Shown here: positions 1 to 60,442 of the stretch, piece after piece
How the letters are laid out: the number at the start of each line of letters is the position of its first letter
How positions within the stretch are numbered: position 1 is the stretch's first letter
Virus record (IMG/VR): IMGVR_UViG_3300035158_000136
Coordinates: 1-60,442 of that record
Reading direction: 5' to 3' (one strand)
Length of the DNA stretch: 60,442 nt
Source of the DNA: a virus
Program-made: the position numbers and the translations under genes
The notes under the pieces: generated by a model
What the model saw: the letters and a program-made list of their open reading frames with translations, nothing else
What the model was told of the DNA's origin: nothing
The model's database searches: none

Positions 1-278
1 AATATATTTCACTGTGCGCAATCATGTGCGGCGGTAGCAGTGGTGCGGATTGTTCTGATTTTGACGATTTTGAGTTCTTTGAGGGCCTTGAGGATTCTGT
101 CGATTTTAACAAATGGCCGTCTGTACGGGTTCTTCTGAATGTTCCTTTTGATTATAGAATCAGACGTGTTGCATTTTCGCAACATACACTTGGCGAATCC
201 GCAGAATCCGCATAACCGATTATAACGATTGTAACGATTTCTGGCTAGACAATTATATTATATAGGCGCGCGACGCGC

Positions 279-321
279 GAATCGACGTAAGTCCTTTGAT
301 AGCAACAACTTACGTCGATTC
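279..321. repeat. Stem-loop repeat copy 1
   Basis: A perfect 13-bp inverted repeat (GAATCGACGTAAG against its complement) encloses the 17-nt loop TCCTTTGATAGCAACAA. The same loop recurs in five further copies, so the loop as well as the stem is conserved. Function unknown. Confidence 0.85.
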
Positions 322-342
322 AATAGGCGCGCTTTGGCGTGT

Positions 343-381
343 GAATCGACGTAAGTCCTTTGATAGCAACAACTTACGACG
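343..381. repeat. Stem-loop repeat copy 2
   Basis: Same loop as copy 1 (356-372) with stem CGTAAG/CTTACG. The outer stem has an A-A mismatch before a further CG pair. It starts 64 bp after copy 1. Confidence 0.85.
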
Positions 382-400
382 AGCGCTTAGGGCGCGGAAA

Positions 401-434
401 ACGTAAGTCCTTTGATAGCAAGGACTTAGGACGT
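401..434. repeat. Stem-loop repeat copy 3 (variant)
   Basis: Keeps ACGTAAGTCCTTTGATAGCAA, but the right arm has changed so that the helix is AAGTCC/GGACTT around an 11-nt loop. The fold is kept with a different pairing, which hints that a hairpin itself is selected. Confidence 0.75.
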
Positions 435-501
435 GAATCGTTATAACCGAATCACAATTTTGGAAATTTACTTTGACTTTCCGGCAGAATCGTTATAACC
501 G
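435..501. repeat. Direct repeats GAATCGTTATAACCG
   Basis: Two identical 15-bp copies lie at 435-449 and 487-501. A related inverted copy is at 214-239, where GATTATAACGATT is followed by a second TAACGATT. They may be protein-binding iterons near an origin or promoter. A weak TTGACT/TATAAC pair (473-478, 494-499) with a 15-bp spacer overlaps the second copy. Confidence 0.6.
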
Positions 502-634
502 GACGCCTCGCGCTGTGGGTATGGTAGGATACAGTAGGCGCAGCCTACCGCGCCGCAATTGGGGTTGATACCATGCGAAAAACTCAACTCAACCGACAAA
601 ACCCGCAAAGCCGTTACGGTCGGCAAAATCCTGC

Positions 635-648
635 TGAGTTCAAAATCA
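635..648. promoter_or_regulatory. Genome-wide dyad, exact copy
   Basis: TGAGTTCAAAATCA matches the 14-bp dyad TGAnTTnnAAnTCA exactly. It lies 74 bp upstream of the ParB-like start at 722 and may be an operator for that gene. Confidence 0.7.
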
Positions 649-721
649 GAACATTAGGTGGGCAATCCCAATTGCACCGATCGTATCGTTTTTGAGTTTC
701 GTATCAATTGGAGAAGTTACG

Positions 722-1741
722 ATGAGTAGCACGAAAGTTACGAAGTTGGTGGATTTCTCGGATCTGTACCTTGAAGGGAATGTGCGGACTGAAGCGTGTG
801 AAGCGATTCCGCATATGGTGCAGAGTTTGCGGAGAAACGGGTTCAAGCCGAATCATCCGCTTGTCGTGTCTGAGCGGGATGGCCGATTTCTCGTGTTGTG
901 CGGGAATCGCCGGAAGAAGGGATTGGACTGGTTGGCCGAAAATGACGATTCTGAGTATCGTCGCATTCTCGGCGAGTTCAACGGTAAAATCCCTTGTATC
1001 GTTCACAAGGGTTTGACCGAAGAAGAGGAAATTCTGCTTCGTGTCGATCATTCCACCGATGAGGATCGTGTCGGTCTTGACGAATGGAGTCAGTTTTTAG
1101 CGATTAAACAGCTTGTGCGGGCTTTCACGGCTGAATCGCAGGAACGGATTGCAGAGAAACTCGGGATTTTCCACAACAAAGGGAAAAACAAGGGAAAGCC
1201 GAATCGGTCATATGTGCAGACTCGGGTGGATCTGGCGCGTCTGCCGGTTTTCGTGCAGGAAGAGATTAGGAAGCTCATGCAGGAAGGGAAGGATGCAACG
1301 CCTGTGCGGATTAGTGACATTAAGAAACTCAAGACCGTCTACAATGACGAATATGCCGATTATCCCGACGGCGACGGTCCTGAGTTCAAAAAGGCTTGGG
1401 AGGGTATTGTCAATCCTGAGCCGAAGGCCGAATCTGCCGACGGCGATAAGGTGGAACCTGCCGATCTTTCCGTCAAGTCCGCCTTTGAACGTTCTCAGGC
1501 TTGTAGCAGTCGCCTGCTTGGGCGGGTTCTACTGGCTGTGACGAATCAAGGGAAGGATGATCTGGTTGCGCTGGATGCGCAGGTCTTGCAGGCTGAGACG
1601 GATTCGCAGATCCTTGCCGATATTGCCGAATATCTTGGCGAGAACGATTACGCTCAGCTTGTCGATGCTGCCAGAAATGCGCGTGTTGAGCGTGAGGCGC
1701 AGGATGCCGAGAATGCGGAGACTGCCGATTCCGCCGAGTAG
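722..1741 (+). CDS. ParB/KorB-like DNA-binding protein 1
   Basis: A 339-residue protein with a ParB-type N-terminal domain. It has the VR motif near residue 22, then a spaced segment with two hydrophobic strands ending in LCGNRRKKGL, which corresponds to the G-x-RR-x-x-A CTP-binding box of ParB. A central helical region (about residues 120-190) should carry the HTH, and the acidic tail is rich in Ala, Glu and Asp. The ATG at 722 is chosen because GGAG lies at 710-713; an upstream TTG at 692 is less likely. ParB relatives bind palindromic sites and spread along DNA. The genome carries many copies of one palindrome, so this is a candidate binder (inference). Three further ParB-like genes occur in the window. 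Confidence 0.75.
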   Translation: MSSTKVTKLVDFSDLYLEGNVRTEACEAIPHMVQSLRRNGFKPNHPLVVSERDGRFLVLCGNRRKKGLDWLAENDDSEYRRILGEFNGKIPCIVHKGLTEEEEILLRVDHSTDEDRVGLDEWSQFLAIKQLVRAFTAESQERIAEKLGIFHNKGKNKGKPNRSYVQTRVDLARLPVFVQEEIRKLMQEGKDATPVRISDIKKLKTVYNDEYADYPDGDGPEFKKAWEGIVNPEPKAESADGDKVEPADLSVKSAFERSQACSSRLLGRVLLAVTNQGKDDLVALDAQVLQAETDSQILADIAEYLGENDYAQLVDAARNARVEREAQDAENAETADSAE

Positions 1742-1759
1742 GCCGGATGTGCCGGCATC

Positions 1760-1795
1760 AGGCCGGCTAGTCCGATTATCCGGGCTGGCCGGCCT
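1760..1795 (+). terminator. Hairpin after ParB-like gene
   Basis: AGGCCGGC at 1760-1767 pairs with GCCGGCCT at 1788-1795. The T-tract is weak (TATTTCCGTTT), so termination is plausible but imperfect. Confidence 0.45.
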
Positions 1796-1821
1796 ATTTC
1801 CGTTTCTACCGATTATTCCGT

Positions 1822-1850
1822 CTGAGTTCAAAATCTTTCCTAGAATCTTG
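1822..1850. repeat. 29-bp direct repeat, left copy
   Basis: Identical to 2594-2622. It begins CTGAGTTCAAAATCT, a one-mismatch copy of the genome-wide dyad, and ends TAGAATCTTG. The two copies bracket the sulfatase fragment. Confidence 0.95.
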
Positions 1851-1967
1851 GGGCCGGGCTGGTCGGCGGACTGGGATGGCGCCGGGAATGAACGTAGGCC
1901 CCAACGGGCCGTCTTCGAAGCCACTCATGGCAGCGCCCCCCCCCCAAATACAAGGGAATGAACAAGG

Positions 1968-2593
1968 TCAACCCCAGCGCGGCTCCAAAACCGGGTTCTC
2001 CGGCGAAGTCTTCAGGTTTTCCTCCCTGAAAGATCCGGGGTATCCAACCATTTTGTATTGCTGGGTGACGACGGCGCAGTTTTGATAAGGCCTCGGCTGC
2101 AGGCCTCGATGGCATTGCAGGAACAAGGGTCGATCCGGCCAGGCCGTTTCGCCTCCTTCCAGCAACGGGAGAAGGCTAATTCCGTCAACAACGGGATCCT
2201 GCGGCACGCCCACGTCGGCGGCATCCATCAGCGTCGGCAGAATATCGATGTGACTGGCGACGCGATCACAGGTCCGACGCGACGAAAGCCGTCCGCGCCA
2301 TTGCACGAACAGCGGCACGCGGATTTTGGCTTCGTAGATGGTTCCGCTTCGCAGGCCCGCGTTGTATCCGTGTCCCGGACCGTCGTCGCTGGTGAAAACC
2401 ACAAGCGTGTTTTCCCGCAAGCCGAGCTTCTCCAGCCGGCCCAACAGGCGTCCGAAGTTGTCATCGTAGTTGGTCACCATGGCGTAGACATTGGCTTGAG
2501 CATCACTCAGTCCAGCGCTCTGGTACGGCTCCTTGTACCGGTTGGGAGCTAGCGGGCCAACGACGGATTCGCGGGCTGTATGGCCGACGTTGG
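1968..2593 (-). pseudogene. Sulfatase gene fragment
   Basis: The minus strand encodes about 209 residues of a formylglycine-dependent sulfatase. Visible family features are the NYDDNFG segment, VVFTSDDGPGHG, an RVPLFVQWRG block and DILPTLMDAADV, the conserved C-terminal half of the catalytic domain. The N-terminal Cys-x-Pro-x-Arg nucleophile motif is absent and the frame has no start of its own, so it cannot be a working enzyme. The segment is GC-richer than its neighbours, contains a run of C residues at about 1937-1945, and is flanked by 29-bp exact direct repeats. It is either an acquired host piece or an assembly chimera. Confidence 0.85.
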
Positions 2594-2622
2594 CTGAGTT
2601 CAAAATCTTTCCTAGAATCTTG
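2594..2622. repeat. 29-bp direct repeat, right copy
   Basis: Identical to 1822-1850, offset by 772 bp. Removing one copy and the intervening 743 bp restores an uninterrupted phage-like sequence. Confidence 0.95.
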
Positions 2623-2643
2623 CCCGAATCTTGCCCTAGTCCC

Positions 2644-2679
2644 TTGACCTAGCTTTCCCTTGACCTATCCTTTTATAGT
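2644..2679 (+). promoter_or_regulatory. Possible weak promoter
   Basis: Two TTGACC hexamers (2644-2649, 2660-2665) precede TATCCT (2666-2671) and TATAGT (2674-2679). The first TTGACC with TATCCT has a 16-bp spacer. It would serve the small ORF at 2715. The pairing is ambiguous. Confidence 0.3.
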
Positions 2680-2714
2680 GGACAAGAGAAATCACAAGAC
2701 AAAGGGAAACGAAA

Positions 2715-2798
2715 ATGACGATTATCCTGATTGCTCTGGCCGCTCCGATCGTAGGGATCATTCTGATTAGTTCGACGTTTTCCAGTCCTGCCCGATAG
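2715..2798 (+). CDS. Small hydrophobic peptide
   Basis: A 27-residue frame beginning MTIILIALAAPIVGIILI, a single transmembrane-like helix followed by a short polar tail. AAAGGGA at 2701-2707 is a plausible ribosome binding site. Too short for family assignment; a small membrane protein is possible. Confidence 0.4.
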   Translation: MTIILIALAAPIVGIILISSTFSSPAR

Positions 2799-2881
2799 TA
2801 GGGATTTTGACGGGCGCGCAGAGTCTGCCAATTGTTACTGTAAAATCGCACTTTCGTGGTTTATCAAATGGGAGGATTATG

Positions 2882-3025
2882 ATGTATGAACTGCTTGTGC
2901 TGATCGCTGATGATTGCACCGATTATGTGCCCTGCGCTAGTGAGCGCGATGTTGCGGATTATCTCAAGTTTGCCAAGAGTATCGGTCAGCCGGTCTTGAG
3001 GATTAGGGCGCTAGTGCCCATTTAG
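2882..3025 (+). CDS. Small hypothetical protein
   Basis: A 47-residue frame from MYELLVLIADDC to a C-terminal RIRALVPI. GGGAGG at 2869-2874 stands 7 nt before the ATG at 2882, and an alternative ATG at 2879 adds one residue. A strong hairpin terminator follows at 3061, supporting a small transcription unit ending here. The beta-strand plus helix pattern resembles short nucleotide-pool or regulatory peptides, but no family is recognised. Confidence 0.5.
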   Translation: MYELLVLIADDCTDYVPCASERDVADYLKFAKSIGQPVLRIRALVPI

Positions 3026-3060
3026 CCGATACTCCGGGACGTGCCGATTCTGCGGGATAG

Positions 3061-3102
3061 AAGAATCGTGAGTCTTGCATCAAGATTCACGATTCTTTTT
3101 TT
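3061..3102 (+). terminator. Rho-independent terminator
   Basis: AAGAATCGTGA at 3061-3071 pairs perfectly over 11 bp with 3087-3097, followed by a T-run. It separates the left-end unit from the structural operon. Confidence 0.8.
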
Positions 3103-3201
3103 ATTTACTACACGTAGCACGTGTAGTGATTATATAACATATGCGGGGCGTGTCGATCGTAGGGCTTATCCATATCTAACGATAAGAAGGATCGTAGCAT
3201 C

Positions 3202-3351
3202 ATGCGTTACCATCGGTATAACCGTCAGAATAATGAATACCGATACCATACTCAAGATCAGTAGATCCGCGATTCCCGATACAGGTGGGTTAATCGTTAC
3301 AGACCAAGTTACCGCTACAACTATAAAACCACGTATCCCTATCGTGTCTGA
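3202..3351 (+). CDS. Tyr/Arg-rich small ORF with internal amber codon
   Basis: Starting at ATG 3202 (AAGAAGG upstream) the frame reads 20 residues, meets TAG at 3262-3264, then continues 28 more codons to TGA at 3349. Both halves have the same unusual composition (RYHRYNR before; RYRWVNRYRP after), which neither neighbouring frame shows. The simplest reading is one gene with an in-frame amber codon, either a nonsense mutation or readthrough. Function unknown. Confidence 0.35.
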
Positions 3352-3489
3352 TGGACGTCAAAATTTTTCAAAGGTCGAAGCATCGTGAATCTTAGATCAT
3401 TGAGTATAAAATCAATTCAAGCCTCATGAATCACATAGCGAATAGGGGAGGGAGGGTTTTTCGCAATCTACCAAAAAGGTACCGGACCT

Positions 3490-3621
3490 AAGATTCATGA
3501 TACCGAATCTCGGCAAACTTTATTTTCTGCGCAACATTTAGTCATTTCTGGGCTATAATAAGGTAGAAGGTGTCTAGAGGGTAGCGACAGAAACTTGCCG
3601 AGATTTGGTATCATGGAACTT
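3490..3621. repeat. Long inverted repeat flanking promoter P1
   Basis: The arm at 3490-3520 and the arm at 3592-3621 are near reverse complements over about 30 bp, with CATGATACC and AATCTCGGCAA blocks shared. They enclose the promoter at 3529-3559, and the right arm covers the start codon at 3613. A transcript could fold so that the start is occluded, or a dimeric regulator could bridge the arms. Confidence 0.8.
3529..3559 (+). promoter_or_regulatory. Promoter P1 (structural operon)
   Basis: TTTTCTGCGCAACA is followed by GGGCTATAATA, with the TATAAT -10 at 3554-3559. The same two blocks occur at P2 (37433-37472, leftward) and P3 (37729-37768), which makes this a phage promoter family. The -35 is not canonical, so an activator or extended contacts are likely. 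Confidence 0.75.
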
Positions 3622-4173
3622 GAACGCTGGAAGCATACAGACGGCATCAATGCCCGTTGTGATTTTAATCTCAATGACGGGCAAAGGTGTGGCAACAAGG
3701 CCGCACCCGGCGTTTCCAGATGCCCACTGCACGGAGCCAACAAGCAACAAGCCGCGCAAGAGAACCGAAGCAAACGCCAATACCGGCTTGCAAAATTTCA
3801 ACAGCGCGTTAACGAGTTCGCGGACCATGACCGCCTAAAATATTTGAACGAAGAAATTGGTATCTTAAGGCTCCTTCTTGAGGAGCGTTTGAACGCGTGC
3901 GAAGACTCACATTCAATGATTTTACAATCAGGTCCGATCACGGACCTTGTTGTAAAAATCGAAAAACTTGTGGCGTCGTGCCACAAGTTAGAGTCTCAAC
4001 TTGGCGGTCTATTAAGTAAAGCGCAGATCAAGAATATTGCAGCGAATTGTATGCAAGCGGTTGCGGACGCTGTTGGCGTATTTGCAGAAGAGCAACAACT
4101 AAGTGATGAGCAAGTGGGCAACCTACTCGAAAAGGTAGCCCAAGGTATCCTCGAACACACAGGAGAACTCTAA
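3613..4173 (+). CDS. Putative terminase small subunit-like zinc protein
   Basis: A 186-residue protein. The N-terminus carries a Cys/His cluster (C-x-F-N...GQRCGNKA...CPLHGANK) seen in small DNA-binding phage proteins encoded near terminase genes. The rest is helical with coiled-coil character (about residues 50-110) and a C-terminal helical segment. As first gene of the structural operon behind P1 it fits a packaging small subunit, but TerL lies 5 kb downstream and no definitive motif is seen. ATG 3613 is preferred over TTG 3595. The next gene overlaps it as TAATG. Confidence 0.5.
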   Translation: MELERWKHTDGINARCDFNLNDGQRCGNKAAPGVSRCPLHGANKQQAAQENRSKRQYRLAKFQQRVNEFADHDRLKYLNEEIGILRLLLEERLNACEDSHSMILQSGPITDLVVKIEKLVASCHKLESQLGGLLSKAQIKNIAANCMQAVADAVGVFAEEQQLSDEQVGNLLEKVAQGILEHTGEL

Positions 4174-4376
4174 TGTTCAAGTGGATCAAAGGCGCTCTCA
4201 AAAGCAACACGGTTCAGTTTAATGGTGCCGCGGCGATTCTCTGGTTCCTGGAAGTCCTGGGACAGACCAACTTCATCAGCGACGACAGTCAGTACAGCGC
4301 GCTGTTGGCCGGCATCGTGGCTCTCGTGAACATCGTATTGCGCTTCAAGACCAAGAAGGCGCTGCCCGAACGCTAA
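4173..4376 (+). CDS. Holin-like small membrane protein
   Basis: A 67-residue protein starting MFKWIKGALKSNTVQ, with one amphipathic helix, a hydrophobic stretch (about residues 20-32), a second membrane-like helix (about 43-57, LLAGIVALVNIVL) and a basic tail ending LPER. Size and layout resemble class II holins, which form inner-membrane lesions at lysis. No endolysin is adjacent; the exported peptidase at 7142 is the closest candidate. Translationally coupled to the preceding gene. Confidence 0.5.
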   Translation: MFKWIKGALKSNTVQFNGAAAILWFLEVLGQTNFISDDSQYSALLAGIVALVNIVLRFKTKKALPER

Positions 4377-4394
4377 AGACCGCAGGTTTCTTCC

Positions 4395-4408
4395 TGATTT
4401 TAAGATCA
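4395..4408. promoter_or_regulatory. Dyad copy (one mismatch) before 4422 gene
   Basis: TGATTTTAAGATCA sits in the 45-bp gap between two genes, 14 bp before the next start. One position departs from the dyad consensus. Confidence 0.5.
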
Positions 4409-4421
4409 AGAAAGTGAGACA

Positions 4422-4724
4422 ATGAGCCTGATTCAAGCCGATCGCACGTTGGAACCGCTCGAATTCGAGCAATTCGAGAATGTTACCGGCTCGGTCCAAC
4501 GACTCAACGCTCCGAACAAAGCTACCTATGCCTACATTCAGGCGCAGGGCGGCGATATTCGGTGGCGGGATGATGCCGGTGAAGTGACGGCCACTGTTGG
4601 CCACATTCTCGCAGCGGGCGACGACTTGTGGTTCACGGCCGATCTCAAGAAGTTCACGTTCATTCGTGAAAATGCGGAAACTGCAACAACCGATGTTTCA
4701 GTGAGTTACTATGTACCGCGCTAA
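4422..4724 (+). CDS. RWRDD-family small virion protein 1
   Basis: A 100-residue protein containing IRWRDDAGEVTATVGHIL at about residues 46-63. The same core (RWRDD-G-x-T-x-TVGHI) occurs in the proteins at 5111 and 5377. Such short beta-rich proteins with a W-R-D-D box are common in phage structural operons, where they are likely capsid or tail decoration or fibre-associated subunits. The C-terminus VSVSYYVPR matches the SITYY and VTYYAP endings of its two paralogues. Confidence 0.6.
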   Translation: MSLIQADRTLEPLEFEQFENVTGSVQRLNAPNKATYAYIQAQGGDIRWRDDAGEVTATVGHILAAGDDLWFTADLKKFTFIRENAETATTDVSVSYYVPR

Positions 4725-5095
4725 CCGATGCCGCACTCGATACTTCGATGTGCGTGAACCAAAAGAGCAGCCTGATCCGCTGTTCGCTAATTTGGTTCAT
4801 GAATGGAACATGGAAGAATCGAGCGGCACGCGGTATGACGCCGTAGGCGACCTTGATATGTGGGCCGCCATCCGGTCGGGTTGGTTTCAGTGTCAAGTTT
4901 CCTGACGGCGGTACTTCTTATCTTTATCGAACAACGGCTCTCAATCCGGGTAACAATAATTTCCACATTCTTGGTTGGCTAAAGTGGCACGCGACGACTC
5001 AAAACACCGAAAATGGATTGTGTATGGTCCAGCGAAGTCTCATTACCCAGAAGGTTGGCAATCAACCTGGGACGACGATCACAAACGCTACATAG
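4711..5095 (+). pseudogene. Frameshifted LamG/ConA-like protein remnant
   Basis: Frame 1 (4711-4905) encodes FANLVHEWNMEESSGTRYD, the start of a LamG-type domain, then loses sense. A second frame (4853-5095) resumes with GFSVKFPDGGTSYLYRT and LNPGNNNFHILGWL, the following strands of the same fold. The two frames overlap near 4855-4880, so one indel splits the gene. The C-terminal half of the domain is missing. It lies between two RWRDD-family genes and overlaps the end of the first. Confidence 0.6.
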
Positions 5096-5110
5096 TACCG
5101 GCGGACTGAC

Positions 5111-5380
5111 ATGAGTGTAATGCGAGCCGAACGTCGAATGGTTCAAACGGGTTTCGAGACCGTAACAAACGGTTTTCTGAATCCTCCGACCAACACTGAA
5201 TACGTCATCGTTACCGCTGACATTGGTGGCGACGTCCGTTGGCGTGATGATGGCACCGCTTCAACAGCCACGGTAGGCCACATTATCTATGCGGGTAAGT
5301 CTTTCCGTTATAAGGGCAAGATCAACCGCTTCTACGTCTTCGGCACCGCTGCCGTAACATATTATGCGCCAGACAAATGA
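5111..5380 (+). CDS. RWRDD-family small virion protein 2
   Basis: An 89-residue paralogue of the 4422 protein, with VRWRDDGTASTATVGHII near residues 40-57 and a FRYKGKINRFYV strand after it. It ends in AVTYYAPDK. The stop overlaps the next start (ATGA), so the pair should be translated together. Confidence 0.6.
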   Translation: MSVMRAERRMVQTGFETVTNGFLNPPTNTEYVIVTADIGGDVRWRDDGTASTATVGHIIYAGKSFRYKGKINRFYVFGTAAVTYYAPDK

Positions 5381-5667
5381 CCATCATTGCAGAAGCCAAG
5401 TACCAAGTTCTCGGTTTCGAGCAGCTCGAATTGTCAACCACGCCCAAGAGCCTGGCTGTACCGAACGGCGCTGCTTATGCCAAGATTCGTGCTAACCTGT
5501 TCGACAGTCGTTGGCGCGACGATGGCACCGATCCTACCAATACAGTTGGACATATTCTTTACGAAGGTAAGACTATCACTTACATCGGCGACCTTCGCAA
5601 GATGCGATTTGTAAGCATTCCAGGGACATCGTATGTAAGCATCACTTACTACATCATTATCGGGTAA
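5377..5667 (+). CDS. RWRDD-family small virion protein 3
   Basis: A 96-residue paralogue with SRWRDDGTDPTNTVGHIL at about residues 45-62 and the ending VSITYYIIIG. Together with the genes at 4422 and 5111 it forms a diverged triplicate, each about 90-100 residues, probably alternative subunits of one surface structure. Confidence 0.6.
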   Translation: MTIIAEAKYQVLGFEQLELSTTPKSLAVPNGAAYAKIRANLFDSRWRDDGTDPTNTVGHILYEGKTITYIGDLRKMRFVSIPGTSYVSITYYIIIG

Positions 5668-5671
5668 CGCG

Positions 5672-6523
5672 ATGGCACTCCGCGGTACGCAACAAATCGT
5701 TGAGGCCGTCGCACTTGGTAGTGAGGGCAAACTCAGGGGAACTCGACAGCAAGTCGAGATTCTGACAGCCGAAGGCGCTGTTGAGGGTGAACTCAGAGCG
5801 ACACAGCAAGTTGTCGAGTCGGCAGCAGGCGGAACAGGCCACCTAAGAGCTTCAAGGCAGCAAGTCGAAGTCATCGCAAAAGACCCGCTTGCGGGTGAGC
5901 TTCGAATCACGAGACAAGCAGCGGAGTACCTTTTTGATGCGGCCGGTGGTGATCTTAGAATCACTCGTCAAGTTGTTCAAGTTCTTGCTGGCATTGCAGA
6001 AGAGGGCCAACTAAGACTGAGCAGACAAGGCGTTGAGGTCATCTCCGCGACAACCAATGGCGTCCTTCGAATTTCAAGACAAAGCCTTGAGATTTTAGCA
6101 GAAGCAATAGGAGGTAATCTCAGAGTTTCACGTCAGGCTGTTGAGTACATCCATGAGCCCGTTGCAGGTGAAATAAGAATCACGAGGCAAGGTGTTCAAT
6201 ATCTTTTCAAAGTCACAGGCGGTGAGCTTCGAGTCACAAGACAAGCAATCGAATATCTTCACAAACATCCATCTCTTGGCACTGCACGTATTTCGAGACA
6301 AAGCGTTCAAGTTTTATTTGGTCCTTCAGTTGAAGGCGCTGCTAGAGTTTCAAGACAGGCGGGTGAAGTCCTTTCGGTAGCATTAGAAGGTGACATGCGG
6401 GTCACGAGACAAGCTGTCGAAGTCCTAAGTGATGCCGCACCACCTACACCAGTCGTGCACGTTGGCCAGTTTCGTCGCCAAAAGCGGCGAAGGATGAAAA
6501 TGCTCCCTCGAAGAGGAAGGTAA
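5672..6523 (+). CDS. Protein of 14 tandem LRxTRQxVEVL repeats
   Basis: A 283-residue protein built almost wholly of 14 degenerate repeats of 17-20 residues with core G-x-LR-(I/V)-(T/S)RQ-x-V-(E/Q)-(V/Y)-L. A 25-residue basic tail (GQFRRQKRRRMKML) follows. The first two repeats nearly match the N-terminus of the tail protein at 28433 (MALRGTQQ, KLRGTRQ, VEILT), so the repeat is a phage module. A solenoid or fibre shaft bound to the virion is plausible. Operon position directly behind three small virion proteins supports a structural role. Confidence 0.7.
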   Translation: MALRGTQQIVEAVALGSEGKLRGTRQQVEILTAEGAVEGELRATQQVVESAAGGTGHLRASRQQVEVIAKDPLAGELRITRQAAEYLFDAAGGDLRITRQVVQVLAGIAEEGQLRLSRQGVEVISATTNGVLRISRQSLEILAEAIGGNLRVSRQAVEYIHEPVAGEIRITRQGVQYLFKVTGGELRVTRQAIEYLHKHPSLGTARISRQSVQVLFGPSVEGAARVSRQAGEVLSVALEGDMRVTRQAVEVLSDAAPPTPVVHVGQFRRQKRRRMKMLPRRGR

Positions 6524-6524
6524 C

Positions 6525-7145
6525 ATGCGATCTATTTTTCTCGCGATGCTGCTACTTGTGGCCTTTCCGGCGTATGCAGCAGACGCACCGACCCCAGCCG
6601 TTGCTGATATCGTGTTGGAAGCCCCTGAAACGGGCTCAATTGGTGAACTGATCAGGCTAGACGCGACCAAAAGCAAGTCTGAGGAGTTAGTTTGGGACAT
6701 CGATCCTGAGACATCAGACTTTGAGGCCGTCGGCAAGCGTGCTTTTCTGTCTTCTCGAACGCCTGGACGCTACCTTGTTCTGATCGCGGGCGTTGCGAAT
6801 GGCAAACCGGTACTCAAGAAGCACGAGGTTGTCATCGAAGGTGCTACGCCGACCGGTCTTGATTCTAAAATCAAATCCTGGCTTGGTCAGGTCCGGTCAG
6901 AAAATGGTAAACAGGAGGCCCTCCAGTTAGCAAGCACCTTTCGAGCCCTTGCAAATGCCGAAATTGCACCAGACAAGATGCTCGAAGCCACCGCAAGGGC
7001 GACCAATCAGACGCTTGGTGACTCGCTTGAGGCGTGGAAACCGTTTTTAGACAGCCTTGGTGCATATTTAGATGCTGCTGAGATCACGGATTACCCAGCC
7101 ACGTATCGAGCAATCGCCGATGCCATCGAGAAGGCAATAAAATGA
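6525..7145 (+). CDS. Exported PKD-like protein
   Basis: A 206-residue protein with a clear Sec signal peptide (MRSIFLAMLLLVAFPAYA, cleavage before AD). Residues 25-105 look like a PKD/Ig-type beta sandwich (GELIRLDAT...LVWDIDP...PGRYLVLIAG). The remainder is helical. It starts an exported-protein cassette (6525-8961) inside the structural operon. A one-mismatch dyad lies within it at 6860-6873. Role unknown; a periplasmic or cell-surface function during late infection is likely. Confidence 0.6.
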   Translation: MRSIFLAMLLLVAFPAYAADAPTPAVADIVLEAPETGSIGELIRLDATKSKSEELVWDIDPETSDFEAVGKRAFLSSRTPGRYLVLIAGVANGKPVLKKHEVVIEGATPTGLDSKIKSWLGQVRSENGKQEALQLASTFRALANAEIAPDKMLEATARATNQTLGDSLEAWKPFLDSLGAYLDAAEITDYPATYRAIADAIEKAIK

Positions 7146-8140
7146 ACCGTCGAGGCTTCTTAGGGCTGCTATCGGCCTTAGCTTTTGCTACCCCGGCAAG
7201 GGCTGAGGAAGAGAATAAGTTCTTTGGGGCACTCAAACCGGCTTTCAAGTCGAGGCGCATCCCTTTTAGACGAGCATTTGGACATTTCAAAGGAATTAGC
7301 AAAGGTCAAAAGGCATTTCTCTGGAAATATCTCGAAATTATCCTTGGAGCACCACTCAAACCTCACAAACAAGGTGGAGAGGGCGATTGCGTTGGACATG
7401 CAGCTAGTTTGGGCGTCGATATCCTGGCCGCTTGTGACTTGTTCATGCGTTTTGAGCCCGAAACATGGAAGGCTAAATCCAGCGTCGAGATGATCTACAC
7501 TGGAAGCCGAAATGAAATCGGCGGAGGCGACCTTGAGGGACGAGCAGGCAGCCACGGCGAGTGGGCCGTCAAGTTTTTGAGTCAATACGGCACTCTGCAC
7601 CGTCAAATCTACGCTTCTGGTGACAATTATCTCGATTTACGTGGTTACGATGTCGTTCGCTCATACAAGATGCGGGATTTGGGCGTACCTGACTGGCTGG
7701 AGCCGAAAGCTAAGCAACATCCGGTCAAGACTTACTCCAAAATCCTGACCGTACGAGACGCTTTCGATTCAGTCTTTGTTGGGCAGCCAGTGATTTTATG
7801 CTCAACATACGCTTTCCATGATACTCGGGATAAGGACGGATTTTGCAAGCCTTATCTGAGCACATGGAACGGAAATCGTTGGCGTGGTCGCTGGTTCCGT
7901 AAACAGTGGTGGCACGCTCTGTTGCTGGCAGGGTTCAAAGACGACAGCCGCCCAGGCGGATTGATTTTGAACTCACATGGAGCGTGGAACGACGGCCCAA
8001 CAACTTACGGTCAACCGCCAGGATCGTTTTGGGTCGATGCCGAATACCTTGAATTGATGTTGAAGGATTGGGAAGACTGCTATGCGATGTCGGCATATGT
8101 AGGCCATCCTCAACGCATGCTCTCGCACAAACTCTATTGA
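7142..8140 (+). CDS. Tat-exported papain-like cysteine peptidase
   Basis: A 332-residue protein starting MNRRGFLGLLSALAF with a twin-arginine (RRGFL) signal and an ARA cleavage site. The body shows a papain-fold triad arrangement: GDCVGHAAS near residue 82 (Cys nucleophile), WWHALLLAGF near 258 (His) and LILNSHGAWNDGP near 275 (Asn), followed by GSFWVDAEYLELML. It could degrade host envelope peptides or act as a lysis enzyme. Its Tat signal means folding before export, unusual for a phage enzyme. Overlaps the previous gene by 4 bp. An exact dyad lies inside at 7962-7975. Confidence 0.65.
   Translation: MNRRGFLGLLSALAFATPARAEEENKFFGALKPAFKSRRIPFRRAFGHFKGISKGQKAFLWKYLEIILGAPLKPHKQGGEGDCVGHAASLGVDILAACDLFMRFEPETWKAKSSVEMIYTGSRNEIGGGDLEGRAGSHGEWAVKFLSQYGTLHRQIYASGDNYLDLRGYDVVRSYKMRDLGVPDWLEPKAKQHPVKTYSKILTVRDAFDSVFVGQPVILCSTYAFHDTRDKDGFCKPYLSTWNGNRWRGRWFRKQWWHALLLAGFKDDSRPGGLILNSHGAWNDGPTTYGQPPGSFWVDAEYLELMLKDWEDCYAMSAYVGHPQRMLSHKLY
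7962..7975. promoter_or_regulatory. Genome-wide dyad, exact copy
   Basis: TGATTTTGAACTCA lies inside the coding region of the Tat peptidase, so the site is kept despite coding constraint. Confidence 0.7.
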
Positions 8141-8152
8141 AGGAGCTATGAT

Positions 8153-8581
8153 GTGGCTAAGATTTTGGCTTGCATTGCGATCTGCTTGGCTTGCCTTCAA
8201 GGAGGGCAATATCTCCAAGTTGAAGAGCAAAATACGCTTTTGCGTGAACTTTCTGGACAGAAAGTTGTGCCGCCGGAAGGACTCGAAGAATACGCAGAAC
8301 TCTGGGAAAAGAACACCATCGTCGGATTCGCCGCGGACTGGTGTATTTGGTGCCCGGCGCAGAAGGTTAATTGGTCGGCGCTCAAGAGGAAGGGATACCG
8401 ACTGAAAGTCTATGATGTAGACAAACACCCAGATCTGTACGCCTACTTCCGCGACAACGGAGTCACAGAAGGAATACCCTACACTGCGACATTCGTTGAG
8501 GGTGAAATCAAACACCGATTCAAAGGTGTGATCAACTGGCGTCGGATCGCAAAGAAAGCGGAGGATTGTAAGAAAGAATGA
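8153..8581 (+). CDS. Exported thioredoxin-like protein
   Basis: A 142-residue protein beginning at GTG 8153 (AAGGAG at 8140-8145) with a hydrophobic signal-like N-terminus ending near AIC/LAC. A thioredoxin fold follows, with NTIVGFAADWCIWCPAQK carrying the C-x-x-C redox pair (about residues 62-65). Then come VYDVDKHPDL and GIPYTATF with the cis-Pro. It would act outside the cytoplasm as a disulfide oxidant or reductant, perhaps for the neighbouring Cys peptidase or tail proteins. The ATG at 8148 is in another frame. Confidence 0.7.
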   Translation: MAKILACIAICLACLQGGQYLQVEEQNTLLRELSGQKVVPPEGLEEYAELWEKNTIVGFAADWCIWCPAQKVNWSALKRKGYRLKVYDVDKHPDLYAYFRDNGVTEGIPYTATFVEGEIKHRFKGVINWRRIAKKAEDCKKE

Positions 8582-8961
8582 AACGACGCACATTCATCAC
8601 GACCATCATGGCTTGCGGCCTTGCGGCTACACCGGCTGCGGCCGCTGTTTACCGTGGACCTTTCTATAGATTGCGATTTCGAAAAGCTCTCAAGCGAGTC
8701 ATTCGCGAGAAGCGAGCCGAAGCTCGGAGAAAGCGGAAAGAGGGCGAGATCACGGCTGCCCAGTACGACACGCTTGTCGCTGGTTTCGACAAGAAGGTTG
8801 CGTACAACGGTCGAGTTGCGACGGTCGCCGATCACGTCATGGACGAGTTGGACGTAGAGCTTTCCTGGTGGGAGAGCATCTACAACTGGATCATCGAAAA
8901 CTGGGACGAGATTCTTGCCTTGTTATTGAAACTCGTTCCTCTACTCCTCCTATTGCTTTGA
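8578..8961 (+). CDS. Exported or membrane protein with C-terminal anchor
   Basis: A 127-residue protein whose N-terminus MKRRTFITTIMACGLAATPAAA looks like a signal peptide with a Tat-like KRRTF box. A basic helical centre (FRKALKRVIREKRAEARRKRK) follows, and the C-terminus is a hydrophobic helix of about 15 residues (ILALLLKLVPLLLLLL). The stop of the thioredoxin-like gene overlaps its start. It could be a holin partner or spanin-like lysis protein, but this is inference. Confidence 0.5.
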   Translation: MKRRTFITTIMACGLAATPAAAAVYRGPFYRLRFRKALKRVIREKRAEARRKRKEGEITAAQYDTLVAGFDKKVAYNGRVATVADHVMDELDVELSWWESIYNWIIENWDEILALLLKLVPLLLLLL

Positions 8962-8968
8962 GGGTATC

Positions 8969-9238
8969 ATGGCACGAAAGCGAAAGTTTGAGTTCGAAGC
9001 ATTTGAGGGCCTTTGTGATGTCTATGTCGAGGGCAATAAGGTCTTCGATTGCCACAATGCTCGGCACGGACAAATTTACCTTCACCTTGGCCAAGACTAT
9101 CCTGCCGAGCAGGTGACGATTGAGCCGCACGATCCGCGAGTCCCCATCCAGACGGACATTGTTGATGGTGAACCAGTACCGAAGGAGGAAGAGAAACCGA
9201 AGCGTCCGCCGACGCTTTCGGAATTACGACAGGGGTAA
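8969..9238 (+). CDS. Hypothetical protein upstream of terminase
   Basis: An 89-residue protein with a beta-rich N-terminal half (FEFEAFEGLCDVYVEGNKVFDC) and a charged Pro/Glu tail ending PPTLSELRQG. GAGGG precedes the start. No family recognised. It sits 12 bp before TerL in the packaging gene block. Confidence 0.5.
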   Translation: MARKRKFEFEAFEGLCDVYVEGNKVFDCHNARHGQIYLHLGQDYPAEQVTIEPHDPRVPIQTDIVDGEPVPKEEEKPKRPPTLSELRQG

Positions 9239-9250
9239 GGAGGCGTTATC

Positions 9251-10888
9251 ATGCACGCTCTGGAGCAGGTATTTGCAGAAGTCTTCGCATCGGGTCTAAA
9301 ACGAAAAAGTGTGAAAACGTGCTCGCGATGGGCACAATCATACCGCGTACGTAAGGGACAACCATTCGGATTCGACCTGCATCCCTGGTCCAGAGCGATG
9401 CATGATTCGTCCGCGCCATTCAATGTCGGCATGAAGGCCGCACAGATGGCGTATACTGAGACTATGCTCAATCGTTCATTCTTCAAGATGGACATTGAGC
9501 AAGCCTCGGTACTTTATGTTTTTCCGAATCAAACACCAGACGCCTCAAACTTCAGTGCTGATCGATTTGATGCCGCATTAGACGAAAGTGAACATCTGCG
9601 TCGGATGTTCTCAGACGTTAAGAACGTCGGACACAAACGAGCAGGAGCAGCAAGTCTTTGGATCAGAGGATCGAGAAGCCGTAGCGGTTTGAAAGGTATC
9701 GATCCTGGCTTCGTCGTACTTGACGAAGTTGATGAAATGGATCAGGAGAAGATCCAGCTTGCTTTTAGACGTACAGATGGTCAGTTAGTCTCACAGATTT
9801 GGTGCATTTCGACACCAATTATCCCGGAGACGGGTGTTCACCAGATGTACCTGCAAACGACGCAGGAATCATGGTACTTCACTTGTCCGGTTTGTTGGAA
9901 AGATATTACACTGACTTATCCCGAATGCTTCGTGCTCATCGGGGAGAGTTTGCTTGATCCTAGAATCAAAGAGTCGCATATATGCTGCCCTCTTTGCAAG
10001 AAAAAGATCGAGCATGAGGATAAAATCAAAAGCCAGGTTGAGACAGGTCACTGGATTCCAAAGTTCGAAGGGCTGGAGAGGCGTGGATTCTATATCAATC
10101 AGCTTTCAAGCTGTGTGAAGACACCCGACAAGTTTGCAGCCACGGTGATTGAGGCTGAGACAAATCCGTCGGCTGAGCAGGAACTTTGGAATTCACTGGT
10201 CGGAATGCCGCATGTGGTGGCAGGAGCCCAGATTGAGGATCATCATTTTGACGATTGCTATGTCAAACGTCGGATGGATGATAAGCCACCCAACTACAAA
10301 ATCACAACGATGGGTTGCGACGTCGGAAAATGGCTACATTATGAGGTAACTGGCTGGCGTATTCCCAAGATGGGACCAGACCTCAATATGTTGGCTGAAG
10401 GCGAAATCATCAAGGTCGGAAAGGTTCAAAGATTTGAAGAACTTGCAATAATCATGCGAGAATATCAAGTCTTCTTTGCGGTCTTAGACAAGCAACCAGA
10501 AGAACGAGCCGTTTACGAATTTTGTTGTCGATTCTGGGGCCGAGTAAAACGTTGCCATTACGCTCGGGGAATCGGCAGTAAGAAGATGGTTGTAGCCGGT
10601 GCGGATGATGAACATCTCATCAGTGTTAATCGGACATTTTGGCTTGATACGAGCCTCGGTCGCGTCCGTTCAAAGCGATTGAAATTGCCGATTGATCTGC
10701 CAGGAGAGTATCGAACACACCTGAAAAATCTCGTGAAGAAATATGAAGAAGATGCGAGTGGCGATGACGTGTCGAAGTATATAAAGCGTGGTCCAGACCA
10801 CTACGCACATGCGAGAAACTATAGCGAGATGGCTCTACCACTGGCCGCGACTGTTGCAACAAACCAGAATATTCGGAGTTTCCTGTAA
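9251..10888 (+). CDS. terL: Large terminase subunit (GpA-like)
   Basis: A 545-residue packaging ATPase-nuclease. A lambda GpA-type layout is visible: the PFNVGMKAAQMAYTE segment (Walker A-like, Lys about residue 62) and the Walker B FVVLDEVDEM at about 154-163. A coupling motif (CISTP near 177) follows, and a Cys-rich insert CPVC...CPLC at about 204-252. The C-terminal nuclease domain begins near TTMGCDVGKWLHYEV with an acidic residue. It cuts and translocates genome DNA into proheads through the portal. The ATG at 9251 has AAGGAGG upstream. The stop overlaps the portal start as TAATG. Confidence 0.9.
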   Translation: MHALEQVFAEVFASGLKRKSVKTCSRWAQSYRVRKGQPFGFDLHPWSRAMHDSSAPFNVGMKAAQMAYTETMLNRSFFKMDIEQASVLYVFPNQTPDASNFSADRFDAALDESEHLRRMFSDVKNVGHKRAGAASLWIRGSRSRSGLKGIDPGFVVLDEVDEMDQEKIQLAFRRTDGQLVSQIWCISTPIIPETGVHQMYLQTTQESWYFTCPVCWKDITLTYPECFVLIGESLLDPRIKESHICCPLCKKKIEHEDKIKSQVETGHWIPKFEGLERRGFYINQLSSCVKTPDKFAATVIEAETNPSAEQELWNSLVGMPHVVAGAQIEDHHFDDCYVKRRMDDKPPNYKITTMGCDVGKWLHYEVTGWRIPKMGPDLNMLAEGEIIKVGKVQRFEELAIIMREYQVFFAVLDKQPEERAVYEFCCRFWGRVKRCHYARGIGSKKMVVAGADDEHLISVNRTFWLDTSLGRVRSKRLKLPIDLPGEYRTHLKNLVKKYEEDASGDDVSKYIKRGPDHYAHARNYSEMALPLAATVATNQNIRSFL

Positions 10889-12702
10889 TGGCCGACAAGA
10901 AAAAGTTCAGCATCCAGAATTCCGTTCACCCAGAGTATTTGGAACGCTCTGCGGAATGGGATAAATTCCGGTACGTGATGAAGGGCGGCGAAGACTTCAT
11001 CGAGCAGTATGTGGAGCAATTCTGCGATGCCGAAGGGACTCCTGATTTTAACCGCAGAAAACGGATCACGCCCATCGGCGGTTTTGCCAAAGCGGCGGTC
11101 ATGGATGTGAAAAACTCGATTTTTCAACGTATGGGTGCGATCAAACGCACGGGTGGGACAGAAAGCTGGCACAGAGCAACGAACCAAGGCAAGCTCGGCG
11201 GTGTCGATCTTGAAGGATCGACAATGAACCACTTCATCGGCACCAAGGTCTTGCCCGAGCTTCTAGCGATGGGTAAGGTTGGCGTTTACGTCGATAATCA
11301 TCGTATCAACGAGAAACGTACACTACGAGACAAGCAGGAGCAACATCCGTATCTGTATACGTTTGTTGCGGAAGACATCCGAAACTGGGAGTATTTCCTC
11401 AGAGGGTCTGAACTTCGGCTCGCGCAAGTTTTGCTCCGGGTAAGAAGCGAAATCAAAGAGACATACTACGGTATGTACGCCGATTACGCTGAACAGTACC
11501 GGCACTACTACATTGACAGCGAAGGCATTGTTTGGTGCCAGACGTACAACGCCGAAGGGTCGCAAACGGACATTTATGGCGATCCGAGCAATCCTGAGCC
11601 GGTTGAGCTTGAACTCAATGAGATCCCATTCGTTATTCTTGAGCTACAGTCGTCACTCCTACAGGACATTGCGAATCATCAAATTGCCATAACGAACATG
11701 GAATCGGCCGACGTGGCATATGCGCTGCGATCGAACGTTCCGTTCTACACGGAGCAATTTGACCAGAAGTTTGAAGCTGCTCAGAATATGAGCAACGAAG
11801 ATTATTACAATGTCCACGAGTATGACGAGGACAATTCGGACCAGGAGCAACGACCCGACAATCCGAAGACCATCAAGGTTGGTTCGACGGATGGTCGGCG
11901 TTACCCGATTGGTGTTGATCGTCCTGGCTTCATCCACCCGTCATCTGAACCACTTCAGATTTCGATGGAGAAGCAGAAAGCCCTCAAGGATGATATCCGT
12001 ACACTCGTTAACTTGGCTGTTGCGAACACGCGATCACGATTCGCGTCAGCCGAATCAAAACAAATGGATGAACGTGGTTTGGAATCGGGCCTCTCGGCCA
12101 TTGGTTTGGTGCTTGAGCATGGCGAAAGACGTGTTGGTGAGTTATGGTCTGATTATGAGGATTCGAGGAAACCATTGACTGTGCGGTATCCTGAGCGCTA
12201 TTCTCTTCGTTCAGACGAGGATAGGCGGAAAGATGCTGAACAACTTTCTAATAGCTCTTCCGATGTTGCTTCTCCTACATTCAGGAAGGCCATTCAAAAA
12301 GAAATCGCCAGCATCCTGCTTGGAGGAAAGGTCTCTGACGAGGAGTTTGACAAAATTATTGCCGAAATCAACGATTCACGATATCCTACCGCCGATCCGG
12401 AGCAAATCCGATCGGACGCGGAAATCGGACTCGTCTCAAGAGAAACGGCGTCCCTAGCTCGTAATTGGCCCAAAGGTGAAGCCGAGAAGGCCAAGAAGGA
12501 GAAAGAGGATGCTGAACTCATGAGAATGAAAGCACAGAGTAAGGGTTTCGGTGAGACCGATAATCCTGGTGCTCGCGGTTTGGAGGTTGACTCAGAGGGG
12601 GCAAAACTAGAAAAGCAACAATCACAAGACCCTGAGAATGATCCCGACGGCAAGCGGCGGGTGAGGGGTCGTGACAAGAGGAGACGAAAGAATGGCGGCT
12701 AA
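10888..12702 (+). CDS. Portal protein (DUF4055-like)
   Basis: A 604-residue protein beginning with the HPEYLERSAEWDKFR segment typical of DUF4055 portal-type proteins. A long alpha/beta body and a helical stem region follow, with a charged, Lys/Glu-rich C-terminal tail from about residue 530. It forms the dodecameric vertex through which TerL pumps DNA. Its place directly after TerL and before decoration, scaffold and coat genes is the normal order. A one-mismatch dyad lies inside at 11604-11617. Confidence 0.85.
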   Translation: MADKKKFSIQNSVHPEYLERSAEWDKFRYVMKGGEDFIEQYVEQFCDAEGTPDFNRRKRITPIGGFAKAAVMDVKNSIFQRMGAIKRTGGTESWHRATNQGKLGGVDLEGSTMNHFIGTKVLPELLAMGKVGVYVDNHRINEKRTLRDKQEQHPYLYTFVAEDIRNWEYFLRGSELRLAQVLLRVRSEIKETYYGMYADYAEQYRHYYIDSEGIVWCQTYNAEGSQTDIYGDPSNPEPVELELNEIPFVILELQSSLLQDIANHQIAITNMESADVAYALRSNVPFYTEQFDQKFEAAQNMSNEDYYNVHEYDEDNSDQEQRPDNPKTIKVGSTDGRRYPIGVDRPGFIHPSSEPLQISMEKQKALKDDIRTLVNLAVANTRSRFASAESKQMDERGLESGLSAIGLVLEHGERRVGELWSDYEDSRKPLTVRYPERYSLRSDEDRRKDAEQLSNSSSDVASPTFRKAIQKEIASILLGGKVSDEEFDKIIAEINDSRYPTADPEQIRSDAEIGLVSRETASLARNWPKGEAEKAKKEKEDAELMRMKAQSKGFGETDNPGARGLEVDSEGAKLEKQQSQDPENDPDGKRRVRGRDKRRRKNGG

Positions 12703-12925
12703 CTACCCGACGAGTGTTTGGGACGGTACTTCTGACAGCCGACCCAATGCTGATGTGTACCGTGCTCCCGACGCGGCCGACTATGCTCAGCTGCGTGCGG
12801 AAGTGGAGGCGATTCAAACGCAATTGGTTCCCTTGGGGATTCCCGCGAATGGCGTGCTTCCGACGTCCAACCCGGGCGCTGGCAAGCTCTGGAACAACAC
12901 CAACGTCGTCAATGTGGGTACCTAG
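12692..12925 (+). CDS. Small virion protein, WDGTS family A
   Basis: A 77-residue protein starting MAANYPTSVWDGTSD. The ATG at 12692 is preferred because GAGGAG lies just upstream, and it overlaps the portal end by 11 bp. Its N-terminal 45 residues (VWDG-S-x-RP...R-PDA-DY...E) match the N-terminus of the next gene, so the two share an adaptor domain. The C-terminus (NPGAGKLWNNTNVVNVGT) is Gly/Asn-rich. Confidence 0.6.
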   Translation: MAANYPTSVWDGTSDSRPNADVYRAPDAADYAQLRAEVEAIQTQLVPLGIPANGVLPTSNPGAGKLWNNTNVVNVGT

Positions 12926-12934
12926 GTTTGAAAC

Positions 12935-13429
12935 ATGTCTATCAATACGATTTGGGATGGGTCGAGTGAAACACGCCCCGATCCCAGTGTATTACGAGAA
13001 CCAGACGCATATGACTACCGCCGAATTGTTCGTGAACTGCAAGAGACACAAGAAACCGTAATCGAAGCGATAGAGCTTGCATACGCAATTGCGGCGGTAG
13101 ACATTGCTTCTGGCAATCTCATTACAGTGAATGGGAGCGGTGAGGTTGTTCTCGCTGATTTTAGAATCAGCGGCGTGGTATCAGGGATGGCCATACAGGA
13201 CGTAAAGATTGGCGATGGAGTGCCTTTCATACGGACTGGCCGCGTACATCGCGAGGATTGGACGTCAATCATTGGTAATCCGAAACTTGAAGCAGGATCG
13301 GAATACTTTTTGGATTACGATGGTTTCATGACAACAATGCCGCCAACCACTGGCTACGTTGTCAAGGTAGGACAGGCTATAACGCCTGAATTGTTCAGTT
13401 TGTTGATTTTCAACTCAGTGAGGTTATAA
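12935..13429 (+). CDS. Virion protein with WDGTS N-terminus and decoration-like domain
   Basis: A 164-residue protein. Residues 1-45 are paralogous to the preceding protein (TIWDGSSETRPDPSV, PDAYDY). Residues 55-164 form a beta-rich module with a hydrophobic ending (VVKVGQAITPELFSLLI), similar in plan to the C-terminal part of the next gene (FVVRVGHALSTTEFEI). A capsid decoration or fibre role is likely. A one-mismatch dyad lies at 13156-13169. Confidence 0.55.
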   Translation: MSINTIWDGSSETRPDPSVLREPDAYDYRRIVRELQETQETVIEAIELAYAIAAVDIASGNLITVNGSGEVVLADFRISGVVSGMAIQDVKIGDGVPFIRTGRVHREDWTSIIGNPKLEAGSEYFLDYDGFMTTMPPTTGYVVKVGQAITPELFSLLIFNSVRL

Positions 13430-13899
13430 TGGCAACAAAGAAACCACTAGTCCTGACGAATGGCCAGATCGAGCAGTTGCAAGATGGCGACCAGATCGAT
13501 CTTCGTAATACCGTTCCAAGGACTAACGACGATGGTGCTAACCCGATTCCGATTTGTACTCCTGTCTATGCGGTCTCTGCAACCAATGTTGACAAAGCCC
13601 AAGCGGACGCGCAGGGTACGATTCGTGTCAAGGGGCTTGCTGCGGAAACCATTGCGGCCGCAGGATCGGGTGAGATTATGGTTGATGGTATCCTTGAAGC
13701 GACGACGGGCGAATGGGATACGGTCACAGGTGAAACCGGCGGACTTACGCCAGGAGCAAACTATTTCCTCGATGCAGCCTCCGCTGGAGAATTGACTCAG
13801 ACCGCGCCGAGCGGTGCCGGCGAATTCGTCGTGCGCGTGGGTCACGCTCTCTCCACGACTGAGTTTGAAATCGAGATGCAACAGCCGATCAAGCTGTGA
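13429..13899 (+). CDS. Decoration-like virion protein
   Basis: A 156-residue protein with the pattern GLTPGANYFLDAASAGELTQ and FVVRVGHALSTTEFEIEM. This layout is found in phage head decoration and fibre proteins (an acquired value block followed by a transmitted strand). It shares the C-terminal layout of the preceding protein and begins on that gene's stop (TAATG). Confidence 0.55.
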   Translation: MATKKPLVLTNGQIEQLQDGDQIDLRNTVPRTNDDGANPIPICTPVYAVSATNVDKAQADAQGTIRVKGLAAETIAAAGSGEIMVDGILEATTGEWDTVTGETGGLTPGANYFLDAASAGELTQTAPSGAGEFVVRVGHALSTTEFEIEMQQPIKL

Positions 13900-14318
13900 G
13901 TGGTCTTGAACCGCTTGCGATTGTTGCCGGCCAAATCGAAAATGTTGGAAAACGACGCACTCAAATTAGTAAAATCAACATTGGACCACGAGAAACAATC
14001 AACGTTTCAGGTGCTGTTGCTGTACCAGACGTCATAAACACTTCTTCATGGGTTCGCATTCGCGGTACTGACGCTACGCGTACGACAATTCAGACGATTC
14101 TTGGTGGTGAAGACGGTGATCTTTTGTTCGTGAATGGACGGAACATTCGCATGATGGGCGGTGGAAATCTCCGCTTACAAGGTGCGTTTAACATGGATGG
14201 TTCGATGATGATTGTTTTCATCTACCACGGGTCGAACAATTACTGGTTTGAGTATAGCCGCAAACAGATAGCTAACGAGGTAAGTCATGGCTTACTACGG
14301 AACTCTAGTCGCCGCTGA
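13896..14318 (+). CDS. Hypothetical structural protein
   Basis: A 140-residue beta-rich protein starting at GTG 13896 and overlapping the previous stop. It has a LLFVNGRNIRMMGGGNLRL segment and an aromatic C-terminal part (YHGSNNYWFEYSRKQ). The strand-turn pattern suggests a jelly-roll or fibre fragment. The end overlaps the next gene by 32 bp, so the functional C-terminus may be shorter. No family is named. Confidence 0.45.
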   Translation: MSGLEPLAIVAGQIENVGKRRTQISKINIGPRETINVSGAVAVPDVINTSSWVRIRGTDATRTTIQTILGGEDGDLLFVNGRNIRMMGGGNLRLQGAFNMDGSMMIVFIYHGSNNYWFEYSRKQIANEVSHGLLRNSSRR

Positions 14319-14748
14319 TCTTTACTTCAATGAGCGTCTGCACATCTTTGCATGGGAAGACGCGACTGAAGATCAACGTGAACGTGCTTTGGCTGAGGCT
14401 TCTCGTCGAATTGATCGGCTGAAGTTCCGTGGTGAAAAGGCCGATTCGACTCAGGAATTGGAATGGCCACGTGCCAATGCGATCGGTTTCGAAGATGACG
14501 AAATTCCCGAAGCTGTGAAGATTGCGACCTACGAATCTGCATACGCATTGCTGGACGGTGTAGATCCAGACCAAGAGTACGAGAACCTGGCTGCAGTGGC
14601 CGAAGGTTACAGTAGTGCGCGGACAACCTACTCTCGCACCACTGTCCCCGAGCATTTTGTTGCCGGAATTCCGAGCGCACTTGCTTGGCGGTATTTGAAA
14701 CCGCTTCTTGGCAACACGAGGGGAATCCGATTAAGTAGGGTATCTTAA
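14287..14748 (+). CDS. Head-tail connector-like protein (DnaT_2-type)
   Basis: A 153-residue protein with the WEDATEDQRERALAEASRRI start, RLKFRGEKADSTQELEWPR and an IPEAVKIATYESAYALL helix. This is the pattern of short phage proteins annotated as DnaT-like ssDNA-binding or head-tail connector. Position between portal and scaffold supports a connector role. It begins inside the preceding frame (14287) with GAGGTAAGTC upstream. Confidence 0.6.
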   Translation: MAYYGTLVAADLYFNERLHIFAWEDATEDQRERALAEASRRIDRLKFRGEKADSTQELEWPRANAIGFEDDEIPEAVKIATYESAYALLDGVDPDQEYENLAAVAEGYSSARTTYSRTTVPEHFVAGIPSALAWRYLKPLLGNTRGIRLSRVS

Positions 14749-14758
14749 GGATACAGCT

Positions 14759-15625
14759 ATGCACTTTGATCTTATGCTCAATCGGGCACGTTTTGTTGGT
14801 TTCGATGGTGACGGTGGTGACGGCGGAGCCGGTGGTGGTGACGGCGGAGCCGGCGGTAGCGGTGGTGGCGATGGCGGTGGAGGCGACGGTGGTGCCGGTG
14901 GTGGCAGTGGCAAGACATACACGCAAGAAGAATTTGATTCTCATATGGCCGGTCTTCGCCGGAAGTATGAGGAGCAAGGCAGGCAAACTCAGCGTGAACT
15001 GGCTACCCAACTGGCCGAGGCGAGAAAGAATTCGTCGCTCTCCGAGGAAGAACGGACAACTCTGACCAAGCGAATCGAGGAATTAGAGAATCAATACCTC
15101 ACGGACAAGGAAAAGTCCGATCGAGCAGCGAAAGCAAAGCAGGAGGAATACGACAGTACGGTACAGAACCTCACAACCGAGCGAGATCGCTGGCGTCGTG
15201 ACTTTGAGCACGAGACCGTGAGGAACCTGATTGTCGCTTCTGCTGCGAAGAACAAAGCATGTGATGCGAGTCAAATTGCAGCGATCGTTGGACCGATGAT
15301 TGAGTTCAAAGATGTTGTGGATGATGCTGGACAAAACACTGGCCAAGTCGCTCCCATAGTCAAGTTCCCCGACGTTGACACGGAGAGCGAGAAGCCCATT
15401 ACCATGGAATACTCCGTCGAAGAGGCGGTGAAGCGGATGACCGAACTTCCGCAATACTTCAACCTGTTTGAAGACACCATGAAGTCTGGGCTCGGTGGTC
15501 AGGGTAGTTCAGGAACTCCGAAGGGCAAAATCGACGTGCGAAAGCTCGCTTCGGAAAATCCAGCCGAATATCGGCGGCTGCGTAGAGAGAAACCGGAGCT
15601 TCTCTACGGCAGTATGGAGCGATAG
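14759..15625 (+). CDS. Capsid scaffolding protein
   Basis: A 288-residue protein with a Gly/Asp low-complexity stretch (about residues 15-50), a long charged coiled coil (about 55-145) and a C-terminal basic region. This is typical of scaffolds that guide coat assembly and then leave or are cleaved. It lies just before the coat gene. Its N-terminus NRARFVGFDGD resembles the coat N-terminus GKARFVGYDNS, which suggests a shared signal. An exact dyad follows at 15638. Confidence 0.75.
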   Translation: MHFDLMLNRARFVGFDGDGGDGGAGGGDGGAGGSGGGDGGGGDGGAGGGSGKTYTQEEFDSHMAGLRRKYEEQGRQTQRELATQLAEARKNSSLSEEERTTLTKRIEELENQYLTDKEKSDRAAKAKQEEYDSTVQNLTTERDRWRRDFEHETVRNLIVASAAKNKACDASQIAAIVGPMIEFKDVVDDAGQNTGQVAPIVKFPDVDTESEKPITMEYSVEEAVKRMTELPQYFNLFEDTMKSGLGGQGSSGTPKGKIDVRKLASENPAEYRRLRREKPELLYGSMER

Positions 15626-15637
15626 TCCGGGATCGTT

Positions 15638-15651
15638 TGATTTCAAAATCA
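15638..15651. promoter_or_regulatory. Genome-wide dyad, exact copy before coat gene
   Basis: TGATTTCAAAATCA lies in the 57-bp gap between scaffold stop and coat start, 32 bp before the coat ATG. It may modulate late transcription here. Confidence 0.75.
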
Positions 15652-15682
15652 AGTTTGTCCCGTGAAAACAGTGAGGACTGCA

Positions 15683-17101
15683 ATGTACGTTCTTGGAAAA
15701 GCACGCTTTGTCGGTTACGACAACAGCCTTGATGCTTGGGTGCCTGAGGTTTGGGCACAGGAAACGTTGGCCATTCTCGAAGAGAACATGGTCATCGGCA
15801 ATCTCGTTCACCGTGATTTCTCTGATGAAGTCAGCGAATTCGGTGATGTTGTTAACACGCGACGTCCGAATGAGTACGTTGCGAAGCGTAAGGGTGCGAA
15901 TGACGACGTAACGGTTCAGGCGTCTTCGGCGACAAACGTCGCGGTCGAGCTGAATCAGCACGTCCACACGTCGTTCACGATCAAGGATAGCGAGCAGAGC
16001 CTCAGCTTCCAGGATCTGATCCGTGTGCACCTGAACCCCGCCGCGTTGTCGATCGCTCGAAAGATCGACCGCATTCTCATGAACCAGGTCTACCAGTACC
16101 TGGGGAACGCCGTTGGCGACCTGGAAGGTCTGAATGTTACGAATGTCAAGCGCACGATGCTTGAACTCGGCCAGAAGATGGACGAGAACAAGGCATGGGT
16201 GGACGGCCGTAACTTGATCGTCGCTCCCGCGACGAAGACCGACATCTTGGAGCTGGATCTGTTCAACGCTGCCGACAAGATTGGCGACGACGGGACGGCT
16301 CTGCGCCGGGCCAGCCTCGGTGAATTGCTCGGCTTCAACGTTGTGATGGCTCAGAACACGCCCAGCTTGCTGGCGGCCTCCTTGGAGACGCTTCAGGCTG
16401 ACGAGCTGTCCGCGGACGCGGCCGCTGGTGCTACCGTGATTTCGGTGGACAGTGGTGCTGGCTTCGCGGTCGGTGAGTACATCACGCTTGAAGGCGATCT
16501 CATGCCTTACCGGATCACTGGTATCGCTACCAATGATCTTACCCTCAACCGTCCGCTGCGTGTTGCCGTTCCGGCTTCGGCTTCCGACATCCAACAGACC
16601 TCGACGGGTACTGTGGACTTGGCTGGCCACGCTGGTGTGTCGGCTTACCCGGCTGGCTACGACAAGGAAATCCAGGTCGATGGCACTGGCGTTCCTTACG
16701 AAGGTCAGTTGGTGAGCTTCAACACCGCCGGTACGCCCAACGTCGCGCTGTCGGGTGAGTACGGTATCGTCGATGTGACGAGCCTCGGTGGTGGTAAGTA
16801 CCACATCGAATTGGATCGTCCGCTCGAAACGGCGATTGCCGATGGTGACGTTGTGGGTTACGGTCACGCCGGCTCTTACAACTTCGCCATGCACCGTAAC
16901 GCTCTGGCGATGGTAATGCGACCGCTCGCTCCTCCGCGTCGGGGTGCTGGTGCCATCAGTGGTACGGCCACCTTCAACGGTTTGGCCATGCGTACCACGA
17001 TCAGCTACGAAGGTCGTGGCCAGGGTCACCTGGTGACGATGGACGTGCTGTTCGGCTCCAAGGTGCTCGACACGAACTTGGGTGCTTGCATGCTTGGCTG
17101 A
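15683..17101 (+). CDS. Major capsid protein (P22 coat-like)
   Basis: A 472-residue protein with the P22 gp5-type start (WAQETLAILEENMVIGNLVHRDFSDE...GDVVNTRRP), a core with LIRVHLNPAALSIARKIDR and a central insertion (about residues 245-385) of Ig-like character (ADAAAGATVISVDSGAGFAVG). A conserved C-terminal strand (GLAMRTTISYEG) closes it. ATG 15683 with GTGAGGA upstream is preferred over GTG 15662. Its GC content and codon bias differ mildly from neighbours, as expected for a highly expressed gene. A terminator follows. Confidence 0.85.
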   Translation: MYVLGKARFVGYDNSLDAWVPEVWAQETLAILEENMVIGNLVHRDFSDEVSEFGDVVNTRRPNEYVAKRKGANDDVTVQASSATNVAVELNQHVHTSFTIKDSEQSLSFQDLIRVHLNPAALSIARKIDRILMNQVYQYLGNAVGDLEGLNVTNVKRTMLELGQKMDENKAWVDGRNLIVAPATKTDILELDLFNAADKIGDDGTALRRASLGELLGFNVVMAQNTPSLLAASLETLQADELSADAAAGATVISVDSGAGFAVGEYITLEGDLMPYRITGIATNDLTLNRPLRVAVPASASDIQQTSTGTVDLAGHAGVSAYPAGYDKEIQVDGTGVPYEGQLVSFNTAGTPNVALSGEYGIVDVTSLGGGKYHIELDRPLETAIADGDVVGYGHAGSYNFAMHRNALAMVMRPLAPPRRGAGAISGTATFNGLAMRTTISYEGRGQGHLVTMDVLFGSKVLDTNLGACMLG

Positions 17102-17116
17102 TCTTGTCTGAGGCCG

Positions 17117-17153
17117 CTCCCGCCCGTTTAGGCGGGCGGGAGTTGGCTTTTTT
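17117..17153 (+). terminator. Terminator after coat gene
   Basis: CTCCCGCCCG (17117-17126) pairs over 10 bp with CGGGCGGGAG (17133-17142), then TTGGCTTTTTT. It would reduce transcription into the neck genes and favour coat abundance. Confidence 0.85.
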
Positions 17154-17169
17154 CTCGAAGGAGCCTAGC

Positions 17170-17406
17170 ATGAGTAACACCGAAGCTGACATTGCTGTTA
17201 TCAAGAACGAAGTCAAAAACATGCACGAGAAGCTGGATGCAGCGCTCGAAGCTGTTTACGGTTCTGATAGCAAGCCTGGTCTCGTGATTGACGTCGATCG
17301 TTTGAAGCAGAGTGATGCTCGGCGGACGTGGTTGATTCGTACCTTGGTTGCTGCGATGGCTGCTCTCGGTCTGCAAGGCTTAGCCGCACGATTCGGATGG
17401 TTCTGA
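17170..17406 (+). CDS. Small single-TM protein (XhlA/holin-like)
   Basis: A 78-residue protein. The first 50 residues form a charged coiled-coil helix (IKNEVKNMHEKLDAALEAV). The C-terminus has a membrane helix (LIRTLVAAMAALGLQGLAA) and a short FGWF end. AAGGAG precedes ATG 17170. Coiled coil plus C-terminal helix resembles XhlA-type lysis accessory proteins. It lies between coat and neck genes, so a structural role cannot be ruled out. Confidence 0.5.
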   Translation: MSNTEADIAVIKNEVKNMHEKLDAALEAVYGSDSKPGLVIDVDRLKQSDARRTWLIRTLVAAMAALGLQGLAARFGWF

Positions 17407-17407
17407 A

Positions 17408-17911
17408 ATGTCACAGCCTCAGAGAAATACACGTTTCATTCGTCGTGTCCTGTATAGCTTGAAAAGGCGATACGGGGGTAAGGTGACATTCCATCAAAGC
17501 AACGAAGGTAACAACTACCGAACCGGAAAGAAATCTGTTTCCAAAGATGTTTGGCAATTTAACCATGTAATCGTTCTCCCTTCTGTTCAAAGCACCAAAT
17601 TCATTTATGATTTGTCTTTTATCGCAAACAACAAAGAATTCACAATGGGAGGCTTCTTTGACACATCAAAACGTAAATTGATTTTAGACGCAAGAGATGC
17701 AGATCGTCAAGACTACGAACCGAAACAGCGTCACTACTTTACGTTGGATGGTAAGCGTTGGGAAGTGACCGAAGTGCATAAATTTGAATTTAACACCGGC
17801 TGGTTGATAGTCGGGACTGAAGTTACTGGAGCACCTATTCGAGAAGTTCACATGGAAAAAGCACGTAACCGTGCGATCTTCTCAGATGGTGCGAGTGTGG
17901 AGGTATTGTAA
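17408..17911 (+). CDS. Neck/head-tail joining protein
   Basis: A 167-residue protein with a basic start and a beta-rich body (FIYDLSFIANNKEFTMGGFFDTSKRKLIL, RHYFTLDGKRWEVTEVHKFEFNTGWLIVG). The stretch RWEVTEVHKFEFNTGWL resembles phage head-closure proteins. Position after the coat and immediately before a tail terminator-like gene supports this. Its end overlaps the next start (TAATG). Confidence 0.5.
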   Translation: MSQPQRNTRFIRRVLYSLKRRYGGKVTFHQSNEGNNYRTGKKSVSKDVWQFNHVIVLPSVQSTKFIYDLSFIANNKEFTMGGFFDTSKRKLILDARDADRQDYEPKQRHYFTLDGKRWEVTEVHKFEFNTGWLIVGTEVTGAPIREVHMEKARNRAIFSDGASVEVL

Positions 17912-18399
17912 TGACCGTCCAAGGTAATCCAGACTGGGACCGGTGGATCTTTGCTACGATGTCGGGGGACTTCGCGCAGCAGTTCGACACCGATCACCAA
18001 GTCTTTGTTGAGGGCACGCACAGAGGGCTGCCCGATGATACGGAATTAGTCGAGTTCCGTTTAGACGGTCCAGACCAGAAGCAGCCTAGTAAAGGCTACT
18101 TCATTCTTGAGTGTGAAATCAATATTCTCTGCCGCTCATACATGGACGATGATGACTTCCATAAAATGCGTAAGTTGGTCGGCGAAGTCAAATCCTGGCT
18201 TGGCCAAGACCACTGCATCTACCGCTACGGGGACGGGCCGAATGACGACGATTCACTCCTCGGCACTTTGCAGTTGAAGAATCGGGGGCCTAGAAACACG
18301 GTGCGTGTGAACCATTTTGGTCAGATCGACCAAAAGTACCGTGTCGAAGAGGCAACCGTTGCAGCGTCTTTTGAGATTCATCTCAACGAAGGAGACTAA
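17911..18399 (+). CDS. Tail terminator-like protein
   Basis: A 162-residue protein of alternating strands and helices: FILECEINILCRSYMDDDDFHKMRKLVGEVKSWL, then AATVAASFEIHLNEGD at the end. Length, position directly before the tail tube and the ending strand match tail-completion proteins that cap the tube. No diagnostic motif. Confidence 0.5.
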   Translation: MTVQGNPDWDRWIFATMSGDFAQQFDTDHQVFVEGTHRGLPDDTELVEFRLDGPDQKQPSKGYFILECEINILCRSYMDDDDFHKMRKLVGEVKSWLGQDHCIYRYGDGPNDDDSLLGTLQLKNRGPRNTVRVNHFGQIDQKYRVEEATVAASFEIHLNEGD

Positions 18400-18400
18400 C

Positions 18401-19534
18401 GTGGAATTTCTTCGATCTGAACCTCGTTTGGTCGCCTACGCTCCGATTGACCTGAAAGACGCCATCGTCCGTCTGAAAGATGGATTTGGAAACAGTACCT
18501 ATAGCCCGACGGTGGATTCCGGTGGCGCGTCTCAGGGCGCATCGTCGGTCCCGCTTACCGAGGCAACGATGGGATTGACTGTTCCCGTTGGCGCTCACGT
18601 CATGTTCGCAGGCGACACCCAGAAGTACGATGTCACTGGTCGGTCGATCAATGCCACGGGTGAGGATGAAGTCCAATCCCTGGCGTCCATCGCTTCGACC
18701 AGTGGTACGTGGACGCTTAACATCACACTGCCTGGCAACAGTGCGGTAGCGGCTACGCCGATTGATTTCGACGCTACGGCGGCCGAAATCGAAACGGCAA
18801 TCGATTCCGCTTGTGCTGGCCTGTCGGTGAATGGTGTTGCGTTTACGGCCGGTGACATCAGTTGTGCTGGTGGCCCGATCAATACGGCAGCGGTTACGCT
18901 GACGTTTGACGGTGCCAGCGTTGACAAGTTGCCGATTGATGCGTGTACGACTGCTGACGTCAGTCTCAGTGACTCGACGCCGCCTGTTGTGTCCGAGACC
19001 AATGGTGGTGTTGAAGCTGGGGCGACGGATAGCATTACGATTTCGCCGACTCTGCAGATTGCGTTGTCCGGTAGTGAGGTTGTCACCTTCATGCCGATTG
19101 AGCTTGAAATCAAGGTCGGTGAAGGTAATCTGACTTACGACGAAAATCGTGAGTTGGAAATCATCCGCGATCGTGGCCAATTGGACACGTACCGTGAGGG
19201 TGATGAGCAGCCGATGGATGTGTCCTTCGATTTCACGTGGGAATTCCTGTACGCGATCTCCGGTGCTACCACGCCGACGATCGAACAGGCGTTGAAGAAG
19301 GTCGGCCCCGCCTCGACGTGGACGTCTTCGAATACGGATGATCCTTGTGCCGCGTACGTCGTGGACATCGAGATCATCAACGCCCCGGATTGTGGCAACA
19401 TTTTGCCGGAAGTGATTCGACTGCCGAAGTTCTTCTACACGCAGTTGAGCCACGACGGCGATGCGGCCCAAGTGTCCGTCACCGGACAGTGCAATGCGAA
19501 GGAAGCCGTGATTACGCGAACTGCGTCGTACTGA
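18401..19534 (+). CDS. Major tail tube protein
   Basis: A 377-residue protein. GTG 18401 with GGAG at 18391-18394 is the start; upstream frame before it overlaps the previous gene. The N-terminus carries a strand-rich tube domain start, and residues 90-230 form a repeated T/A/V-rich beta module with GTWTLNITLPGNSAV. The C-terminus returns to conserved tube features (FDFTWEFLYAI, ADAAQVSVTGQCNAKEAVI). It would polymerise around the tape measure. A strong terminator follows. A one-mismatch dyad lies at 19099-19112 within it. Confidence 0.75.
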   Translation: MEFLRSEPRLVAYAPIDLKDAIVRLKDGFGNSTYSPTVDSGGASQGASSVPLTEATMGLTVPVGAHVMFAGDTQKYDVTGRSINATGEDEVQSLASIASTSGTWTLNITLPGNSAVAATPIDFDATAAEIETAIDSACAGLSVNGVAFTAGDISCAGGPINTAAVTLTFDGASVDKLPIDACTTADVSLSDSTPPVVSETNGGVEAGATDSITISPTLQIALSGSEVVTFMPIELEIKVGEGNLTYDENRELEIIRDRGQLDTYREGDEQPMDVSFDFTWEFLYAISGATTPTIEQALKKVGPASTWTSSNTDDPCAAYVVDIEIINAPDCGNILPEVIRLPKFFYTQLSHDGDAAQVSVTGQCNAKEAVITRTASY

Positions 19535-19543
19535 GTTTGATCT

Positions 19544-19581
19544 CAGAGCAGCCCGCATCGGGCGGGCTGCTCTGGGTTTTT
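19544..19581 (+). terminator. Terminator after tail tube gene
   Basis: A 13-bp perfect stem (19544-19556 with 19562-19574) has a 5-nt loop and is followed by GGTTTTT. Its left edge abuts a one-mismatch dyad TGAGTTTGATCTCA at 19532-19545, so a binding protein and the hairpin could compete. Confidence 0.9.
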
Positions 19582-19603
19582 ATCCTTAGTCAGGAGCTAT
19601 AAG

Positions 19604-20077
19604 ATGAAGCTGAAAGGCAAGAAACCAGGCACAAACATTGAAATGATCATCCTTCCTCGTGGCGGCGAGGATCTCGTTTTCCATGCGAAGGCGATCGACA
19701 GTTTTGATGAATTCGAAAAACTTTGCCCGCCGCCTGAACCGCCGAAGAAAATCCTGCCCGGCGGTGAGAAGATCGAGAACCCACAAGACCCCGAATTCCT
19801 GAAGTCAATGGACAACTATGGTGCCAAGCGTCTTGGCTATATGGTCGTCAAGGGTTTGGCCGAAGGTACGCCGGATCTTGAGTGGGAAAAGGTCAAGCTC
19901 GACAACAACACCACATGGCACTTGTTCCGTGAGGAACTCCGTGAGTCAGGTCTCAGTGACGTTGAAGTCAATCGCCTGGTCGCCGGTGTCATGAAGGCGA
20001 ATAGCCTCAGCGAAATCGCGATCGAGGAGGCAAGGAGACGTTTTTTAGCTTCTCAGCAGGCTCAAGACGAAAGCTGA
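19604..20077 (+). CDS. Tail assembly chaperone G
   Basis: A 157-residue protein. The N-terminal strands (GTNIEMIILPRGGEDLVFHAKAI) precede a Pro-rich linker and a helical C-terminus. The position between tail tube and tape measure is that of tail chaperone G, which recruits tube subunits to the tape measure. Its end contains T-TTT-TTA at 20041-20047 in the correct frame for a -1 shift; see the next entry. Confidence 0.75.
   Translation: MKLKGKKPGTNIEMIILPRGGEDLVFHAKAIDSFDEFEKLCPPPEPPKKILPGGEKIENPQDPEFLKSMDNYGAKRLGYMVVKGLAEGTPDLEWEKVKLDNNTTWHLFREELRESGLSDVEVNRLVAGVMKANSLSEIAIEEARRRFLASQQAQDES
20041..20047 (+). promoter_or_regulatory. Programmed -1 frameshift site
   Basis: TTTTTTA follows X-XXY-YYZ logic with zero-frame codons TTT and TTA. 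Sliding back one base keeps the reading open through to the 20098 frame without a stop, joining G to T. Such G/GT pairs are standard for tail assembly in siphophages and in T4- or lambda-like systems. Confidence 0.8.
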
Positions 20078-20280
20078 TCATTCCTGACGGGCGTACGATG
20101 CACTACGCCGTCTTTCGGGCCTGCGAGAGATTCGGTTTGAAACCTTGGGAAGATTGGGAGGGTCTCCCAAAATCGGTCAAGGAAGACCTCATCGGTTATA
20201 ATCAAATTCGAGAACATGAAGAACTCGATGTTTTCAACAAGTTCCTCAACAACCTTGTTAAGATAATGAGCAAGCGATGA
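20047..20280 (+). CDS. Tail assembly chaperone T extension (frameshift product)
   Basis: In the -1 frame after the slippery site the reading continues to TGA at 20280. It includes RKLIIPDGRTMHYAVFRACERFGL, a Trp-rich segment (KPWEDWEG) and IGYNQIREHEELD, a pattern common to T-type extensions. An independent ATG at 20098 exists but has no evident ribosome site. So the main product should be a GT fusion of about 225 residues. Confidence 0.7.
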   Translation, partial: SFSAGSRRKLIIPDGRTMHYAVFRACERFGLKPWEDWEGLPKSVKEDLIGYNQIREHEELDVFNKFLNNLVKIMSKR

Positions 20281-20741
20281 GGTTTCGAGGCACATATCGA
20301 GGCATTGATTTTGATCTCAATAAGTACACTTCTGTACTCGATGAGAGAATGCGCGAACACCTTGAAGAGGGGGCGAGGCTTTGGATAGAAGCAACAACGG
20401 GTCGTGTTCCGCTCTGGTCGGGCATGGCCCGTGCTTCTCTCCTTAAGATTTCGCAATTGGTTAGCGGGCGAATCGCTTTAGCTCCATTGAAGGGTAAGAG
20501 TCGTATTCCGCAGGGAACTAGACTTGGCGAAGCGGAGTTGACAGCAAAGTTTCCTGATTATAAAATCGAAATAGCGACGAGAGTCGAACACTACGTCATT
20601 CAGGAAGATAGAAACGTAGGAAAAAGTAAATCAGCACCTTGGCGATCGTTCAGTGCTGGTGCGGATGCTTTTATCGCGTACGCCGGTTCTATAGGTCTGC
20701 CTCCAGTCGTGTTCCGACGAAAGCTGATTAAAAAGGTTTGA
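20277..20741 (+). CDS. Tail protein preceding tape measure
   Basis: A 154-residue protein overlapping the preceding stop (ATGA). MRFRGTYRGIDFDL starts a small alpha/beta fold, with an aromatic/charged helix RMREHLEEGARLWIEATT and a C-terminal basic stretch. The HK97 gp10-like family is similar in size and location. A one-mismatch dyad at 20306-20319 lies in it. Confidence 0.45.
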   Translation: MRFRGTYRGIDFDLNKYTSVLDERMREHLEEGARLWIEATTGRVPLWSGMARASLLKISQLVSGRIALAPLKGKSRIPQGTRLGEAELTAKFPDYKIEIATRVEHYVIQEDRNVGKSKSAPWRSFSAGADAFIAYAGSIGLPPVVFRRKLIKKV

Positions 20742-20742
20742 C

Positions 20743-23700
20743 ATGGCTGACGAAATCAGAACAGAACTAGGCTTTGAAGCCCAAGCAGCAATCGCAACGC
20801 TGACCCGTATGAAAGCGGAGTTAGATGCGTATAATGCTGCTATGGCTGCGGCGGCAACGTCTACTGGGAGATACAACAGATCAGGTGCGCAGTTTGACAA
20901 GACCGCGGCCAGCGCTGCCAGTTCAATTCGAACTCTGTCGGCTGAGGCACAAAACTTCAATAAGACTGCCGGTGCTGGTGTAGGACAGACAACTGTCCTG
21001 TATGACCAGTATGGGAATGTTCTTTCAACTGTTGGCAAAAAGCAGAAAGAAGCTGCTAGCAGCGCTGACGATCTTGGCAACCGTCTTGAGGATGCGGGCA
21101 GGAAGGGTCGAGAATCCGGCAAAGCGGTTCTCTTGACTTGGCAGTCTGTCGCCAGAATTTTCGCCATTCAAACAATTCACCGATTCATCACGCTGGTTAC
21201 GGACGCCTTTGCGGACGGTCTCAATGATGCCCGTGCTTATCAGGTGTCATTGGCTGAAGTCCAGACCATTGGTAAGGATCTTAACCTTAGCCTGACCGAG
21301 TTGGACGATAGAGTTCGGAGTCTTTCGGAGCAATTTGCACAACCGCTCGAAGTGGTGTCCGAAGGTCTCTATCAAACTTTATCGAACCAAGTGGCTGATG
21401 GTGCGCAGGCGTTTGAGTTCCTTGCAACGGCCAATAAGTTCGCGGTAGCAGCTGTAACTGATACGGGTTCCGCCGTGAACCTGCTGTCTTCGGCCATCAA
21501 TGCTTATGGCTTCTCTGCGGCTGAGGCAGACACCGTTGCTGGTAAATTGTTCAAGACCATCGAATTGGGTCGTATTCGTGGTGAAGAGTTCGCTAATACG
21601 TATGGACGTGTTCTTGTTCTCTCGTCACAGCTGGGTGTTTCGTTCGATGAAGTGAACGCTGCTGTTGCAACCTTGACCGTTCAAGGTTTGAAATACAATG
21701 AAGCGTTCACGCTTATCAACAATATCAATTTGAAATTGATCCGACCCACCGAGGCGCTACAGGAAACCTTCAATGAAATGGGTGTGGCTAGCGCTGAAGC
21801 TGGTATCCAAGCATTCGGTTTCTCTGGTTTTCTGGAGCAATTGACGGATCGTGCCGGAGATTCTGCTTCTGAAATCGGTGAATTATTCAACCGAGTTCGA
21901 GCAGTTCGCGGTGTTCTTGGTTTGGCTGGTAATGCTACCGAGAAGATGGTTAGTAACTTGAAAGAGTTGCAAGCAGCTGGTGAAGTTGACTTACAAGAAG
22001 CGTTCGATACCATTTTCGAGACAGACGCCAAACGTTTCGAGCAGGAAATTACAAGGATTCGAAACGTCTTTGTTTCTTCGTTTGGTCAAGGGGCTATCCG
22101 TACGCTCAATGCATTCTTTAACGCTTTCGGTGGTGGTCCTGAGACGATCCAAGCTCTCACGAGTGCTATCGTGGTTGCTGGGGCCGCGTACCTCAACTTC
22201 TCAATCGGCATCATCACTAGAAATACGCTTGTGTCCTTGTCTTTCAAGGGCTTGTTAGCGTCCGTTGTTAAGGCGCGCATTGCTCTTATGTCATTCCTGG
22301 CGACACCGTTGGGTGCGGCTTTGGCTATCGGTGCGGCTGTCGCTGCGATCGTGGTATCAATCAACAACATTCGTAACGCTGCGAAGCGAGCGGCTGAGGA
22401 GGTTAAGAAGGAACAAGAGGAACTCTCTAAGATCGCTTTGACTGAGGAACGGCTCCGCCAGAAGGCAGCTGAAGGTTCTCAGCAAGAGATTCTTTCCAGT
22501 ACGCAGAGATTCTTGCAGGAACGACAGAAACTGTGGCTGCAAGATGCTCGTTTCGCTGAAGAACTGCAAGACGCAGTTTTCGGTAGCATTGCGGATCAGG
22601 TTGATGATCGTCTTGGTGCCTACGAATCTTTCGTTCAAGGCATTCGTGACGTGTCGGCCGACGCTGCGGATAATATCAGAGATTTGCAGCAGCAATTGCT
22701 CGGAGCACAATTTGCTATTGAGAAATTCAATTTTGATCGTAGCCTCAGAGGTTTGAACGACCAACAGAAAATCTTCAAGCAGATTGAGCGATCACAGAGT
22801 CTGCTTGGACAGTCCGCTGCGGCGTTGCAACGTGGTGACGCCAAGCGTGCGGAAGAGTTGCGCAAGCAGGCTGAATCCGTTGCGAAAGAAGCTCTTAGCA
22901 CCGCAGATACGTCTAAGAATCGCGCCTCCATTTTCCGAGCCACACAACAAGTACAACGCGCACTTGCACAACAACAACGAATTATCGAAGAACAGATCGA
23001 GAAGGAACAAGAACAAGTCCAAATTGCGGATAAAATCAGAGCACAAGAGGAAGCGCGAAGAACACGAATTGAAGTATTGCAGCAGAAAATCAAAGAACTT
23101 ACCGACATTGTTGAGAAGGGTGAGGTCAAACCAGATATTGACCTCGACACGATTCGAGATCAGGTCGGCAAACTAACAAAGCAGCTCGATGCAGAACTTG
23201 AGGCTGCTGGCAAGAATGCTCGAATTCTTGAAGCATACGACCCGGATGTCGGTGCGCTTCGACAGAAATTCCGGGAGGCTTTCCGTGATCCGATTACAGG
23301 GATTGAGATTGATCTCACTGACGTTGTTGACATTAACCTTCAACGAATTCTGAACAAACTCAATGCACAAGCTGATGCAATTCCCGATAGTCAGAAACTT
23401 GCTTTTGAGAAATTGACTGGTGTCGAGATCGGTGCACGGGGCTTCAAAGATGCACAAGAGGCACTGCCGGAAATTGAGAGGGATCTCGAACGCGCCAAAA
23501 CAGCCACGCAAGATATAATTATTGCAACGAAGGATTGGACAAATGCCCTAACAGATGCGCGCACAGCGGCCGTTGACGTTGTTGATACGGCTATCCAGAT
23601 CGGACGACAAACGTTTGCCCGAGCAGATCCAAAAGCAGGATGGTTCTCACCACAATTTTGGACGGCATTAGCCTCTCAAGTAGCCAACACTGGTCGAACA

Positions 23701-24546
23701 CTTGCCTTTAACGCAGGAATCTTCAAAGAAACAGAATTTCAAGCACTTGATCCTGTACTCAAAGGTATTGTCACCCGATTTATTCAGTTTCAACAAGTCG
23801 CGGAGAAAGCACTTTCAGCCGAAACTTTTGACGCATCTGCTGCCGCGGAGGCCACGCGATCGTTGCGTGATCTTGCCAATGAAGCAGAAATGCGCGGATT
23901 CCCTGATCTTGCAAAACAGATTCGGGAAGCAAGTAGCGCGCTTGGGACCATTGTTACCGAGGCCGAGAAGGCGGCTGGTCTCCAAGTTGTGGCTGAGACA
24001 CTGACTCCGCTTGAGGATAGAATCAAAGCCGTTGGCGAGGCATTTGGACAGCAGTCTACTAAGGCTCAAGACGCTGGTACTGCTGGTCAGAATGCTGGAC
24101 GAGTTGCTGCTTCCGGGCAGGCGGCTCTTAAAGGCGCAGTCGAAGACACCAATGCCAGTCTACAACGGCAAATTGACCTTCAAAGTCAGGCTGGAGCCGC
24201 ACAGAACAGGGCTTTTGGCGGCTTAATGCGTCGCATGGGCGGTCTGGCCTATTTACAGGAAGGCGGAATGCCAGCGGGTACCGATAGACTTCCAGCTATG
24301 CTTTCAGCCGGTGAGTCTGTCAATACTGCTGCCGCGACTCGTGATTTCTTCCCTCAGATTCAAGCGATGAACGCTGGCATCAGACCAGTATTCCGCGATC
24401 AGGGTGGGGAAGTCACGAACGTTGGACCTATAAGCATTAGTGTCTCGGAAACCACTAATGCTCGCGAAACTGCTCGCGAAATCATGAAGCAGTTCAAACG
24501 TGAGACGAGACGCTCAACTTACAACGCAAGGAGAACTGGTCAATGA
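20743..24546 (+). CDS. Tail tape measure protein
   Basis: A 1267-residue protein. An N-terminal coil is followed by a TMP-type core (about residues 160-400: VSLAEVQTIGKDLNLSLTEL, LSEQFAQPLEVVSEGLYQTL, INAYGFSAAEADTVAG, ANTYGRVLVLSSQLGVSFDE). A hydrophobic helix lies near residue 525 (LGAALAIGAAVAAIVVSI). Long Gln/Glu/Arg-rich coiled coils cover about 540-860. A C-terminal Gly/Met patch (GGLMRRMGGLAYLQEGG) ends it. It sets tail length by spanning the tube and may enter the envelope during injection. The tail length predicted is about 190 nm at 0.15 nm per residue, a family rule. Confidence 0.9.
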   Translation: MADEIRTELGFEAQAAIATLTRMKAELDAYNAAMAAAATSTGRYNRSGAQFDKTAASAASSIRTLSAEAQNFNKTAGAGVGQTTVLYDQYGNVLSTVGKKQKEAASSADDLGNRLEDAGRKGRESGKAVLLTWQSVARIFAIQTIHRFITLVTDAFADGLNDARAYQVSLAEVQTIGKDLNLSLTELDDRVRSLSEQFAQPLEVVSEGLYQTLSNQVADGAQAFEFLATANKFAVAAVTDTGSAVNLLSSAINAYGFSAAEADTVAGKLFKTIELGRIRGEEFANTYGRVLVLSSQLGVSFDEVNAAVATLTVQGLKYNEAFTLINNINLKLIRPTEALQETFNEMGVASAEAGIQAFGFSGFLEQLTDRAGDSASEIGELFNRVRAVRGVLGLAGNATEKMVSNLKELQAAGEVDLQEAFDTIFETDAKRFEQEITRIRNVFVSSFGQGAIRTLNAFFNAFGGGPETIQALTSAIVVAGAAYLNFSIGIITRNTLVSLSFKGLLASVVKARIALMSFLATPLGAALAIGAAVAAIVVSINNIRNAAKRAAEEVKKEQEELSKIALTEERLRQKAAEGSQQEILSSTQRFLQERQKLWLQDARFAEELQDAVFGSIADQVDDRLGAYESFVQGIRDVSADAADNIRDLQQQLLGAQFAIEKFNFDRSLRGLNDQQKIFKQIERSQSLLGQSAAALQRGDAKRAEELRKQAESVAKEALSTADTSKNRASIFRATQQVQRALAQQQRIIEEQIEKEQEQVQIADKIRAQEEARRTRIEVLQQKIKELTDIVEKGEVKPDIDLDTIRDQVGKLTKQLDAELEAAGKNARILEAYDPDVGALRQKFREAFRDPITGIEIDLTDVVDINLQRILNKLNAQADAIPDSQKLAFEKLTGVEIGARGFKDAQEALPEIERDLERAKTATQDIIIATKDWTNALTDARTAAVDVVDTAIQIGRQTFARADPKAGWFSPQFWTALASQVANTGRTLAFNAGIFKETEFQALDPVLKGIVTRFIQFQQVAEKALSAETFDASAAAEATRSLRDLANEAEMRGFPDLAKQIREASSALGTIVTEAEKAAGLQVVAETLTPLEDRIKAVGEAFGQQSTKAQDAGTAGQNAGRVAASGQAALKGAVEDTNASLQRQIDLQSQAGAAQNRAFGGLMRRMGGLAYLQEGGMPAGTDRLPAMLSAGESVNTAAATRDFFPQIQAMNAGIRPVFRDQGGEVTNVGPISISVSETTNARETAREIMKQFKRETRRSTYNARRTGQ

Positions 24547-25268
24547 ATCAGCGTCAAATAGAGCGCAGAAAGCGATTCGCTGCAATGCGCAGACGACAAT
24601 TGGAGCGCGAGGAGCGGCAAGATCCGCAGCAGCGCGCCGAATGTGTTGTCGGTAAGACACCACGTGGGCCGTGGGGCGGAGATCCAAATCGAAACCAGCG
24701 TCATCGCTGGGTTGATCAACCCATGTTCCAGGGTGGTTCATTTGCTGTCGAGCACATTCGTGATGGCGAAGTGATTGGACGACATGAGTTCCCCAATGGC
24801 ATCGTCAATGAGGGACTCAACAACAACCTGAACGTGTACTTTGACAGTGGTACGCAGCGTACCGCTTGGTACATGGGTTTGATCGATAATTCCGGTTATT
24901 CGGCTCTCGATGCGACGGACATTTACGACGACATCAATCAAGTCGGTAACGGTTGGGATGAGTTCGACGACTACACCGATGCTAACAACGGTGACAGTGC
25001 GACAACTCGTCCCGAGTGGCCACCGGATGCGGCCTCCGGCCAGTCAATTACCAACACCACGACCAAGGCCATTTTCGACATTACGGCCTCGGGTACGGTG
25101 AAGGGTATCTTCATTGCCGGTGGTACGAATGCGCAGACGAAAAATGACCATACAGCCGGAACGGCCAATACGTTGTGGTCAACGGCTTTGTTCAGTGGTG
25201 GCGATGTGACGGTTCAGAACGGTGACCAGTTGAAGGTGACCTACACGGTCAACGCTTCGACTACGTAA
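24543..25268 (+). CDS. Virion protein with basic N-terminus
   Basis: A 241-residue protein with a very basic, Arg-rich first 40 residues (QIERRKRFAAMRRRQLEREER). A beta-rich body follows (HEFPNGIVNEGLNNNLNVYFDSGTQRTAWYMGLIDN, TTTKAIFDITASGTVKGIFIAGG). The body resembles phage tail or head fibre domains that present loops to the cell surface. The ATGA overlap with the tape measure supports coupled tail assembly. A terminator follows. Confidence 0.5.
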   Translation: MNQRQIERRKRFAAMRRRQLEREERQDPQQRAECVVGKTPRGPWGGDPNRNQRHRWVDQPMFQGGSFAVEHIRDGEVIGRHEFPNGIVNEGLNNNLNVYFDSGTQRTAWYMGLIDNSGYSALDATDIYDDINQVGNGWDEFDDYTDANNGDSATTRPEWPPDAASGQSITNTTTKAIFDITASGTVKGIFIAGGTNAQTKNDHTAGTANTLWSTALFSGGDVTVQNGDQLKVTYTVNASTT

Positions 25269-25288
25269 TCACTGAGCCTAAAATCAAG

Positions 25289-25322
25289 CCGGGGTAGGCT
25301 CACCACCTACCCTGGTTTCTTT
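25289..25322 (+). terminator. Terminator between tail genes
   Basis: CCGGGGTAGG (25289-25298) pairs with CCTACCCTGG (25306-25315) over 10 bp with one G-T, then TTTCTTT. A dyad-like sequence (TGAGCCTAAAATCA) lies just upstream at 25273-25286. Confidence 0.75.
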
Positions 25323-25340
25323 CCAAAATGGAGAGTGATC

Positions 25341-26372
25341 ATGACCCTGCTTTGGATCGAAGGTTTCGAAACATATGGCGATACCGATGGTGTTGCGCCT
25401 GATGGTATGGAAGAACGTTACTCTTCCACTTATCGTATTGATTTTACGGACATTGAAGCAGGGCGCATCGCTGGCCATCGTTGGTACACGAACACGAGTT
25501 CCGTTCCGTATATTCGGACCAAGAGTTTTGGGTCCATTACGGAATGGATTGTTGGGTTTGCTTTCAAAGCAGAGCAACTCAGCAACATGAAGATCATGAC
25601 CACGTTCGAACCTGGTGCTCTTGAAGGCGTCAATTTGAGATTAACCGCAGCCGGGGAATTTGCGGTCTATCGTCTCAATAGCTTGTTGGGAACGACCAGT
25701 GGTATTAGTCTTTCGGCTGATACGTGGTGTTATCTCGAATTACGTTGCTTGATCCATAACACTGCCGGTGAGGTTGAACTCAAAGTCAATGAGACACAGG
25801 AGCTTAACCTCACTGGTCAGGATACTCGTCGAGGCGGTATTGCCGAGACGAACCAATTCCAATTCCAAGGAAGCTCGACGTATCCCAACAATTTCAGTTT
25901 CGATGACATTTATATCCTGACTACGACAGGAAGCAATAACAACGACTTTCTTGGAAACTCGCGTGTTGACGCGATATTCCCGAATGCCGCTGGTGATGCA
26001 TCTGACTTTACACCCGATTCCGGTTCAAACTATGATCGAGTGGACGAGAATCCGCCTGACGGTGACACCAGTTACGTTGAATCTAGTACGGCCGGACACC
26101 AAGACCTTTACAACTATGAGTCTGTGTTGGCCGGAACGGTCGGCATCAAGGGTATTCAAATCAATACTGAATGTCGAGAGACGGATGCTCAGAACTACGA
26201 TTTGAAAACGCTCGTCAAATCTGGTGCAACGACGGATGCGGACGCCGGTCAGTCGATTGGTACAACGAGCTACAAATCGTTGCATCGAATTGTGGAAGAA
26301 GATCCAAATACGTCCGCTGCCTGGACCGCGGGCGGAGTCAATAACGCACAATTCGGTGCGGAGGTCGCTTAA
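25341..26372 (+). CDS. Lectin-like tail protein paralogue A
   Basis: A 343-residue protein with GGAGAG before ATG 25341. The opening TLLWIEGFETYG, a central jelly-roll pattern (AGEFAVYRLN, TWCYLELRCLIHNTAGEVELKVN) and FSFDDIYILTTTGSNNNDFLG suggest a LamG/ConA-like carbohydrate-binding fold. The C-terminal region (SYVESSTAGHQDLYNY, GIKGIQINTECRETDAQNYDLKTLV) is shared with two following paralogues. Role: cell-surface binding at the tail. Confidence 0.65.
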   Translation: MTLLWIEGFETYGDTDGVAPDGMEERYSSTYRIDFTDIEAGRIAGHRWYTNTSSVPYIRTKSFGSITEWIVGFAFKAEQLSNMKIMTTFEPGALEGVNLRLTAAGEFAVYRLNSLLGTTSGISLSADTWCYLELRCLIHNTAGEVELKVNETQELNLTGQDTRRGGIAETNQFQFQGSSTYPNNFSFDDIYILTTTGSNNNDFLGNSRVDAIFPNAAGDASDFTPDSGSNYDRVDENPPDGDTSYVESSTAGHQDLYNYESVLAGTVGIKGIQINTECRETDAQNYDLKTLVKSGATTDADAGQSIGTTSYKSLHRIVEEDPNTSAAWTAGGVNNAQFGAEVA

Positions 26373-26374
26373 TC

Positions 26375-27403
26375 ATGGCTCTTCTCTGGATTGAAGGCTT
26401 TGAGGCTTTTAACACTGCCGGTAACATTCCTAGCACAATGACTAGGAAATACGCGGCCACCAACCGTGTGAGTAATACACACATTGGTGCTGGTCGTGTA
26501 GCTGGCTTGGCGTGGAAAGCTGATACTAGCGCAGTTCCGTATATCACGACCAAGGATCTTGGCGGTACTATCACTACGATTATCGTAGGATTTGCTTTTA
26601 AAGCTGAGAGACTATCTTCGCAGACGTTTCTGAAATTCTTCGAGACTGGTTCCGTAGCCGGTATGGAATTGCGTCTTAATTCTTCCGGTGCGCTTTCTGT
26701 ATATCGGACGTCAACGCATCTTTCGTCAACGGCCAGTGGTATAATCTCTGCGAATACTTGGTACTATATCGAGTTTAAGTACACTATCAATAACACGACC
26801 GGCAGCTATACACTCAAAGTCAACGAAGAACAACTCATCAATGAGACAAGTAAGGATACGCAGCAAGGTGGCACCGCGGATATTGACGCCGTAAGGTTCC
26901 AAGGAAGTGCTCTTTACCCAGATAACTTTTGGTTCGATGACGTCTACATCTGCGATGACAGCGGCTCCGTCAACAATGATTTTCTTGGGAACTGCCGAGT
27001 CGATGATCTTTTGCCGAATGCGGCTGGTGATCAGACTGATTTTACCCCCAGCGATGGTTCAAACTATGCCGCAATGGATGAAGTGCCGCCCGATGACGAC
27101 ACGACGTATGTTGAATCTTCGACATCCACAGATCAGGATCTCTACAACTACACGTCGATGCCGACGGTGGGTACGATTCATGGCGTCCAGATCAATACGA
27201 TGGTTCGGGAAACCGATGCCTCTGATTTTACACTCAAAACGTTGATCAAGACCGGAACGACGACAAGCGCCGACTCGGCACAGGCGATTGCTGGTCAAAC
27301 CTATGAAGTATTACGCAGGGTCGCAGAGCAAGATCCTGACACATCGTCCGCCTGGACTGAGAGTGGCTTGAATGGTGCTCAATTCGGCCTGGAGGTAGGT
27401 TAA
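26375..27403 (+). CDS. Lectin-like tail protein paralogue B
   Basis: A 342-residue paralogue (MALLWIEGFEAFNTAG, FAFKAERLSS, TWYYIEFKYTINNTTGSYTLKVNEEQ, FWFDDVYICDDSGSVNNDFLG). It is separated from A by only 2 nt and similar over the whole length, so arose by tandem duplication. A one-mismatch dyad lies at 27223-27236. Likely a copy with altered binding loops. Confidence 0.65.
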   Translation: MALLWIEGFEAFNTAGNIPSTMTRKYAATNRVSNTHIGAGRVAGLAWKADTSAVPYITTKDLGGTITTIIVGFAFKAERLSSQTFLKFFETGSVAGMELRLNSSGALSVYRTSTHLSSTASGIISANTWYYIEFKYTINNTTGSYTLKVNEEQLINETSKDTQQGGTADIDAVRFQGSALYPDNFWFDDVYICDDSGSVNNDFLGNCRVDDLLPNAAGDQTDFTPSDGSNYAAMDEVPPDDDTTYVESSTSTDQDLYNYTSMPTVGTIHGVQINTMVRETDASDFTLKTLIKTGTTTSADSAQAIAGQTYEVLRRVAEQDPDTSSAWTESGLNGAQFGLEVG

Positions 27404-27405
27404 TC

Positions 27406-28428
27406 ATGGCTCTTCTCTGGATCGAAGGTTTCGAGGGTTTTGGTACTACTGGTGCGCCGCAAGGCGTAGAAGAGAAGTACCTTGAAACTCATCGAATCAG
27501 CTTCACGGTACTCGACACAGGCCGTTTGGCGGGTTATGCCTGGAAATCAACCACCAGTTCCAATCCGCAAATCACAACAGAGCATCTCGGTGGTGCTTCA
27601 ACTATCGTTGTCGGCTTTGGCTTCAAGGTGAACAGGGTTGTCAGTAACCTCAGTATTTTTGAATTCTATGAGCCAGGCAAAACTTTGGGAATGAATCTCC
27701 AGATCATTGGGGATGAACTCAGAGTTCGACGCGGCAGCACAACTCTTGCCACCACGTCTACGCTCAATCTCCAGGTTGATACTTGGTATTACATCGAGTT
27801 CAAAGTCACAGTCCACAACTCGGCTGGTGCTTACGAACTTCGAGTCGATGAAACAACGGAGTTAAGTGCCTCAAGTATTGATACACAGGCAAGCAGTTTC
27901 GCTCAAATTGATCTTGCAAAATGGATTATGCCGTCGTCTTCTCTTGACCATATGTGGTTTGACGACATTTATATCTTGGACAACTCAGGTTCAAACAATA
28001 ACGATTTCCTTGGGAAGTGTCGTGTTGATGGGATTCTTCCAGACGCTGCCGGTGATCAGACTGATTTTACCCCCAGTGCTGGTGCGAACTACGCGGCAAT
28101 GGATGAAAACCCTGACGATGGCGATACGACTTATGTGGAGTCGGATACAGCGACTGATCAGGATCTCTACAACTACGCTTCAATGCCTGCCAGTATTGGC
28201 GGTGTCAGAGGCGTTCAAATCAATACGCTGGCAAGGTTGACTGACGCAGAGAGTTTCGACCTCAAAACACTTGTCAAGTCTGGAACGACAACGGACGCTG
28301 ATTCAGGTCAACCGGCAACGAACGACTACCGTGTACTGCGACGAATTGTTGAAGAAGATCCTGACACATCTGCACTCTGGACCGAGAGCGGCATCAATGC
28401 GGCCCAATTTGGCCTTGAAGTAGGATAA
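27406..28428 (+). CDS. Lectin-like tail protein paralogue C
   Basis: A 340-residue paralogue (LLWIEGFEGFGTTG, WYYIEFKVTVHNSAGAYELRVDE, MWFDDIYILDNSGSNNNDFLG, DLKTLVKSGTTTDADSG). Two nucleotides separate it from B. The three paralogues keep their framework but differ in the central strands, as expected for surface-binding variants. Confidence 0.65.
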   Translation: MALLWIEGFEGFGTTGAPQGVEEKYLETHRISFTVLDTGRLAGYAWKSTTSSNPQITTEHLGGASTIVVGFGFKVNRVVSNLSIFEFYEPGKTLGMNLQIIGDELRVRRGSTTLATTSTLNLQVDTWYYIEFKVTVHNSAGAYELRVDETTELSASSIDTQASSFAQIDLAKWIMPSSSLDHMWFDDIYILDNSGSNNNDFLGKCRVDGILPDAAGDQTDFTPSAGANYAAMDENPDDGDTTYVESDTATDQDLYNYASMPASIGGVRGVQINTLARLTDAESFDLKTLVKSGTTTDADSGQPATNDYRVLRRIVEEDPDTSALWTESGINAAQFGLEVG

Positions 28429-28432
28429 GATC

Positions 28433-29683
28433 ATGGCTCTTCGTGGCACGCAACAAGTCACTGAAGCCGCGGCTGGCGGTGCGGGTAAACTGCGCGGAAC
28501 TCGGCAAATTGTCGAGATTTTGACCTCGCAGAAAGAACCGATCAATAAGAGTATTTCGCAGTCTCTGATTTTCTCTCAGAGCGCCAGCGCCGATACCATT
28601 CAGAAGACGGTTGCTCAGAGTCTCGAATTCAGCCAGTCTACGGCTATTGCGTTCAAACTCAGTGTTGCTCCGTCCGCACAGGCTCTACAATTCGGACATA
28701 GTGCTGGGTCCGATCGTGTTTCAAAAGAAGTGTCACAGACACTTCAATTCTCACAGTATGCATCTGACGGTATTCCGATTGAAGAGAGTCTCACACAGAG
28801 TCTTGTTTTCAGTCAAACCGCAACGCCAGGACTTTACGCATCAACAACTACGCAGTCACTTGTCTTTACTCAGAATGCTGCTGCTGGTAAAATCATTCCT
28901 GGCGGTATTGAGCGAAGCACATCCAGCAACTTAGTATTCTCACAAACTGCAACAGAAGTTAAGATTCTTGCGACGGCTACGGCTGCGGCAGGAACTAGTG
29001 GTCTTGTCTTTAGTCAGTATGCTGGCTTCCCGACTGAAGTCCAGATCCCACACTCGATCATCTTTTCGCATGTTCTCAATGTCGAGGTTGATCGTCTTGT
29101 TGAACACACGGTGGTCTTCACGCAGGATCAAATTGAATATAATCACGATGCGGTAAGAAGTGCTTCAAACGGCCTTGTTTTCACGCACTCTTTTGTGTAT
29201 ATTGACGATGTAAGCCTCTGCACCTATGATCCTAAGGTCGGAGCAAACAATGATCCAAATGCGCCGACGCCGCCGTCTGCAACGGCTCCGACGCTCACGA
29301 GACAGAGCACAGTAACTCTATTTTATCCGACTGTCAGCCCGACAGTTACGGTTGAAATTAGAGCACCAAATCTCGGCGATCGCGATAGATTAAGTCAGAT
29401 GCGGATTCAGCGTGAATCACGAGGCGGTACGCTGCAAATCTTTGCTGATCCGACGTGGCCGAAGCTGCAAATCCTGGCATTGCAGTTCATGGGGTTGACT
29501 GAAGGCGAAGCACTGGAAGTGCAAAGTTTCTTCATTTCCACGCTGGGACAAACAGTTGGATTCACCGATTGGGAAGGACGAACGTGGCACGGTATTATTG
29601 TGACACCAGATGAGCCCTTTATTCGTAACGGACGAACGTGTCGTGTAGATATTTCCTTCGAGTTTGAAGGTGAGTTACAATGA
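28433..29683 (+). CDS. Tail protein with repeat region and distal-tail domain
   Basis: A 416-residue protein with three parts. Residues 1-35 hold two LRGTRQ repeats like those of the 5672 protein. Residues 40-260 contain about ten degenerate SQSLxFSQxA repeats. Residues 280-416 form a beta-rich domain (TVEIRAPNLGDRDRL, RESRGGTLQIFADPTWPKLQIL, VGFTDWEGRTWHGIIVTPDEPF). The last part resembles distal or minor tail proteins with a conserved Trp/Asp box. An adapter carrying the lectin-like fibres is plausible. Confidence 0.6.
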   Translation: MALRGTQQVTEAAAGGAGKLRGTRQIVEILTSQKEPINKSISQSLIFSQSASADTIQKTVAQSLEFSQSTAIAFKLSVAPSAQALQFGHSAGSDRVSKEVSQTLQFSQYASDGIPIEESLTQSLVFSQTATPGLYASTTTQSLVFTQNAAAGKIIPGGIERSTSSNLVFSQTATEVKILATATAAAGTSGLVFSQYAGFPTEVQIPHSIIFSHVLNVEVDRLVEHTVVFTQDQIEYNHDAVRSASNGLVFTHSFVYIDDVSLCTYDPKVGANNDPNAPTPPSATAPTLTRQSTVTLFYPTVSPTVTVEIRAPNLGDRDRLSQMRIQRESRGGTLQIFADPTWPKLQILALQFMGLTEGEALEVQSFFISTLGQTVGFTDWEGRTWHGIIVTPDEPFIRNGRTCRVDISFEFEGELQ

Positions 29684-30081
29684 GCGTAAGATTTGGCGGT
29701 CCATATCCAGGTGTCCAAACATACGTGTTCCTTCCGAATCCTGAGTTTGGGGACTCGGAAGGTTACACAATGGACTTGGATCGTAAGCGTAGTATGGATA
29801 ATACGCTATACACGTATGTCAGATCAAAGGACGGCCGGAAGCGCCTACAGATGCGATTTCGCATGACTCGCATGAAAGCGCTTGAGTTTCGGGCGTTTCT
29901 GCTCGCTTATTATCGAACAAAGATCGAACTTCTCGATCATGAGGATCAGCTCTGGATTGGGTGGATCACAACGAATCCAAACGAGTTTGAGAACGCTAGT
30001 TATTTTGCCTCGCCCAATCCGGGCCTGACCGGTGAAACGTACGCAAGTATCCAGATTGAATTTGAGGGAACGAAGCAATGA
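29680..30081 (+). CDS. Minor tail protein
   Basis: A 133-residue protein overlapping the previous stop. LYTYVRSKDGRKRLQMRFRMTRMKALEFRAFL and LLDHEDQLWIGWITTNPNEFENA echo the distal domain of the preceding protein (grafted W and D-x-x-x-W box). A distal tail ring subunit is likely. Confidence 0.5.
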   Translation: MSVRFGGPYPGVQTYVFLPNPEFGDSEGYTMDLDRKRSMDNTLYTYVRSKDGRKRLQMRFRMTRMKALEFRAFLLAYYRTKIELLDHEDQLWIGWITTNPNEFENASYFASPNPGLTGETYASIQIEFEGTKQ

Positions 30082-33000
30082 GAACAATCTCAGCCAATGG
30101 CTTAGCAAAACTGGCCGAGAAACAGGGTACGGAACCCGTTATCATTCTCGAAGTGCAATGGGCTGATGATGCCTCTGTGATGCGATATGGCGACACTGAA
30201 GTCCCTGGAGAAAGCGTCAGCGGCACCATTCTGGAAGTCGGTGGCCTTGATAATGTGATCACTATTAGCGGTGTGTCGCAAGGCACCGTAGGTGACTCGC
30301 AGCAATTGACCTTTACGCTTGATGATACTGATGGCAGCGTCAAGAATATCCTTGACCAGACTGACGTACACAAGCGGCCAGCTTGGGTGTATCAATGGTA
30401 TAAGGGTCTTGATTTCTCTGATCGATTTCTTCTCTTCAAGGGCCTGATCTCTAGTCCAATCGAATGGCATGAGGGCGACCGCACTGTTCGATTCGACGTG
30501 ATGCAACAGATCGAGGATATTGAGTATGGTTTCTCGATCGAGCAGGGAAATTTCGAGTACGTTGACCCTTCATTGATTGGCAAGGCATGGCCTCTCTGTT
30601 TCGGAACGCCGATCCATGTTCCCGCTCTCCGTACGCGCTCGCCGTACACCGGCATCTTGCAGACGCCGTTCGGTATCGCTGATTTTACACTCGCTGCACG
30701 ACTTGAACAGTTAAAGAGTGTTTGCTGCCCTCTTGTGTTCCGAGGATTCCATATCCGGCTAACGCTGTCTGGTCAGACGGCGCATACTGTCTTTATGCCT
30801 GAGCCGGGCTGCTATTGTCGTAAGAAGGGGACAATTGCAGAGTGGGAGGCTGAGCTAGCGCTGCAAAACAGCTACTCAATTCAGCCGGGACAGACGCTCC
30901 AAATCATCAATGGGGAGCTGTTTCCGCAGAACCAGATCATCAACATCAAGGTCTGTGACGCGGCGGTTCTTAGAGGGACGTTCGCTGGCAAGACATTCAC
31001 CGTGCTTTCGGCGACACACCCGCAGGAGTTTGAACTCACAGTTCCTCCTGTCAAGTCGCGAACGGTCTGTGCAGTGCGGTCTTTGAATCTATTGAACCCA
31101 GGCGGGTTCGCCGGTGGCGATATCCCACAATACGCCTCACGTGACCAGGTTCTGTTTCACATCACGCGATGCGGTGAAACAGATGATAGTCACGGTCTAG
31201 GTTGGGAGTACCTTGCGACGTTCCCGCACGCGGATTTCTATTGGGCGGAGCCGGGCTGCGAGGTAGTCCTGGTCGGGAACGAGGAAATTCCGTACATCTG
31301 CAACATTCTGCCTAGCACCATTTTGCGTGTGGCGGCGTACCGCACGTTCCCGGATACTGGCGTCAGACAGCTTGTGTCGGTGCCGACCAGTCGGTACACC
31401 ACGAGGATTACCGATTTCGGCGGTTACAACGTCACCGAGGTCGTTATGAACAAGCCCTTGAGCCGGTACGGCGAGGGTTATGAGGACGACATTTATGTAA
31501 CGTTGACGTCAAGTGTCGGACCAAACACCGTTGACATTTTGATCTGGCTGATCAACAAGTATACGTCGTTCAGTTACGACTCAACGACGTTCAACGCTGT
31601 CAAGACGAAACTGACAGAGTATCCGATGCACTTCCCGTTACTGGACCGTGGCAATATTCTCGATTTGCTTCGAGATATTGCTTTCCAGGCGAGGTGCGCG
31701 CTTATCCTCCGAAATGATACGTTTTATCTTATCTACTTGAGTGAAGAACCGTCTTCTGATTTTACAATCAATGAGACTGATGTCCTACCGGAAACGTTTG
31801 TGCTTTCGCACACTGAGACGGAAGAGCTTGTCACCAAGTTTGTTGCAAGATGGAAACATGATCACGCGATCGACGATCCCAACACTGCAATTTACCGGTA
31901 CAATGTGGCGCGCTATGGGACTCAGGAGCAGGAATTCGATTTCTTCGCTCTTGACCACATACAGCTTGTTGAAAAGACGGCTACATTTTGGCTGATTCGT
32001 ATGGCCAACACTTGGCGCAAGATTCAATGTCGAACGCCATTGACGAAGCTGCAAGCTGAAGTCTTCGACATTGCCAGCGTAACGCTGCCAGATTTTTCAC
32101 TGAGCACAATAAAATGCATTGTAGAGGAGGCTACGTACAATTCCGAGAATCACGAGATTGATTTTGTTCTCTGGACACCAGTTCGATCTGGAGAACAAAG
32201 TGCTTACGATTTTGCGTGGCCTGCCAACATTGATACTACACTCATTTTCCCGACCATCGAGGATCATCAACAAGGCAAGGCTGGCGGTAGTGGCCCGAAT
32301 GTTGATGTCGAGCCGCCGGGAAGTCACCCACTGGCCGCACCGCAGGGATTCACAGCACACTTCCAGACCACGAACTGTGGTCGGCGTGCTGGTGTTGCGC
32401 CCATTACGCCTCCTGGTGATCCTGGCAACCCGTACTGTCGGCCGGACCAGGGAGACTCGCAGCCGTCCGACCAAGATGATCAAGCGCCCACGAAAGAGGT
32501 ACCGGGCTCCGGTGAGACTGATGTCGGCACCGCTAAGAACCCGATCGGAGCACGTAGCTCTGAAATCATCGACGTGGAGCAAGCGCTCGCTGAGCAGGAA
32601 GCGCAGAGTCAAGGCAACACGAACGCCAACAATCCCAACTCGGGCGATGGTGGCGGTGGTGACGGTGACCAAGACCCAATGGACAGCTTGCCGGAAGAGC
32701 CACCTGACTGCTCGGCTGGTGTGAGATTCTGCGTCTCTGACGTGGGTATCGTTAAGAAAGAAGACGATACAATCTCAGCCGAAGAAGGCGATATGGGTCA
32801 AGCCCTTGGCTTCGGTGTGATCGACGTTGCTGAGAAATGTTCGAATATCTGGTTCAACTCGCGAGAGGCGGCCGACGCTTATGGTGCAGCTCTCAAGGAA
32901 TTGGCCAATTCGTACAATGCAACTGTTGGTCAGCCGTGGATTGTGGGCGCGCTAAGTGGTCGATTGACTCTGATCGACAAGTGGGGACCGGAATGTGAAG

Positions 33001-33098
33001 AGCCGCCTGAGGATGAGCGTGCTATGAACGCCGGTAGCCGACCTGGTGACCCGCAACGATGGGAAGATATCAAAGACATCAACGACGAATGGCTATAG
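30078..33098 (+). CDS. Tail hub/tip protein
   Basis: A 1006-residue protein at the end of the tail gene block. The N-terminal 200 residues (PVIILEVQWADDASVMRYGD, VITISGVSQGTVGDSQQLTFTLDDTDGS, FLLFKGLISSPIEWHEGDRTVRFDVMQ) fit the baseplate hub domain found in phage tip proteins. A beta-rich middle and a Gly/Asp/Pro-rich stretch (about residues 740-900) follow. It would form the tail tip with the distal ring. An exact size match to TipJ or gp27-type proteins cannot be shown without a search. A one-mismatch dyad lies at 31025 and another at 31757. Confidence 0.65.
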   Translation: MRTISANGLAKLAEKQGTEPVIILEVQWADDASVMRYGDTEVPGESVSGTILEVGGLDNVITISGVSQGTVGDSQQLTFTLDDTDGSVKNILDQTDVHKRPAWVYQWYKGLDFSDRFLLFKGLISSPIEWHEGDRTVRFDVMQQIEDIEYGFSIEQGNFEYVDPSLIGKAWPLCFGTPIHVPALRTRSPYTGILQTPFGIADFTLAARLEQLKSVCCPLVFRGFHIRLTLSGQTAHTVFMPEPGCYCRKKGTIAEWEAELALQNSYSIQPGQTLQIINGELFPQNQIINIKVCDAAVLRGTFAGKTFTVLSATHPQEFELTVPPVKSRTVCAVRSLNLLNPGGFAGGDIPQYASRDQVLFHITRCGETDDSHGLGWEYLATFPHADFYWAEPGCEVVLVGNEEIPYICNILPSTILRVAAYRTFPDTGVRQLVSVPTSRYTTRITDFGGYNVTEVVMNKPLSRYGEGYEDDIYVTLTSSVGPNTVDILIWLINKYTSFSYDSTTFNAVKTKLTEYPMHFPLLDRGNILDLLRDIAFQARCALILRNDTFYLIYLSEEPSSDFTINETDVLPETFVLSHTETEELVTKFVARWKHDHAIDDPNTAIYRYNVARYGTQEQEFDFFALDHIQLVEKTATFWLIRMANTWRKIQCRTPLTKLQAEVFDIASVTLPDFSLSTIKCIVEEATYNSENHEIDFVLWTPVRSGEQSAYDFAWPANIDTTLIFPTIEDHQQGKAGGSGPNVDVEPPGSHPLAAPQGFTAHFQTTNCGRRAGVAPITPPGDPGNPYCRPDQGDSQPSDQDDQAPTKEVPGSGETDVGTAKNPIGARSSEIIDVEQALAEQEAQSQGNTNANNPNSGDGGGGDGDQDPMDSLPEEPPDCSAGVRFCVSDVGIVKKEDDTISAEEGDMGQALGFGVIDVAEKCSNIWFNSREAADAYGAALKELANSYNATVGQPWIVGALSGRLTLIDKWGPECEEPPEDERAMNAGSRPGDPQRWEDIKDINDEWL

Positions 33099-33108
33099 GA
33101 GAACAGCA

Positions 33109-33432
33109 ATGGGTTGTGGCGGTTGTAATCAACAAAAAGACGTACCACGAGACGCTCCGGTTTCCCGAAAGTCGTTCGTGGTACGTCCCGATGGGAGTCT
33201 GCTTTTTGACGGCATTGCGCCGAATATGGGTGGCTTTGCGCACGACCCTAATAATCCACGACGCCTGATTCCCGATATACGTCCGTGCAAGTTTCGGATT
33301 GTTGCACCGTATTTGTTGCAGAATGGCAAGTACACTGTTATGAGTAAGTGTAACCATCCTGATTCTGAAATCAGAAATCAGGATGTGAACATGGAAATCT
33401 GCAAACAATGCAAGCTACCGGATCTGGCGTAG
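33109..33432 (+). CDS. Small Cys-rich protein at end of tail operon
   Basis: A 107-residue protein starting MGCGGCNQQKD with AGGAGA upstream, and a C-terminal CNHPDSEIRNQDVNMEICKQCKLP. Two Cys/Cys pairs suggest zinc binding. It converges with the exonuclease gene and overlaps it by 18 bp. A nested palindrome with a one-mismatch dyad (33360-33373) lies in the gene. Confidence 0.5.
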   Translation: MGCGGCNQQKDVPRDAPVSRKSFVVRPDGSLLFDGIAPNMGGFAHDPNNPRRLIPDIRPCKFRIVAPYLLQNGKYTVMSKCNHPDSEIRNQDVNMEICKQCKLPDLA

Positions 33433-34056
33433 CACCATCCGTTTATACACTTCTCCGGTAGCGATGCAATCTTGAAGCGCATCGTGGGCTCCATGATTCT
33501 TGATGTCAAGCTGTGAACAAAGATACGCTAGGTTTGATTTCGGGAATGGGGCCTTGTGCTGGTGAGTTGTCATCGGATCGTGGTAGTGTGCGTCGTTGAG
33601 ATATTGTGCTGTCGGTAAGGTGTCCCGATACCAGGGATGGAAAATTGAGTCATAGGTCTTCGGACCAAGCCAGTCGATTATGAACCCACGGTCGAAAACC
33701 CAATTCTGAGCCACCGGGGCGAGCTTTTTACCTTCTGGTAATAGCGCGTCCCGTTTCTGCGTATCTGTTTTGAGAGCTTCAAACCAATCGTCGAACATAT
33801 CGGCAGCGTCGAAAGGATCAAGAGCCCGTTGTTGTAACTGAGCGAACTTGAGACGGTTGACCTTGAGCGCCTTAGGGTCGATATTCTCAGGTCGCTTCGG
33901 CTTCATGTCCACGTAAAATGGAAGGACGCGCTTATCCGGTTCTAGAAATTCGTTCAAAATCAGAACACAGACTTGTACGACATCATGGTGACCGGGTATG
34001 AATCCGGTCGTTTCGACATCGACAACGGCCAACAGGTTTCCGTTTAGGTGGATCAT
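33415..34056 (-). CDS. DnaQ-like 3'-5' exonuclease
   Basis: A 213-residue protein of the DEDDh exonuclease family. Exo I is VVDVETTGF near residue 12. Exo II is the NWVFDRGFIIDWL segment near 118-130, and exo III the GAHDALQDC segment near 188-197. It would proofread replication or degrade host and template ends. It overlaps the dNMP kinase start by 4 bp, so the leftward genes form an operon headed by the primase-helicase. Confidence 0.8.
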   Translation of the reverse strand: MIHLNGNLLAVVDVETTGFIPGHHDVVQVCVLILNEFLEPDKRVLPFYVDMKPKRPENIDPKALKVNRLKFAQLQQRALDPFDAADMFDDWFEALKTDTQKRDALLPEGKKLAPVAQNWVFDRGFIIDWLGPKTYDSIFHPWYRDTLPTAQYLNDAHYHDPMTTHQHKAPFPKSNLAYLCSQLDIKNHGAHDALQDCIATGEVYKRMVLRQIR

Positions 34057-34607
34057 AGGACATAATCCTCACACAAAGTCACAGCCTGAGCGTGTAAGTC
34101 AGGCAATGAGCCATTGTTGCACACGATGGCATCCCAGTCAGACCATTCATCGAGTTCAGTCTCACGAGGATCATCGTCAAGAGGGCCTTCACGGTCGATT
34201 CTGACCAGAACGCCACCAGCCTCTCGGACGGCGTAACCTTCGTTGCGATAGCCCAAATCTTTGATCAGCAAAACATCGACCCCTTGGTCGGTTTTTGTGA
34301 TGTAGTGTATCCAAGTTGGGCCATAGACTTCACGCATTTTGTTGCCGACGCCGATCCAGAGATCACGTGGTGTTTGGCCGATGGCGGGTAGTACGATTTC
34401 CTTTTCATTGTAGTGAGTCTCGTAGTACACACCACGCTGGAGACCGGCCCAACCGTATAGTTGGTAAGCCACGTCTTTGAGTTTATCCGCAAATCCTACT
34501 TTCCGCACAGTGCAACCATCACAGTTGATCTGAAGATGGTTCAACATGAAGTTGCAGAGAGTGTCTTTGCCACGACTTTTCTTATGTCCAACAGCGACGA
34601 TTTTCAT
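34053..34607 (-). CDS. Deoxynucleoside monophosphate kinase
   Basis: A 184-residue P-loop kinase. GHKKSRGKDTLCNFM near residue 7 is the dNMP kinase nucleotide-binding loop. A NYNEKEIVLPAIGQTPRDLW lid-like segment and a C-terminal Asp/Glu-rich tail follow, as in T4 gp1-type enzymes. It phosphorylates dNMPs to dNDPs and supplies dNTPs for phage replication, together with the NDP kinase at 49718. Overlaps both operon neighbours by 4 bp. Confidence 0.75.
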   Translation of the reverse strand: MKIVAVGHKKSRGKDTLCNFMLNHLQINCDGCTVRKVGFADKLKDVAYQLYGWAGLQRGVYYETHYNEKEIVLPAIGQTPRDLWIGVGNKMREVYGPTWIHYITKTDQGVDVLLIKDLGYRNEGYAVREAGGVLVRIDREGPLDDDPRETELDEWSDWDAIVCNNGSLPDLHAQAVTLCEDYVL

Positions 34608-37282
34608 TGTACCAATTTATCTCCATCTAAGACCCAAGGAGTTTCATTGTCTGGTCTCGTTGAGTCCAGACTCACGTTTCCGATATAGAATTTGGCTTTA
34701 TCCTTCATGTTGCGGCCCTTCGGGAATCGCCTCGGCAATTCTCGTCCCACCCGGATTTTGGTCCAGTTGCCCGCTTCCTCAGCGTCAAGCCAATTGAAAA
34801 AGGTTTCCCAAAAGATTTTATACTCAGTCATGGAACCTGGAATGTGGAAACAACATTCCTCAATGAATAATTCCAGAGCGTTCATGTTTTTGCGTGAGGT
34901 TTGTTTCTTTTCTTGCGTCTCTATGATTGGAATACTGAGCCTAGAATTTGACCGCGGTAGCTCAACGGCCATCAACGCACCGAGGAAGTCTGAAGCCTCT
35001 TTTTCCAGAATGCTCATAAGTTGAACTTTAGGAATGAGTTCAGCCTCAGTCAGTGGGCGCATGTGGCACATTGTTATGCGCGTGTCACCTGGGAAGATTG
35101 GACAGTATGATTCATAGTTTGCGCATTGGACCCAGTGTGTAGTGTTAACGATGTGGTAAGGCGTTTGGTTCTTTTTGTGGATTGGCAGAAGCTCGGCCAT
35201 GACCCAATCCTTCATTCGATTCCTGGCCTGCTTATGCTGAGACAAGTCAACTTCTTCCACGACGCAAAGAACGGCGTTTTCAAGTTCGCCGTTGAAAGCT
35301 GAGTTTGAAGTCAAAGCAGCGTCCGCCCGCGTATAACCCTTTGTCATAAGCAGGCTGATTGCTTCGTGAAACGTTGATTTTCCTGTATTTTCCTCCTCTG
35401 AAAAGAAGAATAAATAAGGCAGGTGCTCCGTTGGTTTTTGAAACAACGATGCGACCCATAACTTGAGATACTCACCACCCGTCAGGATGCCATTCGTTTG
35501 GCACCAAGGGTGTTTTTCTATAGTCTTTGTGAGCCCAGCGCCCGCGTGATCGAGAACACGAGTCCAGGTCGGATGTATGAATGGTTCATCCAGTTTGGGT
35601 TTGAACTTCAACTGTGCAGCGCCGCGGTTCCACTGGCGGTCGCCGGGGAATTCGTCTTCAAATGGCTTGTTTACTAACGTCCAGCCGCGCATGACACATT
35701 GACCGAGGATTGTGCTAATCTCACGGTCGTTGAAGTTCAGTGATTTCAAACTCAATTTGACATGGTTCAACGGTTCCGTTTGCCAACCACCGCCAGCGTT
35801 GATGACCCAGCCAAAGTCATCACCACCGTCTGTGATCAAGTGACGAACAACGTCGTCATAATTGCCCGTTTCAGGTTCAGTGACCGGCGTAACTTTGGTA
35901 TTATAGATACGTTTCCACCAACCTTTGTCTTCGCGCCATCCTGACATATCACCACCATTATCTTGGGATTCGCGTTTGACCTCAACGATCAAACGGCCAT
36001 CCTTTTTGTGATGTTTCAGGATAGTACGACGACCGGCTGCCCACGGCGGTAGACTAACATTTGCTCCGAGCGACGTGGCTACGGATTTTGCGACTTCGGC
36101 TTCCGTAAATTCAAAACCGCCTTGTTCAGTTTCAACGCCATCGTGCGAGCGTGAGGCTGTTTTGAGATCCGGTTCTTGATTATAGAAGCAGCGAGTATAA
36201 CCCGTGCCGTCCTGCTCCCATGATGCGTGTTCGCCTACACCTGGGGTGTAACGACGCACGGTCCACGCTCCCTTGCGTAGCGGGAAAGCGAAACAGTTAT
36301 GATCGGCTCCACGTTCCTTGCCTTGTGCGACTGTTTCAAAGATCCCTTTGAGATCAAGCTCAGTATGTGCCTTTTTGAGATCAGCGGTGTGGCAGACCAT
36401 CATCCAGTGATCCTTGTCCCACCACCATTGAGCGTTATTGTCGTCCAAAAATGATTGTAATCTCAAATGCGCACTGTCGAGCTTGATACGCGGGCGCGTG
36501 CCGCATAGTTCCTCGAACTCGTCTATCTCGTCTTGTTCAACGTAACGAGGCAGACATTTGCGACGATTGCCACGAACAACGTCAATGTGATCTTTCCAGT
36601 TGGCTGGAATCTCACGTAAGATGGAACCTTTCTTAATGAGTTTAAGCCCATCGGTGTCCTTCATCTTGCGGTGCCAGACCCACATATTCCCACCGCAGGC
36701 GTCGAGTTTGCTTTGAAAATCAAACCCGGTTTTAGCGGAGAGCATACCGAGAATCGCACGTGCGAGCGCAGCGTGTTCGGTGTGGTTGGCGGTAGCAACC
36801 GACAAGAGAAACGTGTAGAAGTGGATTCCTTTCCCAGACGTTGAGATGCGAACCGTGATCCAAGGAATCGACATAACGGCGTTCTTAACTGCTTCCAGTT
36901 CTTCTGCCGTCAGTCCTTGTTTGTGATTCGCAACAGAGTCAAAGTCGTAAGCAACCCAGATACTCTGTTTCTTGACCCAGTTCCACCCGGTCATTCCAAT
37001 CCCTTCGGCGTGCAAACCCAGAGGCCAAGATTGTTTTTTGGGTTTGTACTCAGGATTGGTCTTTGCTTTGTAGGGAATACGATACGATTTCCAGATTAGA
37101 GCTGGATCGTCAGGATCGGCCCATCCGTTCCATTGGCGGCCTTGGTACTCCCCAGTGATTCTGACACCACCATCTTGGGCGGCATTGACCTGGACTTCCA
37201 TTTCCGCATTATAAAGAGCTGCTAAGTCAGCGTGAGTGTTGGCCTCAAGGAAAACCTTGATAGCCTCGGTCTGCAACGGCAT
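34604..37282 (-). CDS. Primase-helicase (AEP-like plus SF3 D5-like)
   Basis: An 892-residue protein with two enzyme parts. The N-terminal part carries VAYDFDS near residue 110 (AEP DxD-type pair) and RISTSGKGIHFYTF near 145-160, as in primase-polymerase domains. The C-terminal part has the SF3 Walker A EEENTGKSTF near 630, VLCVVEEVDL (Walker B) near 675 and a sensor segment THWVQCANYESYCPI. It would prime and unwind at the phage origin. Its operator region at 37310-37382 and promoter P2 lie upstream. Confidence 0.8.
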   Translation of the reverse strand: MPLQTEAIKVFLEANTHADLAALYNAEMEVQVNAAQDGGVRITGEYQGRQWNGWADPDDPALIWKSYRIPYKAKTNPEYKPKKQSWPLGLHAEGIGMTGWNWVKKQSIWVAYDFDSVANHKQGLTAEELEAVKNAVMSIPWITVRISTSGKGIHFYTFLLSVATANHTEHAALARAILGMLSAKTGFDFQSKLDACGGNMWVWHRKMKDTDGLKLIKKGSILREIPANWKDHIDVVRGNRRKCLPRYVEQDEIDEFEELCGTRPRIKLDSAHLRLQSFLDDNNAQWWWDKDHWMMVCHTADLKKAHTELDLKGIFETVAQGKERGADHNCFAFPLRKGAWTVRRYTPGVGEHASWEQDGTGYTRCFYNQEPDLKTASRSHDGVETEQGGFEFTEAEVAKSVATSLGANVSLPPWAAGRRTILKHHKKDGRLIVEVKRESQDNGGDMSGWREDKGWWKRIYNTKVTPVTEPETGNYDDVVRHLITDGGDDFGWVINAGGGWQTEPLNHVKLSLKSLNFNDREISTILGQCVMRGWTLVNKPFEDEFPGDRQWNRGAAQLKFKPKLDEPFIHPTWTRVLDHAGAGLTKTIEKHPWCQTNGILTGGEYLKLWVASLFQKPTEHLPYLFFFSEEENTGKSTFHEAISLLMTKGYTRADAALTSNSAFNGELENAVLCVVEEVDLSQHKQARNRMKDWVMAELLPIHKKNQTPYHIVNTTHWVQCANYESYCPIFPGDTRITMCHMRPLTEAELIPKVQLMSILEKEASDFLGALMAVELPRSNSRLSIPIIETQEKKQTSRKNMNALELFIEECCFHIPGSMTEYKIFWETFFNWLDAEEAGNWTKIRVGRELPRRFPKGRNMKDKAKFYIGNVSLDSTRPDNETPWVLDGDKLVQ
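35300..35313. promoter_or_regulatory. Genome-wide dyad, exact copy
   Basis: TGAGTTTGAAGTCA lies in the coding sequence of the primase-helicase. Its variable pair is G/G rather than G/C, so it is exact at the fixed positions only. Confidence 0.6.
35741..35754. promoter_or_regulatory. Genome-wide dyad, exact copy
   Basis: TGATTTCAAACTCA, a second coding-region copy within the primase-helicase gene. Confidence 0.65.
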
Positions 37283-37309
37283 ATTTATCTCCCATCTCCC
37301 GGACCCTAC

Positions 37310-37323
37310 TGATTCTTAACTCA
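37310..37323. promoter_or_regulatory. Operator cluster, distal copy (one mismatch)
   Basis: TGATTCTTAACTCA is the promoter-distal (start-proximal) site of three in tandem upstream of the primase-helicase start, 28 bp from the ATG. Spacing to the next centre is 27 bp. Confidence 0.6.
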
Positions 37324-37336
37324 GAACATTAAGGAT

Positions 37337-37350
37337 TGAGTTTGAACTCA
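37337..37350. promoter_or_regulatory. Operator cluster, exact palindrome
   Basis: TGAGTTTGAACTCA is a perfect palindrome in the leader between P2 and the primase-helicase start. Confidence 0.75.
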
Positions 37351-37368
37351 GAGGCGAAGATGGGAAAT

Positions 37369-37382
37369 TGAGTTTGAACTCA
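37369..37382. promoter_or_regulatory. Operator cluster, exact palindrome
   Basis: An identical perfect palindrome lies 32 bp from the previous centre and about 50 bp downstream of the P2 -10, a position suited to blocking elongation. Confidence 0.75.
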
Positions 37383-37432
37383 AGAACTCAAATCAGTGTT
37401 TTATGTGTTTAGATAGAATGGTTGTCTAGACT

Positions 37433-37472
37433 ATTATAGCCCAGTTTACACGAATTGTTGCGCAGAATTTTA
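37433..37472 (-). promoter_or_regulatory. Promoter P2 (leftward, primase operon)
   Basis: Read on the minus strand it gives TAAAATTCTGCGCAACAATTCG followed by GGGCTATAATA, -10 at 37438-37433. Same element as P1 and P3. Confidence 0.75.
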
Positions 37473-37500
37473 AGTCCTTTGATAATAACAACTTACGTCG
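37471..37500. repeat. Stem-loop repeat copy 4
   Basis: TAAG/CTTA stem around TCCTTTGATAATAACAA, one base pair of the conserved loop changed. Its left arm overlaps the 22-bp inverted repeat of P2. Confidence 0.7.
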
Positions 37501-37601
37501 AATTACAGGTTACATATTTTCTGTATTGCCCGTATGCTTTCAACTCAACTCAATAAAATATATAGCAGTAAGTGGCGCGACATAACCTGTAACTTTGCAC
37601 C

Positions 37602-37632
37602 TAAGTCCTTTGATAGCAACAACTTACGACGT
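37602..37632. repeat. Stem-loop repeat copy 5
   Basis: TAAG-loop-CTTACGACGT with the same 17-nt loop; the left stem arm is shorter than in copy 6. Confidence 0.75.
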
Positions 37633-37660
37633 AACTAAAAACACTAGTCAATTTAACAGG

Positions 37661-37695
37661 CGACGTAAGTCCTTTGATAGCAACAACTTACGACG
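37661..37695. repeat. Stem-loop repeat copy 6
   Basis: CGACGTAAG, the 17-nt loop, then CTTACGACG. The stem matches copy 2 closely. It begins 59 bp after copy 5 and lies 34 bp before the P3 element. Confidence 0.85.
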
Positions 37696-37728
37696 ATTCT
37701 TCGCGTTCGTGTATATAATATAATTGAA

Positions 37729-37768
37729 TAAAATTCTGCGCAACAATTCGCGATTTTCGGGCTATAAT
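37729..37768 (+). promoter_or_regulatory. Promoter P3 (rightward early block)
   Basis: TAAAATTCTGCGCAACAATTCG then GGGCTATAATA, with TATAAT at 37763-37768. It drives the ParB-like gene at 37907. Its 22-bp upstream half is the exact inverse of that in P2. Confidence 0.8.
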
Positions 37769-37830
37769 AGAGTAGCGGGAGGATTTCCATTCAGATGGAA
37801 TTCTGAGTTGAGTTTTTGAAACCGGCAACT

Positions 37831-37844
37831 TGAGTTCAAACTCA
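37831..37844. promoter_or_regulatory. Operator after P3, exact palindrome
   Basis: TGAGTTCAAACTCA lies 62 bp downstream of the P3 -10 and 63 bp before the ParB-like start. Confidence 0.75.
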
Positions 37845-37906
37845 GAAAATGGAAACGACCTCCAAGACGTTTTGAGTTTCTTTTCAATTTCATGGGAGAA
37901 CTAAGT

Positions 37907-38893
37907 ATGAGTGGAACCACAGCAGTAGTTCCCATCTCCGACATTCGACCGAATCCGGTCGCCCTCCGCTCCGTTGATCGAGAGTCCGAAGACTATATCC
38001 AACTCCGGGACTCGATCGCCGATCCTTCGATCGGTATTCTGAACCCCATCAACGTTCGTGAGCGAACCGAAGACGTTGAAGGGACCACCGTTACGTTTTA
38101 CGAGATCATCGACGGCCTGCACCGGTACACGGCTGCTTCTGAGGTTGGACTCAGCGAGATCCCCGTCCTCGTCAAGAATCTTGACGAGACCGAGGCTCAC
38201 TTGGCTCAGATTATCGGCAACGCGATGCGTGTCGAGACGAAGCCGGTCCAGTACACGAAGCACTTGCAGCGCATCATTTCGGCCAACCCGACGTGGACGA
38301 TGGTCGATCTGGCGAATCGTGTTCACCGGAGCCCGACGTGGCTGAGCCAGCGTTTCAACTTGCTCAAGTTGGAGCAGCAGGTCCAGGCTCTCGTTGATGA
38401 AGGCAAGATCGCGGTATCGAACGCCGTTGTGTTGGCGAAGCTGCCTCACGAGGAGCAGATGAACTACATTGACGGTGCGATGTCCATGCCGACGACCGAG
38501 TTCGGCCCGCTCGTGACCACCCGCCTGAAGGAAATCAAGGAAGCCGAGAAGAAGGGTAAGGAAGCGAGCAAGCCTGAGTTCAAACCCACGGTTCGACTTC
38601 GCAAGAAGACCGATATTGAGTCTGAACTCGCCAGCCGCACTGTCGTGTCCTCGCTGGTCGCTGACTGCGACACCAAGGAAGACGCGGCTTACCTCGCCCT
38701 TCAGTGGGTGCTGAATCTTGATCCTGTCAGCGTGCAGGTGCAAGAGGCTGCTTGGAATGAGCGGCGTCAGCGTATCGAGGAAGAGAAGGCCAAGCGGAAG
38801 GCCGAGCGCGAAGAGAAGAAGGCGAAGGAAGCCGCCGAAGCCGCCGCGAAGGCCAAGGAAGAGTACGAGGCCAAGCAGGCAGCGCAAGACTGA
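37907..38893 (+). CDS. ParB/KorB-like DNA-binding protein 2
   Basis: A 328-residue protein. The N-terminal ParB domain shows ISDIRPNPVALR, ILNPINVRE and IIDGLHRYTAA (the G-x-HR box). An HTH follows (WTMVDLANRVHRSPTWLSQRF, then KIAVSNAVVLAKL). The C-terminal 60 residues are a Lys/Glu/Ala coiled coil. ATG 37907 has GGGAGA at 37894-37899; ATG 37892 is less likely. ParB family members act in partition or as repressors and bind palindromes. This is the best candidate binder of the genome-wide dyad, because it sits first behind P3 and its own gene contains a dyad variant at 38575. Confidence 0.8.
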   Translation: MSGTTAVVPISDIRPNPVALRSVDRESEDYIQLRDSIADPSIGILNPINVRERTEDVEGTTVTFYEIIDGLHRYTAASEVGLSEIPVLVKNLDETEAHLAQIIGNAMRVETKPVQYTKHLQRIISANPTWTMVDLANRVHRSPTWLSQRFNLLKLEQQVQALVDEGKIAVSNAVVLAKLPHEEQMNYIDGAMSMPTTEFGPLVTTRLKEIKEAEKKGKEASKPEFKPTVRLRKKTDIESELASRTVVSSLVADCDTKEDAAYLALQWVLNLDPVSVQVQEAAWNERRQRIEEEKAKRKAEREEKKAKEAAEAAAKAKEEYEAKQAAQD

Positions 38894-38913
38894 TTTCCAT
38901 CTCCCGGGCGCGG

Positions 38914-38950
38914 CCTGTGCGGCATGATGCCGCGCAGGTCGTTGCTTTTC
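38914..38950 (+). terminator. Weak terminator after ParB-like gene 2
   Basis: CCTGTGCGGCA (38914-38924) pairs with TGCCGCGCAGG (38928-38938), 11 bp with one G-T pair and a 3-nt loop. A short, interrupted T tract follows. Confidence 0.5.
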
Positions 38951-39001
38951 TTTGCCGGTTTCATTGGGTTCTTCTTTTAACCTTTCACTTCAGAGGTACA
39001 A

Positions 39002-39676
39002 ATGTCAGAAGACAAAGCTCTCGTTCCTGTTGAGTCTCTTGGTGGTGAAATGATTGCCGCGGATCAGGCGTTGCTGAACGACGTCGCGTCCGGCGGTACG
39101 TTCCTTCCCTATGTTCAATTGTTCACCACGAAGAGCAGTGCCGTCGCTGAGGGTAAAATCAGTGGCGGCAACTACGGTATCGTCCGCGACGGCAACATTA
39201 CTGATCTCGGCAAAGAGATCGATGTTGTCATCTTCGTTGTACGTGCTCGTGCTTTCCAGAAAGAAGAAGACGGCGAAATCACCGTCGTCTACGACACGGC
39301 TGATCCCGAGTACGTTCGTATCAAAGAACTCCAGGCCAGTGGCGTCGTTGGCGCAATGTGCGGCCCCGAGTTCCTTGTCTGGGTTCCTTCCGAGAACGTC
39401 TTTGCTACGCTGTTCTGCGGCTCCAAAACGATGAAGCGTGCGGCCCGCAAGTTCAGTCCGTTCCTCGGTGGAAAGGCGTGCAATCTCAAGTCTCGCCTGA
39501 TCGACAACGGAAAGTACAAGTGGCACGGACCCGTCATCGGTGCTTGTTCCGCGCTCCCCTCCGTTCTCCCCGACCCTGATGCGGTCGAGGATGAGATTCA
39601 GCGTTTCAAGAATCCTCCGAAGCTCAGCCCCGGTGAGAAGGTGGATGACAGCGACAAGGAGGACGTTGAGCGCTGA
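39002..39676 (+). CDS. SSB-like protein (tentative)
   Basis: A 224-residue protein, beta-rich through residue 190 and ending in an acidic tail (DDSDKEDVER) like that of single-strand binding proteins. It lies in the replication cluster next to SNF2, polymerase and recombination genes. No OB-fold motif can be confirmed by eye. It abuts the next gene as TGATG. A double-mismatch dyad is present at 39148-39161. Confidence 0.4.
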   Translation: MSEDKALVPVESLGGEMIAADQALLNDVASGGTFLPYVQLFTTKSSAVAEGKISGGNYGIVRDGNITDLGKEIDVVIFVVRARAFQKEEDGEITVVYDTADPEYVRIKELQASGVVGAMCGPEFLVWVPSENVFATLFCGSKTMKRAARKFSPFLGGKACNLKSRLIDNGKYKWHGPVIGACSALPSVLPDPDAVEDEIQRFKNPPKLSPGEKVDDSDKEDVER

Positions 39677-40206
39677 TGTATGACGACCGAGTTGCTCCTA
39701 TTGCGTTGACAAATGTTGCTTGGCAACAATATCTACAAGTATGTACGGAGATACTCGGTCGTAGTCCTGCTAGGGGTACTGATGCTTCGCCCTCGAAGTT
39801 ATCCGACCTGGCTAAGTATGCGGCCAGCCTTGCTGAGTTCAAAATCGGTAAGGAAGTGGACGCCAAAGCACAGCTTAGGCGTCCAGGCCCGTATCTTCAG
39901 CATCTGTTCTTCTCGTTCATGGTCCTGAGTTCAAACTCAGTGATCTTGGAAATTGCTGAAAATACGAACCTGGACACTGTTTCAACGAAAGCTGACAAAC
40001 AACGACTTGCAATTGTTTCTGGAAATTTGGGCGAATGGCGACAAGCAGTGCTGACGTGCTGCTCTGAGAATGCACCCAAACGATTGCGTGCGCTGTTCAA
40101 CCAAATCAAAGCTATGTTCGAGAAACTTGGCTTTAGTGATGTTTGGCATGACTATCGGCAGAAATCACTCTCAGATGGAACCTTGATTCTAGAATACAAA
40201 ATATGA
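39676..40206 (+). CDS. Hypothetical replication-block protein
   Basis: A 176-residue mainly helical protein (YLQVCTEILGRSPARG, DLAKYAASLAEFKIGKEVD, RLRALFNQIKAMFEKLGF). No family recognised. An exact dyad lies inside at 39926-39939 and a one-mismatch one at 39834-39847. It overlaps both neighbours by 1-4 bp, so is co-translated with the SNF2 helicase. Confidence 0.5.
   Translation: MYDDRVAPIALTNVAWQQYLQVCTEILGRSPARGTDASPSKLSDLAKYAASLAEFKIGKEVDAKAQLRRPGPYLQHLFFSFMVLSSNSVILEIAENTNLDTVSTKADKQRLAIVSGNLGEWRQAVLTCCSENAPKRLRALFNQIKAMFEKLGFSDVWHDYRQKSLSDGTLILEYKI
39926..39939. promoter_or_regulatory. Genome-wide dyad, exact palindrome
   Basis: CTGAGTTCAAACTCAG extends to 16 bp. It lies in coding sequence with a one-mismatch dyad 92 bp upstream. 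Confidence 0.7.
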
Positions 40207-42161
40207 AAACAATCGAGACGAAGCTCGCCCTAGGGAAGCGCTGGTTTCCTGTGAAACTGGTGTATGTCGCAGATCGAATCTTCTTTCTCGCAGGATTTAG
40301 TAAAAAGTTAAATGCTGAAATCAAGATGATGGAGGGTCATGCGTACCACGGGTACGAGGGCGCTCCGCATCGTGATTTCGTTCTCAAGACTTTTGGCCGT
40401 GACAAACTCTGGTCCGCAAAGGATACGCAGCATAACGCTTTCCAACTGGCTTATCTTCAGGGTCACAAACCGTATGCCAGGTACAAGCAGGATTTGATTG
40501 AGACCACGATGGTTCGTGATTGTCTCATGAGCCATCAGTGTACCGCAGTACGTTTCTTTCTGACTCGCAAGCAGTGTATCCTAGCTGGCGAAATGGGCGT
40601 CGGCAAAACTCTATCCGAGATCGAGGCTCGCGAACAGGCTGATCCACATGGTTGCTGGTACGTCGCCCCGCGATCTGCTCTGGATGCCGTTGATCTTGAA
40701 CTCAAAAAGTGGAACGCCAGAATTCGACCGGAAATGATGACCGACAGAGGCTTGGTCAAGCGTATCCGGGAACTCGAAGGCATGGACATTGTTCCGCCGC
40801 AGTGGTTGACTCTGGATGAGTCGTCCATGTATAAGAATCCAACGTCGCAACGATCCCAGGCCGCGTACATGATCGCATGTGCAATGCGAGAGTATTGGGG
40901 AGACGATTGCTACATTGTCCTGATGACGGGCTCTCCAGCACCCAAAAGTCCACTGGATTGGTGGATGCAGTGCCACATCGCTCGTCCGGGTTATTTGATT
41001 GAGGGAGATTACAACAAACTACGAAGTCGCTTGGCCGTTGTGGTTGAACGCGATTTTGGTGCTGGTGCGTTTCCGCACATCGAGACATGGAAAGATCGAG
41101 ACGGTATATGTGACGTGTGTGGCAAGGAAGAAGGCGCGCCGGAGCACAATTCTGAGATGGCTCAGTTCTGCGATGACGAAGATGTCGCTATCCATGATTT
41201 CACACTCGCAGTCAATGAGGTTGCAAAATTACACCGCAGAATGAGCGGCCTTGTTCTAACGCAATTCAAGAAAGATTGCGTAGACTTGCCCGACAAGCGT
41301 TATGACAAGATACATCTTGAACCCACGAAGAAGCTCATCCAGATTGCTCGGACTATTGCCTCGACGGCTCCAAGCGTTGCTGAAGCGTTGGTCCGCCTTC
41401 GAACGCTATCTGACGGCTTCCTGTACGACCAGGAGAAGACAGGTGTTGAGACCTGCCCAATTTGCGAGGGCAAAAAGGAAATGATGGATTGGGTTATCAA
41501 ACCCGAGTTTGAACTCAATCTTCCACCGTTGCAACTCGATGAGTCCGAGGATGACTGGCGAGAACGACATTTTGATCGTAAACTCATTGAGTGCATTCGT
41601 TGCAGTGGTAGGGGTGAGGTAGACACGTTCACACGCTTCGCGAAAGAAGTTCAGTGTCCGAAGGAGGATGCCCTACGTGATCTGATTGAGCGACACGCAG
41701 AGGTTGGACGCTTGGTCGTGTACGCAGGATTCACTGGTTCCGTCGATCGCTGCGTCCGAATCTTCGAAGACATGAAGTGGGAAGTCTTCCGTTGGGACGG
41801 CCGTGGGAAGCATTGTTCTATTCCAGATGTCAACCCTCTTGAGTTATTCCAAAGCAATGACAATCGGAACATTGGGTTTGTTGGTCAGCCTGGTGCTGCT
41901 GGTATGGGTCTTACGCTCACTGCGTCGCCTTCGTGTGTGTACTGGTCGAACACTTTTAACGCTGTTGATCGGATACAGAGCGAAGATCGCATTCACCGCG
42001 TTGGTATGGATACTGTACGCGGTGCTACCATTATTGATCTTTTTCATCTACCAACAGATTACCTTGTTTATCAAAACATAGAGGAGAAGAGGGCGAGACA
42101 GGATCTAACAATGGGTATCGACATCTCAATGGCTCAAGTCTTGGAGAGTCTTAATGACTAA
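40203..42161 (+). CDS. SNF2-family helicase with zinc inserts
   Basis: A 652-residue SF2 helicase-like protein. Walker A (LAGEMGVGKTLSEI) lies near residue 130. Motif II is WLTLDESS (DESS instead of DEAH) near 205. The C-terminal lobe has AGMGLTLTASPSC and AVDRIQSEDRIHRVGM (motifs V-VI). Two Cys clusters (CDVCGKEEGAPEH; CPICEGK...CIRCSGRG) are inserted between the lobes, perhaps zinc fingers that contact DNA. SNF2-type phage proteins act in replication and recombination. A one-mismatch dyad lies at 40691 and 41504. Confidence 0.75.
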   Translation: MKTIETKLALGKRWFPVKLVYVADRIFFLAGFSKKLNAEIKMMEGHAYHGYEGAPHRDFVLKTFGRDKLWSAKDTQHNAFQLAYLQGHKPYARYKQDLIETTMVRDCLMSHQCTAVRFFLTRKQCILAGEMGVGKTLSEIEAREQADPHGCWYVAPRSALDAVDLELKKWNARIRPEMMTDRGLVKRIRELEGMDIVPPQWLTLDESSMYKNPTSQRSQAAYMIACAMREYWGDDCYIVLMTGSPAPKSPLDWWMQCHIARPGYLIEGDYNKLRSRLAVVVERDFGAGAFPHIETWKDRDGICDVCGKEEGAPEHNSEMAQFCDDEDVAIHDFTLAVNEVAKLHRRMSGLVLTQFKKDCVDLPDKRYDKIHLEPTKKLIQIARTIASTAPSVAEALVRLRTLSDGFLYDQEKTGVETCPICEGKKEMMDWVIKPEFELNLPPLQLDESEDDWRERHFDRKLIECIRCSGRGEVDTFTRFAKEVQCPKEDALRDLIERHAEVGRLVVYAGFTGSVDRCVRIFEDMKWEVFRWDGRGKHCSIPDVNPLELFQSNDNRNIGFVGQPGAAGMGLTLTASPSCVYWSNTFNAVDRIQSEDRIHRVGMDTVRGATIIDLFHLPTDYLVYQNIEEKRARQDLTMGIDISMAQVLESLND

Positions 42162-43437
42162 GTTCGAGAAACAACACTCCGATGAGCTGGTCGCTGCGGC
42201 AGCGGCCAAAGTTGCAAACGGAATGTCGATAGCTCAGGCAGCGCGTGAAGCTGAGATGCCTGTGTCATCGCTGAGTTACCGCTTGAACAAGATGGGTGTC
42301 TTCAGTAGAGGGGAGACACAAAAGAAGCAAACGAAAGCTGATTTGCCTGAGTCTGAACTCGGAATTGTGAATGAGCTAGAAGGCCGGATTCATCTGATGC
42401 AGGATGAACTCCGTGTCACGAAGGCTCAACTATCCGCAGCTCAAAAGAACCAGATGCTTTTGAAAGCTCTGGGAGAGCAGCTTCAGGAATTGGCACAACC
42501 GATTCCGCCACCATATCCATCCTGGCAGAAGTTAGTCAAAGGCCCTGTTAAGGAATCATGTGCTCTACATTTGAGCGACGGACATCATGATTCTGTGATC
42601 CTACCGCACCGTGTTCAGGATTTGGAGCGTCACGACTTCAATGTAGCAATGGCTCGCGGCGAGAATCTTGTCGATACGGTCTGTGATTTTACCCGCAATC
42701 GGATGGTGGGTTATGAGTTCAATACGCTTTGGGTTTTGGCCTACGGCGACCACACAGGCGGTGAGATTCATCGAGCCGTTGAACACAGTCATTTCGGCAA
42801 CATGATGAGGAATTGTTTGGCGATTGGTCAGTTTCATGCTCAAATGATCCGTGATCTCTCGGAGTGGTTCCCCGAGGTTAAGGTTCTGTATCTGAGTGGC
42901 AACCACGGCCGTCGCAAGGATGTTCGGAAGAAAGATTACCAGGCAGCCTGGGACAGTTGGGATTATCTGATCGCTGAGACATCACGTTCGTATTGCAAGG
43001 ATTTGTGGAACGTTGAATTTTTGATTCCAGACTCATTCTCCGCCGTCATCGAAATCGAAGGATTCTACTTCCACACTTCGCACGGCGATGACATTCGTGG
43101 TTGGGCTGGCGTGCCTTGGTATGGTATTGAACGCAAGACACGCCGACTCATGGCCCTGAACGCCGCCCATGATCGAAGGATCGACTACTACTGTATGGGC
43201 CATTTCCACACGCTCGGAACGCAGCAAGCGTTGAAGGGTGAGACTATAATCAATGGGGCCTGGATCGGGACTGATCCTTATGCCTTTAACAGCTTGGACG
43301 CATACAACGAGCCCATGCAGTTGTTGCATGGCGTCCACGAAAAACGCGGCATGACGTGGCGTTTGCCTATCAAGCTCCGCCGTGAAGTGGAAACACCTGA
43401 GCGTTATAAAGTTTCACTCGCATCGCCAGAGGGTTAA
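42154..43437 (+). CDS. HTH plus calcineurin-like phosphoesterase
   Basis: A 427-residue protein. The first 50 residues look like an HTH (AKVANGMSIAQAAREAEMPVSSLSYRLNKMG). A coiled segment (about 75-110) follows. The C-terminal 300 residues show the metallophosphatase ligands: LSDGHHD, YGDHTGGEIH, LSGNHGR, TSHGDD and GHFHT. It could be a nuclease or phosphatase with DNA targeting, like SbcD. The start overlaps the SNF2 end by 8 bp. Confidence 0.75.
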   Translation: MTKFEKQHSDELVAAAAAKVANGMSIAQAAREAEMPVSSLSYRLNKMGVFSRGETQKKQTKADLPESELGIVNELEGRIHLMQDELRVTKAQLSAAQKNQMLLKALGEQLQELAQPIPPPYPSWQKLVKGPVKESCALHLSDGHHDSVILPHRVQDLERHDFNVAMARGENLVDTVCDFTRNRMVGYEFNTLWVLAYGDHTGGEIHRAVEHSHFGNMMRNCLAIGQFHAQMIRDLSEWFPEVKVLYLSGNHGRRKDVRKKDYQAAWDSWDYLIAETSRSYCKDLWNVEFLIPDSFSAVIEIEGFYFHTSHGDDIRGWAGVPWYGIERKTRRLMALNAAHDRRIDYYCMGHFHTLGTQQALKGETIINGAWIGTDPYAFNSLDAYNEPMQLLHGVHEKRGMTWRLPIKLRREVETPERYKVSLASPEG

Positions 43438-43438
43438 A

Positions 43439-44371
43439 ATGGACAACAACTATGAAGTACATGAGATTCCGATGGCTGAGATCCATTCGGATCAGGATTT
43501 CAACTGTCGTGGATTTATTGCTCCGATGGATGTTCATTCGCTTGCGAAGGATATTGACCAAAACGGTTTGCAGTTTCCGATCGCCGTGCAGCCAGCCGAA
43601 GAGATTGCGGACGAGTTGCCGGACGGAAAATGTTACAGAATTGTTGCCGGTCACAGACGACACCGTGCTTTTGAGATTCTTCGCAGAGATGTCATTCCGG
43701 CGATGATCAAACGTGGGCTCACGGAGGTTCAAGCTCGGGTGTTCAACCTCAGCGAGAACCTCCAACGGGCCGAACTCAACATTTTGCAGGAGGCGAAGGC
43801 GCTCCTCAAGCTCAAGGAATTGGGTCTTGTGCAGGAAGCGGCTGCGGAAGCTGTTGGGCGCACTCGATCTTGGGTGCAGATTCGATACAATCTGTTAGAA
43901 CTGCCGGAAGTGATTCAGGAGGAAGCTGCCGCGGGTCTTTTGAACCAGGCGCAGATTAAGCAGATTTACGGACTCAAGGGGACATCTGATGACCCGACGA
44001 AGGTACAGGAAGCGCAGTTTGCTGCTGTCCGGGCAATCAAGAATGCTCTGCTTCGTGGTGAGAAGGGAATCAGTGTCGCGAAGAAACCAGAAGCAGACCC
44101 CTACAAGAAGAAGCGACGAGCGAAGAATGAAGTTCAGGACATGATTCACCACATTGGTAAATCCGGTCCCGGCTTTGGCTTCGCTACACGTTGCCTGGCT
44201 TGGGCGAATGGTGAGATCAACACGGCTGAGTTGTATCTCGAAATCAAACACCAATGCCAGGAGATTGGAAAATCTTATGTCATTCCTGTTGCTGCGTTAG
44301 AGCAACAGAGCGCCGAGGTGGCAACTCCAGGCGACTGCAGCGCCCCTCTCTCGACGGAGAGTTGTACCTAG
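43439..44371 (+). CDS. ParB/KorB-like DNA-binding protein 3
   Basis: A 310-residue protein. IHSDQDFNCRG, LQFPIAVQP and the GHRRHRAFEIL box mark the ParB N-terminal domain. An HTH region (EAAAEAVGRTRSWVQIRYNLLELPE) follows. The C-terminus (from about residue 190) is Lys-rich and of mixed fold. ATG 43439 (AGAGGG upstream) is the start, with the stop of the previous gene at 43435-43437. A hairpin terminator follows. Confidence 0.75.
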   Translation: MDNNYEVHEIPMAEIHSDQDFNCRGFIAPMDVHSLAKDIDQNGLQFPIAVQPAEEIADELPDGKCYRIVAGHRRHRAFEILRRDVIPAMIKRGLTEVQARVFNLSENLQRAELNILQEAKALLKLKELGLVQEAAAEAVGRTRSWVQIRYNLLELPEVIQEEAAAGLLNQAQIKQIYGLKGTSDDPTKVQEAQFAAVRAIKNALLRGEKGISVAKKPEADPYKKKRRAKNEVQDMIHHIGKSGPGFGFATRCLAWANGEINTAELYLEIKHQCQEIGKSYVIPVAALEQQSAEVATPGDCSAPLSTESCT

Positions 44372-44386
44372 TCACGACGGTGGCTA

Positions 44387-44446
44387 GAGGCCAGCGGCGG
44401 GACCGGGTGCCGAAAGGGCATGGTCCCGCCGCAGCCTCGGCTTTTT
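44387..44446 (+). terminator. Large GC hairpin terminator
   Basis: GAGGC (44387-44391) and GCGGCGGGACC (44394-44404) pair with 44422-44432 and GCCTC (44434-44438). TTTTT follows at 44442-44446. It closes the ParB-like 3 transcript and shields the RNA cluster. Confidence 0.8.
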
Positions 44447-44453
44447 GAACTTT

Positions 44454-44477
44454 GGAAGATGTGGTGTCTTCCCTTTT
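44454..44477 (+). terminator. Short hairpin before RNA cluster
   Basis: GGAAGA (44454-44459) pairs with TCTTCC (44467-44472), then CTTTT. It may be a terminator or the 5' border of the RNA cluster. Confidence 0.5.
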
Positions 44478-44478
44478 A

Positions 44479-44548
44479 GGGCTCTGCCAGTAGACAAGCC
44501 GCGGATGTCAGCTTAGAAGTGCAGCCTGGTGTAGTCAGGCCAGAGCCC
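44479..44548 (+). ncRNA. Cloverleaf-like RNA without a normal anticodon arm
   Basis: GGGCTCTG (44479-44486) pairs with CAGAGCCC (44541-44548), an 8-bp acceptor-like stem. A D-arm-like GAC/GTC (44493-44509) and a T-arm-like 5-bp stem with 7-nt loop (44524-44540) abut it as in tRNA. The anticodon region (44510-44523) is too short and folds only as CTT-AG-AAG. The T-loop (GTGTAGT) is not canonical. It sits beside two tRNA features, so a tRNA-like or pseudo-tRNA is likely. Confidence 0.45.
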
Positions 44549-44551
44549 TTT

Positions 44552-44624
44552 GGGGCGTTAGTGTAGCGGTTAGCACACGGGGCCTTCAACACCGTATCAG
44601 TGGGTTCAAATCCCCTACGCCCCA
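44552..44624 (+). tRNA. tRNA-Glu(TTC) with unusual C33
   Basis: A full cloverleaf. GGGGCGT pairs with ACGCCCC. D-arm GTGT/GCAC has loop AGCGGTTA. Anticodon stem CGGGG/CACCG has one G-A mismatch and loop CCTTCAA, giving anticodon TTC at 34-36. Variable loop TATCA. T-arm GTGGG/CCCCT with TTCAAAT has one mismatch. Discriminator A, no encoded CCA. Position 33 is C instead of the near-universal U. The 3' end can also pair with 44634-44640. Confidence 0.75.
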
Positions 44625-44641
44625 CTTGGTCCAAAGTGGGT

Positions 44642-44706
44642 GGGAGTGTCGTCTAACGGTAGGACATCACCCAGGTGAAAATGCTGGTTCAATTCCAGTC
44701 ACTCCG
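44642..44706 (+). ncRNA. tRNA-Gln-like RNA with deleted anticodon loop
   Basis: Acceptor GGGAGTG/CACTCC, positions 8-9 TC, D-arm GTCT/GGAC with AACGGTA and T-arm GCTGG/CCAGT with TTCAATT are all tRNA-like. The 5' half closely follows tRNA-Gln (GTGTCGTCTAACGGTAGGACA). The anticodon arm is TCACC-CA-GGTGA, a 5-bp stem with a 2-nt loop where 7 nt are expected, so no anticodon remains. It cannot decode. It may be a decoy, primer or processing signal. Confidence 0.65.
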
Positions 44707-44732
44707 CGACCCACATTTTGAGGTTAAAATCA

Positions 44733-44900
44733 ATGACAGCTTATATGAGATTGTCGGTTGCGATCTACAATTCGGTACGGACACCAAAAGAGATAGCCGA
44801 GATTTTGAAGGAAGCCTTGAAACACGAGGAAGAAATTGAGATTTTGGTTGATGAACACACCGGGGAATGTTCCGAAGATTTCTGTCTGGAGCACAGTTGA
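44733..44900 (+). CDS. Small acidic protein
   Basis: A 55-residue protein (SVAIYNSVRTPKEIAEILKEALKHEEEIEIL). ATG 44733 directly follows a one-mismatch dyad TGAGGTTAAAATCA (44719-44732) whose GAGGT also serves as a ribosome site. So a bound protein could block translation or transcription here. TTG 44718 lies upstream in frame but is less likely. No family recognised. Confidence 0.45.
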   Translation: MTAYMRLSVAIYNSVRTPKEIAEILKEALKHEEEIEILVDEHTGECSEDFCLEHS

Positions 44901-45118
44901 TGGAAAAAGACCTGTTCGATTGGGAAGATGTTGATATCATTGACGAAGGTCATCTTAAATTTTACCGTTGCCGACTTAAAGTTGGACTTGGAAATTTCAA
45001 GCTGGACATGGTTGTTCCGATAATCGAAATCAATTTCGACAGCGGAACAATGATCCTTTACGAAGCAGACGGTCAACAAATCTCAGAACACAAGCTCGGA
45101 CTCACAATCAAAATATGA
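44900..45118 (+). CDS. Small hypothetical protein
   Basis: A 72-residue beta-rich protein (DLFDWEDVDIIDEGHLKFYRCRLKV). The ATG overlaps the preceding TGA. It ends 4 bp into the polymerase N-terminal frame, so is coupled to it. No family recognised. Confidence 0.45.
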   Translation: MEKDLFDWEDVDIIDEGHLKFYRCRLKVGLGNFKLDMVVPIIEINFDSGTMILYEADGQQISEHKLGLTIKI

Positions 45119-45408
45119 TCTACTTCGATACTGAAACTTGTGGACTGCACGGCATGTGCGTCCTGATTCAATATGCCGAGGATGATGGTCCGGTTGTCCT
45201 GCATCATGTGTGGAAGCGGCCGATCCAAGAGACTTTGGAGCTGATCGAGTGGTTCTGCGAGAATGAGGTTTGTGGGTTCAATCTCACGTTTGATTGGTTC
45301 CATATTTCCAAACTCTATACGACCTTCAGCTTGTTCCATGACTACGATGCTTTGCCAGAGGATCACATTGAGGAACTGGCCGTTCTTGAAGAACGAGCAC
45401 GGACCTAA
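45115..45408 (+). CDS. DNA polymerase A exonuclease domain, 5' part
   Basis: A 97-residue frame with YFDTETCGLHG (exo I, D-x-E) and FNLTFDWFHISKL (exo II, N-x-x-FD). It ends ERART and TAA at 45406-45408. The following codons, in the same frame, read GLCIKPKAALDLML and lead into the polymerase ORF at 45445. Exo III sits downstream of the stop. So the proofreading domain is split by a nonsense codon or the gene is read through. Confidence 0.65.
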   Translation: MIYFDTETCGLHGMCVLIQYAEDDGPVVLHHVWKRPIQETLELIEWFCENEVCGFNLTFDWFHISKLYTTFSLFHDYDALPEDHIEELAVLEERART

Positions 45409-45444
45409 GGACTTTGCATCAAGCCGAAGGCCGCACTGGATCTG

Positions 45445-47403
45445 ATGCTGCACGCCCGCAAGGGACCGTACCAGTGTCTCATGGCGCGAAAGGATATTCG
45501 AGTCAAGCGAGTTCCGTCCATCATGGCGGAGCGTCTGCGTTCTGAATTAGCAAACCGAGTTCAACTCGACGGTATTTACTTCAACAATCGGAAAGACCCG
45601 ACCGCTCCACAGTGGAACATTGCCGACAACGAAGACAGAGACGGGAACAAAGATCCTGAGTTCCGAGATATTGTACTCAAGTTCAAGCCGGACATGAGTC
45701 TAAAATCTCTCGCACAACATTTGCTCGGGGTAAAGGAAGAGTTAATTTTCAAGTTCACGGATGTTGATCCGCCCGCAAAACTGAGACCATATGAGGGAGG
45801 AGAAAATGGCGGATACGCGCCTTTTGCCTTGACTTGGGGTCGTCCTGGTCGATGGAATGGTACATGGCCAGAGGTCATTAAGTTCCATATTGATCATTGG
45901 CGGTATAACGAACTTGCCCAACGATACGCTACGAATGATGTCATTTACACGCGCGGTCTTCACAAACACGAGAAGTTTGCCGATGCTGTGGCCGGTGACG
46001 ATGATTCTGAACTCGCGTGTATGGTCGGCGCTGTAAGGTGGCGTGGGTACGCGGTTGATCTCGAAAAGGTCAAAGCCCAAAGATCCGACGCCCTTGTTCG
46101 TGCTGCCAAGGCTCCCATTGCCCCGACTGCGGTGAAACGCTGGCTCGGGGAAGTCATGGATGAGGATGAAATCAAAATACTTGATCTCCGAGGCACCAAA
46201 GATGTGGTGCTAGAAGAGATCGGCGGTAAGCTGGACGAAGAAACCCAAAAATTCACGGACTATTGGGAAGATGAAGAAGGAAACCCACACCCAGTCGCTG
46301 AGCGAGCACGAGCCGTCAGGGACGCCCGTAAAGCAAAGAAAGAGGTTGAGCTTTATGACAAGCTCATCCAAGCAGGGAGATTTCACGCATCATTTGTTGT
46401 CATCGGAACGCTTTCAACCCGGATGTCAGGCGCTGATGGTCTTAATCCGCAAGGCATCATAAGCTCGGAATACGTGAGAAGTTGCTTCACACTTGCTGAC
46501 CTTGGTATGCAGCTTGATGGTGGCGACTTCTGGTCCTTTGAGGTTGTTATCTCTTGTGCCGTTTACAAAGACAAAGGTCTTGAGGATGATCTCAAAAGTG
46601 GCAAGAAGATTCACGCTTTACTCGCTCAGAGCATTTACCCGGATCTTGATTATGATACTGTCATGCGTTCTAAGGGTGCAAAGTCGGGTATTGACTACTA
46701 TACTCAAGGAAAACGAGCAGTCTTCGGTTTGAACTATGGTGGCGACGCTAACACACTTGTCAATCGACTTGGTGTAACGAAGGAAGCAGCAGAAGAAACA
46801 TTCGACCGATTCTACAAACGATATCCGGGAGTTGAAAAAGCACGCAAACAAGTCATTGATTGGTTCTGCTCGATGCGTCAACCGGGTGGAATCGGCAGCA
46901 AGGTTATATGGCATGAACCACGAGACTACATTGAATCACTCCTCGGATTCCGACGGTACTTCACCCTCGAAAATCAAATATGTAAGGCCCTATACGACCT
47001 TGCCAACGACCCTCCTGACGAATGGAAGCAGGTCCGTATCAAGGTTGTGCGTCGAGATCGCGAGCAAACGGCTTCAGGCGCATGTCGAAGCGCTCTTTTT
47101 GGCACGGCCTTCGGATTGCAAGGCAACAATATGCGGGCTGCTGCAAACCACGTCATCCAGTCTACTGGGGCGGGGATTACGAAAGCAGTCGAGCGCAGAG
47201 TTTGGGATCTACAACCTGCGGGCGTGGCTCCTTGGCTCGTCGCTCCTATGAATGTCCATGACGAGATCATGGTTGCCGCTGATCCTAAAATCAGTAAACA
47301 AATCACTCGAACCGTTAAAGAAGAAGTCTCACGCTACGTTGACATTATTCCTCTGATTAAAATCGAATGGGAGGAAGACTTACAATCATGGGCGGAGAAA
47401 TAA
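45445..47403 (+). CDS. polA-like: DNA polymerase A, main part
   Basis: A 652-residue frame starting MLHARKGPYQCLMARKDIRV. Exo III (RYATNDVIYTRGL) lies near residue 170. Pol motif A (QLDGGDFWSFEVVISC), B (RAVFGLNYGG) and C (NVHDEIMVAAD) lie in the C-terminal 300 residues, as in phage family A enzymes (gp43-type from T7-like and relatives). It replicates phage DNA. In the same frame as the preceding ORF, separated by a single TAA, so a continuous gene of about 760 codons is implied. Confidence 0.75.
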   Translation: MLHARKGPYQCLMARKDIRVKRVPSIMAERLRSELANRVQLDGIYFNNRKDPTAPQWNIADNEDRDGNKDPEFRDIVLKFKPDMSLKSLAQHLLGVKEELIFKFTDVDPPAKLRPYEGGENGGYAPFALTWGRPGRWNGTWPEVIKFHIDHWRYNELAQRYATNDVIYTRGLHKHEKFADAVAGDDDSELACMVGAVRWRGYAVDLEKVKAQRSDALVRAAKAPIAPTAVKRWLGEVMDEDEIKILDLRGTKDVVLEEIGGKLDEETQKFTDYWEDEEGNPHPVAERARAVRDARKAKKEVELYDKLIQAGRFHASFVVIGTLSTRMSGADGLNPQGIISSEYVRSCFTLADLGMQLDGGDFWSFEVVISCAVYKDKGLEDDLKSGKKIHALLAQSIYPDLDYDTVMRSKGAKSGIDYYTQGKRAVFGLNYGGDANTLVNRLGVTKEAAEETFDRFYKRYPGVEKARKQVIDWFCSMRQPGGIGSKVIWHEPRDYIESLLGFRRYFTLENQICKALYDLANDPPDEWKQVRIKVVRRDREQTASGACRSALFGTAFGLQGNNMRAAANHVIQSTGAGITKAVERRVWDLQPAGVAPWLVAPMNVHDEIMVAADPKISKQITRTVKEEVSRYVDIIPLIKIEWEEDLQSWAEK

Positions 47404-47615
47404 ACGCAGAGGCTTGGTACGACCACTTAAACTCTCTTGCAAGTCTCCTTGAGAGCTTGATAGAGAAAAGCGCATACGTTCCTCTCGGACCAGCAGATGG
47501 CAGTTTATATTGCCAGCTCTGCAATACGTTTGAACAGTATGCCAAAACGATGGAGGATTCGTTTCGTGAGAACCAAGGACGCGGCGGTACAAATCCAGAT
47601 GGAGGTTCGACGTAG
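47388..47615 (+). CDS. Small hypothetical protein
   Basis: A 75-residue protein beginning inside the polymerase end. C-x-x-C at about residue 43-46 (YCQLCNTFEQ) may bind zinc. A helical segment follows. The frame start is supported by GGGAGGAAG upstream, but the overlap limits confidence. Confidence 0.4.
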   Translation: MGGEINAEAWYDHLNSLASLLESLIEKSAYVPLGPADGSLYCQLCNTFEQYAKTMEDSFRENQGRGGTNPDGGST

Positions 47616-47898
47616 GACATTGAACCTCAGAGCCATTAAGCGAGTAGTCGAACAGTACAATTTCCGAGAACTCTGGGAATCATCGACGAAAGACGATCGT
47701 GAGTGGCTCATTGGCGCAATCGAAGAATGTGATATTGAGGGCGTTCGTGCGTGGATGCGAGAACGCAGTCTTGAGGATAAGACCAAACAGGAGTTGGTTG
47801 ATCTGGCCCGTTATCATGGCATCCCGAACTACAGTCGGATGCTGAAGTATGAACTTGTTGAGGCATTGACCAGTAATGGCAAAACAAGCACGCGCTGA
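47599..47898 (+). CDS. SAP/Rho-N-like small protein
   Basis: A 99-residue protein whose last 30 residues (KTKQELVDLARYHGIPNYSRMLKYELVEAL) match the SAP or Rho-N type motif that binds DNA or RNA. Upstream frame 47497 is open, but ATG 47599 follows the coding start of the domain. A nucleic acid binding role is likely. Confidence 0.5.
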   Translation: MEVRRRTLNLRAIKRVVEQYNFRELWESSTKDDREWLIGAIEECDIEGVRAWMRERSLEDKTKQELVDLARYHGIPNYSRMLKYELVEALTSNGKTSTR

Positions 47899-48280
47899 TG
47901 TCGAGAAACTTTTGAAGTCGATCGCATCACTATTGAAACTTGCGGGTATCCCAAAGCATCAGATCAATGTTGCTCAGGGTCCGCGGTACAACTCCAGCCA
48001 CTTCGCACGTGCGTTCGACTGGTTGCATGAGTTCAAACTCAGTGAAGAGTTTGTCGGTTTGCAGGAAGCATGGGACTTACGTCCGCCGGATGTTTGGGCG
48101 CATTACGAGTTGATCGGTGTTGAGGGTTTGGCGGAACAGTTGATTCTCGAAAAAGCGAAGAAGGCAGTACAGACTCGTTGGCGACAGAAACGACCCCGTA
48201 TGTTTGGTCCGAACAGGAGTATCAAAGATGGCAAGAACGACAGGCGTCAACGCGGCGCGCATCAAGGCAGTCCTGTATAG
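47876..48280 (+). CDS. Hypothetical protein with internal exact dyad
   Basis: A 134-residue helical protein. VEKLLKSIASLLKLAGIPKHQ and HFARAFDWLHEF are amphipathic. The C-terminus is basic (RWRQKRPRMFGPNRSIKDGKNDRRQRG). It overlaps neighbours at both ends. An exact dyad lies at 48028-48041. Confidence 0.5.
   Translation: MAKQARADVEKLLKSIASLLKLAGIPKHQINVAQGPRYNSSHFARAFDWLHEFKLSEEFVGLQEAWDLRPPDVWAHYELIGVEGLAEQLILEKAKKAVQTRWRQKRPRMFGPNRSIKDGKNDRRQRGAHQGSPV
48028..48041. promoter_or_regulatory. Genome-wide dyad, exact palindrome
   Basis: TGAGTTCAAACTCA within coding sequence of the 47876 gene. Confidence 0.65.
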
Positions 48281-48482
48281 CTGCCGGTTCAAGCCGACCG
48301 ATCCCGGTCCTATGAGAATTATTGCAGACGTTGGCAATCCTGTGTATTATCGCCAACGCGTTTGTGAATTGCTGAAAACGCTGGACGCTGAGGATTGTGA
48401 TAAGGAATCGGGTAACGCGGTCATGCGTCAGTGTATCTCGATTTTGGCGTTAGCGATTGCGGAGAGTGAAATCAACGAATAG
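48228..48482 (+). CDS. Small hypothetical protein
   Basis: An 84-residue protein with AGGAG at 48215-48219. An alpha/beta layout (VNAARIKAVLYSCRFKPTD, NPVYYRQRVCELLKTLDAEDC) gives no clear family. It overlaps the 3' end of the preceding gene. Confidence 0.45.
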   Translation: MARTTGVNAARIKAVLYSCRFKPTDPGPMRIIADVGNPVYYRQRVCELLKTLDAEDCDKESGNAVMRQCISILALAIAESEINE

Positions 48483-48523
48483 TGGTCCAATGGACCTAAA
48501 AACTTTAACCTTGGAGAAATCCT

Positions 48524-49015
48524 ATGAAGATTCAATCTGGTGACTACTGGTCGCGCGTTTCTTTTGGCAAGGTTCTTGAAGTTGGCGGCGGTAGCGTCGT
48601 TGTTCAGAATGAGGATGGACTCGAATGGAGCATCAGCCGTGACATCTTTGACAAGGAGTTCACGGTTGCGGATGCTTACAGTTCTGAGGGCCAAGATTCA
48701 CGAACCCGCATCCTGAAGAAGATACTGGAGTATCCGCGCACCGCGATCACGATTGCCTTTCGGAAGAAGGTGGAACCGAAGACCGTCATCGAAGCTGCGT
48801 TGGCGGCCGCAGATGAAGGCGACTTGAAGAAGGCTATTCGCAACGCCATGAAAGGTGAGTTGCGAGTCATGAAGGGCCGTCACTATGGGGACTTTGATGT
48901 CCACGGTCGTCTGAAGGTCGTCGATATGGAAGACCCGAAACGGATTTTGAAATCAGTTGATCCTCGTACTATCGAATGGGCCATTGTTAATGGCGTCAAG
49001 TACGAGGTCAAGTAG
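48524..49015 (+). CDS. Hypothetical early protein
   Basis: A 163-residue protein. The N-terminal strands (VSFGKVLEVGGGSVVVQNEDGLEWSISRDIF) resemble a small SH3-like barrel, and a helical centre (AALAAADEGDLKKAIRNAMKG) follows. The frame resembles TAN-domain proteins of phage but no family is confirmed. A one-mismatch dyad lies at 48942-48955. Confidence 0.5.
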   Translation: MKIQSGDYWSRVSFGKVLEVGGGSVVVQNEDGLEWSISRDIFDKEFTVADAYSSEGQDSRTRILKKILEYPRTAITIAFRKKVEPKTVIEAALAAADEGDLKKAIRNAMKGELRVMKGRHYGDFDVHGRLKVVDMEDPKRILKSVDPRTIEWAIVNGVKYEVK

Positions 49016-49016
49016 C

Positions 49017-49721
49017 ATGGTTAAGATCGGGAAAATCCGGGCTGCGAAAGGGCCAGAAGCTAAGATTCAGAGCAATATCATTCGCTATCTTCGGATGCGC
49101 GATTGGTTTGTTAGATCCACTCACGGCTGTGCCTACCAGTCCGGTTTTCCCGATCTTTTTGCTGCTAAACGCCGTTACGGTCCACGATGGATTGAAGTCA
49201 AAAACGTAAAGAATTACAAGTTCACAGACGCACAACTTGATACTTTTCCTAAGATTTCAGCTTGTGATGTAGGAATCTGGGTGCTTCAAGAGGCAACCGA
49301 TGATTCCTATGAACGCTTATTCAAGGCACCAAACTGGGCAACCTACTTACAGGTTGCCAATCCGTATGCGCGGTTCCGTGCGAAGAAAGAAAAACCGAAA
49401 CAAGACTTACGAAAAGCAGGGCATGGGCCAGAGCGCGCTATACAAGATGAGATCATTGAGGCACTGACCCTAGATGGGTGGTTCGTGCTCGAAACCTTTG
49501 GTTCGTTGTTTCAGAGCGGGTTTCCTGATCTGTATGCTTGCAAACGGGGAGAAGGGCAACGCTGGATCGAAGTCAAGCAGCCCAAAGGGTACAAGTTCAC
49601 AGGCAGACAGTTGGAAGTTTTTCCGAGAATGCAAGCAGAAGGTGTTGGTATTTGGATTTTAACCTCAGGCGATCAATTAAGCCTGATTCACGAACCCCCG
49701 AATTGGCACAGGTTTCTATGA
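49017..49721 (+). CDS. Tandem VRR-NUC-type nuclease
   Basis: A 234-residue protein with two copies of a VRR-NUC-like unit. Copy 1: YQSGFPDLFAAKRR...RWIEVKN, residues about 42-65. Copy 2: FQSGFPDLYACKRG...RWIEVKQ, about 163-186. Each has the D...E-x-K catalytic triplet, followed by the same YKFT-x-x-Q-x-x-x-FP segment and VGIWVL. Most family members have one unit, so this looks like a tandem gene duplication inside one chain. It may resolve branched DNA. Its stop overlaps the NDP kinase start. Confidence 0.75.
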   Translation: MVKIGKIRAAKGPEAKIQSNIIRYLRMRDWFVRSTHGCAYQSGFPDLFAAKRRYGPRWIEVKNVKNYKFTDAQLDTFPKISACDVGIWVLQEATDDSYERLFKAPNWATYLQVANPYARFRAKKEKPKQDLRKAGHGPERAIQDEIIEALTLDGWFVLETFGSLFQSGFPDLYACKRGEGQRWIEVKQPKGYKFTGRQLEVFPRMQAEGVGIWILTSGDQLSLIHEPPNWHRFL

Positions 49722-50194
49722 ACAAGCCAGAGCATATCCAGTGGGCATTCTGTCTTATCAAGCCAGACGCAATCGAGCGCGGCATGATTGGGAGGATATT
49801 CTCCCGCATTGAGGATGCGTTCCTGCAAATTGACATGATGCAGATGCGCCACAAGACGGCGGCATGGGCTGAGAAACATTACGGTATTCTCAACGATCAG
49901 CCGTTCTTTCCTGATCTTGTTAATTTCATGACGGTTCGCCCGATCATCGGTTTCGTTGTTTCGGGACCACATGCGATCAGTCGTTTGCGTAAGCTAGTTG
50001 GTGACACAAAGTCGTGGCAGGCCGCGCCTGGGAGTATAAGGGGCGATTGGGGAAGTTTCCCAGCCATGTATAACCTGATTCACGTTTCAGAGTCTCAAGA
50101 AGAGGCACCGCGTGAACTAGCGTTATTCGTTGACATCAACACTGATAATGTGGCGCAGGAGATCAAAGATGCCAGTCAACCGGTGCCAGAGTAA
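49718..50194 (+). CDS. ndk: Nucleoside diphosphate kinase
   Basis: A 158-residue protein. CLIKPDAIERGMIGRI is the NDPK start, and a WAEKHYGILND helix follows. Catalytic His lies in PAMYNLIHVSES near residue 117, with the standard N-x-x-H-G-S-D-S varied to NLIHVSES. It makes dNTPs from dNDPs with the phage dNMP kinase. Bacterial enzymes are 140-150 residues; this one has a short insertion near 60. ATG 49718 overlaps the previous stop. Confidence 0.8.
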   Translation: MNKPEHIQWAFCLIKPDAIERGMIGRIFSRIEDAFLQIDMMQMRHKTAAWAEKHYGILNDQPFFPDLVNFMTVRPIIGFVVSGPHAISRLRKLVGDTKSWQAAPGSIRGDWGSFPAMYNLIHVSESQEEAPRELALFVDINTDNVAQEIKDASQPVPE

Positions 50195-50357
50195 CGGCAA
50201 ACCCGGTTTCAAGTGGGGTGATAGCGGTAAATGTTACACCTACACGCCGGGCAACACGCAATCGAGAGTTCGTGCTCGTCAAAGAGCGGAAAAGCAAGGT
50301 CGCGCGGTATCAATCAGTAAGGCTCGGGAAGCCGGGCACCAGATCCCGAAGAGGTAG
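50169..50357 (+). CDS. Small phage protein with GKPGFKWG box
   Basis: A 62-residue protein: NRCQSNGKPGFKWGDSGKCYTYTPGN, then basic residues RARQRAEKQGRA. This pattern is common to small phage proteins of unknown function. It overlaps the kinase end. Confidence 0.6.
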   Translation: MPVNRCQSNGKPGFKWGDSGKCYTYTPGNTQSRVRARQRAEKQGRAVSISKAREAGHQIPKR

Positions 50358-50361
50358 TATC

Positions 50362-50847
50362 ATGGCCGTTGGTATCTTTCTTGACCTGTCGGACTTGTAC
50401 CACAGGGTAAATCGGAAGTTTGGGAAGAAGCTCAATTTCTCATCCGTCCTCGAAGTATTGAACGAGGAAGGCGATGTTGAGGAGCTTCATGCCTATGGTA
50501 TACAGCGCAACAACGAGGCTTCCGGTTTTATCACTTGTCTTCAACGGCTTGGATTTCAAACTCATTTCAAGTATCCTGAGATCATTCGCTGTGGCGATCG
50601 TGAGCTGAAACGCTCAAATTGGGAATGTGGGATTGCCTGTGACGTGTTTCGTTTCGTGCAGACACGTTTGGAAATATTCAAAGATGAAAAGGTGATTCTA
50701 GGCACCGGAAGCAATATCATGTCGCCACTTGCGAAATATCTCACCGAGACGGATCTTGAGTGTGTTGTACTGTGCTGTGGTGTCGGAAAGGAACTTCGGC
50801 ACCACGCATCGAGAGTCATCGAAATAACGGAGGATCTCCTTGAGTAG
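50362..50847 (+). CDS. NYN/LabA-like domain protein
   Basis: A 161-residue protein with a Rossmann-like pattern: VGIFLDLSDLYHRV (acidic start), SNWECGIACDVFRF and KVILGTGSNIMSPLAKYLTETDLECVVLCCG, as in NYN-domain ribonucleases of the PIN-like group. A role in RNA turnover or host takeover is possible. GAGG precedes ATG 50362. Confidence 0.6.
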   Translation: MAVGIFLDLSDLYHRVNRKFGKKLNFSSVLEVLNEEGDVEELHAYGIQRNNEASGFITCLQRLGFQTHFKYPEIIRCGDRELKRSNWECGIACDVFRFVQTRLEIFKDEKVILGTGSNIMSPLAKYLTETDLECVVLCCGVGKELRHHASRVIEITEDLLE

Positions 50848-51022
50848 ATCGAAGAAGGGTGGGAAAGGTCCGGGCCATGAGTATTGGTCTCGCAGAGCGA
50901 ACGGCGAGGGTAAGCATCTACGCGACCCTGGACGACCGAACAAGAAAGCAATGAATCGGGCAGAGAGACATCGAGACAAGCAAAGGCTCAAAGACTATGA
51001 GATTCCGGGGACAACCGAATAG
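50840..51022 (+). CDS. Small basic phage protein
   Basis: A 60-residue Lys/Arg-rich protein (KKGGKGPGHEYWSRRANGEGK). Its TTG start has GGAGG at 50829-50833. Similar small basic proteins are widespread in phages and may bind nucleic acid. It overlaps the NYN gene end by 8 bp. Confidence 0.55.
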   Translation: MSRSKKGGKGPGHEYWSRRANGEGKHLRDPGRPNKKAMNRAERHRDKQRLKDYEIPGTTE

Positions 51023-51608
51023 ATGGTCATGCAGTGTAGCCGCAGCGGCTATGGTCATGGACATTGAGATCCAAGAGCTAATTGATGGCATTGGGCACGA
51101 TGGGTCCGAGATCGTGTTTCCTGACCTACGGGAGCCGATGTGCCGTGCCGGTTTCGACATTCAGGAGATTATTGATTTTGCACTCAATTGTGGGTGGTCA
51201 ATAACTCCGATTGAAACAATCCCTGTGGTGACGTCGGACGGCGTGCAAACCCGAGAACTCTTTGAGCGAGAGAAGGCATATGCCAGAGTCGAGAACTACC
51301 TCAAGAGGTACAACGGCGTCGTCTACGGGCAAAGGTGGGACCAGAACTGGTGGCACGTTGTCGCTTGGGACAGTGAAAAGCAGCTTTGGCTTGATCCGTC
51401 TGGTCCGGTACTGCCGAAGGAAAAGCCGCCGATCAAAATCGCCACGTTCTACGTCTTTATGAAAAATGAGCACAAACTCGGACAAAGTTTCCTGAACGCA
51501 ATCGTGAACCGCGGTAGGACAGACCTGAAACCCGAGCCGGTCTTCCCTGACAAGATTGGACTCAAAGAAATGCCAGCCGCATACAAAGGGCCACCTCGCT
51601 TCGCGTAG
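50997..51608 (+). CDS. C39-like peptidase fold protein
   Basis: A 203-residue protein. PNRWSCSVAAAAMVM (Q/C start near residue 12), and WHVVAWDSEKQLWLDPSG near 122-139 (His and Asp), match the papain-like C39 layout. It could be a toxin-like or maturation protease. Alternatively the fold serves peptide binding. It overlaps the previous gene by 26 bp. Confidence 0.55.
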   Translation: MRFRGQPNRWSCSVAAAAMVMDIEIQELIDGIGHDGSEIVFPDLREPMCRAGFDIQEIIDFALNCGWSITPIETIPVVTSDGVQTRELFEREKAYARVENYLKRYNGVVYGQRWDQNWWHVVAWDSEKQLWLDPSGPVLPKEKPPIKIATFYVFMKNEHKLGQSFLNAIVNRGRTDLKPEPVFPDKIGLKEMPAAYKGPPRFA

Positions 51609-51648
51609 GCGCGGGCACGTTCAATATTTATTTTTAAGGCGCACACGC

Positions 51649-52146
51649 ATGTACGTGGATAACGCACGCAAGGCAGCTTTTATCTTACATCCGAGGGCAG
51701 CCTCGACTTCATTGTCTTCAGTATTCAACGGGATGAACCTGAAACTGGTGGGGACAAAGCATGGTGTAAGTCCTGAGATCCTTCGTCCTGATTGGAAAGT
51801 CGGATGTGTTGTGCGCAACGCATTCGACACCCTTGTTTCGTGGTATTACGTGCGACGACATTTTGAGGGTAGTTTCCACGATTGGCTGGAGCAAGAATCC
51901 GATTTCATGTGGCTTGATCGTGGAATGTTCTACGGTCTGCCATATGCGACACACGTCCTGCGATTCGAGCACCTACAAGATGATTTCGATGTGTTCTGTG
52001 ATGAGGTAGGTTGGCCTAGAACTGAGATTCCACATCGCGGCAAAGGTAAGGTCCGCGACGGTAAGCCATTCCAAGAGGTAATTCCAGGAATAGCACTTCC
52101 CGAGATCAAAATCACAGGAGACGGAGATGTTCAAGTGGCATGGTAA
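51649..52146 (+). CDS. Sulfotransferase-like protein
   Basis: A 165-residue protein. FILHPRAASTSLSSVF near residue 11 fits the PAPS 5'-binding loop, and VRNAFDTLVSWYYVRRHFEG near 54-72 the 3'-phosphate segment. LRFEHLQDDFDVFC follows. It is shorter than normal sulfotransferases (about 250-300), so the acceptor site may be reduced. It might sulfate a host surface sugar or phage component. ATG 51649 follows AAGG. Confidence 0.6.
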   Translation: MYVDNARKAAFILHPRAASTSLSSVFNGMNLKLVGTKHGVSPEILRPDWKVGCVVRNAFDTLVSWYYVRRHFEGSFHDWLEQESDFMWLDRGMFYGLPYATHVLRFEHLQDDFDVFCDEVGWPRTEIPHRGKGKVRDGKPFQEVIPGIALPEIKITGDGDVQVAW

Positions 52147-52303
52147 AGATCACAGTCGGTTTTGGCATTTCTGGGCGCGCTTGCTACCGCGTCCGTTGAA
52201 GCGTTGGGCGATCGTTGTCGCGACGGCTAACTACATGAGTGTTCACACGCACGTGAGTCCAGACTCGATTGATGTGATGGAACTTGTGAAATTCTACGAT
52301 TGA
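52127..52303 (+). CDS. Small hydrophobic-basic protein
   Basis: A 58-residue protein starting MFKWHGKDHSRFWHFWARLL, then LKRWAIVVATANYMSVHTHV. GGAGACGGAG precedes the ATG. Its 5' end overlaps the sulfotransferase by 20 bp. Its stop TGA is the first triplet of an exact dyad (52301-52314). Confidence 0.5.
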   Translation: MFKWHGKDHSRFWHFWARLLPRPLKRWAIVVATANYMSVHTHVSPDSIDVMELVKFYD

Positions 52304-52314
52304 TTTCAAACTCA
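52301..52314. promoter_or_regulatory. Genome-wide dyad upstream of P4, exact
   Basis: TGATTTCAAACTCA lies 38 bp upstream of the P4 -35. Confidence 0.75.
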
Positions 52315-52352
52315 AAAACTCAACTCAGGAAAAAGAAAAAATTTTTAGTCGC

Positions 52353-52381
52353 TTGACAAGCGCTCAAAAATATAGTATAAT
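52353..52381 (+). promoter_or_regulatory. Promoter P4, consensus sigma-70
   Basis: TTGACA (52353-52358), a 17-bp spacer and TATAAT (52376-52381) form an exact sigma-70 consensus. It is flanked by exact dyads on both sides. It drives the small-gene block from 52429. Confidence 0.9.
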
Positions 52382-52428
52382 AGTGTAGCCGGACTGTCGA
52401 ATTTTACTTGTCAAGTGGAGTTGAGTTC

Positions 52429-52626
52429 ATGAGTTCAAACTCAAGACACATTTTGGGAATCGGGACTGAGGTCAAACTCACAAGCAACGGTGATCTGATT
52501 GATCCTGATGCGGAACCGCAGATCGTCAAAGTCACTGGTATCACCAGGACACACGTCAACTTCAGCAACGGAGTTTCAATTAGTCATAAGGAAATCGAGT
52601 TCGCGTTGGATGCTTTTGGAGGTTAG
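52429..52626 (+). CDS. Small protein under P4 control
   Basis: A 65-residue beta-rich protein (HILGIGTEVKLTSNGDLIDPD, VKVTGITRTHVNFSNGVSIS). Its ATG (52429) overlaps an exact dyad (52430-52443), with GGAG at 52417-52420. A regulator of P4 or an early protein that modifies the host is possible. No family recognised. Confidence 0.55.
   Translation: MSSNSRHILGIGTEVKLTSNGDLIDPDAEPQIVKVTGITRTHVNFSNGVSISHKEIEFALDAFGG
52430..52443. promoter_or_regulatory. Genome-wide dyad over the start codon, exact palindrome
   Basis: TGAGTTCAAACTCA shares its first TG with the ATG at 52429. It lies 48 bp downstream of the P4 -10, so binding could stop elongation and, as RNA, the hairpin could affect initiation. 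Confidence 0.8.
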
Positions 52627-52630
52627 TGCT

Positions 52631-52996
52631 ATGTTAAGCAGACGAGCGTTTTTGTATTTGCACGAGGCGGCGAAACTTGAGGTTGAAATCAATGGAATGT
52701 GCGAATCGCCGATGGATCAGCAGAAGGCTGAATGGTTGTGGCATTTCACACAACCCTACGTTTTGATCTACCATCCGACCTCGAAGCGAGGTTACTATCT
52801 GGATCGAAACTATAACTTCATCGTCGATGTTCAAGATCCGCCGATCCCAGGTGAGCCTGAACCGGGAGTACCGGAAGTCTTGACGCGGGTCATACCGCAT
52901 GAGACTGAACGCAGACACCAGGGTGCGGCCAACGGCGCACCAGAATGGGTTGACTATTACTCACCAAGCGACTTCACAACGTATTGGCTGTACTAA
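52631..52996 (+). CDS. Hypothetical early protein
   Basis: A 121-residue protein with GGAGG upstream. A helical start (RRAFLYLHEAAKLEVEING), a beta centre (YVLIYHPTSKRGYYLDRN) and a Pro-rich stretch follow. A one-mismatch dyad lies at 52678-52691. No family recognised. Confidence 0.5.
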   Translation: MLSRRAFLYLHEAAKLEVEINGMCESPMDQQKAEWLWHFTQPYVLIYHPTSKRGYYLDRNYNFIVDVQDPPIPGEPEPGVPEVLTRVIPHETERRHQGAANGAPEWVDYYSPSDFTTYWLY

Positions 52997-52998
52997 TC

Positions 52999-53163
52999 AT
53001 GAAACGCAAGTGTGAACACTGTGGTAGTGACGAGGCTTTTGGAACAGTCATTCGTCTTGGCGGAATGGAATTGTTGCCGGTGCTTTGTTTTGAGTGTCGT
53101 AGTGAACTCTTCAACAAAATTGACAAAGTGATCACGACCTTCAACGAAGAAGTGACCGGCTGA
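52999..53163 (+). CDS. Small zinc-ribbon protein
   Basis: A 54-residue protein with MKRKCEHCGSDEAFG and LPVLCFECRSELF, two C-x-x-C pairs forming a likely zinc ribbon. A dyad variant overlaps its stop (53161-53174). Confidence 0.55.
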   Translation: MKRKCEHCGSDEAFGTVIRLGGMELLPVLCFECRSELFNKIDKVITTFNEEVTG

Positions 53164-53200
53164 TTTTAGAATCATAGCTGAAGATCAAAGGGATCTGAAG

Positions 53201-53704
53201 ATGAACATGCCTCGAATAGACATGCAGGCTTTATGGAGAAAGCTATCAGCCGAAGACATGGCGATTGTTCGTCGTGTTGTTCGTGATTGGAAACTCAGAA
53301 GTTCCCGCCCCAAGATCCACGATTCCGCCGAGAGCCGTTACGCTATCTACGTCTGGCGGATGGTTGCCTTCCAAATCTCACCCAATGTGCAGCATCACTG
53401 CATACCAACTACTTGCTTCTGGTATCTGCCAAAGAATACCAGTAAAGCCGTGATGCAGCGTCTTGACAGCATCGTTGATGCTATCTGTGATACGGTTCCC
53501 AACGAGGAGTGGTGGGGAATACGCGCCTGGTGCGGTCTAGACAGCTTGGAAGCTGCGGACGAACGCAAATTCTTTATGAAAGGATGGAAAAACGATGCGC
53601 GTTCGTACTTCGCTGATTCGGAGGCTCGTAAGGCTCGTTTCAAAGACTCCGCCGATCATGGTGGATTTCGAGAACACGCTGATACAGGGTCACCACCGTT
53701 TTAA
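53201..53704 (+). CDS. Hypothetical early protein
   Basis: A 167-residue helical protein (LSAEDMAIVRRVVRDWKLRSS, HCIPTTCFWYLPKNTSKAVMQRLDSIVDAICDTV). Its Trp, Cys and acidic content is even. No family recognised. A one-mismatch dyad at 53284-53297 overlaps it. Confidence 0.5.
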   Translation: MNMPRIDMQALWRKLSAEDMAIVRRVVRDWKLRSSRPKIHDSAESRYAIYVWRMVAFQISPNVQHHCIPTTCFWYLPKNTSKAVMQRLDSIVDAICDTVPNEEWWGIRAWCGLDSLEAADERKFFMKGWKNDARSYFADSEARKARFKDSADHGGFREHADTGSPPF

Positions 53705-53792
53705 TGTTGCTCAGGGTTTGGGTATCCCGGTCTATGCCGAGTATCCAGACGGGTCTGTTAAGTTGATTGATGTTCTGGAGATTAAGAAATGA
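53595..53792 (+). CDS. Mini ParB-like protein
   Basis: A 65-residue frame overlapping the end of the preceding gene. FENTLIQGHHRFNVAQGLGIPVYAEYPDG resembles the ParB G-x-HR-x-x-A segment with its following strand. GGATGG precedes the ATG. It could modulate larger ParB-like proteins, but the short size leaves doubt. Confidence 0.45.
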   Translation: MRVRTSLIRRLVRLVSKTPPIMVDFENTLIQGHHRFNVAQGLGIPVYAEYPDGSVKLIDVLEIKK

Positions 53793-53995
53793 CTATTGAG
53801 TGGTCGCCGATTGACAGTGCTGCGGAAGCGGAAGGTTGGGCTTTGAAACGTGCGTTCAAAATCAAACGACCTCAGAAAGCGCGCGGACCATCGAACAGAA
53901 GCCCACTGGCTCGCGACTATCGTTACAGCCCCAAGCGTAGGAGAGGGCCTGATTTATTGGAATTGTTGAATGTGATCGACGGGAGACCAACATGA
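53789..53995 (+). CDS. Small basic protein
   Basis: A 68-residue protein (EWSPIDSAAEAEGWALKRAFKIKRPQKARG), overlapping the mini ParB stop and the next gene start. A one-mismatch dyad lies at 53851-53864. It has a Lys/Arg-rich middle. Confidence 0.45.
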   Translation: MTIEWSPIDSAAEAEGWALKRAFKIKRPQKARGPSNRSPLARDYRYSPKRRRGPDLLELLNVIDGRPT

Positions 53996-54546
53996 GACTG
54001 CCGCCAAGGATTAAGAAGTCACGGCTCCCCACCGTGACTGAAGCTGTCAAGAGAGGAGACCCCGCGGCAATAAATGAAATGATCGAAGGACACATGCGAC
54101 TTGCAATGTCCGTAGTGAAACGGTGTAGAAACCGGTCAGAACTATGTTCGGTTGCCTTGTTCGCTGTAGTCAAAGCAGTTCATTACATTGCTGAGGGCAA
54201 ACTCACACACGACAGCCCAGACGCCTACATCGCAACCTTCATACACAGAGATGTGAGGAGGGCACAGAGGAGACAGGAGTACATTTCTGATAAGGATGGT
54301 TCACCGTATCTTCACTTTGACTTGCACGAGGATGACGCTGCTGGTTATACTCAGCACACGGCGGTCACAGTTGAAGAAACGGTCAATGCTATCACAGAGG
54401 ATAGAACTGACCGGGAAATAGTGGACTTGCTACAAACCGGTCACAGCGTAACTGAGATTGGACACCGTTTGGCCCTTCACAAGGGCAACATTTTCCGAAG
54501 AATCGCTGCCATTCGTAAGCGCTACAGGAGACTTGAGAATGAGTGA
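53992..54546 (+). CDS. Sigma-70-like transcription factor
   Basis: A 184-residue protein. Residues about 25-70 (MIEGHMRLAMSVVKRCRNRS...LFAVVKAVHYIAEGK) resemble sigma region 2. Residues 140-182 (REIVDLLQTGHSVTEIGHRLALHKGNIFRRIAAIRKRY) resemble region 4 HTH. It could direct host RNA polymerase to a phage promoter class such as P1-P3, whose -35 differs from consensus (inference). Confidence 0.65.
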   Translation: MRLPPRIKKSRLPTVTEAVKRGDPAAINEMIEGHMRLAMSVVKRCRNRSELCSVALFAVVKAVHYIAEGKLTHDSPDAYIATFIHRDVRRAQRRQEYISDKDGSPYLHFDLHEDDAAGYTQHTAVTVEETVNAITEDRTDREIVDLLQTGHSVTEIGHRLALHKGNIFRRIAAIRKRYRRLENE

Positions 54547-54937
54547 CTTGTTATCGAAGTACAAAGAGACCGTCGAGAATCCGCCGAAGGCTGGTGACAT
54601 TCTCAAGACGTATGACGACTCGCCCGTGATACTGCACGTGCAGATCGAGGAAGGCAAGCCACCGTTTGTATACGGTCGAGCCTTTGTCTCCGAGGTCTTG
54701 GACGACACGCTCGGATGGTACGTTCGCGGTGAGAATGATGACCACAGCATCGGCTGGAAATGCGTGCTGATGACGCGGGCTCGCCGCGATGTCATCAAAA
54801 AGTGTGAGGTTGTGGATGATAAGGTTCGTGTCAGGTCACTGAGAGTCGTGCGACCCTCGGAGTCTGGACGTGCCCTTCTTTGCGAAGTTGAGGAGTATTG
54901 CGATGAGACTACTGGAAGTGAATCAGAGAACGGGTGA
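54539..54937 (+). CDS. Hypothetical early protein
   Basis: A 132-residue protein with ATG 54539 overlapping the sigma-like gene end. Strands (SPVILHVQIEEGKPPFVYGRAFVSEVLDDTLGWYVRG) and a Glu-rich end are seen. No family recognised. Confidence 0.5.
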   Translation: MSDLLSKYKETVENPPKAGDILKTYDDSPVILHVQIEEGKPPFVYGRAFVSEVLDDTLGWYVRGENDDHSIGWKCVLMTRARRDVIKKCEVVDDKVRVRSLRVVRPSESGRALLCEVEEYCDETTGSESENG

Positions 54938-55190
54938 TTTTGAACTCAACGGACAACCGATCGGCAATTACATGGAAGCTCAAGCCATCAACAGAGCAGG
55001 GATAAGAATTCTGCACAGCTTGGAGCACAACCCGTCCTACGGTGAGATTGTTGCTTGGCCGAACAGTTATGGCCCGCATCGTGTGCATCGTCTGTCAACA
55101 GTCATAGACGAGGCAACGAGCGCTTTTGTTGTGGTTCGTGACCGCTGGCAATGGGAGCCTAGACATGAGCACCGCTCGTCTGACGATTGA
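54903..55190 (+). CDS. Hypothetical early protein with start-proximal dyad
   Basis: A 95-residue protein. GAGGAG lies at 54888-54893. An exact dyad (54935-54948) is 30 bp into the gene. Sequence is mixed (EAQAINRAGIRILHSLEH); no family recognised. Confidence 0.5.
   Translation: MRLLEVNQRTGDFELNGQPIGNYMEAQAINRAGIRILHSLEHNPSYGEIVAWPNSYGPHRVHRLSTVIDEATSAFVVVRDRWQWEPRHEHRSSDD
54935..54948. promoter_or_regulatory. Genome-wide dyad, exact copy
   Basis: TGATTTTGAACTCA near the start of the 54903 gene. Confidence 0.65.
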
Positions 55191-55443
55191 AGCAGTCTCG
55201 GCGATCATGGAGGTTGAAGTCAACTATCACTATTATCCACCCGAAGATCCAGGCGGCTACGGCCGATACCGTGTTCCCGGTGACGTTGAGCTTGTCAGTG
55301 TCAGGGTTCTTGAGTTCACGATCGACCAAGGCACATTCAAGCGAGAGGAAGCCAGCAACCCGGAAGCGTTGGACTTGGATGCCAACAACCATATCGCGGA
55401 TCACTGGGACAAGTACCTGGAGATACTGATCAATGAAGCATGA
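55165..55443 (+). CDS. Hypothetical early protein
   Basis: A 92-residue protein (TARLTIEAVSAIMEVEVNYHYYPPEDPGG). Strand-rich with an acidic C-terminus. Its start overlaps the previous gene. It ends 11 bp inside the DUF2061 start. Confidence 0.5.
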   Translation: MSTARLTIEAVSAIMEVEVNYHYYPPEDPGGYGRYRVPGDVELVSVRVLEFTIDQGTFKREEASNPEALDLDANNHIADHWDKYLEILINEA

Positions 55444-55663
55444 TCCCAGCAAGCCGATCAGGAGCGTAGCGAAAGGATTTACTTATCGGTTGATCTCGAT
55501 GCCAGTCTCGCCGATCCTTGCCTACGCTTTTACCGGAAGTTAGGTTCTTGCTGGCAAATTGGGCGTTTGTGAGTTTTTGATCAAGGTTCTCTTGTTCTAC
55601 GTTCACGAGCGCGTTTGGCACCAGTTACCCTTCGGAAAGGAAGAAGATGTTCGGCAGACGTAG
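55433..55663 (+). CDS. DUF2061-like membrane protein with internal TAG
   Basis: From ATG 55433 the frame reads RSVAKGFTYRLISM and LAYAFTGS, meets TAG at 55541-55543, then continues VLAGKLGVCEFLIKVLLFYVHERVWHQLPFG to TAG at 55661. DUF2061 proteins share exactly this plan: a YR-containing first helix, TG at the turn, then a helix ending in YxHERxW. So the whole family domain is encoded and split by one amber codon. Its end overlaps the next start by 17 bp, as most genes here do. Confidence 0.6.
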
Positions 55664-55949
55664 AGTTGCAGAGGCAAAGCTCTCGATTGATGAGCATCCG
55701 AACACCGAGCGTCCGGTCCTGATGGCCGGCGAAGGTGGAACTTGGCGACTTATCATGGAAGTCGAAGACGTAGGTCTCCTTGAGTTTAGAATCAAAGGCA
55801 ACAATGTCAAGATGATTCTGGAGCGAGGAAACCAGATTTGCAACGTCACACCGCAAGCCTACAAACTCTTTCCCGGCCTTGAAAAAGCCGTCACTTGCAT
55901 GATCGAACGTTGGCGTTCCCTCAACATTATCGTCAAACCGGAGTCTTAA
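55647..55949 (+). CDS. Hypothetical early protein
   Basis: A 100-residue protein with AAGGAAG upstream. Central strands (GTWRLIMEVEDVGLLEFRIKG) precede a helical end. A one-mismatch dyad lies at 55781-55794. No family recognised. Confidence 0.5.
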   Translation: MFGRRRVAEAKLSIDEHPNTERPVLMAGEGGTWRLIMEVEDVGLLEFRIKGNNVKMILERGNQICNVTPQAYKLFPGLEKAVTCMIERWRSLNIIVKPES

Positions 55950-55950
55950 A

Positions 55951-56193
55951 ATGGCCGCACAATGGCAAAAGAACGAACTCAGAGAATCCATCGACGGCGC
56001 TTTTGACACCATGTCGGTGCAACAATTGTGGGCGATCACCAAGTTGTGCAAGTTCGTGCGACAGCGAGCCCGCAACAACGCCGCCTTCAACAACCTCATG
56101 AACGAACTGTTCCCGCACGCCCGATTCCGACAAGTTGAGAAGCAAAAGGAAAACGGCGAGACCTATCCTGGTCTGGAGATCACACTCAAATGA
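55951..56193 (+). CDS. Small helical protein
   Basis: An 80-residue helical protein (SIDGAFDTMSVQQLWAITKLCKFVRQRARNN). It abuts the previous gene and overlaps the next by 4 bp. No family recognised. Confidence 0.45.
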   Translation: MAAQWQKNELRESIDGAFDTMSVQQLWAITKLCKFVRQRARNNAAFNNLMNELFPHARFRQVEKQKENGETYPGLEITLK

Positions 56194-56291
56194 ACTTCTG
56201 GCAACAAGACTGGTGGTGGTCCGGTCTTATCGCAACCGTGACCTGTCTCACTTTCGTATTCCTATACTGCTGGCGGAGGCGTTATGAGTAG
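56190..56291 (+). CDS. Tiny membrane protein
   Basis: A 33-residue protein MNFWQQDWWWSGLIATVT with a single membrane helix and a CWRRRYE end. Its stop overlaps the helicase start by 8 bp. Its positive end suggests a C-in orientation. Confidence 0.4.
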   Translation: MNFWQQDWWWSGLIATVTCLTFVFLYCWRRRYE

Positions 56292-57813
56292 GCAGTGGTC
56301 CAAGTATCAACTAGGAGTGTTTGACTTCGTGGCCACTGGCTCCGGCAACGGCCTTGTTGAGGCCAAACCCGGCAGTGGTAAAACAACCGTAATTGAGGAG
56401 GCAATCAACCGTGTTCCCCAGGACAAGAGCGTCTTGGCCCTAGCGTTCAATCGTCACATCCGCGATGAGCTGAAGGACCGGATGGAGCATCTTGTCCACG
56501 TCACAGTGCATACGCTCAATAGCTTCGGCAACAGCGTGTGCAAACAGTTCCTTGGCTGGTACAAAGTCAATGAGAACAAACTCAGAAACATCTTGAAGTT
56601 TGACATCATGAAGCTCACCAGACAGAGCTACACGAAGGAAAACTTCAAGCGCTTCTGTCTGATTCAGGGATCAATGCTACGCATCATAGCGTTAGCGAAG
56701 GCACAAATGGTCTTCGAGATAGAAGACCTAGCGAGTAACTGGCAACAGATCGCTGACCAATTTGATGTTGAAATCCCTGACATCAATTTGAGTGTTTACG
56801 AGGGCGTCTTGCTTCAGCTATTCCAGCTTGACCAGCAAAAGACGAAGGTGATTGACTATGACGATCAAATTGCTATCCCCGTTCGTCGTGACCTTCCTGT
56901 GCCTAAGTTTGATTTTGTTTTTGTCGATGAGGCGCAGGATCTTACACCAGCGCAGATTGCACTCACGTCTAGAGCAATTGGTCCTGAGGGACGCGCTCTA
57001 TATGTTGGTGATCGTCGGCAAGCGATTTACCAGTTTCGCGGGGCGGATAGTCGTGCAATGGAGAATGTTCAAATGATGATGGATTGTCATTTGCTGCCGC
57101 TGAGTATCTGTTATCGGTGCTCGAAGGCAGTTGTGGCTGAGGCCGCACTCATTGTTCCCGACATCGAACCGTTTGAGAAATCGCCAGAAGGAGTTGTTGA
57201 CAACATTAAGGAAGATGAGTTCCGAGCACAGGCCGCGCCGGGAGACGTAGTTCTGTGTCGCACGACTGCTCCCGTAGTGCAGGAGTGTCTGAGGTTCATT
57301 CGCGAGGGTAGAAAGGCTATTGTTAAGGGTCGTGATATCGGGCACAATCTCGAAGAACTCGTTAAAACTATCTGCAAAGGATATGTGGATATGGGCGTCG
57401 AGGAATTTCGAGACTTGCTCCGAGCCTATCACGAAAAGGAAGTCGAGAAACTCAAGAGAAATGACCGCGAGGAAAAGCAGATCATTCTTGAGGATAAAAT
57501 CGACACAATCATGGCAGTCATGGAAGAATGCAACCGTGTTGTTGATATTTTCGACAAGTTTGCCGATATTTTCGGGGTTGAGTCAGACGACGCTATCAAC
57601 CTCATGACCATCCACAAAGCGAAAGGGCTAGAAGCCGATGAGGTTTTCATTCTTAGACCGGATCTTCTCCCGCACAAGCTCGCCAAGTCACCAGAGGCAC
57701 TCAGAGCCGAGGAGAACCTCAAGTATGTCGCAATCACCCGCGCCCAGACGAAGCTCCATTGGGTTAGCCCTGGTATGGCTGATCATCGGGGCGGCGTTAG
57801 TTCTCTCTGTTGA
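56284..57813 (+). CDS. UvrD/PcrA-like SF1 helicase
   Basis: A 509-residue SF1 helicase. Walker A AKPGSGKTT near residue 28, DEAQDLTPAQ (II) near 215, GDRRQAIYQFRGA (III) near 240, CYRCSKAVV (IV-like), TIHKAKGLEADEVF (V) near 440 and YVAITRAQTKLHW (VI) near 482 are visible. It would unwind DNA for replication or recombination with the SNF2 protein. A coil region (about 385-420) is inserted before motif V. Confidence 0.85.
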   Translation: MSRQWSKYQLGVFDFVATGSGNGLVEAKPGSGKTTVIEEAINRVPQDKSVLALAFNRHIRDELKDRMEHLVHVTVHTLNSFGNSVCKQFLGWYKVNENKLRNILKFDIMKLTRQSYTKENFKRFCLIQGSMLRIIALAKAQMVFEIEDLASNWQQIADQFDVEIPDINLSVYEGVLLQLFQLDQQKTKVIDYDDQIAIPVRRDLPVPKFDFVFVDEAQDLTPAQIALTSRAIGPEGRALYVGDRRQAIYQFRGADSRAMENVQMMMDCHLLPLSICYRCSKAVVAEAALIVPDIEPFEKSPEGVVDNIKEDEFRAQAAPGDVVLCRTTAPVVQECLRFIREGRKAIVKGRDIGHNLEELVKTICKGYVDMGVEEFRDLLRAYHEKEVEKLKRNDREEKQIILEDKIDTIMAVMEECNRVVDIFDKFADIFGVESDDAINLMTIHKAKGLEADEVFILRPDLLPHKLAKSPEALRAEENLKYVAITRAQTKLHWVSPGMADHRGGVSSLC

Positions 57814-58006
57814 TCGCACTTGCTACTGTATCGAGTACATCAAGGACGAGAAAGTCAAGGTCGAGTGGCTCCGTCGGGAGAACTCGTTCCTCAAGGCTCA
57901 GTGCATCAGCATGAAGCGATTCATTGATTCTAAACTCAGGCCGCAGCGTCCTGGTCCTGGCACGTACCGCGATGGTAAGGTATTGAAATGGGTCCATCCC
58001 TGCTAA
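57725..58006 (+). CDS. Small membrane protein overlapping helicase end
   Basis: A 93-residue protein. A hydrophobic helix (GLALVWLIIGAALVLSV) precedes CYCIEYIKDEKVKVEWLRREN, a helical Lys/Glu segment. It overlaps the helicase by 89 bp, which leaves the ATG choice uncertain; no ribosome site is clear. A one-mismatch dyad lies at 57925-57938. Confidence 0.4.
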   Translation: MSQSPAPRRSSIGLALVWLIIGAALVLSVDRTCYCIEYIKDEKVKVEWLRRENSFLKAQCISMKRFIDSKLRPQRPGPGTYRDGKVLKWVHPC

Positions 58007-58722
58007 TCGTCTTGGCGACGTTAGGGCATCCTCCGGTTCATGTTCCAATACTCCCGATCCCATATCCTATTGAGTGTCGAAACAAGATCCGAGTGATTCC
58101 TCCGAATCGGGGAATCAACGCCCTGCCGAAGCGAACTTACATTAAGGTGCCGCCAAGGCCAAAATCCGATGTTGTTCCGTATTCGGTCTACATGCGGCCG
58201 AATCCGGTTATGATCCACAACCCATACGTCAAGAGGCAAGAATTTGAGAAGCTACTAAAATCAATTCCTGATCCACCGAGTCTTGATTCCTACCAACCCA
58301 AACCCGGTCAAACGTTCCTTGAGTCGTTATTTGAGGAGGAGAAGAAACCGATGCCCGAAATGTCAACCACTATCACGTTGATCCCGATCGCTGCCCACGC
58401 TTTCATCATTGAGGCGTGCAACGTCGAAGACAAGTCCAATGCCGTGGTCACGCTGCACCACGAGGAAGGTGGTGATCACTGGACCGTTGAGTTTCCACCC
58501 AAAAACAGTGTTGACCGGGAAGGCGTCAGCGTTGCGGTGACGTTCAAGTTCACGAAGAAGGAAGTCGATGATCTTCTGATCAAGAACGTACGAGACGCCT
58601 TGAAGGACGAGGGCGCTGGTGCCTCTGTGATCACGTACCAGTATGCACCGGAAGCGGGAGTACCGGAAAAGGAACACGAACTTGAGACAATCACAATCGA
58701 ACTCAAAGGCCGTGCTCGATGA
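57988..58722 (+). CDS. Protein with Pro-rich signal-like start
   Basis: A 244-residue protein. The N-terminal 60 residues are hydrophobic and Pro-rich (LLIVLATLGHPPVHVPILPIP). The rest from about residue 122 (MPEMSTTITLIPIAAHAFIIE) is a compact beta-rich domain, and an internal ATG at 58351 with GGAGGAG upstream could start it separately. The protein may be a fused or alternatively started gene. No family recognised. Confidence 0.5.
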   Translation: MGPSLLIVLATLGHPPVHVPILPIPYPIECRNKIRVIPPNRGINALPKRTYIKVPPRPKSDVVPYSVYMRPNPVMIHNPYVKRQEFEKLLKSIPDPPSLDSYQPKPGQTFLESLFEEEKKPMPEMSTTITLIPIAAHAFIIEACNVEDKSNAVVTLHHEEGGDHWTVEFPPKNSVDREGVSVAVTFKFTKKEVDDLLIKNVRDALKDEGAGASVITYQYAPEAGVPEKEHELETITIELKGRAR

Positions 58723-59063
58723 GATTCATCCGTCTCCTCCTACGGTTTGCTGTTGCATGGTTCCGGTGGCGGTCCGCCGGAGCTGTGCGACGGCATTCCG
58801 AATTTGTGTGGTTCTTGTTCTATCGCTATTGCGACATTTGTGGGCACTATGATCCACGGTCCCGTGAATGCACATTGTGTGGATGTACTGTGAGTCCAAA
58901 CTCAGATGAGCGAAACAAACTCGTCTACGCGACCGAGCGATGTCCTGACTCCCAATTCCCCGCAAACGTGGAAGTCGATGCGAAAGGAAGACTTGTCGTA
59001 CTTGATCGCGAGATGTTGGAGGCACGCGAACAGGACGAGGATGGAAGCGGAGCAGAAGTATAG
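58719..59063 (+). CDS. Zinc-ribbon small protein
   Basis: A 114-residue protein. CDICGHYDPRSRECTLCGC carries two C-x-x-C pairs. LVYATERCPDSQFP adds another Cys. This matches a small phage zinc-ribbon type. The basic N-terminus may be a membrane-associated leader. A one-mismatch dyad lies at 58891-58904. Confidence 0.55.
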   Translation: MRFIRLLLRFAVAWFRWRSAGAVRRHSEFVWFLFYRYCDICGHYDPRSRECTLCGCTVSPNSDERNKLVYATERCPDSQFPANVEVDAKGRLVVLDREMLEAREQDEDGSGAEV

Positions 59064-59283
59064 GGACGACGTTGCAGCGGTCGAGCTGTATATTCAGCTT
59101 GAGGCCAAACTCACGGACGAGGAGAAAGAGTTGCTGAGCGATCATCTGAGCGACGAGTTTTGTGAGCTTGTTGTAGCTTACGACAACGGAAACTTGAAAC
59201 CGCCACAAGGCGATGTCGTTGATATGTTGCGTGTCACCGTGTTCCGTGCCGCAATCGAAGAACTCAGTACGAGGTATGTATGA
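59041..59283 (+). CDS. Small acidic helical protein
   Basis: An 80-residue protein (AAVELYIQLEAKLTDEEKELLSDHLSDEF). It overlaps the previous gene by 23 bp and the next by 4 bp. No family recognised. Confidence 0.5.
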   Translation: MEAEQKYRDDVAAVELYIQLEAKLTDEEKELLSDHLSDEFCELVVAYDNGNLKPPQGDVVDMLRVTVFRAAIEELSTRYV

Positions 59284-59969
59284 AACGCCCATCACCGTTC
59301 CCGCAGCACGAACTCGGTTTCAGAACCGACAACAGGTGCCACCTGAGAGAAGAAATGGAACCAATCGACGCAAGAGCAAACCCGGACGGTTGGCCCACAC
59401 GACTCCAGTTCCCAATGTTGAAGGGACCGGCGGATATTCCGTGGCAAGTGGAACCCGGATACTCGGAATCCGCGCAGCGGCTTTGTACGGCTCACAGGGA
59501 ATTGGCCTACGCCGCAGCGTTTGCCAGAAACAACTTCAGCTACGCTCGGTATCTGGGTATCCACCTACCGCGTAAGAACCATCGTACTAAATCTTGGGCC
59601 AAGGTTATGACGAAGACTCGTCGAACCTTGGTAGCCGGTGGTCCGATGTCAGGTGCAATCCAGGTGCATCGTGAGTTTCTCATGTATCTGGGTGAGCTGC
59701 ACGTCCAGGTGACTCGCTGCCTTGAGAACCGTGTCAATCTGTACGGGACGTTTCTTGATCTTAGACTCACACGGCCAACCGAGCTTCGCGAGTACCTCGA
59801 CGGGAAAGATGTTCCTCAAACCAACGAAATCAACTGGTACAGTCAGTTCGATTGGGCACACTTGACATGGGAGGCACCAAACTCAGTTCTTATCAACAAG
59901 TGGTCACGTCAGGAAGACGAACAGATCAATCGTTATCACGTGGAGCTTGGAATTCATGGCAAGAGCTAA
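59280..59969 (+). CDS. Hypothetical protein
   Basis: A 229-residue protein with mixed helices (RLCTAHRELAYAAAFARNNFSYARYLG) and a Trp-rich C-terminal end (WYSQFDWAHLTWEAPN). A double-mismatch dyad lies at 59756-59769. No family recognised. Confidence 0.5.
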   Translation: MKRPSPFPQHELGFRTDNRCHLREEMEPIDARANPDGWPTRLQFPMLKGPADIPWQVEPGYSESAQRLCTAHRELAYAAAFARNNFSYARYLGIHLPRKNHRTKSWAKVMTKTRRTLVAGGPMSGAIQVHREFLMYLGELHVQVTRCLENRVNLYGTFLDLRLTRPTELREYLDGKDVPQTNEINWYSQFDWAHLTWEAPNSVLINKWSRQEDEQINRYHVELGIHGKS

Positions 59970-60237
59970 GTACATCTACTTCATTCGAGACGTCAAACAA
60001 CACCTTGTTGGAGCCTTCACGTTCAAACACGAAGCGCATCGCTGGATGATCAAAACCGGACGAACATTCAGTCATTTTGAACTCAGTCGTATGAAGGATG
60101 GTGTTCAAGACAAGGAAGAAGAGGTCATCCTTTGGGATGAAGGTTACGTAAAACAACAAAACGAGGCCGTTGACCATGTTTTCACCAACGGCCAATTCCT
60201 ACTGGAGCCGAAAGATGGGACTCCCGACGGACATTAG
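59956..60237 (+). CDS. Small hypothetical protein
   Basis: A 93-residue protein (YIYFIRDVKQHLVGAFTFKHEAHRWMI). Start overlaps the preceding gene. A one-mismatch dyad lies at 60072-60085. No family recognised. Confidence 0.5.
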   Translation: MARAKYIYFIRDVKQHLVGAFTFKHEAHRWMIKTGRTFSHFELSRMKDGVQDKEEEVILWDEGYVKQQNEAVDHVFTNGQFLLEPKDGTPDGH

Positions 60238-60442
60238 TGCTCAGGCACCGCCGGACTCAAAATCAAAGCTACCAAATGGGGTAGCAATCGCGATCGGTCA
60301 CACTTGCAAAAGTGTTACGGATAGTATCGAACACGACGGCAAGCAAACCGATTTCACGATCCACGAAGCCGTGATGAAGGCGCTTGATGCAGGTTACAAG
60401 GCGACGGAGATCGACATAGCTGCGAAAACGCAGGTTGGGTAT
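60215..60442 (+). CDS. Partial protein at right edge, possible amidase-like
   Basis: The frame runs off the window after 76 residues. It begins MGLPTDISAQAPPDS, then GVAIAIGHTCKS (possible IGH of amidase_3-type enzymes) and DFTIHEAVMKAL. If the molecule is circular, the frame stays open into base 1 for about 46 codons. The amidase idea is weak. The start overlaps the previous gene by 23 bp. Confidence 0.35.
   Translation, partial: MGLPTDISAQAPPDSKSKLPNGVAIAIGHTCKSVTDSIEHDGKQTDFTIHEAVMKALDAGYKATEIDIAAKTQVGY

Follow-up and report, generated by a model that had tools for sequence, protein, structure and literature searches.

A sulfatase-bearing insert between exact 29-bp repeats in a tailed-phage record is probably a chimeric join of two cellular gene fragments

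A sulfatase-like segment framed by direct repeats in a virus record raises the question of whether a phage captured cellular DNA or whether unrelated sequences were joined during library preparation or assembly. The original prediction had left both possibilities standing, as either capture by recombination at a dyad (palindrome) of the phage or an assembly join. We examined this locus in the whole IMG/VR virus record, which has 60,442 bases and was read at full length (hereafter the window). The window contains a tailed-phage gene set (terminase, portal, tape measure, primase, polymerase, and helicases), and another IMG/VR contig (L003) matches positions 4286-20884 at 99.76%, although it begins at 4286 and thus short of the insert. 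The near identity of this second contig indicates that the phage is real and has been assembled at least twice. Across the 16.6 kb of shared backbone, the window and this independent contig differ by one single-base indel (at 14265) and by three short deletions in L003 (13, 11, and 10 bases, at 4385-4397 and 4802-4841). The indel at 14265 shifts the stop of the 13896-14318 open frame, as judged by eye, and a LamG-like open frame at 4711-5095 (EESSGTRYDAVGDLD; also assigned by eye) is seemingly split by a frameshift in the window and L003 alike.

The exact repeats framing the segment are present in the record as described. At full extent, the exact match spans 29 bp, with a left copy at 1822-1850 and a right copy at 2594-2622 (both on the plus strand), a spacing of 772 bp and 29 of 29 positions identical. 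Its sequence, CTGAGTTCAAAATCTTTCCTAGAATCTTG, occurs exactly twice in the window and nowhere else in it, and by a simple estimate assuming independent, identically distributed bases the chance expectation for such a pair in 60 kb is about 1e-8. Longer exact repeats are confined, within the window, to a 36-nt hairpin family. When searched in IMG/VR, the 29-bp repeat was not found in any other contig. Its position is intergenic, between a terminator-like hairpin (1760-1795, plus strand), which ends a phage gene with a weak ParB-like match (692-1741, plus strand; phrog_620, E=9e-6), and a promoter-like site in the right flank (2644-2671, plus strand). A tandem pair of GAATCTTGCCC (2615-2636, plus strand) lies across the right-hand edge of the repeat and represents the native context of the right copy. 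Because the right repeat runs on into this tandem GAATCTTGCCC, as native sequence would, it is likely that the true phage has a single repeat copy, i.e., an empty site. The original statement that removal of one unit would give back smooth phage sequence is plausible.

Both flanks come from the same phage: they have similar GC contents (0.50 on the left and 0.51 on the right), carry the phage palindromes on either side, and share a 36-nt exact repeat that is found at 347-382 in the left flank and again at 37661-37696. This hairpin-like repeat (CGACGTAAGTCCTTTGATAGCAACAACTTACGACGA) recurs several times in two non-coding regions that lie far apart (274-434 and 37602-37697). Rightward of the insert, the first larger phage gene (3595-4173, plus strand) has a relative (28%) on another virus contig, where the gene order is conserved; from its position and a Cys/His motif it is a possible small terminase subunit, and no family match was obtained for it.

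Between the repeats lies an insert of 743 bases (1851-2593), so that the repeat unit comprises 772 bp. It is GC-rich, as originally described, with GC contents of 0.67 in its first part and 0.59 in its second. The insert consists of the interiors of two unrelated genes joined tail to tail in opposite orientations, neither of which retains a native end. The claim that it is a sulfatase piece lacking the active-site motif therefore holds for 1986 to about 2552 and fails for 1851-1985, which derives from an isocitrate dehydrogenase (IDH) gene.

The sulfatase part (1986-2552, minus strand), which was delimited by Pfam and by alignment with homologues, is a gene interior without start, catalytic N-terminus, or C-terminus. 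It matches the Pfam family Sulfatase (PF00884) with E=1.4e-19 over profile positions 178-301 of 301, SGSH_C is also matched, and it is 47-51% identical to sulfatases of Planctomycetota. This significant family match, together with a repeat that starts at a palindrome, might be taken to suggest that site-specific recombination at the palindrome supplied the phage with a functional accessory sulfatase, either as a moron or as an auxiliary metabolic gene. However, the catalytic CxPxR/SxPxR formylglycine motif is absent, as the PVCAPTRASLMTGR segment of the homologues lies before the fragment start, and the C-terminal third of homologous sulfatases is missing as well. Several near-invariant residues are also altered (YEAK for YEGG, QWRG for WPG, and DDG for DNG). 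The open frame has 211 aa versus 567-772 aa in relatives and has no native start or end, its first residues falling inside the phage repeat. In addition, the fragment is fused to an out-of-frame IDH piece, and the insert contains no integrase-like gene. We rejected a functional sulfatase on account of the missing gene parts and consider its probability practically negligible. Between the sulfatase homology and the right repeat there is a gap of 41 bp (2553-2593, minus strand), which is possibly more sulfatase, judging from ANVGHTA aligned against TNAPHTP.

The IDH part (1851-1985, plus strand) had been missed by the earlier reading and was found by IDH sequence queries and again when the whole insert served as a DNA query. 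DNA identity and alignment identify it as an IDH gene interior, with 71-75% DNA identity to three intact planctomycete IDH genes over 131-140 bases. It reads across three frames (NLGAGLVGGLG, MAPGMNVGPNG, RAVFEATHGSAP, and KYKGMNKVNPSA); all elements of the PF00180 core motif LVGGLG-APG-N-G...FEATHGSAPKYKG-NKVNP are present and spread over these frames, and there is no continuous open frame, owing to indels of -1, -1, and +5 bases plus in-frame stops. Alignment to 10 intact IDH genes places one missing base at GGG-ATGG, one before GGCCGTC, and five extra bases inside a run of ten C (1936-1945, plus strand), which is five bases longer than in the intact genes; no other C/G run in the record reaches 8 bases. 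The indels are clustered and of homopolymer type, two being located beside G runs and one within the C10 run, all of them within 135 bp. A C-tail or adapter origin of the C10 run was ruled out, since one IDH gene continues on either side of it. The IDH homology may extend into the last four bases of the left repeat (CTTG, 1847-1850), as far as the alignment suggests.

These features led us to regard the insert as probably a chimeric library or assembly join, a view derived from the sequence. Two gene interiors in opposite orientations without native ends favor this reading, and the presence of the same phage on either side of the insert was also counted for it. The distribution of homologues points in the same direction. 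In a DNA search of 23 genomes of one class with the whole insert, the IDH part was detected in four genomes and the sulfatase part in two others; IDH genes were matched by the first 130 bases and sulfatase genes by the later part, on separate contigs (gene identities were taken from the separate IDH and sulfatase comparisons). As the two matches occur in different genomes and were never adjacent in any of the 23 genomes searched, a chimera is favored. The quality of the insert is also informative: the 135 bp of IDH contain three indels, versus one single-base indel in the 16.6 kb backbone, which favors a chimera, and their occurrence beside a sulfatase part that stays open for about 190 codons is not what uniform decay would leave. 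Similarly, identical repeats (29/29) around a degraded insert do not fit a long, slow decay after capture.

Such a chimera would not have formed in the phage itself but while the library was prepared or amplified or the reads were assembled. Two chromosomal scraps of Planctomycetota type, about 135 bp of IDH and about 570-610 bp of sulfatase, would have been joined in opposite orientations and would have ended up between two phage ends having 29 bp in common. The 29-bp "duplication" would then be the overlap of these two phage ends, the sequence being single-copy and intergenic in the true phage. A possible route is that contig ends overlapped by a graph word, or that phage fragments ended at nearly the same place. 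Because short-read assemblers need real reads across both junctions and the IDH and the repeat overlap by only about 4 bases (CTTG), the join would require either a physical chimeric molecule or an erroneous gap fill. This requirement counts against a chimera, as do the presence of two phage breakpoints at a distance of 29 bp, which calls for an explanation, and the possibility that the insert was captured when already degraded. Overall, the simplest account of the facts is low-coverage or chimeric sequence introduced while the library was prepared or amplified or a gap was filled. False joins between viral and non-viral sequence have been documented in de novo assemblies (PMC7417191). The present case resembles those chimeric contigs in that non-viral sequence has become attached to a viral contig in a way that makes no biological sense, whereas it differs from them in that the insert is flanked by two copies of a viral 29-mer and in that the join is deduced from the assembled record instead of being traced to reads.

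The main biological alternative is real capture, in which an intergenic break in a replicating phage genome would have been repaired by end joining or template switching: two cellular scraps would have been copied before the repair returned 29 bp upstream of its departure point, so that 29 bp became duplicated. Phages are known to acquire host DNA by illegitimate recombination, as in mycobacteriophage Giles, and repair by end joining or template switching leaves filler DNA, i.e., a mosaic of unrelated fragments with microhomology and a flanking duplication. The insert is similar to the former in that DNA of cellular genes lies at an intergenic spot of a phage genome, although in this case only internal portions of two broken, indel-bearing genes are present, flanked by a duplication of 29 bp. 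It resembles the latter in being a mosaic whose left junction shows about 4 bp of microhomology (CTTG) and in having a direct duplication that might be the trace of staggered-break filling or template switching; both scraps are apparently from the same phylum, and the intergenic site, with a terminator on one side and a promoter-like site on the other, would tolerate an insertion. However, such a repair pathway is hypothetical for this phage and its host, and the quality of the insert points to an artefact, in that perfect repeats enclose an IDH part whose 135 bp are disrupted by three frame-breaking indels. The IMG/VR searches also revealed no relative with the insert: no relative spanning the insert site was obtained with any of three queries (the gene upstream of the insert, that at 3595, and the sulfatase), and a phage record collection queried with the insert and its flanks gave no matches. 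Moreover, with the terminase as query, weak hits were obtained in only 7 of 392 planctomycete genomes, and these were relatives at 24-30%, which counts against capture from a planctomycete host. No matching case was found in the literature on phage host-gene capture with flanking repeats. Overall, real capture appears unlikely. A transposon-type insertion does not fit the locus: the duplication is 29 bp, no inverted repeats are listed at the insert ends, and neither an element gene nor a transposase is found among the open frames. With regard to site-specific integration, direct repeats are present, and no recombinase hit was obtained among the subset of phage proteins scanned.

The association between the repeats and the phage dyad, on which the original prediction of capture was built, is genuine as an observation: the first 14 bases of the repeat are an imperfect copy of a genome-wide palindrome (1823-1836, plus strand, in the left repeat, equivalent to 2595-2608 in the right). 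The pattern TGA(G/T)-N6-(A/C)TCA (TGAKN6MTCA) occurs 88 times in the window versus 3.6 expected, and a matrix search detected approximately 140 sites of the palindrome TTGA(G/T)TTYRAA(C/A)TCAA both within and between genes (e.g., at 37332-37355, 37364-37387, and 52296-52319). Among random 29-mers of the window, 3.7% hold one whole site and 1.4% begin at a site edge. With so many sites, the overlap is unremarkable and near chance; the coincidence is suggestive at most, and recombination at the dyad, which gains little from these figures, was discarded as the cause. Of the two alternatives offered at the outset, it is the assembly join that is favored, by the mosaic, the clustered indels, and the perfect repeats. 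The palindrome is also present in L003, and relatives with 37-40% identical terminases have 0-2 copies (marginal at most). Two relatives each have their own over-represented gapped palindrome (AACAT-N7-ATGTT, 4 versus 0.006 expected, in L006; CCGG-N8-CCGG, 7 versus 0.08 expected, in L010), and these differing palindromes may be lineage-specific binding sites. Three ParB-like proteins are encoded in the phage (692-1741, 37892-38893, and 43382-44371), and together with the palindrome they look more interesting than the insert itself.

A further possibility is that the 29-bp repeat is a virion terminus, either a filled-in cohesive end or a very short terminal repeat. Natural reads would then never cross the junction from genome end to genome start, and the assembler could have connected the two ends only through a rare chimera that bridged them by way of cellular DNA scraps. 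This scenario would also yield an artefact, and we kept it apart for its biological claim. The repeat follows a gene terminator and precedes the possible small terminase gene by about 1 kb, a usual place for a packaging site, and iterated repeats adjoin it. Filling in of 5' overhangs puts the cohesive sequence at both ends (PMC5557969), and the present repeat is comparable to such 5'-cos ends in that one short sequence would stand at both genome ends. However, the authors of PhageTerm cite 19 nt (P2) for the longest cohesive ends and 131 bp (T3) for the shortest direct terminal repeats (PMC5557969), so that 29 bp exceeds the former and falls short of the latter, and the comparison with those ends is made here from sequence alone. 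Furthermore, L003 does not end at the repeat, and the related contig G393 has neither the 29-bp repeat nor the palindrome ahead of its homologue of the 3595-4173 gene, where long stretches of CACCCACC/GGTGGGTG repeats occupy the non-coding sequence instead (L044:1-900). The terminus route thus seems improbable, and it is quite improbable that the repeat is a fixed virion end of intermediate length (longer than 19 nt and shorter than 131 bp), with the scraps marking joined genome ends; if true, a 29-bp terminus would be a new length.

Taken together, the insert is most likely a laboratory or assembly artefact that is not used by the phage and, if the chimera holds, is probably not a real feature of the phage. 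If capture were true instead, the locus would be a snapshot of random pickup of host DNA, in which the flanking duplication shows the repair route. If the artefact is true, the record would be unfit as evidence for a phage sulfatase or for host-gene capture, and "sulfatase on a viral contig" is the kind of call that enters lists of auxiliary metabolic genes.

Follow-up and report, generated by a model that had tools for sequence, protein, structure and literature searches.

The stretch of DNA analyzed here, which we call the window, comprises the 60,442 bases of one virus record. Downstream of the repeat described below it encodes a terminase large subunit and a portal protein, and a ParB-like protein is encoded at 692. 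Pfam matches indicate that the window also encodes a DNA polymerase A, a UvrD-type helicase, two more ParB-like proteins, and a protein with a match to ECF sigma factors (53992-54546; PF07638, E 1.1e-4), which is a candidate regulator of the phage promoters. Rfam gave two tRNA matches for the window and nothing else; within 44552-44707, one is a tRNA-Glu gene, and the second was not in the ARAGORN output. At 1822-2622, a truncated sulfatase gene (PF00884, profile positions 178-301) lies between the two copies of an exact 29-bp direct repeat, as if this segment were inserted host DNA, and a small Tyr/Arg-rich reading frame with one in-frame TAG lies at 3202-3351. The contig G008 of the same virus extends beyond the window end at 60442 by 10,739 bases that do not match the window start; the window is therefore shorter than the full genome.

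The first gene of the operon (3613-4173, + strand) encodes a product of 186 aa with Cys and His residues near its N-terminus that are conserved among homologues, followed beyond residue 41 by a body predicted to be helical. It weakly matches phrog_3678, a PHROGs family of unknown function that was matched in 8 of the 12 members, and Pfam gave weak matches only for the first gene family. A single-sequence search found no homologues, a tblastn search of annotated phages gave none, the best match by sequence to a solved structure had an E value of 0.083, and fold searches returned no match at E 0.001.

An inverted-repeat search placed two arms of 27 nt each at 3490-3516 and 3595-3621, with 78 nt between them and 24 of the 27 positions complementary (89%). 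The right arm, on the + strand, covers the start codon of the first gene (3613-3615), and the left arm is an inverted copy of the right-arm site, lying on the − strand. When the left segment alone was shuffled, none of 500 shuffles reached the observed repeat score; the inverted repeat is real and not due to chance. The earlier note had described a 30-bp inverted repeat with near-perfect arms, the right one including the ATG at 3613; the repeat, the high complementarity, and the enclosed start codon were all borne out, and the length is 27 nt instead of 30. Of the three positions that are noncomplementary as DNA, two would be G.U and one A.A in + strand RNA. The left-arm sequence has no third copy within 3 mismatches in the 60,442-base window (100 shuffles expect 0.00), and a genome scan found no further copy of the arm site within 5 mismatches there. 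Two further contigs from this virus cover only 4286-26986 (99.8% match to the window) and 27026-60442 (99.9%), which leaves the repeat supported by a single assembly.

Between the arms lies a putative promoter, P1, on the + strand, with a −35 hexamer GCAACA (3531-3536), a spacer of 17 nt, and a −10 hexamer TATAAT (3554-3559), from which transcription would start near 3566. P1 was absent from the output of a generic sigma-70 scan because its −35 hexamer is poor by consensus, and a promoter-like pair as good as P1 arose in 9 of 100 shuffles of the loop. The case for P1 being real is its conservation, with related elements both in the window and upstream of the homologous gene in two relatives, L018 and L019. 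A self-comparison of the window found one such element of 51 nt, 75% alike, at 37425-37475 (− strand) and another, 81% identical over 42 nt, at 37734-37775 (+ strand), and the relatives each have one core GCGCAAC with a TATAAT-like hexamer. The earlier note had called P1 a structural promoter, which is plausible by position, given the genes for the terminase large subunit and the portal protein that follow it. Upstream of the repeat, a terminator scan detected a hairpin resembling an intrinsic terminator at 3059-3099 (+ strand). Six copies of a hairpin-forming unit with the core ACGTAAGTCCTTTGATAGCAACAACTTACG occur at 274-434 and 37457-37696, three before a ParB-like gene and three between two divergent P1-like promoters, possibly constituting a ParB-like or replication site.

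The position of P1 bears directly on whether the repeat may act as a repressing RNA hairpin, as had been proposed. The left arm lies upstream of the presumed P1 start, so P1 RNA should begin between the arms and the hairpin is impossible on the P1 transcript itself; this form of the proposal was rejected. What stands is a predicted hairpin on read-through RNA from upstream, in which transcripts carrying both arms would hide the start codon, while P1 transcripts, devoid of the left arm, would be translated. We regard such a lock as possible but doubtful. Folding predictions for the window are in line with it: RNA with both arms had a z score of −6.8 and enclosed the ATG in a stem in which 23 continuous pairs and 4 further pairs are separated by one mismatch, and the same stem was predicted within a longer RNA (3104-3660). 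RNA from 3566, on the other hand, was predicted to be unusually open (z +1.6), with 198 of 200 shuffles folding at least as well. The window start was predicted to pair with upstream sequence with a probability of 1.00, versus 0.22 when the upstream segment was shuffled (0 of 100 shuffles as high). Among the 19 loci given this start-pairing test, L019 reached 0.72 (2 of 100 shuffles as high) and L029 a weaker 0.34 (12 of 100), and the signal was less marked in L029, L023, L032, and L077 (7 to 12 of 100 shuffles). A start codon held in the stem of the long RNA only was predicted for the window, but not for L018 or L028, whose starts showed no such predicted pairing with upstream sequence. In addition, the terminator-like hairpin at 3059-3099 would leave little read-through for such a lock to act on.

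To ask whether the arrangement recurs, homologues of the first gene were collected without regard to the repeat, giving at least 252 loci with a usable start, and 103 loci among the matches listed were kept after dropping those with less than 150 nt upstream or sharing a 40-mer. G.U and A.C were weighted equally in the scoring of the repeat across loci, and the start-codon rule misassigned some loci, such as L129 and L082, which were given an in-frame TTG. Among these matches, the repeat was found upstream of the first-gene homologue in 19 of the 103 distinct loci at the 1% level and in 31 at the 5% level, and in 12 of the 103 its score was reached by none of 500 shuffles. Control starts, namely, homologues of the terminase gene, the portal gene, and the gene at 7142, gave 4 of 249 at the 1% level and 14 of 249 at the 5% level (Fisher p 6e-8 for 19/103 versus 4/249). 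An earlier locus set gave 17 of 91 and 29 of 91 at the two levels, and a version of the test based on RNA energy gave 13 of 91 and 20 of 91. The remaining 84 of the 103 loci, again among the matches listed, had no repeat at the 1% level; nor did L018, which has the most similar terminase among the relatives holding the region, and these results rule out the repeat as a universal feature. Two distant homologues from genome contigs (L175 and L176) were also without it, and a search of viral contigs with the arm pattern found none. Its recurrence at homologues of one gene, even in some distantly related phages, makes the arrangement a probable control site.

The right arm has a recognizable core, TTGnCRR, present in 20 of the 103 loci compared with a mean of 3.8 and a maximum of 8 in 50 shuffled sets. 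When loci were picked by this right-hand core only (20/103), their own arm pairs scored 27.6 versus 18.2 for crossed pairs, and none of 20,000 permutations was as good. The own pair ranked first in 6 of these 20 loci, and several, including L018, showed no pair. The arms co-vary in the less conserved columns too (own 0.66 versus crossed 0.41; 0 of 5,000), an effect to which a shifted subgroup made up of the window and L018 contributes. In ten loci with GGAATC/GGTATC-type arms, mismatches made up 27 of 80 in the 8 less conserved columns versus 24 of 140 in the 14 others (p 0.0075), with the right arms picked by hand, L018 and L129 hardly pairing, and one column supplying 7 of the 24; this concentration of mismatches speaks for DNA binding sites. 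Co-variation in the less conserved columns is as pairing or template switching would give, and it counts against a pair of operators. Template switching copies and inverts short sequences, and it makes the arms of one genome match each other. A palindrome arising in this way could be a neutral by-product whose arms have no function as a pair, and short inverted repeats are indeed abundant in the noncoding stretch upstream of P1, both in the window and in L018 and L019. Against such an origin stand both the recurrence at the first gene relative to the control starts and the excess of the right-arm core over shuffled sets, and we consider it quite unlikely.

Other repeated motifs were observed in the window. 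A ATCRTGAATCTT-like motif in alternating orientation has 8 matches within 1 mismatch versus 0.84 expected, 4 of them in 3065-3501, and a related repeat, ATCGTGAGTCTTG, is frequent in L018 (1-630). Across the whole window, TTTGAACTCA occurs 42 times within 1 mismatch versus 6.6 expected, 18 of these exact (e.g., at 635, 7966, 37341, 37373, and 52430). The palindrome TGAnTTnnAAnTCA occurs 15 times in the window versus 0.0 in 10 shuffles, and 5, 4, and 4 times in G009, G010, and G025, with hardly any in the other 11 genomes scanned. This pattern looks like a dispersed binding site.

Since selection for pairing in mRNA should favor G.U, the balance of mismatch types across relatives bears on an RNA-level action. 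In 24 arm cores, some of which are weak pairs, G.U was found 15 times and A.C 18 times (p 0.73), with the window itself at 2 versus 0; this lack of a G.U excess counts against mRNA pairing, and selection on such pairing across the relatives was not detected. The placement of the arms varied. Twelve of the 21 strong pairs have loops of 74-86 nt, and the right-arm ends in those 12 range from +9 to −23 of the start, so the pair can shift relative to the start codon, as paired DNA sites could. The clustering of loop lengths (12/21) compared with equally strong shuffled pairs (4/16; p 0.09) is only suggestive. Several relatives whose pairs are strong (L155, L147, L120, and L144) have the right arm adjoining the start, as an RNA lock would have it, but the arm ends 8-23 nt before the start in L019, L102, L145, L150, L138, and L029. 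In the first five of these, a Shine-Dalgarno-like match of 4-5 nt follows the arm or sits at its edge. Such a match is missing from 8 of 18 loci (the window, L018, L155, L147, L120, L144, L223, and L029), the first gene of the window having no Shine-Dalgarno match of 4 or more, and is present in L148, L032, L028, and L163 although the arm reaches the start.

We also scanned 15 loops for promoters. The best sigma-70-like pair had a mean score, out of 12, of 7.5 on the + strand and 7.5 on the − strand, versus 6.1 in shuffles, and scores of at least 8 of 12 were reached in 8 of the 15 on the + strand and 6 of the 15 on the − strand. A promoter between the arms is plausible on these scores beyond the window and L019. 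The sequence GTAG at offset 46-55 was noticed post hoc in 8 of the 15 loops. By eye, the dyad centre meets the −10 only in the window, and the idea that both arms are leaders of divergent promoters was rejected. A promoter bracketed by inverted repeats is the usual hallmark of invertible switches, in which inversion of the enclosed segment by a recombinase switches the operon, and the scan left the orientation unsettled, with the + strand better in 6 loops, the − strand in 4, and the two equal in 5. However, in L018 and L019 as in the window the P1 element is directed toward the gene, no recombinase family was found among the 20 window proteins scanned with Pfam, and the arms are imperfect; an invertible promoter is very improbable here.

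A scan of 12 genomes found a third copy of the arm site in G010 (1 mismatch in 20), partial copies in G011 at 4 and 5 mismatches, one copy each at 4 mismatches in G012 and G015, and three at 4 mismatches in G020, whose shuffle had one at 3. None of the extra copies inspected adjoins an obvious start codon.

Whether the repeat acts as DNA, RNA, or both, the comparative data lean toward paired DNA binding sites. The earlier note had offered a double binding site as its other option, and the comparisons fit this putative arrangement somewhat better than an RNA hairpin; in the window, two like sites do flank a promoter. The pair of arms, the promoter element that they enclose in the window and L019, and the recurrence and co-variation of the pair in relatives are established; protein binding, repression, and timing as the purpose are what we infer from them. 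The explanation we favor, with slightly less than even confidence, is that the repeat would be two asymmetric recognition sites, each about 20-24 bp long and inverted relative to the other, with one immediately preceding the −35 and its partner in the P1 leader, and that a phage or host regulator would bind both and control P1. Its simplest action would be to keep the structural operon shut, by bridging or as a roadblock, until late in infection. In this genome, with its ATG inside the right arm and no Shine-Dalgarno match of 4 or more, read-through RNA may additionally be locked by the hairpin. Counting against an operator pair are the absence of a further site copy in the window, the 84 loci without the repeat at the 1% level, the lack of a repeat in L018, and the fact that both transitions in the window are G.U. 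The scan of the 15 loops, with its equal mean promoter scores on the two strands, also made an operator pair slightly less likely and an invertible promoter slightly more so.

Several known systems resemble parts of this arrangement. The E. coli gal operators OE (−60.5) and OI (+53.5) are described as 113 bp apart and acting with GalR, each a 16-bp site for one GalR dimer (PMC4693257). The likeness lies in two copies of one site, about 100 bp from each other, that bracket a promoter, the first preceding the −35 and the second following the transcription start, whereas the arms here are asymmetric and mutually inverted and their binding protein is putative. Published accounts of T4 gene e, soc, 49, and I-TevI describe inhibitory hairpins with an internal late promoter and, for I-TevI, both an operator at the late promoter and an RNA hairpin (PMC3014915, PMC2988022). 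In those cases, as would hold here, transcripts from the internal promoter lack the upstream strand of the stem, and the start codon or ribosome site lies in the stem; unlike there, the stem has 27 nt and the loop 78 nt, and the relatives give no sign of selection for mRNA pairing. A literature search, judged by title, found no paper on this arrangement. Fold-back inhibition of read-through RNA is also a property of the IS10/IS50 transposase genes, where, as here, an inverted sequence near the start would silence read-through RNA, but the locus has no transposase or element ends. Invertons likewise have inverted repeats flanking a promoter, as P1 does, but no recombinase (among the 20 window proteins scanned) or second orientation was seen.

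The two levels may also be combined in one pair, with a bridged DNA operator around the promoter and RNA fold-back silencing leaks from upstream, which we judge unlikely. If this were true, phages of the group would retain the RNA layer or give it up according to whether the start codon had slid into the right arm or out of it. The repeat offers a clean case for telling DNA-level from RNA-level action of one inverted repeat, and a recurrent feature, open to simple tests, through which to study the possible timing of structural genes in a large group of uncultured tailed phages.
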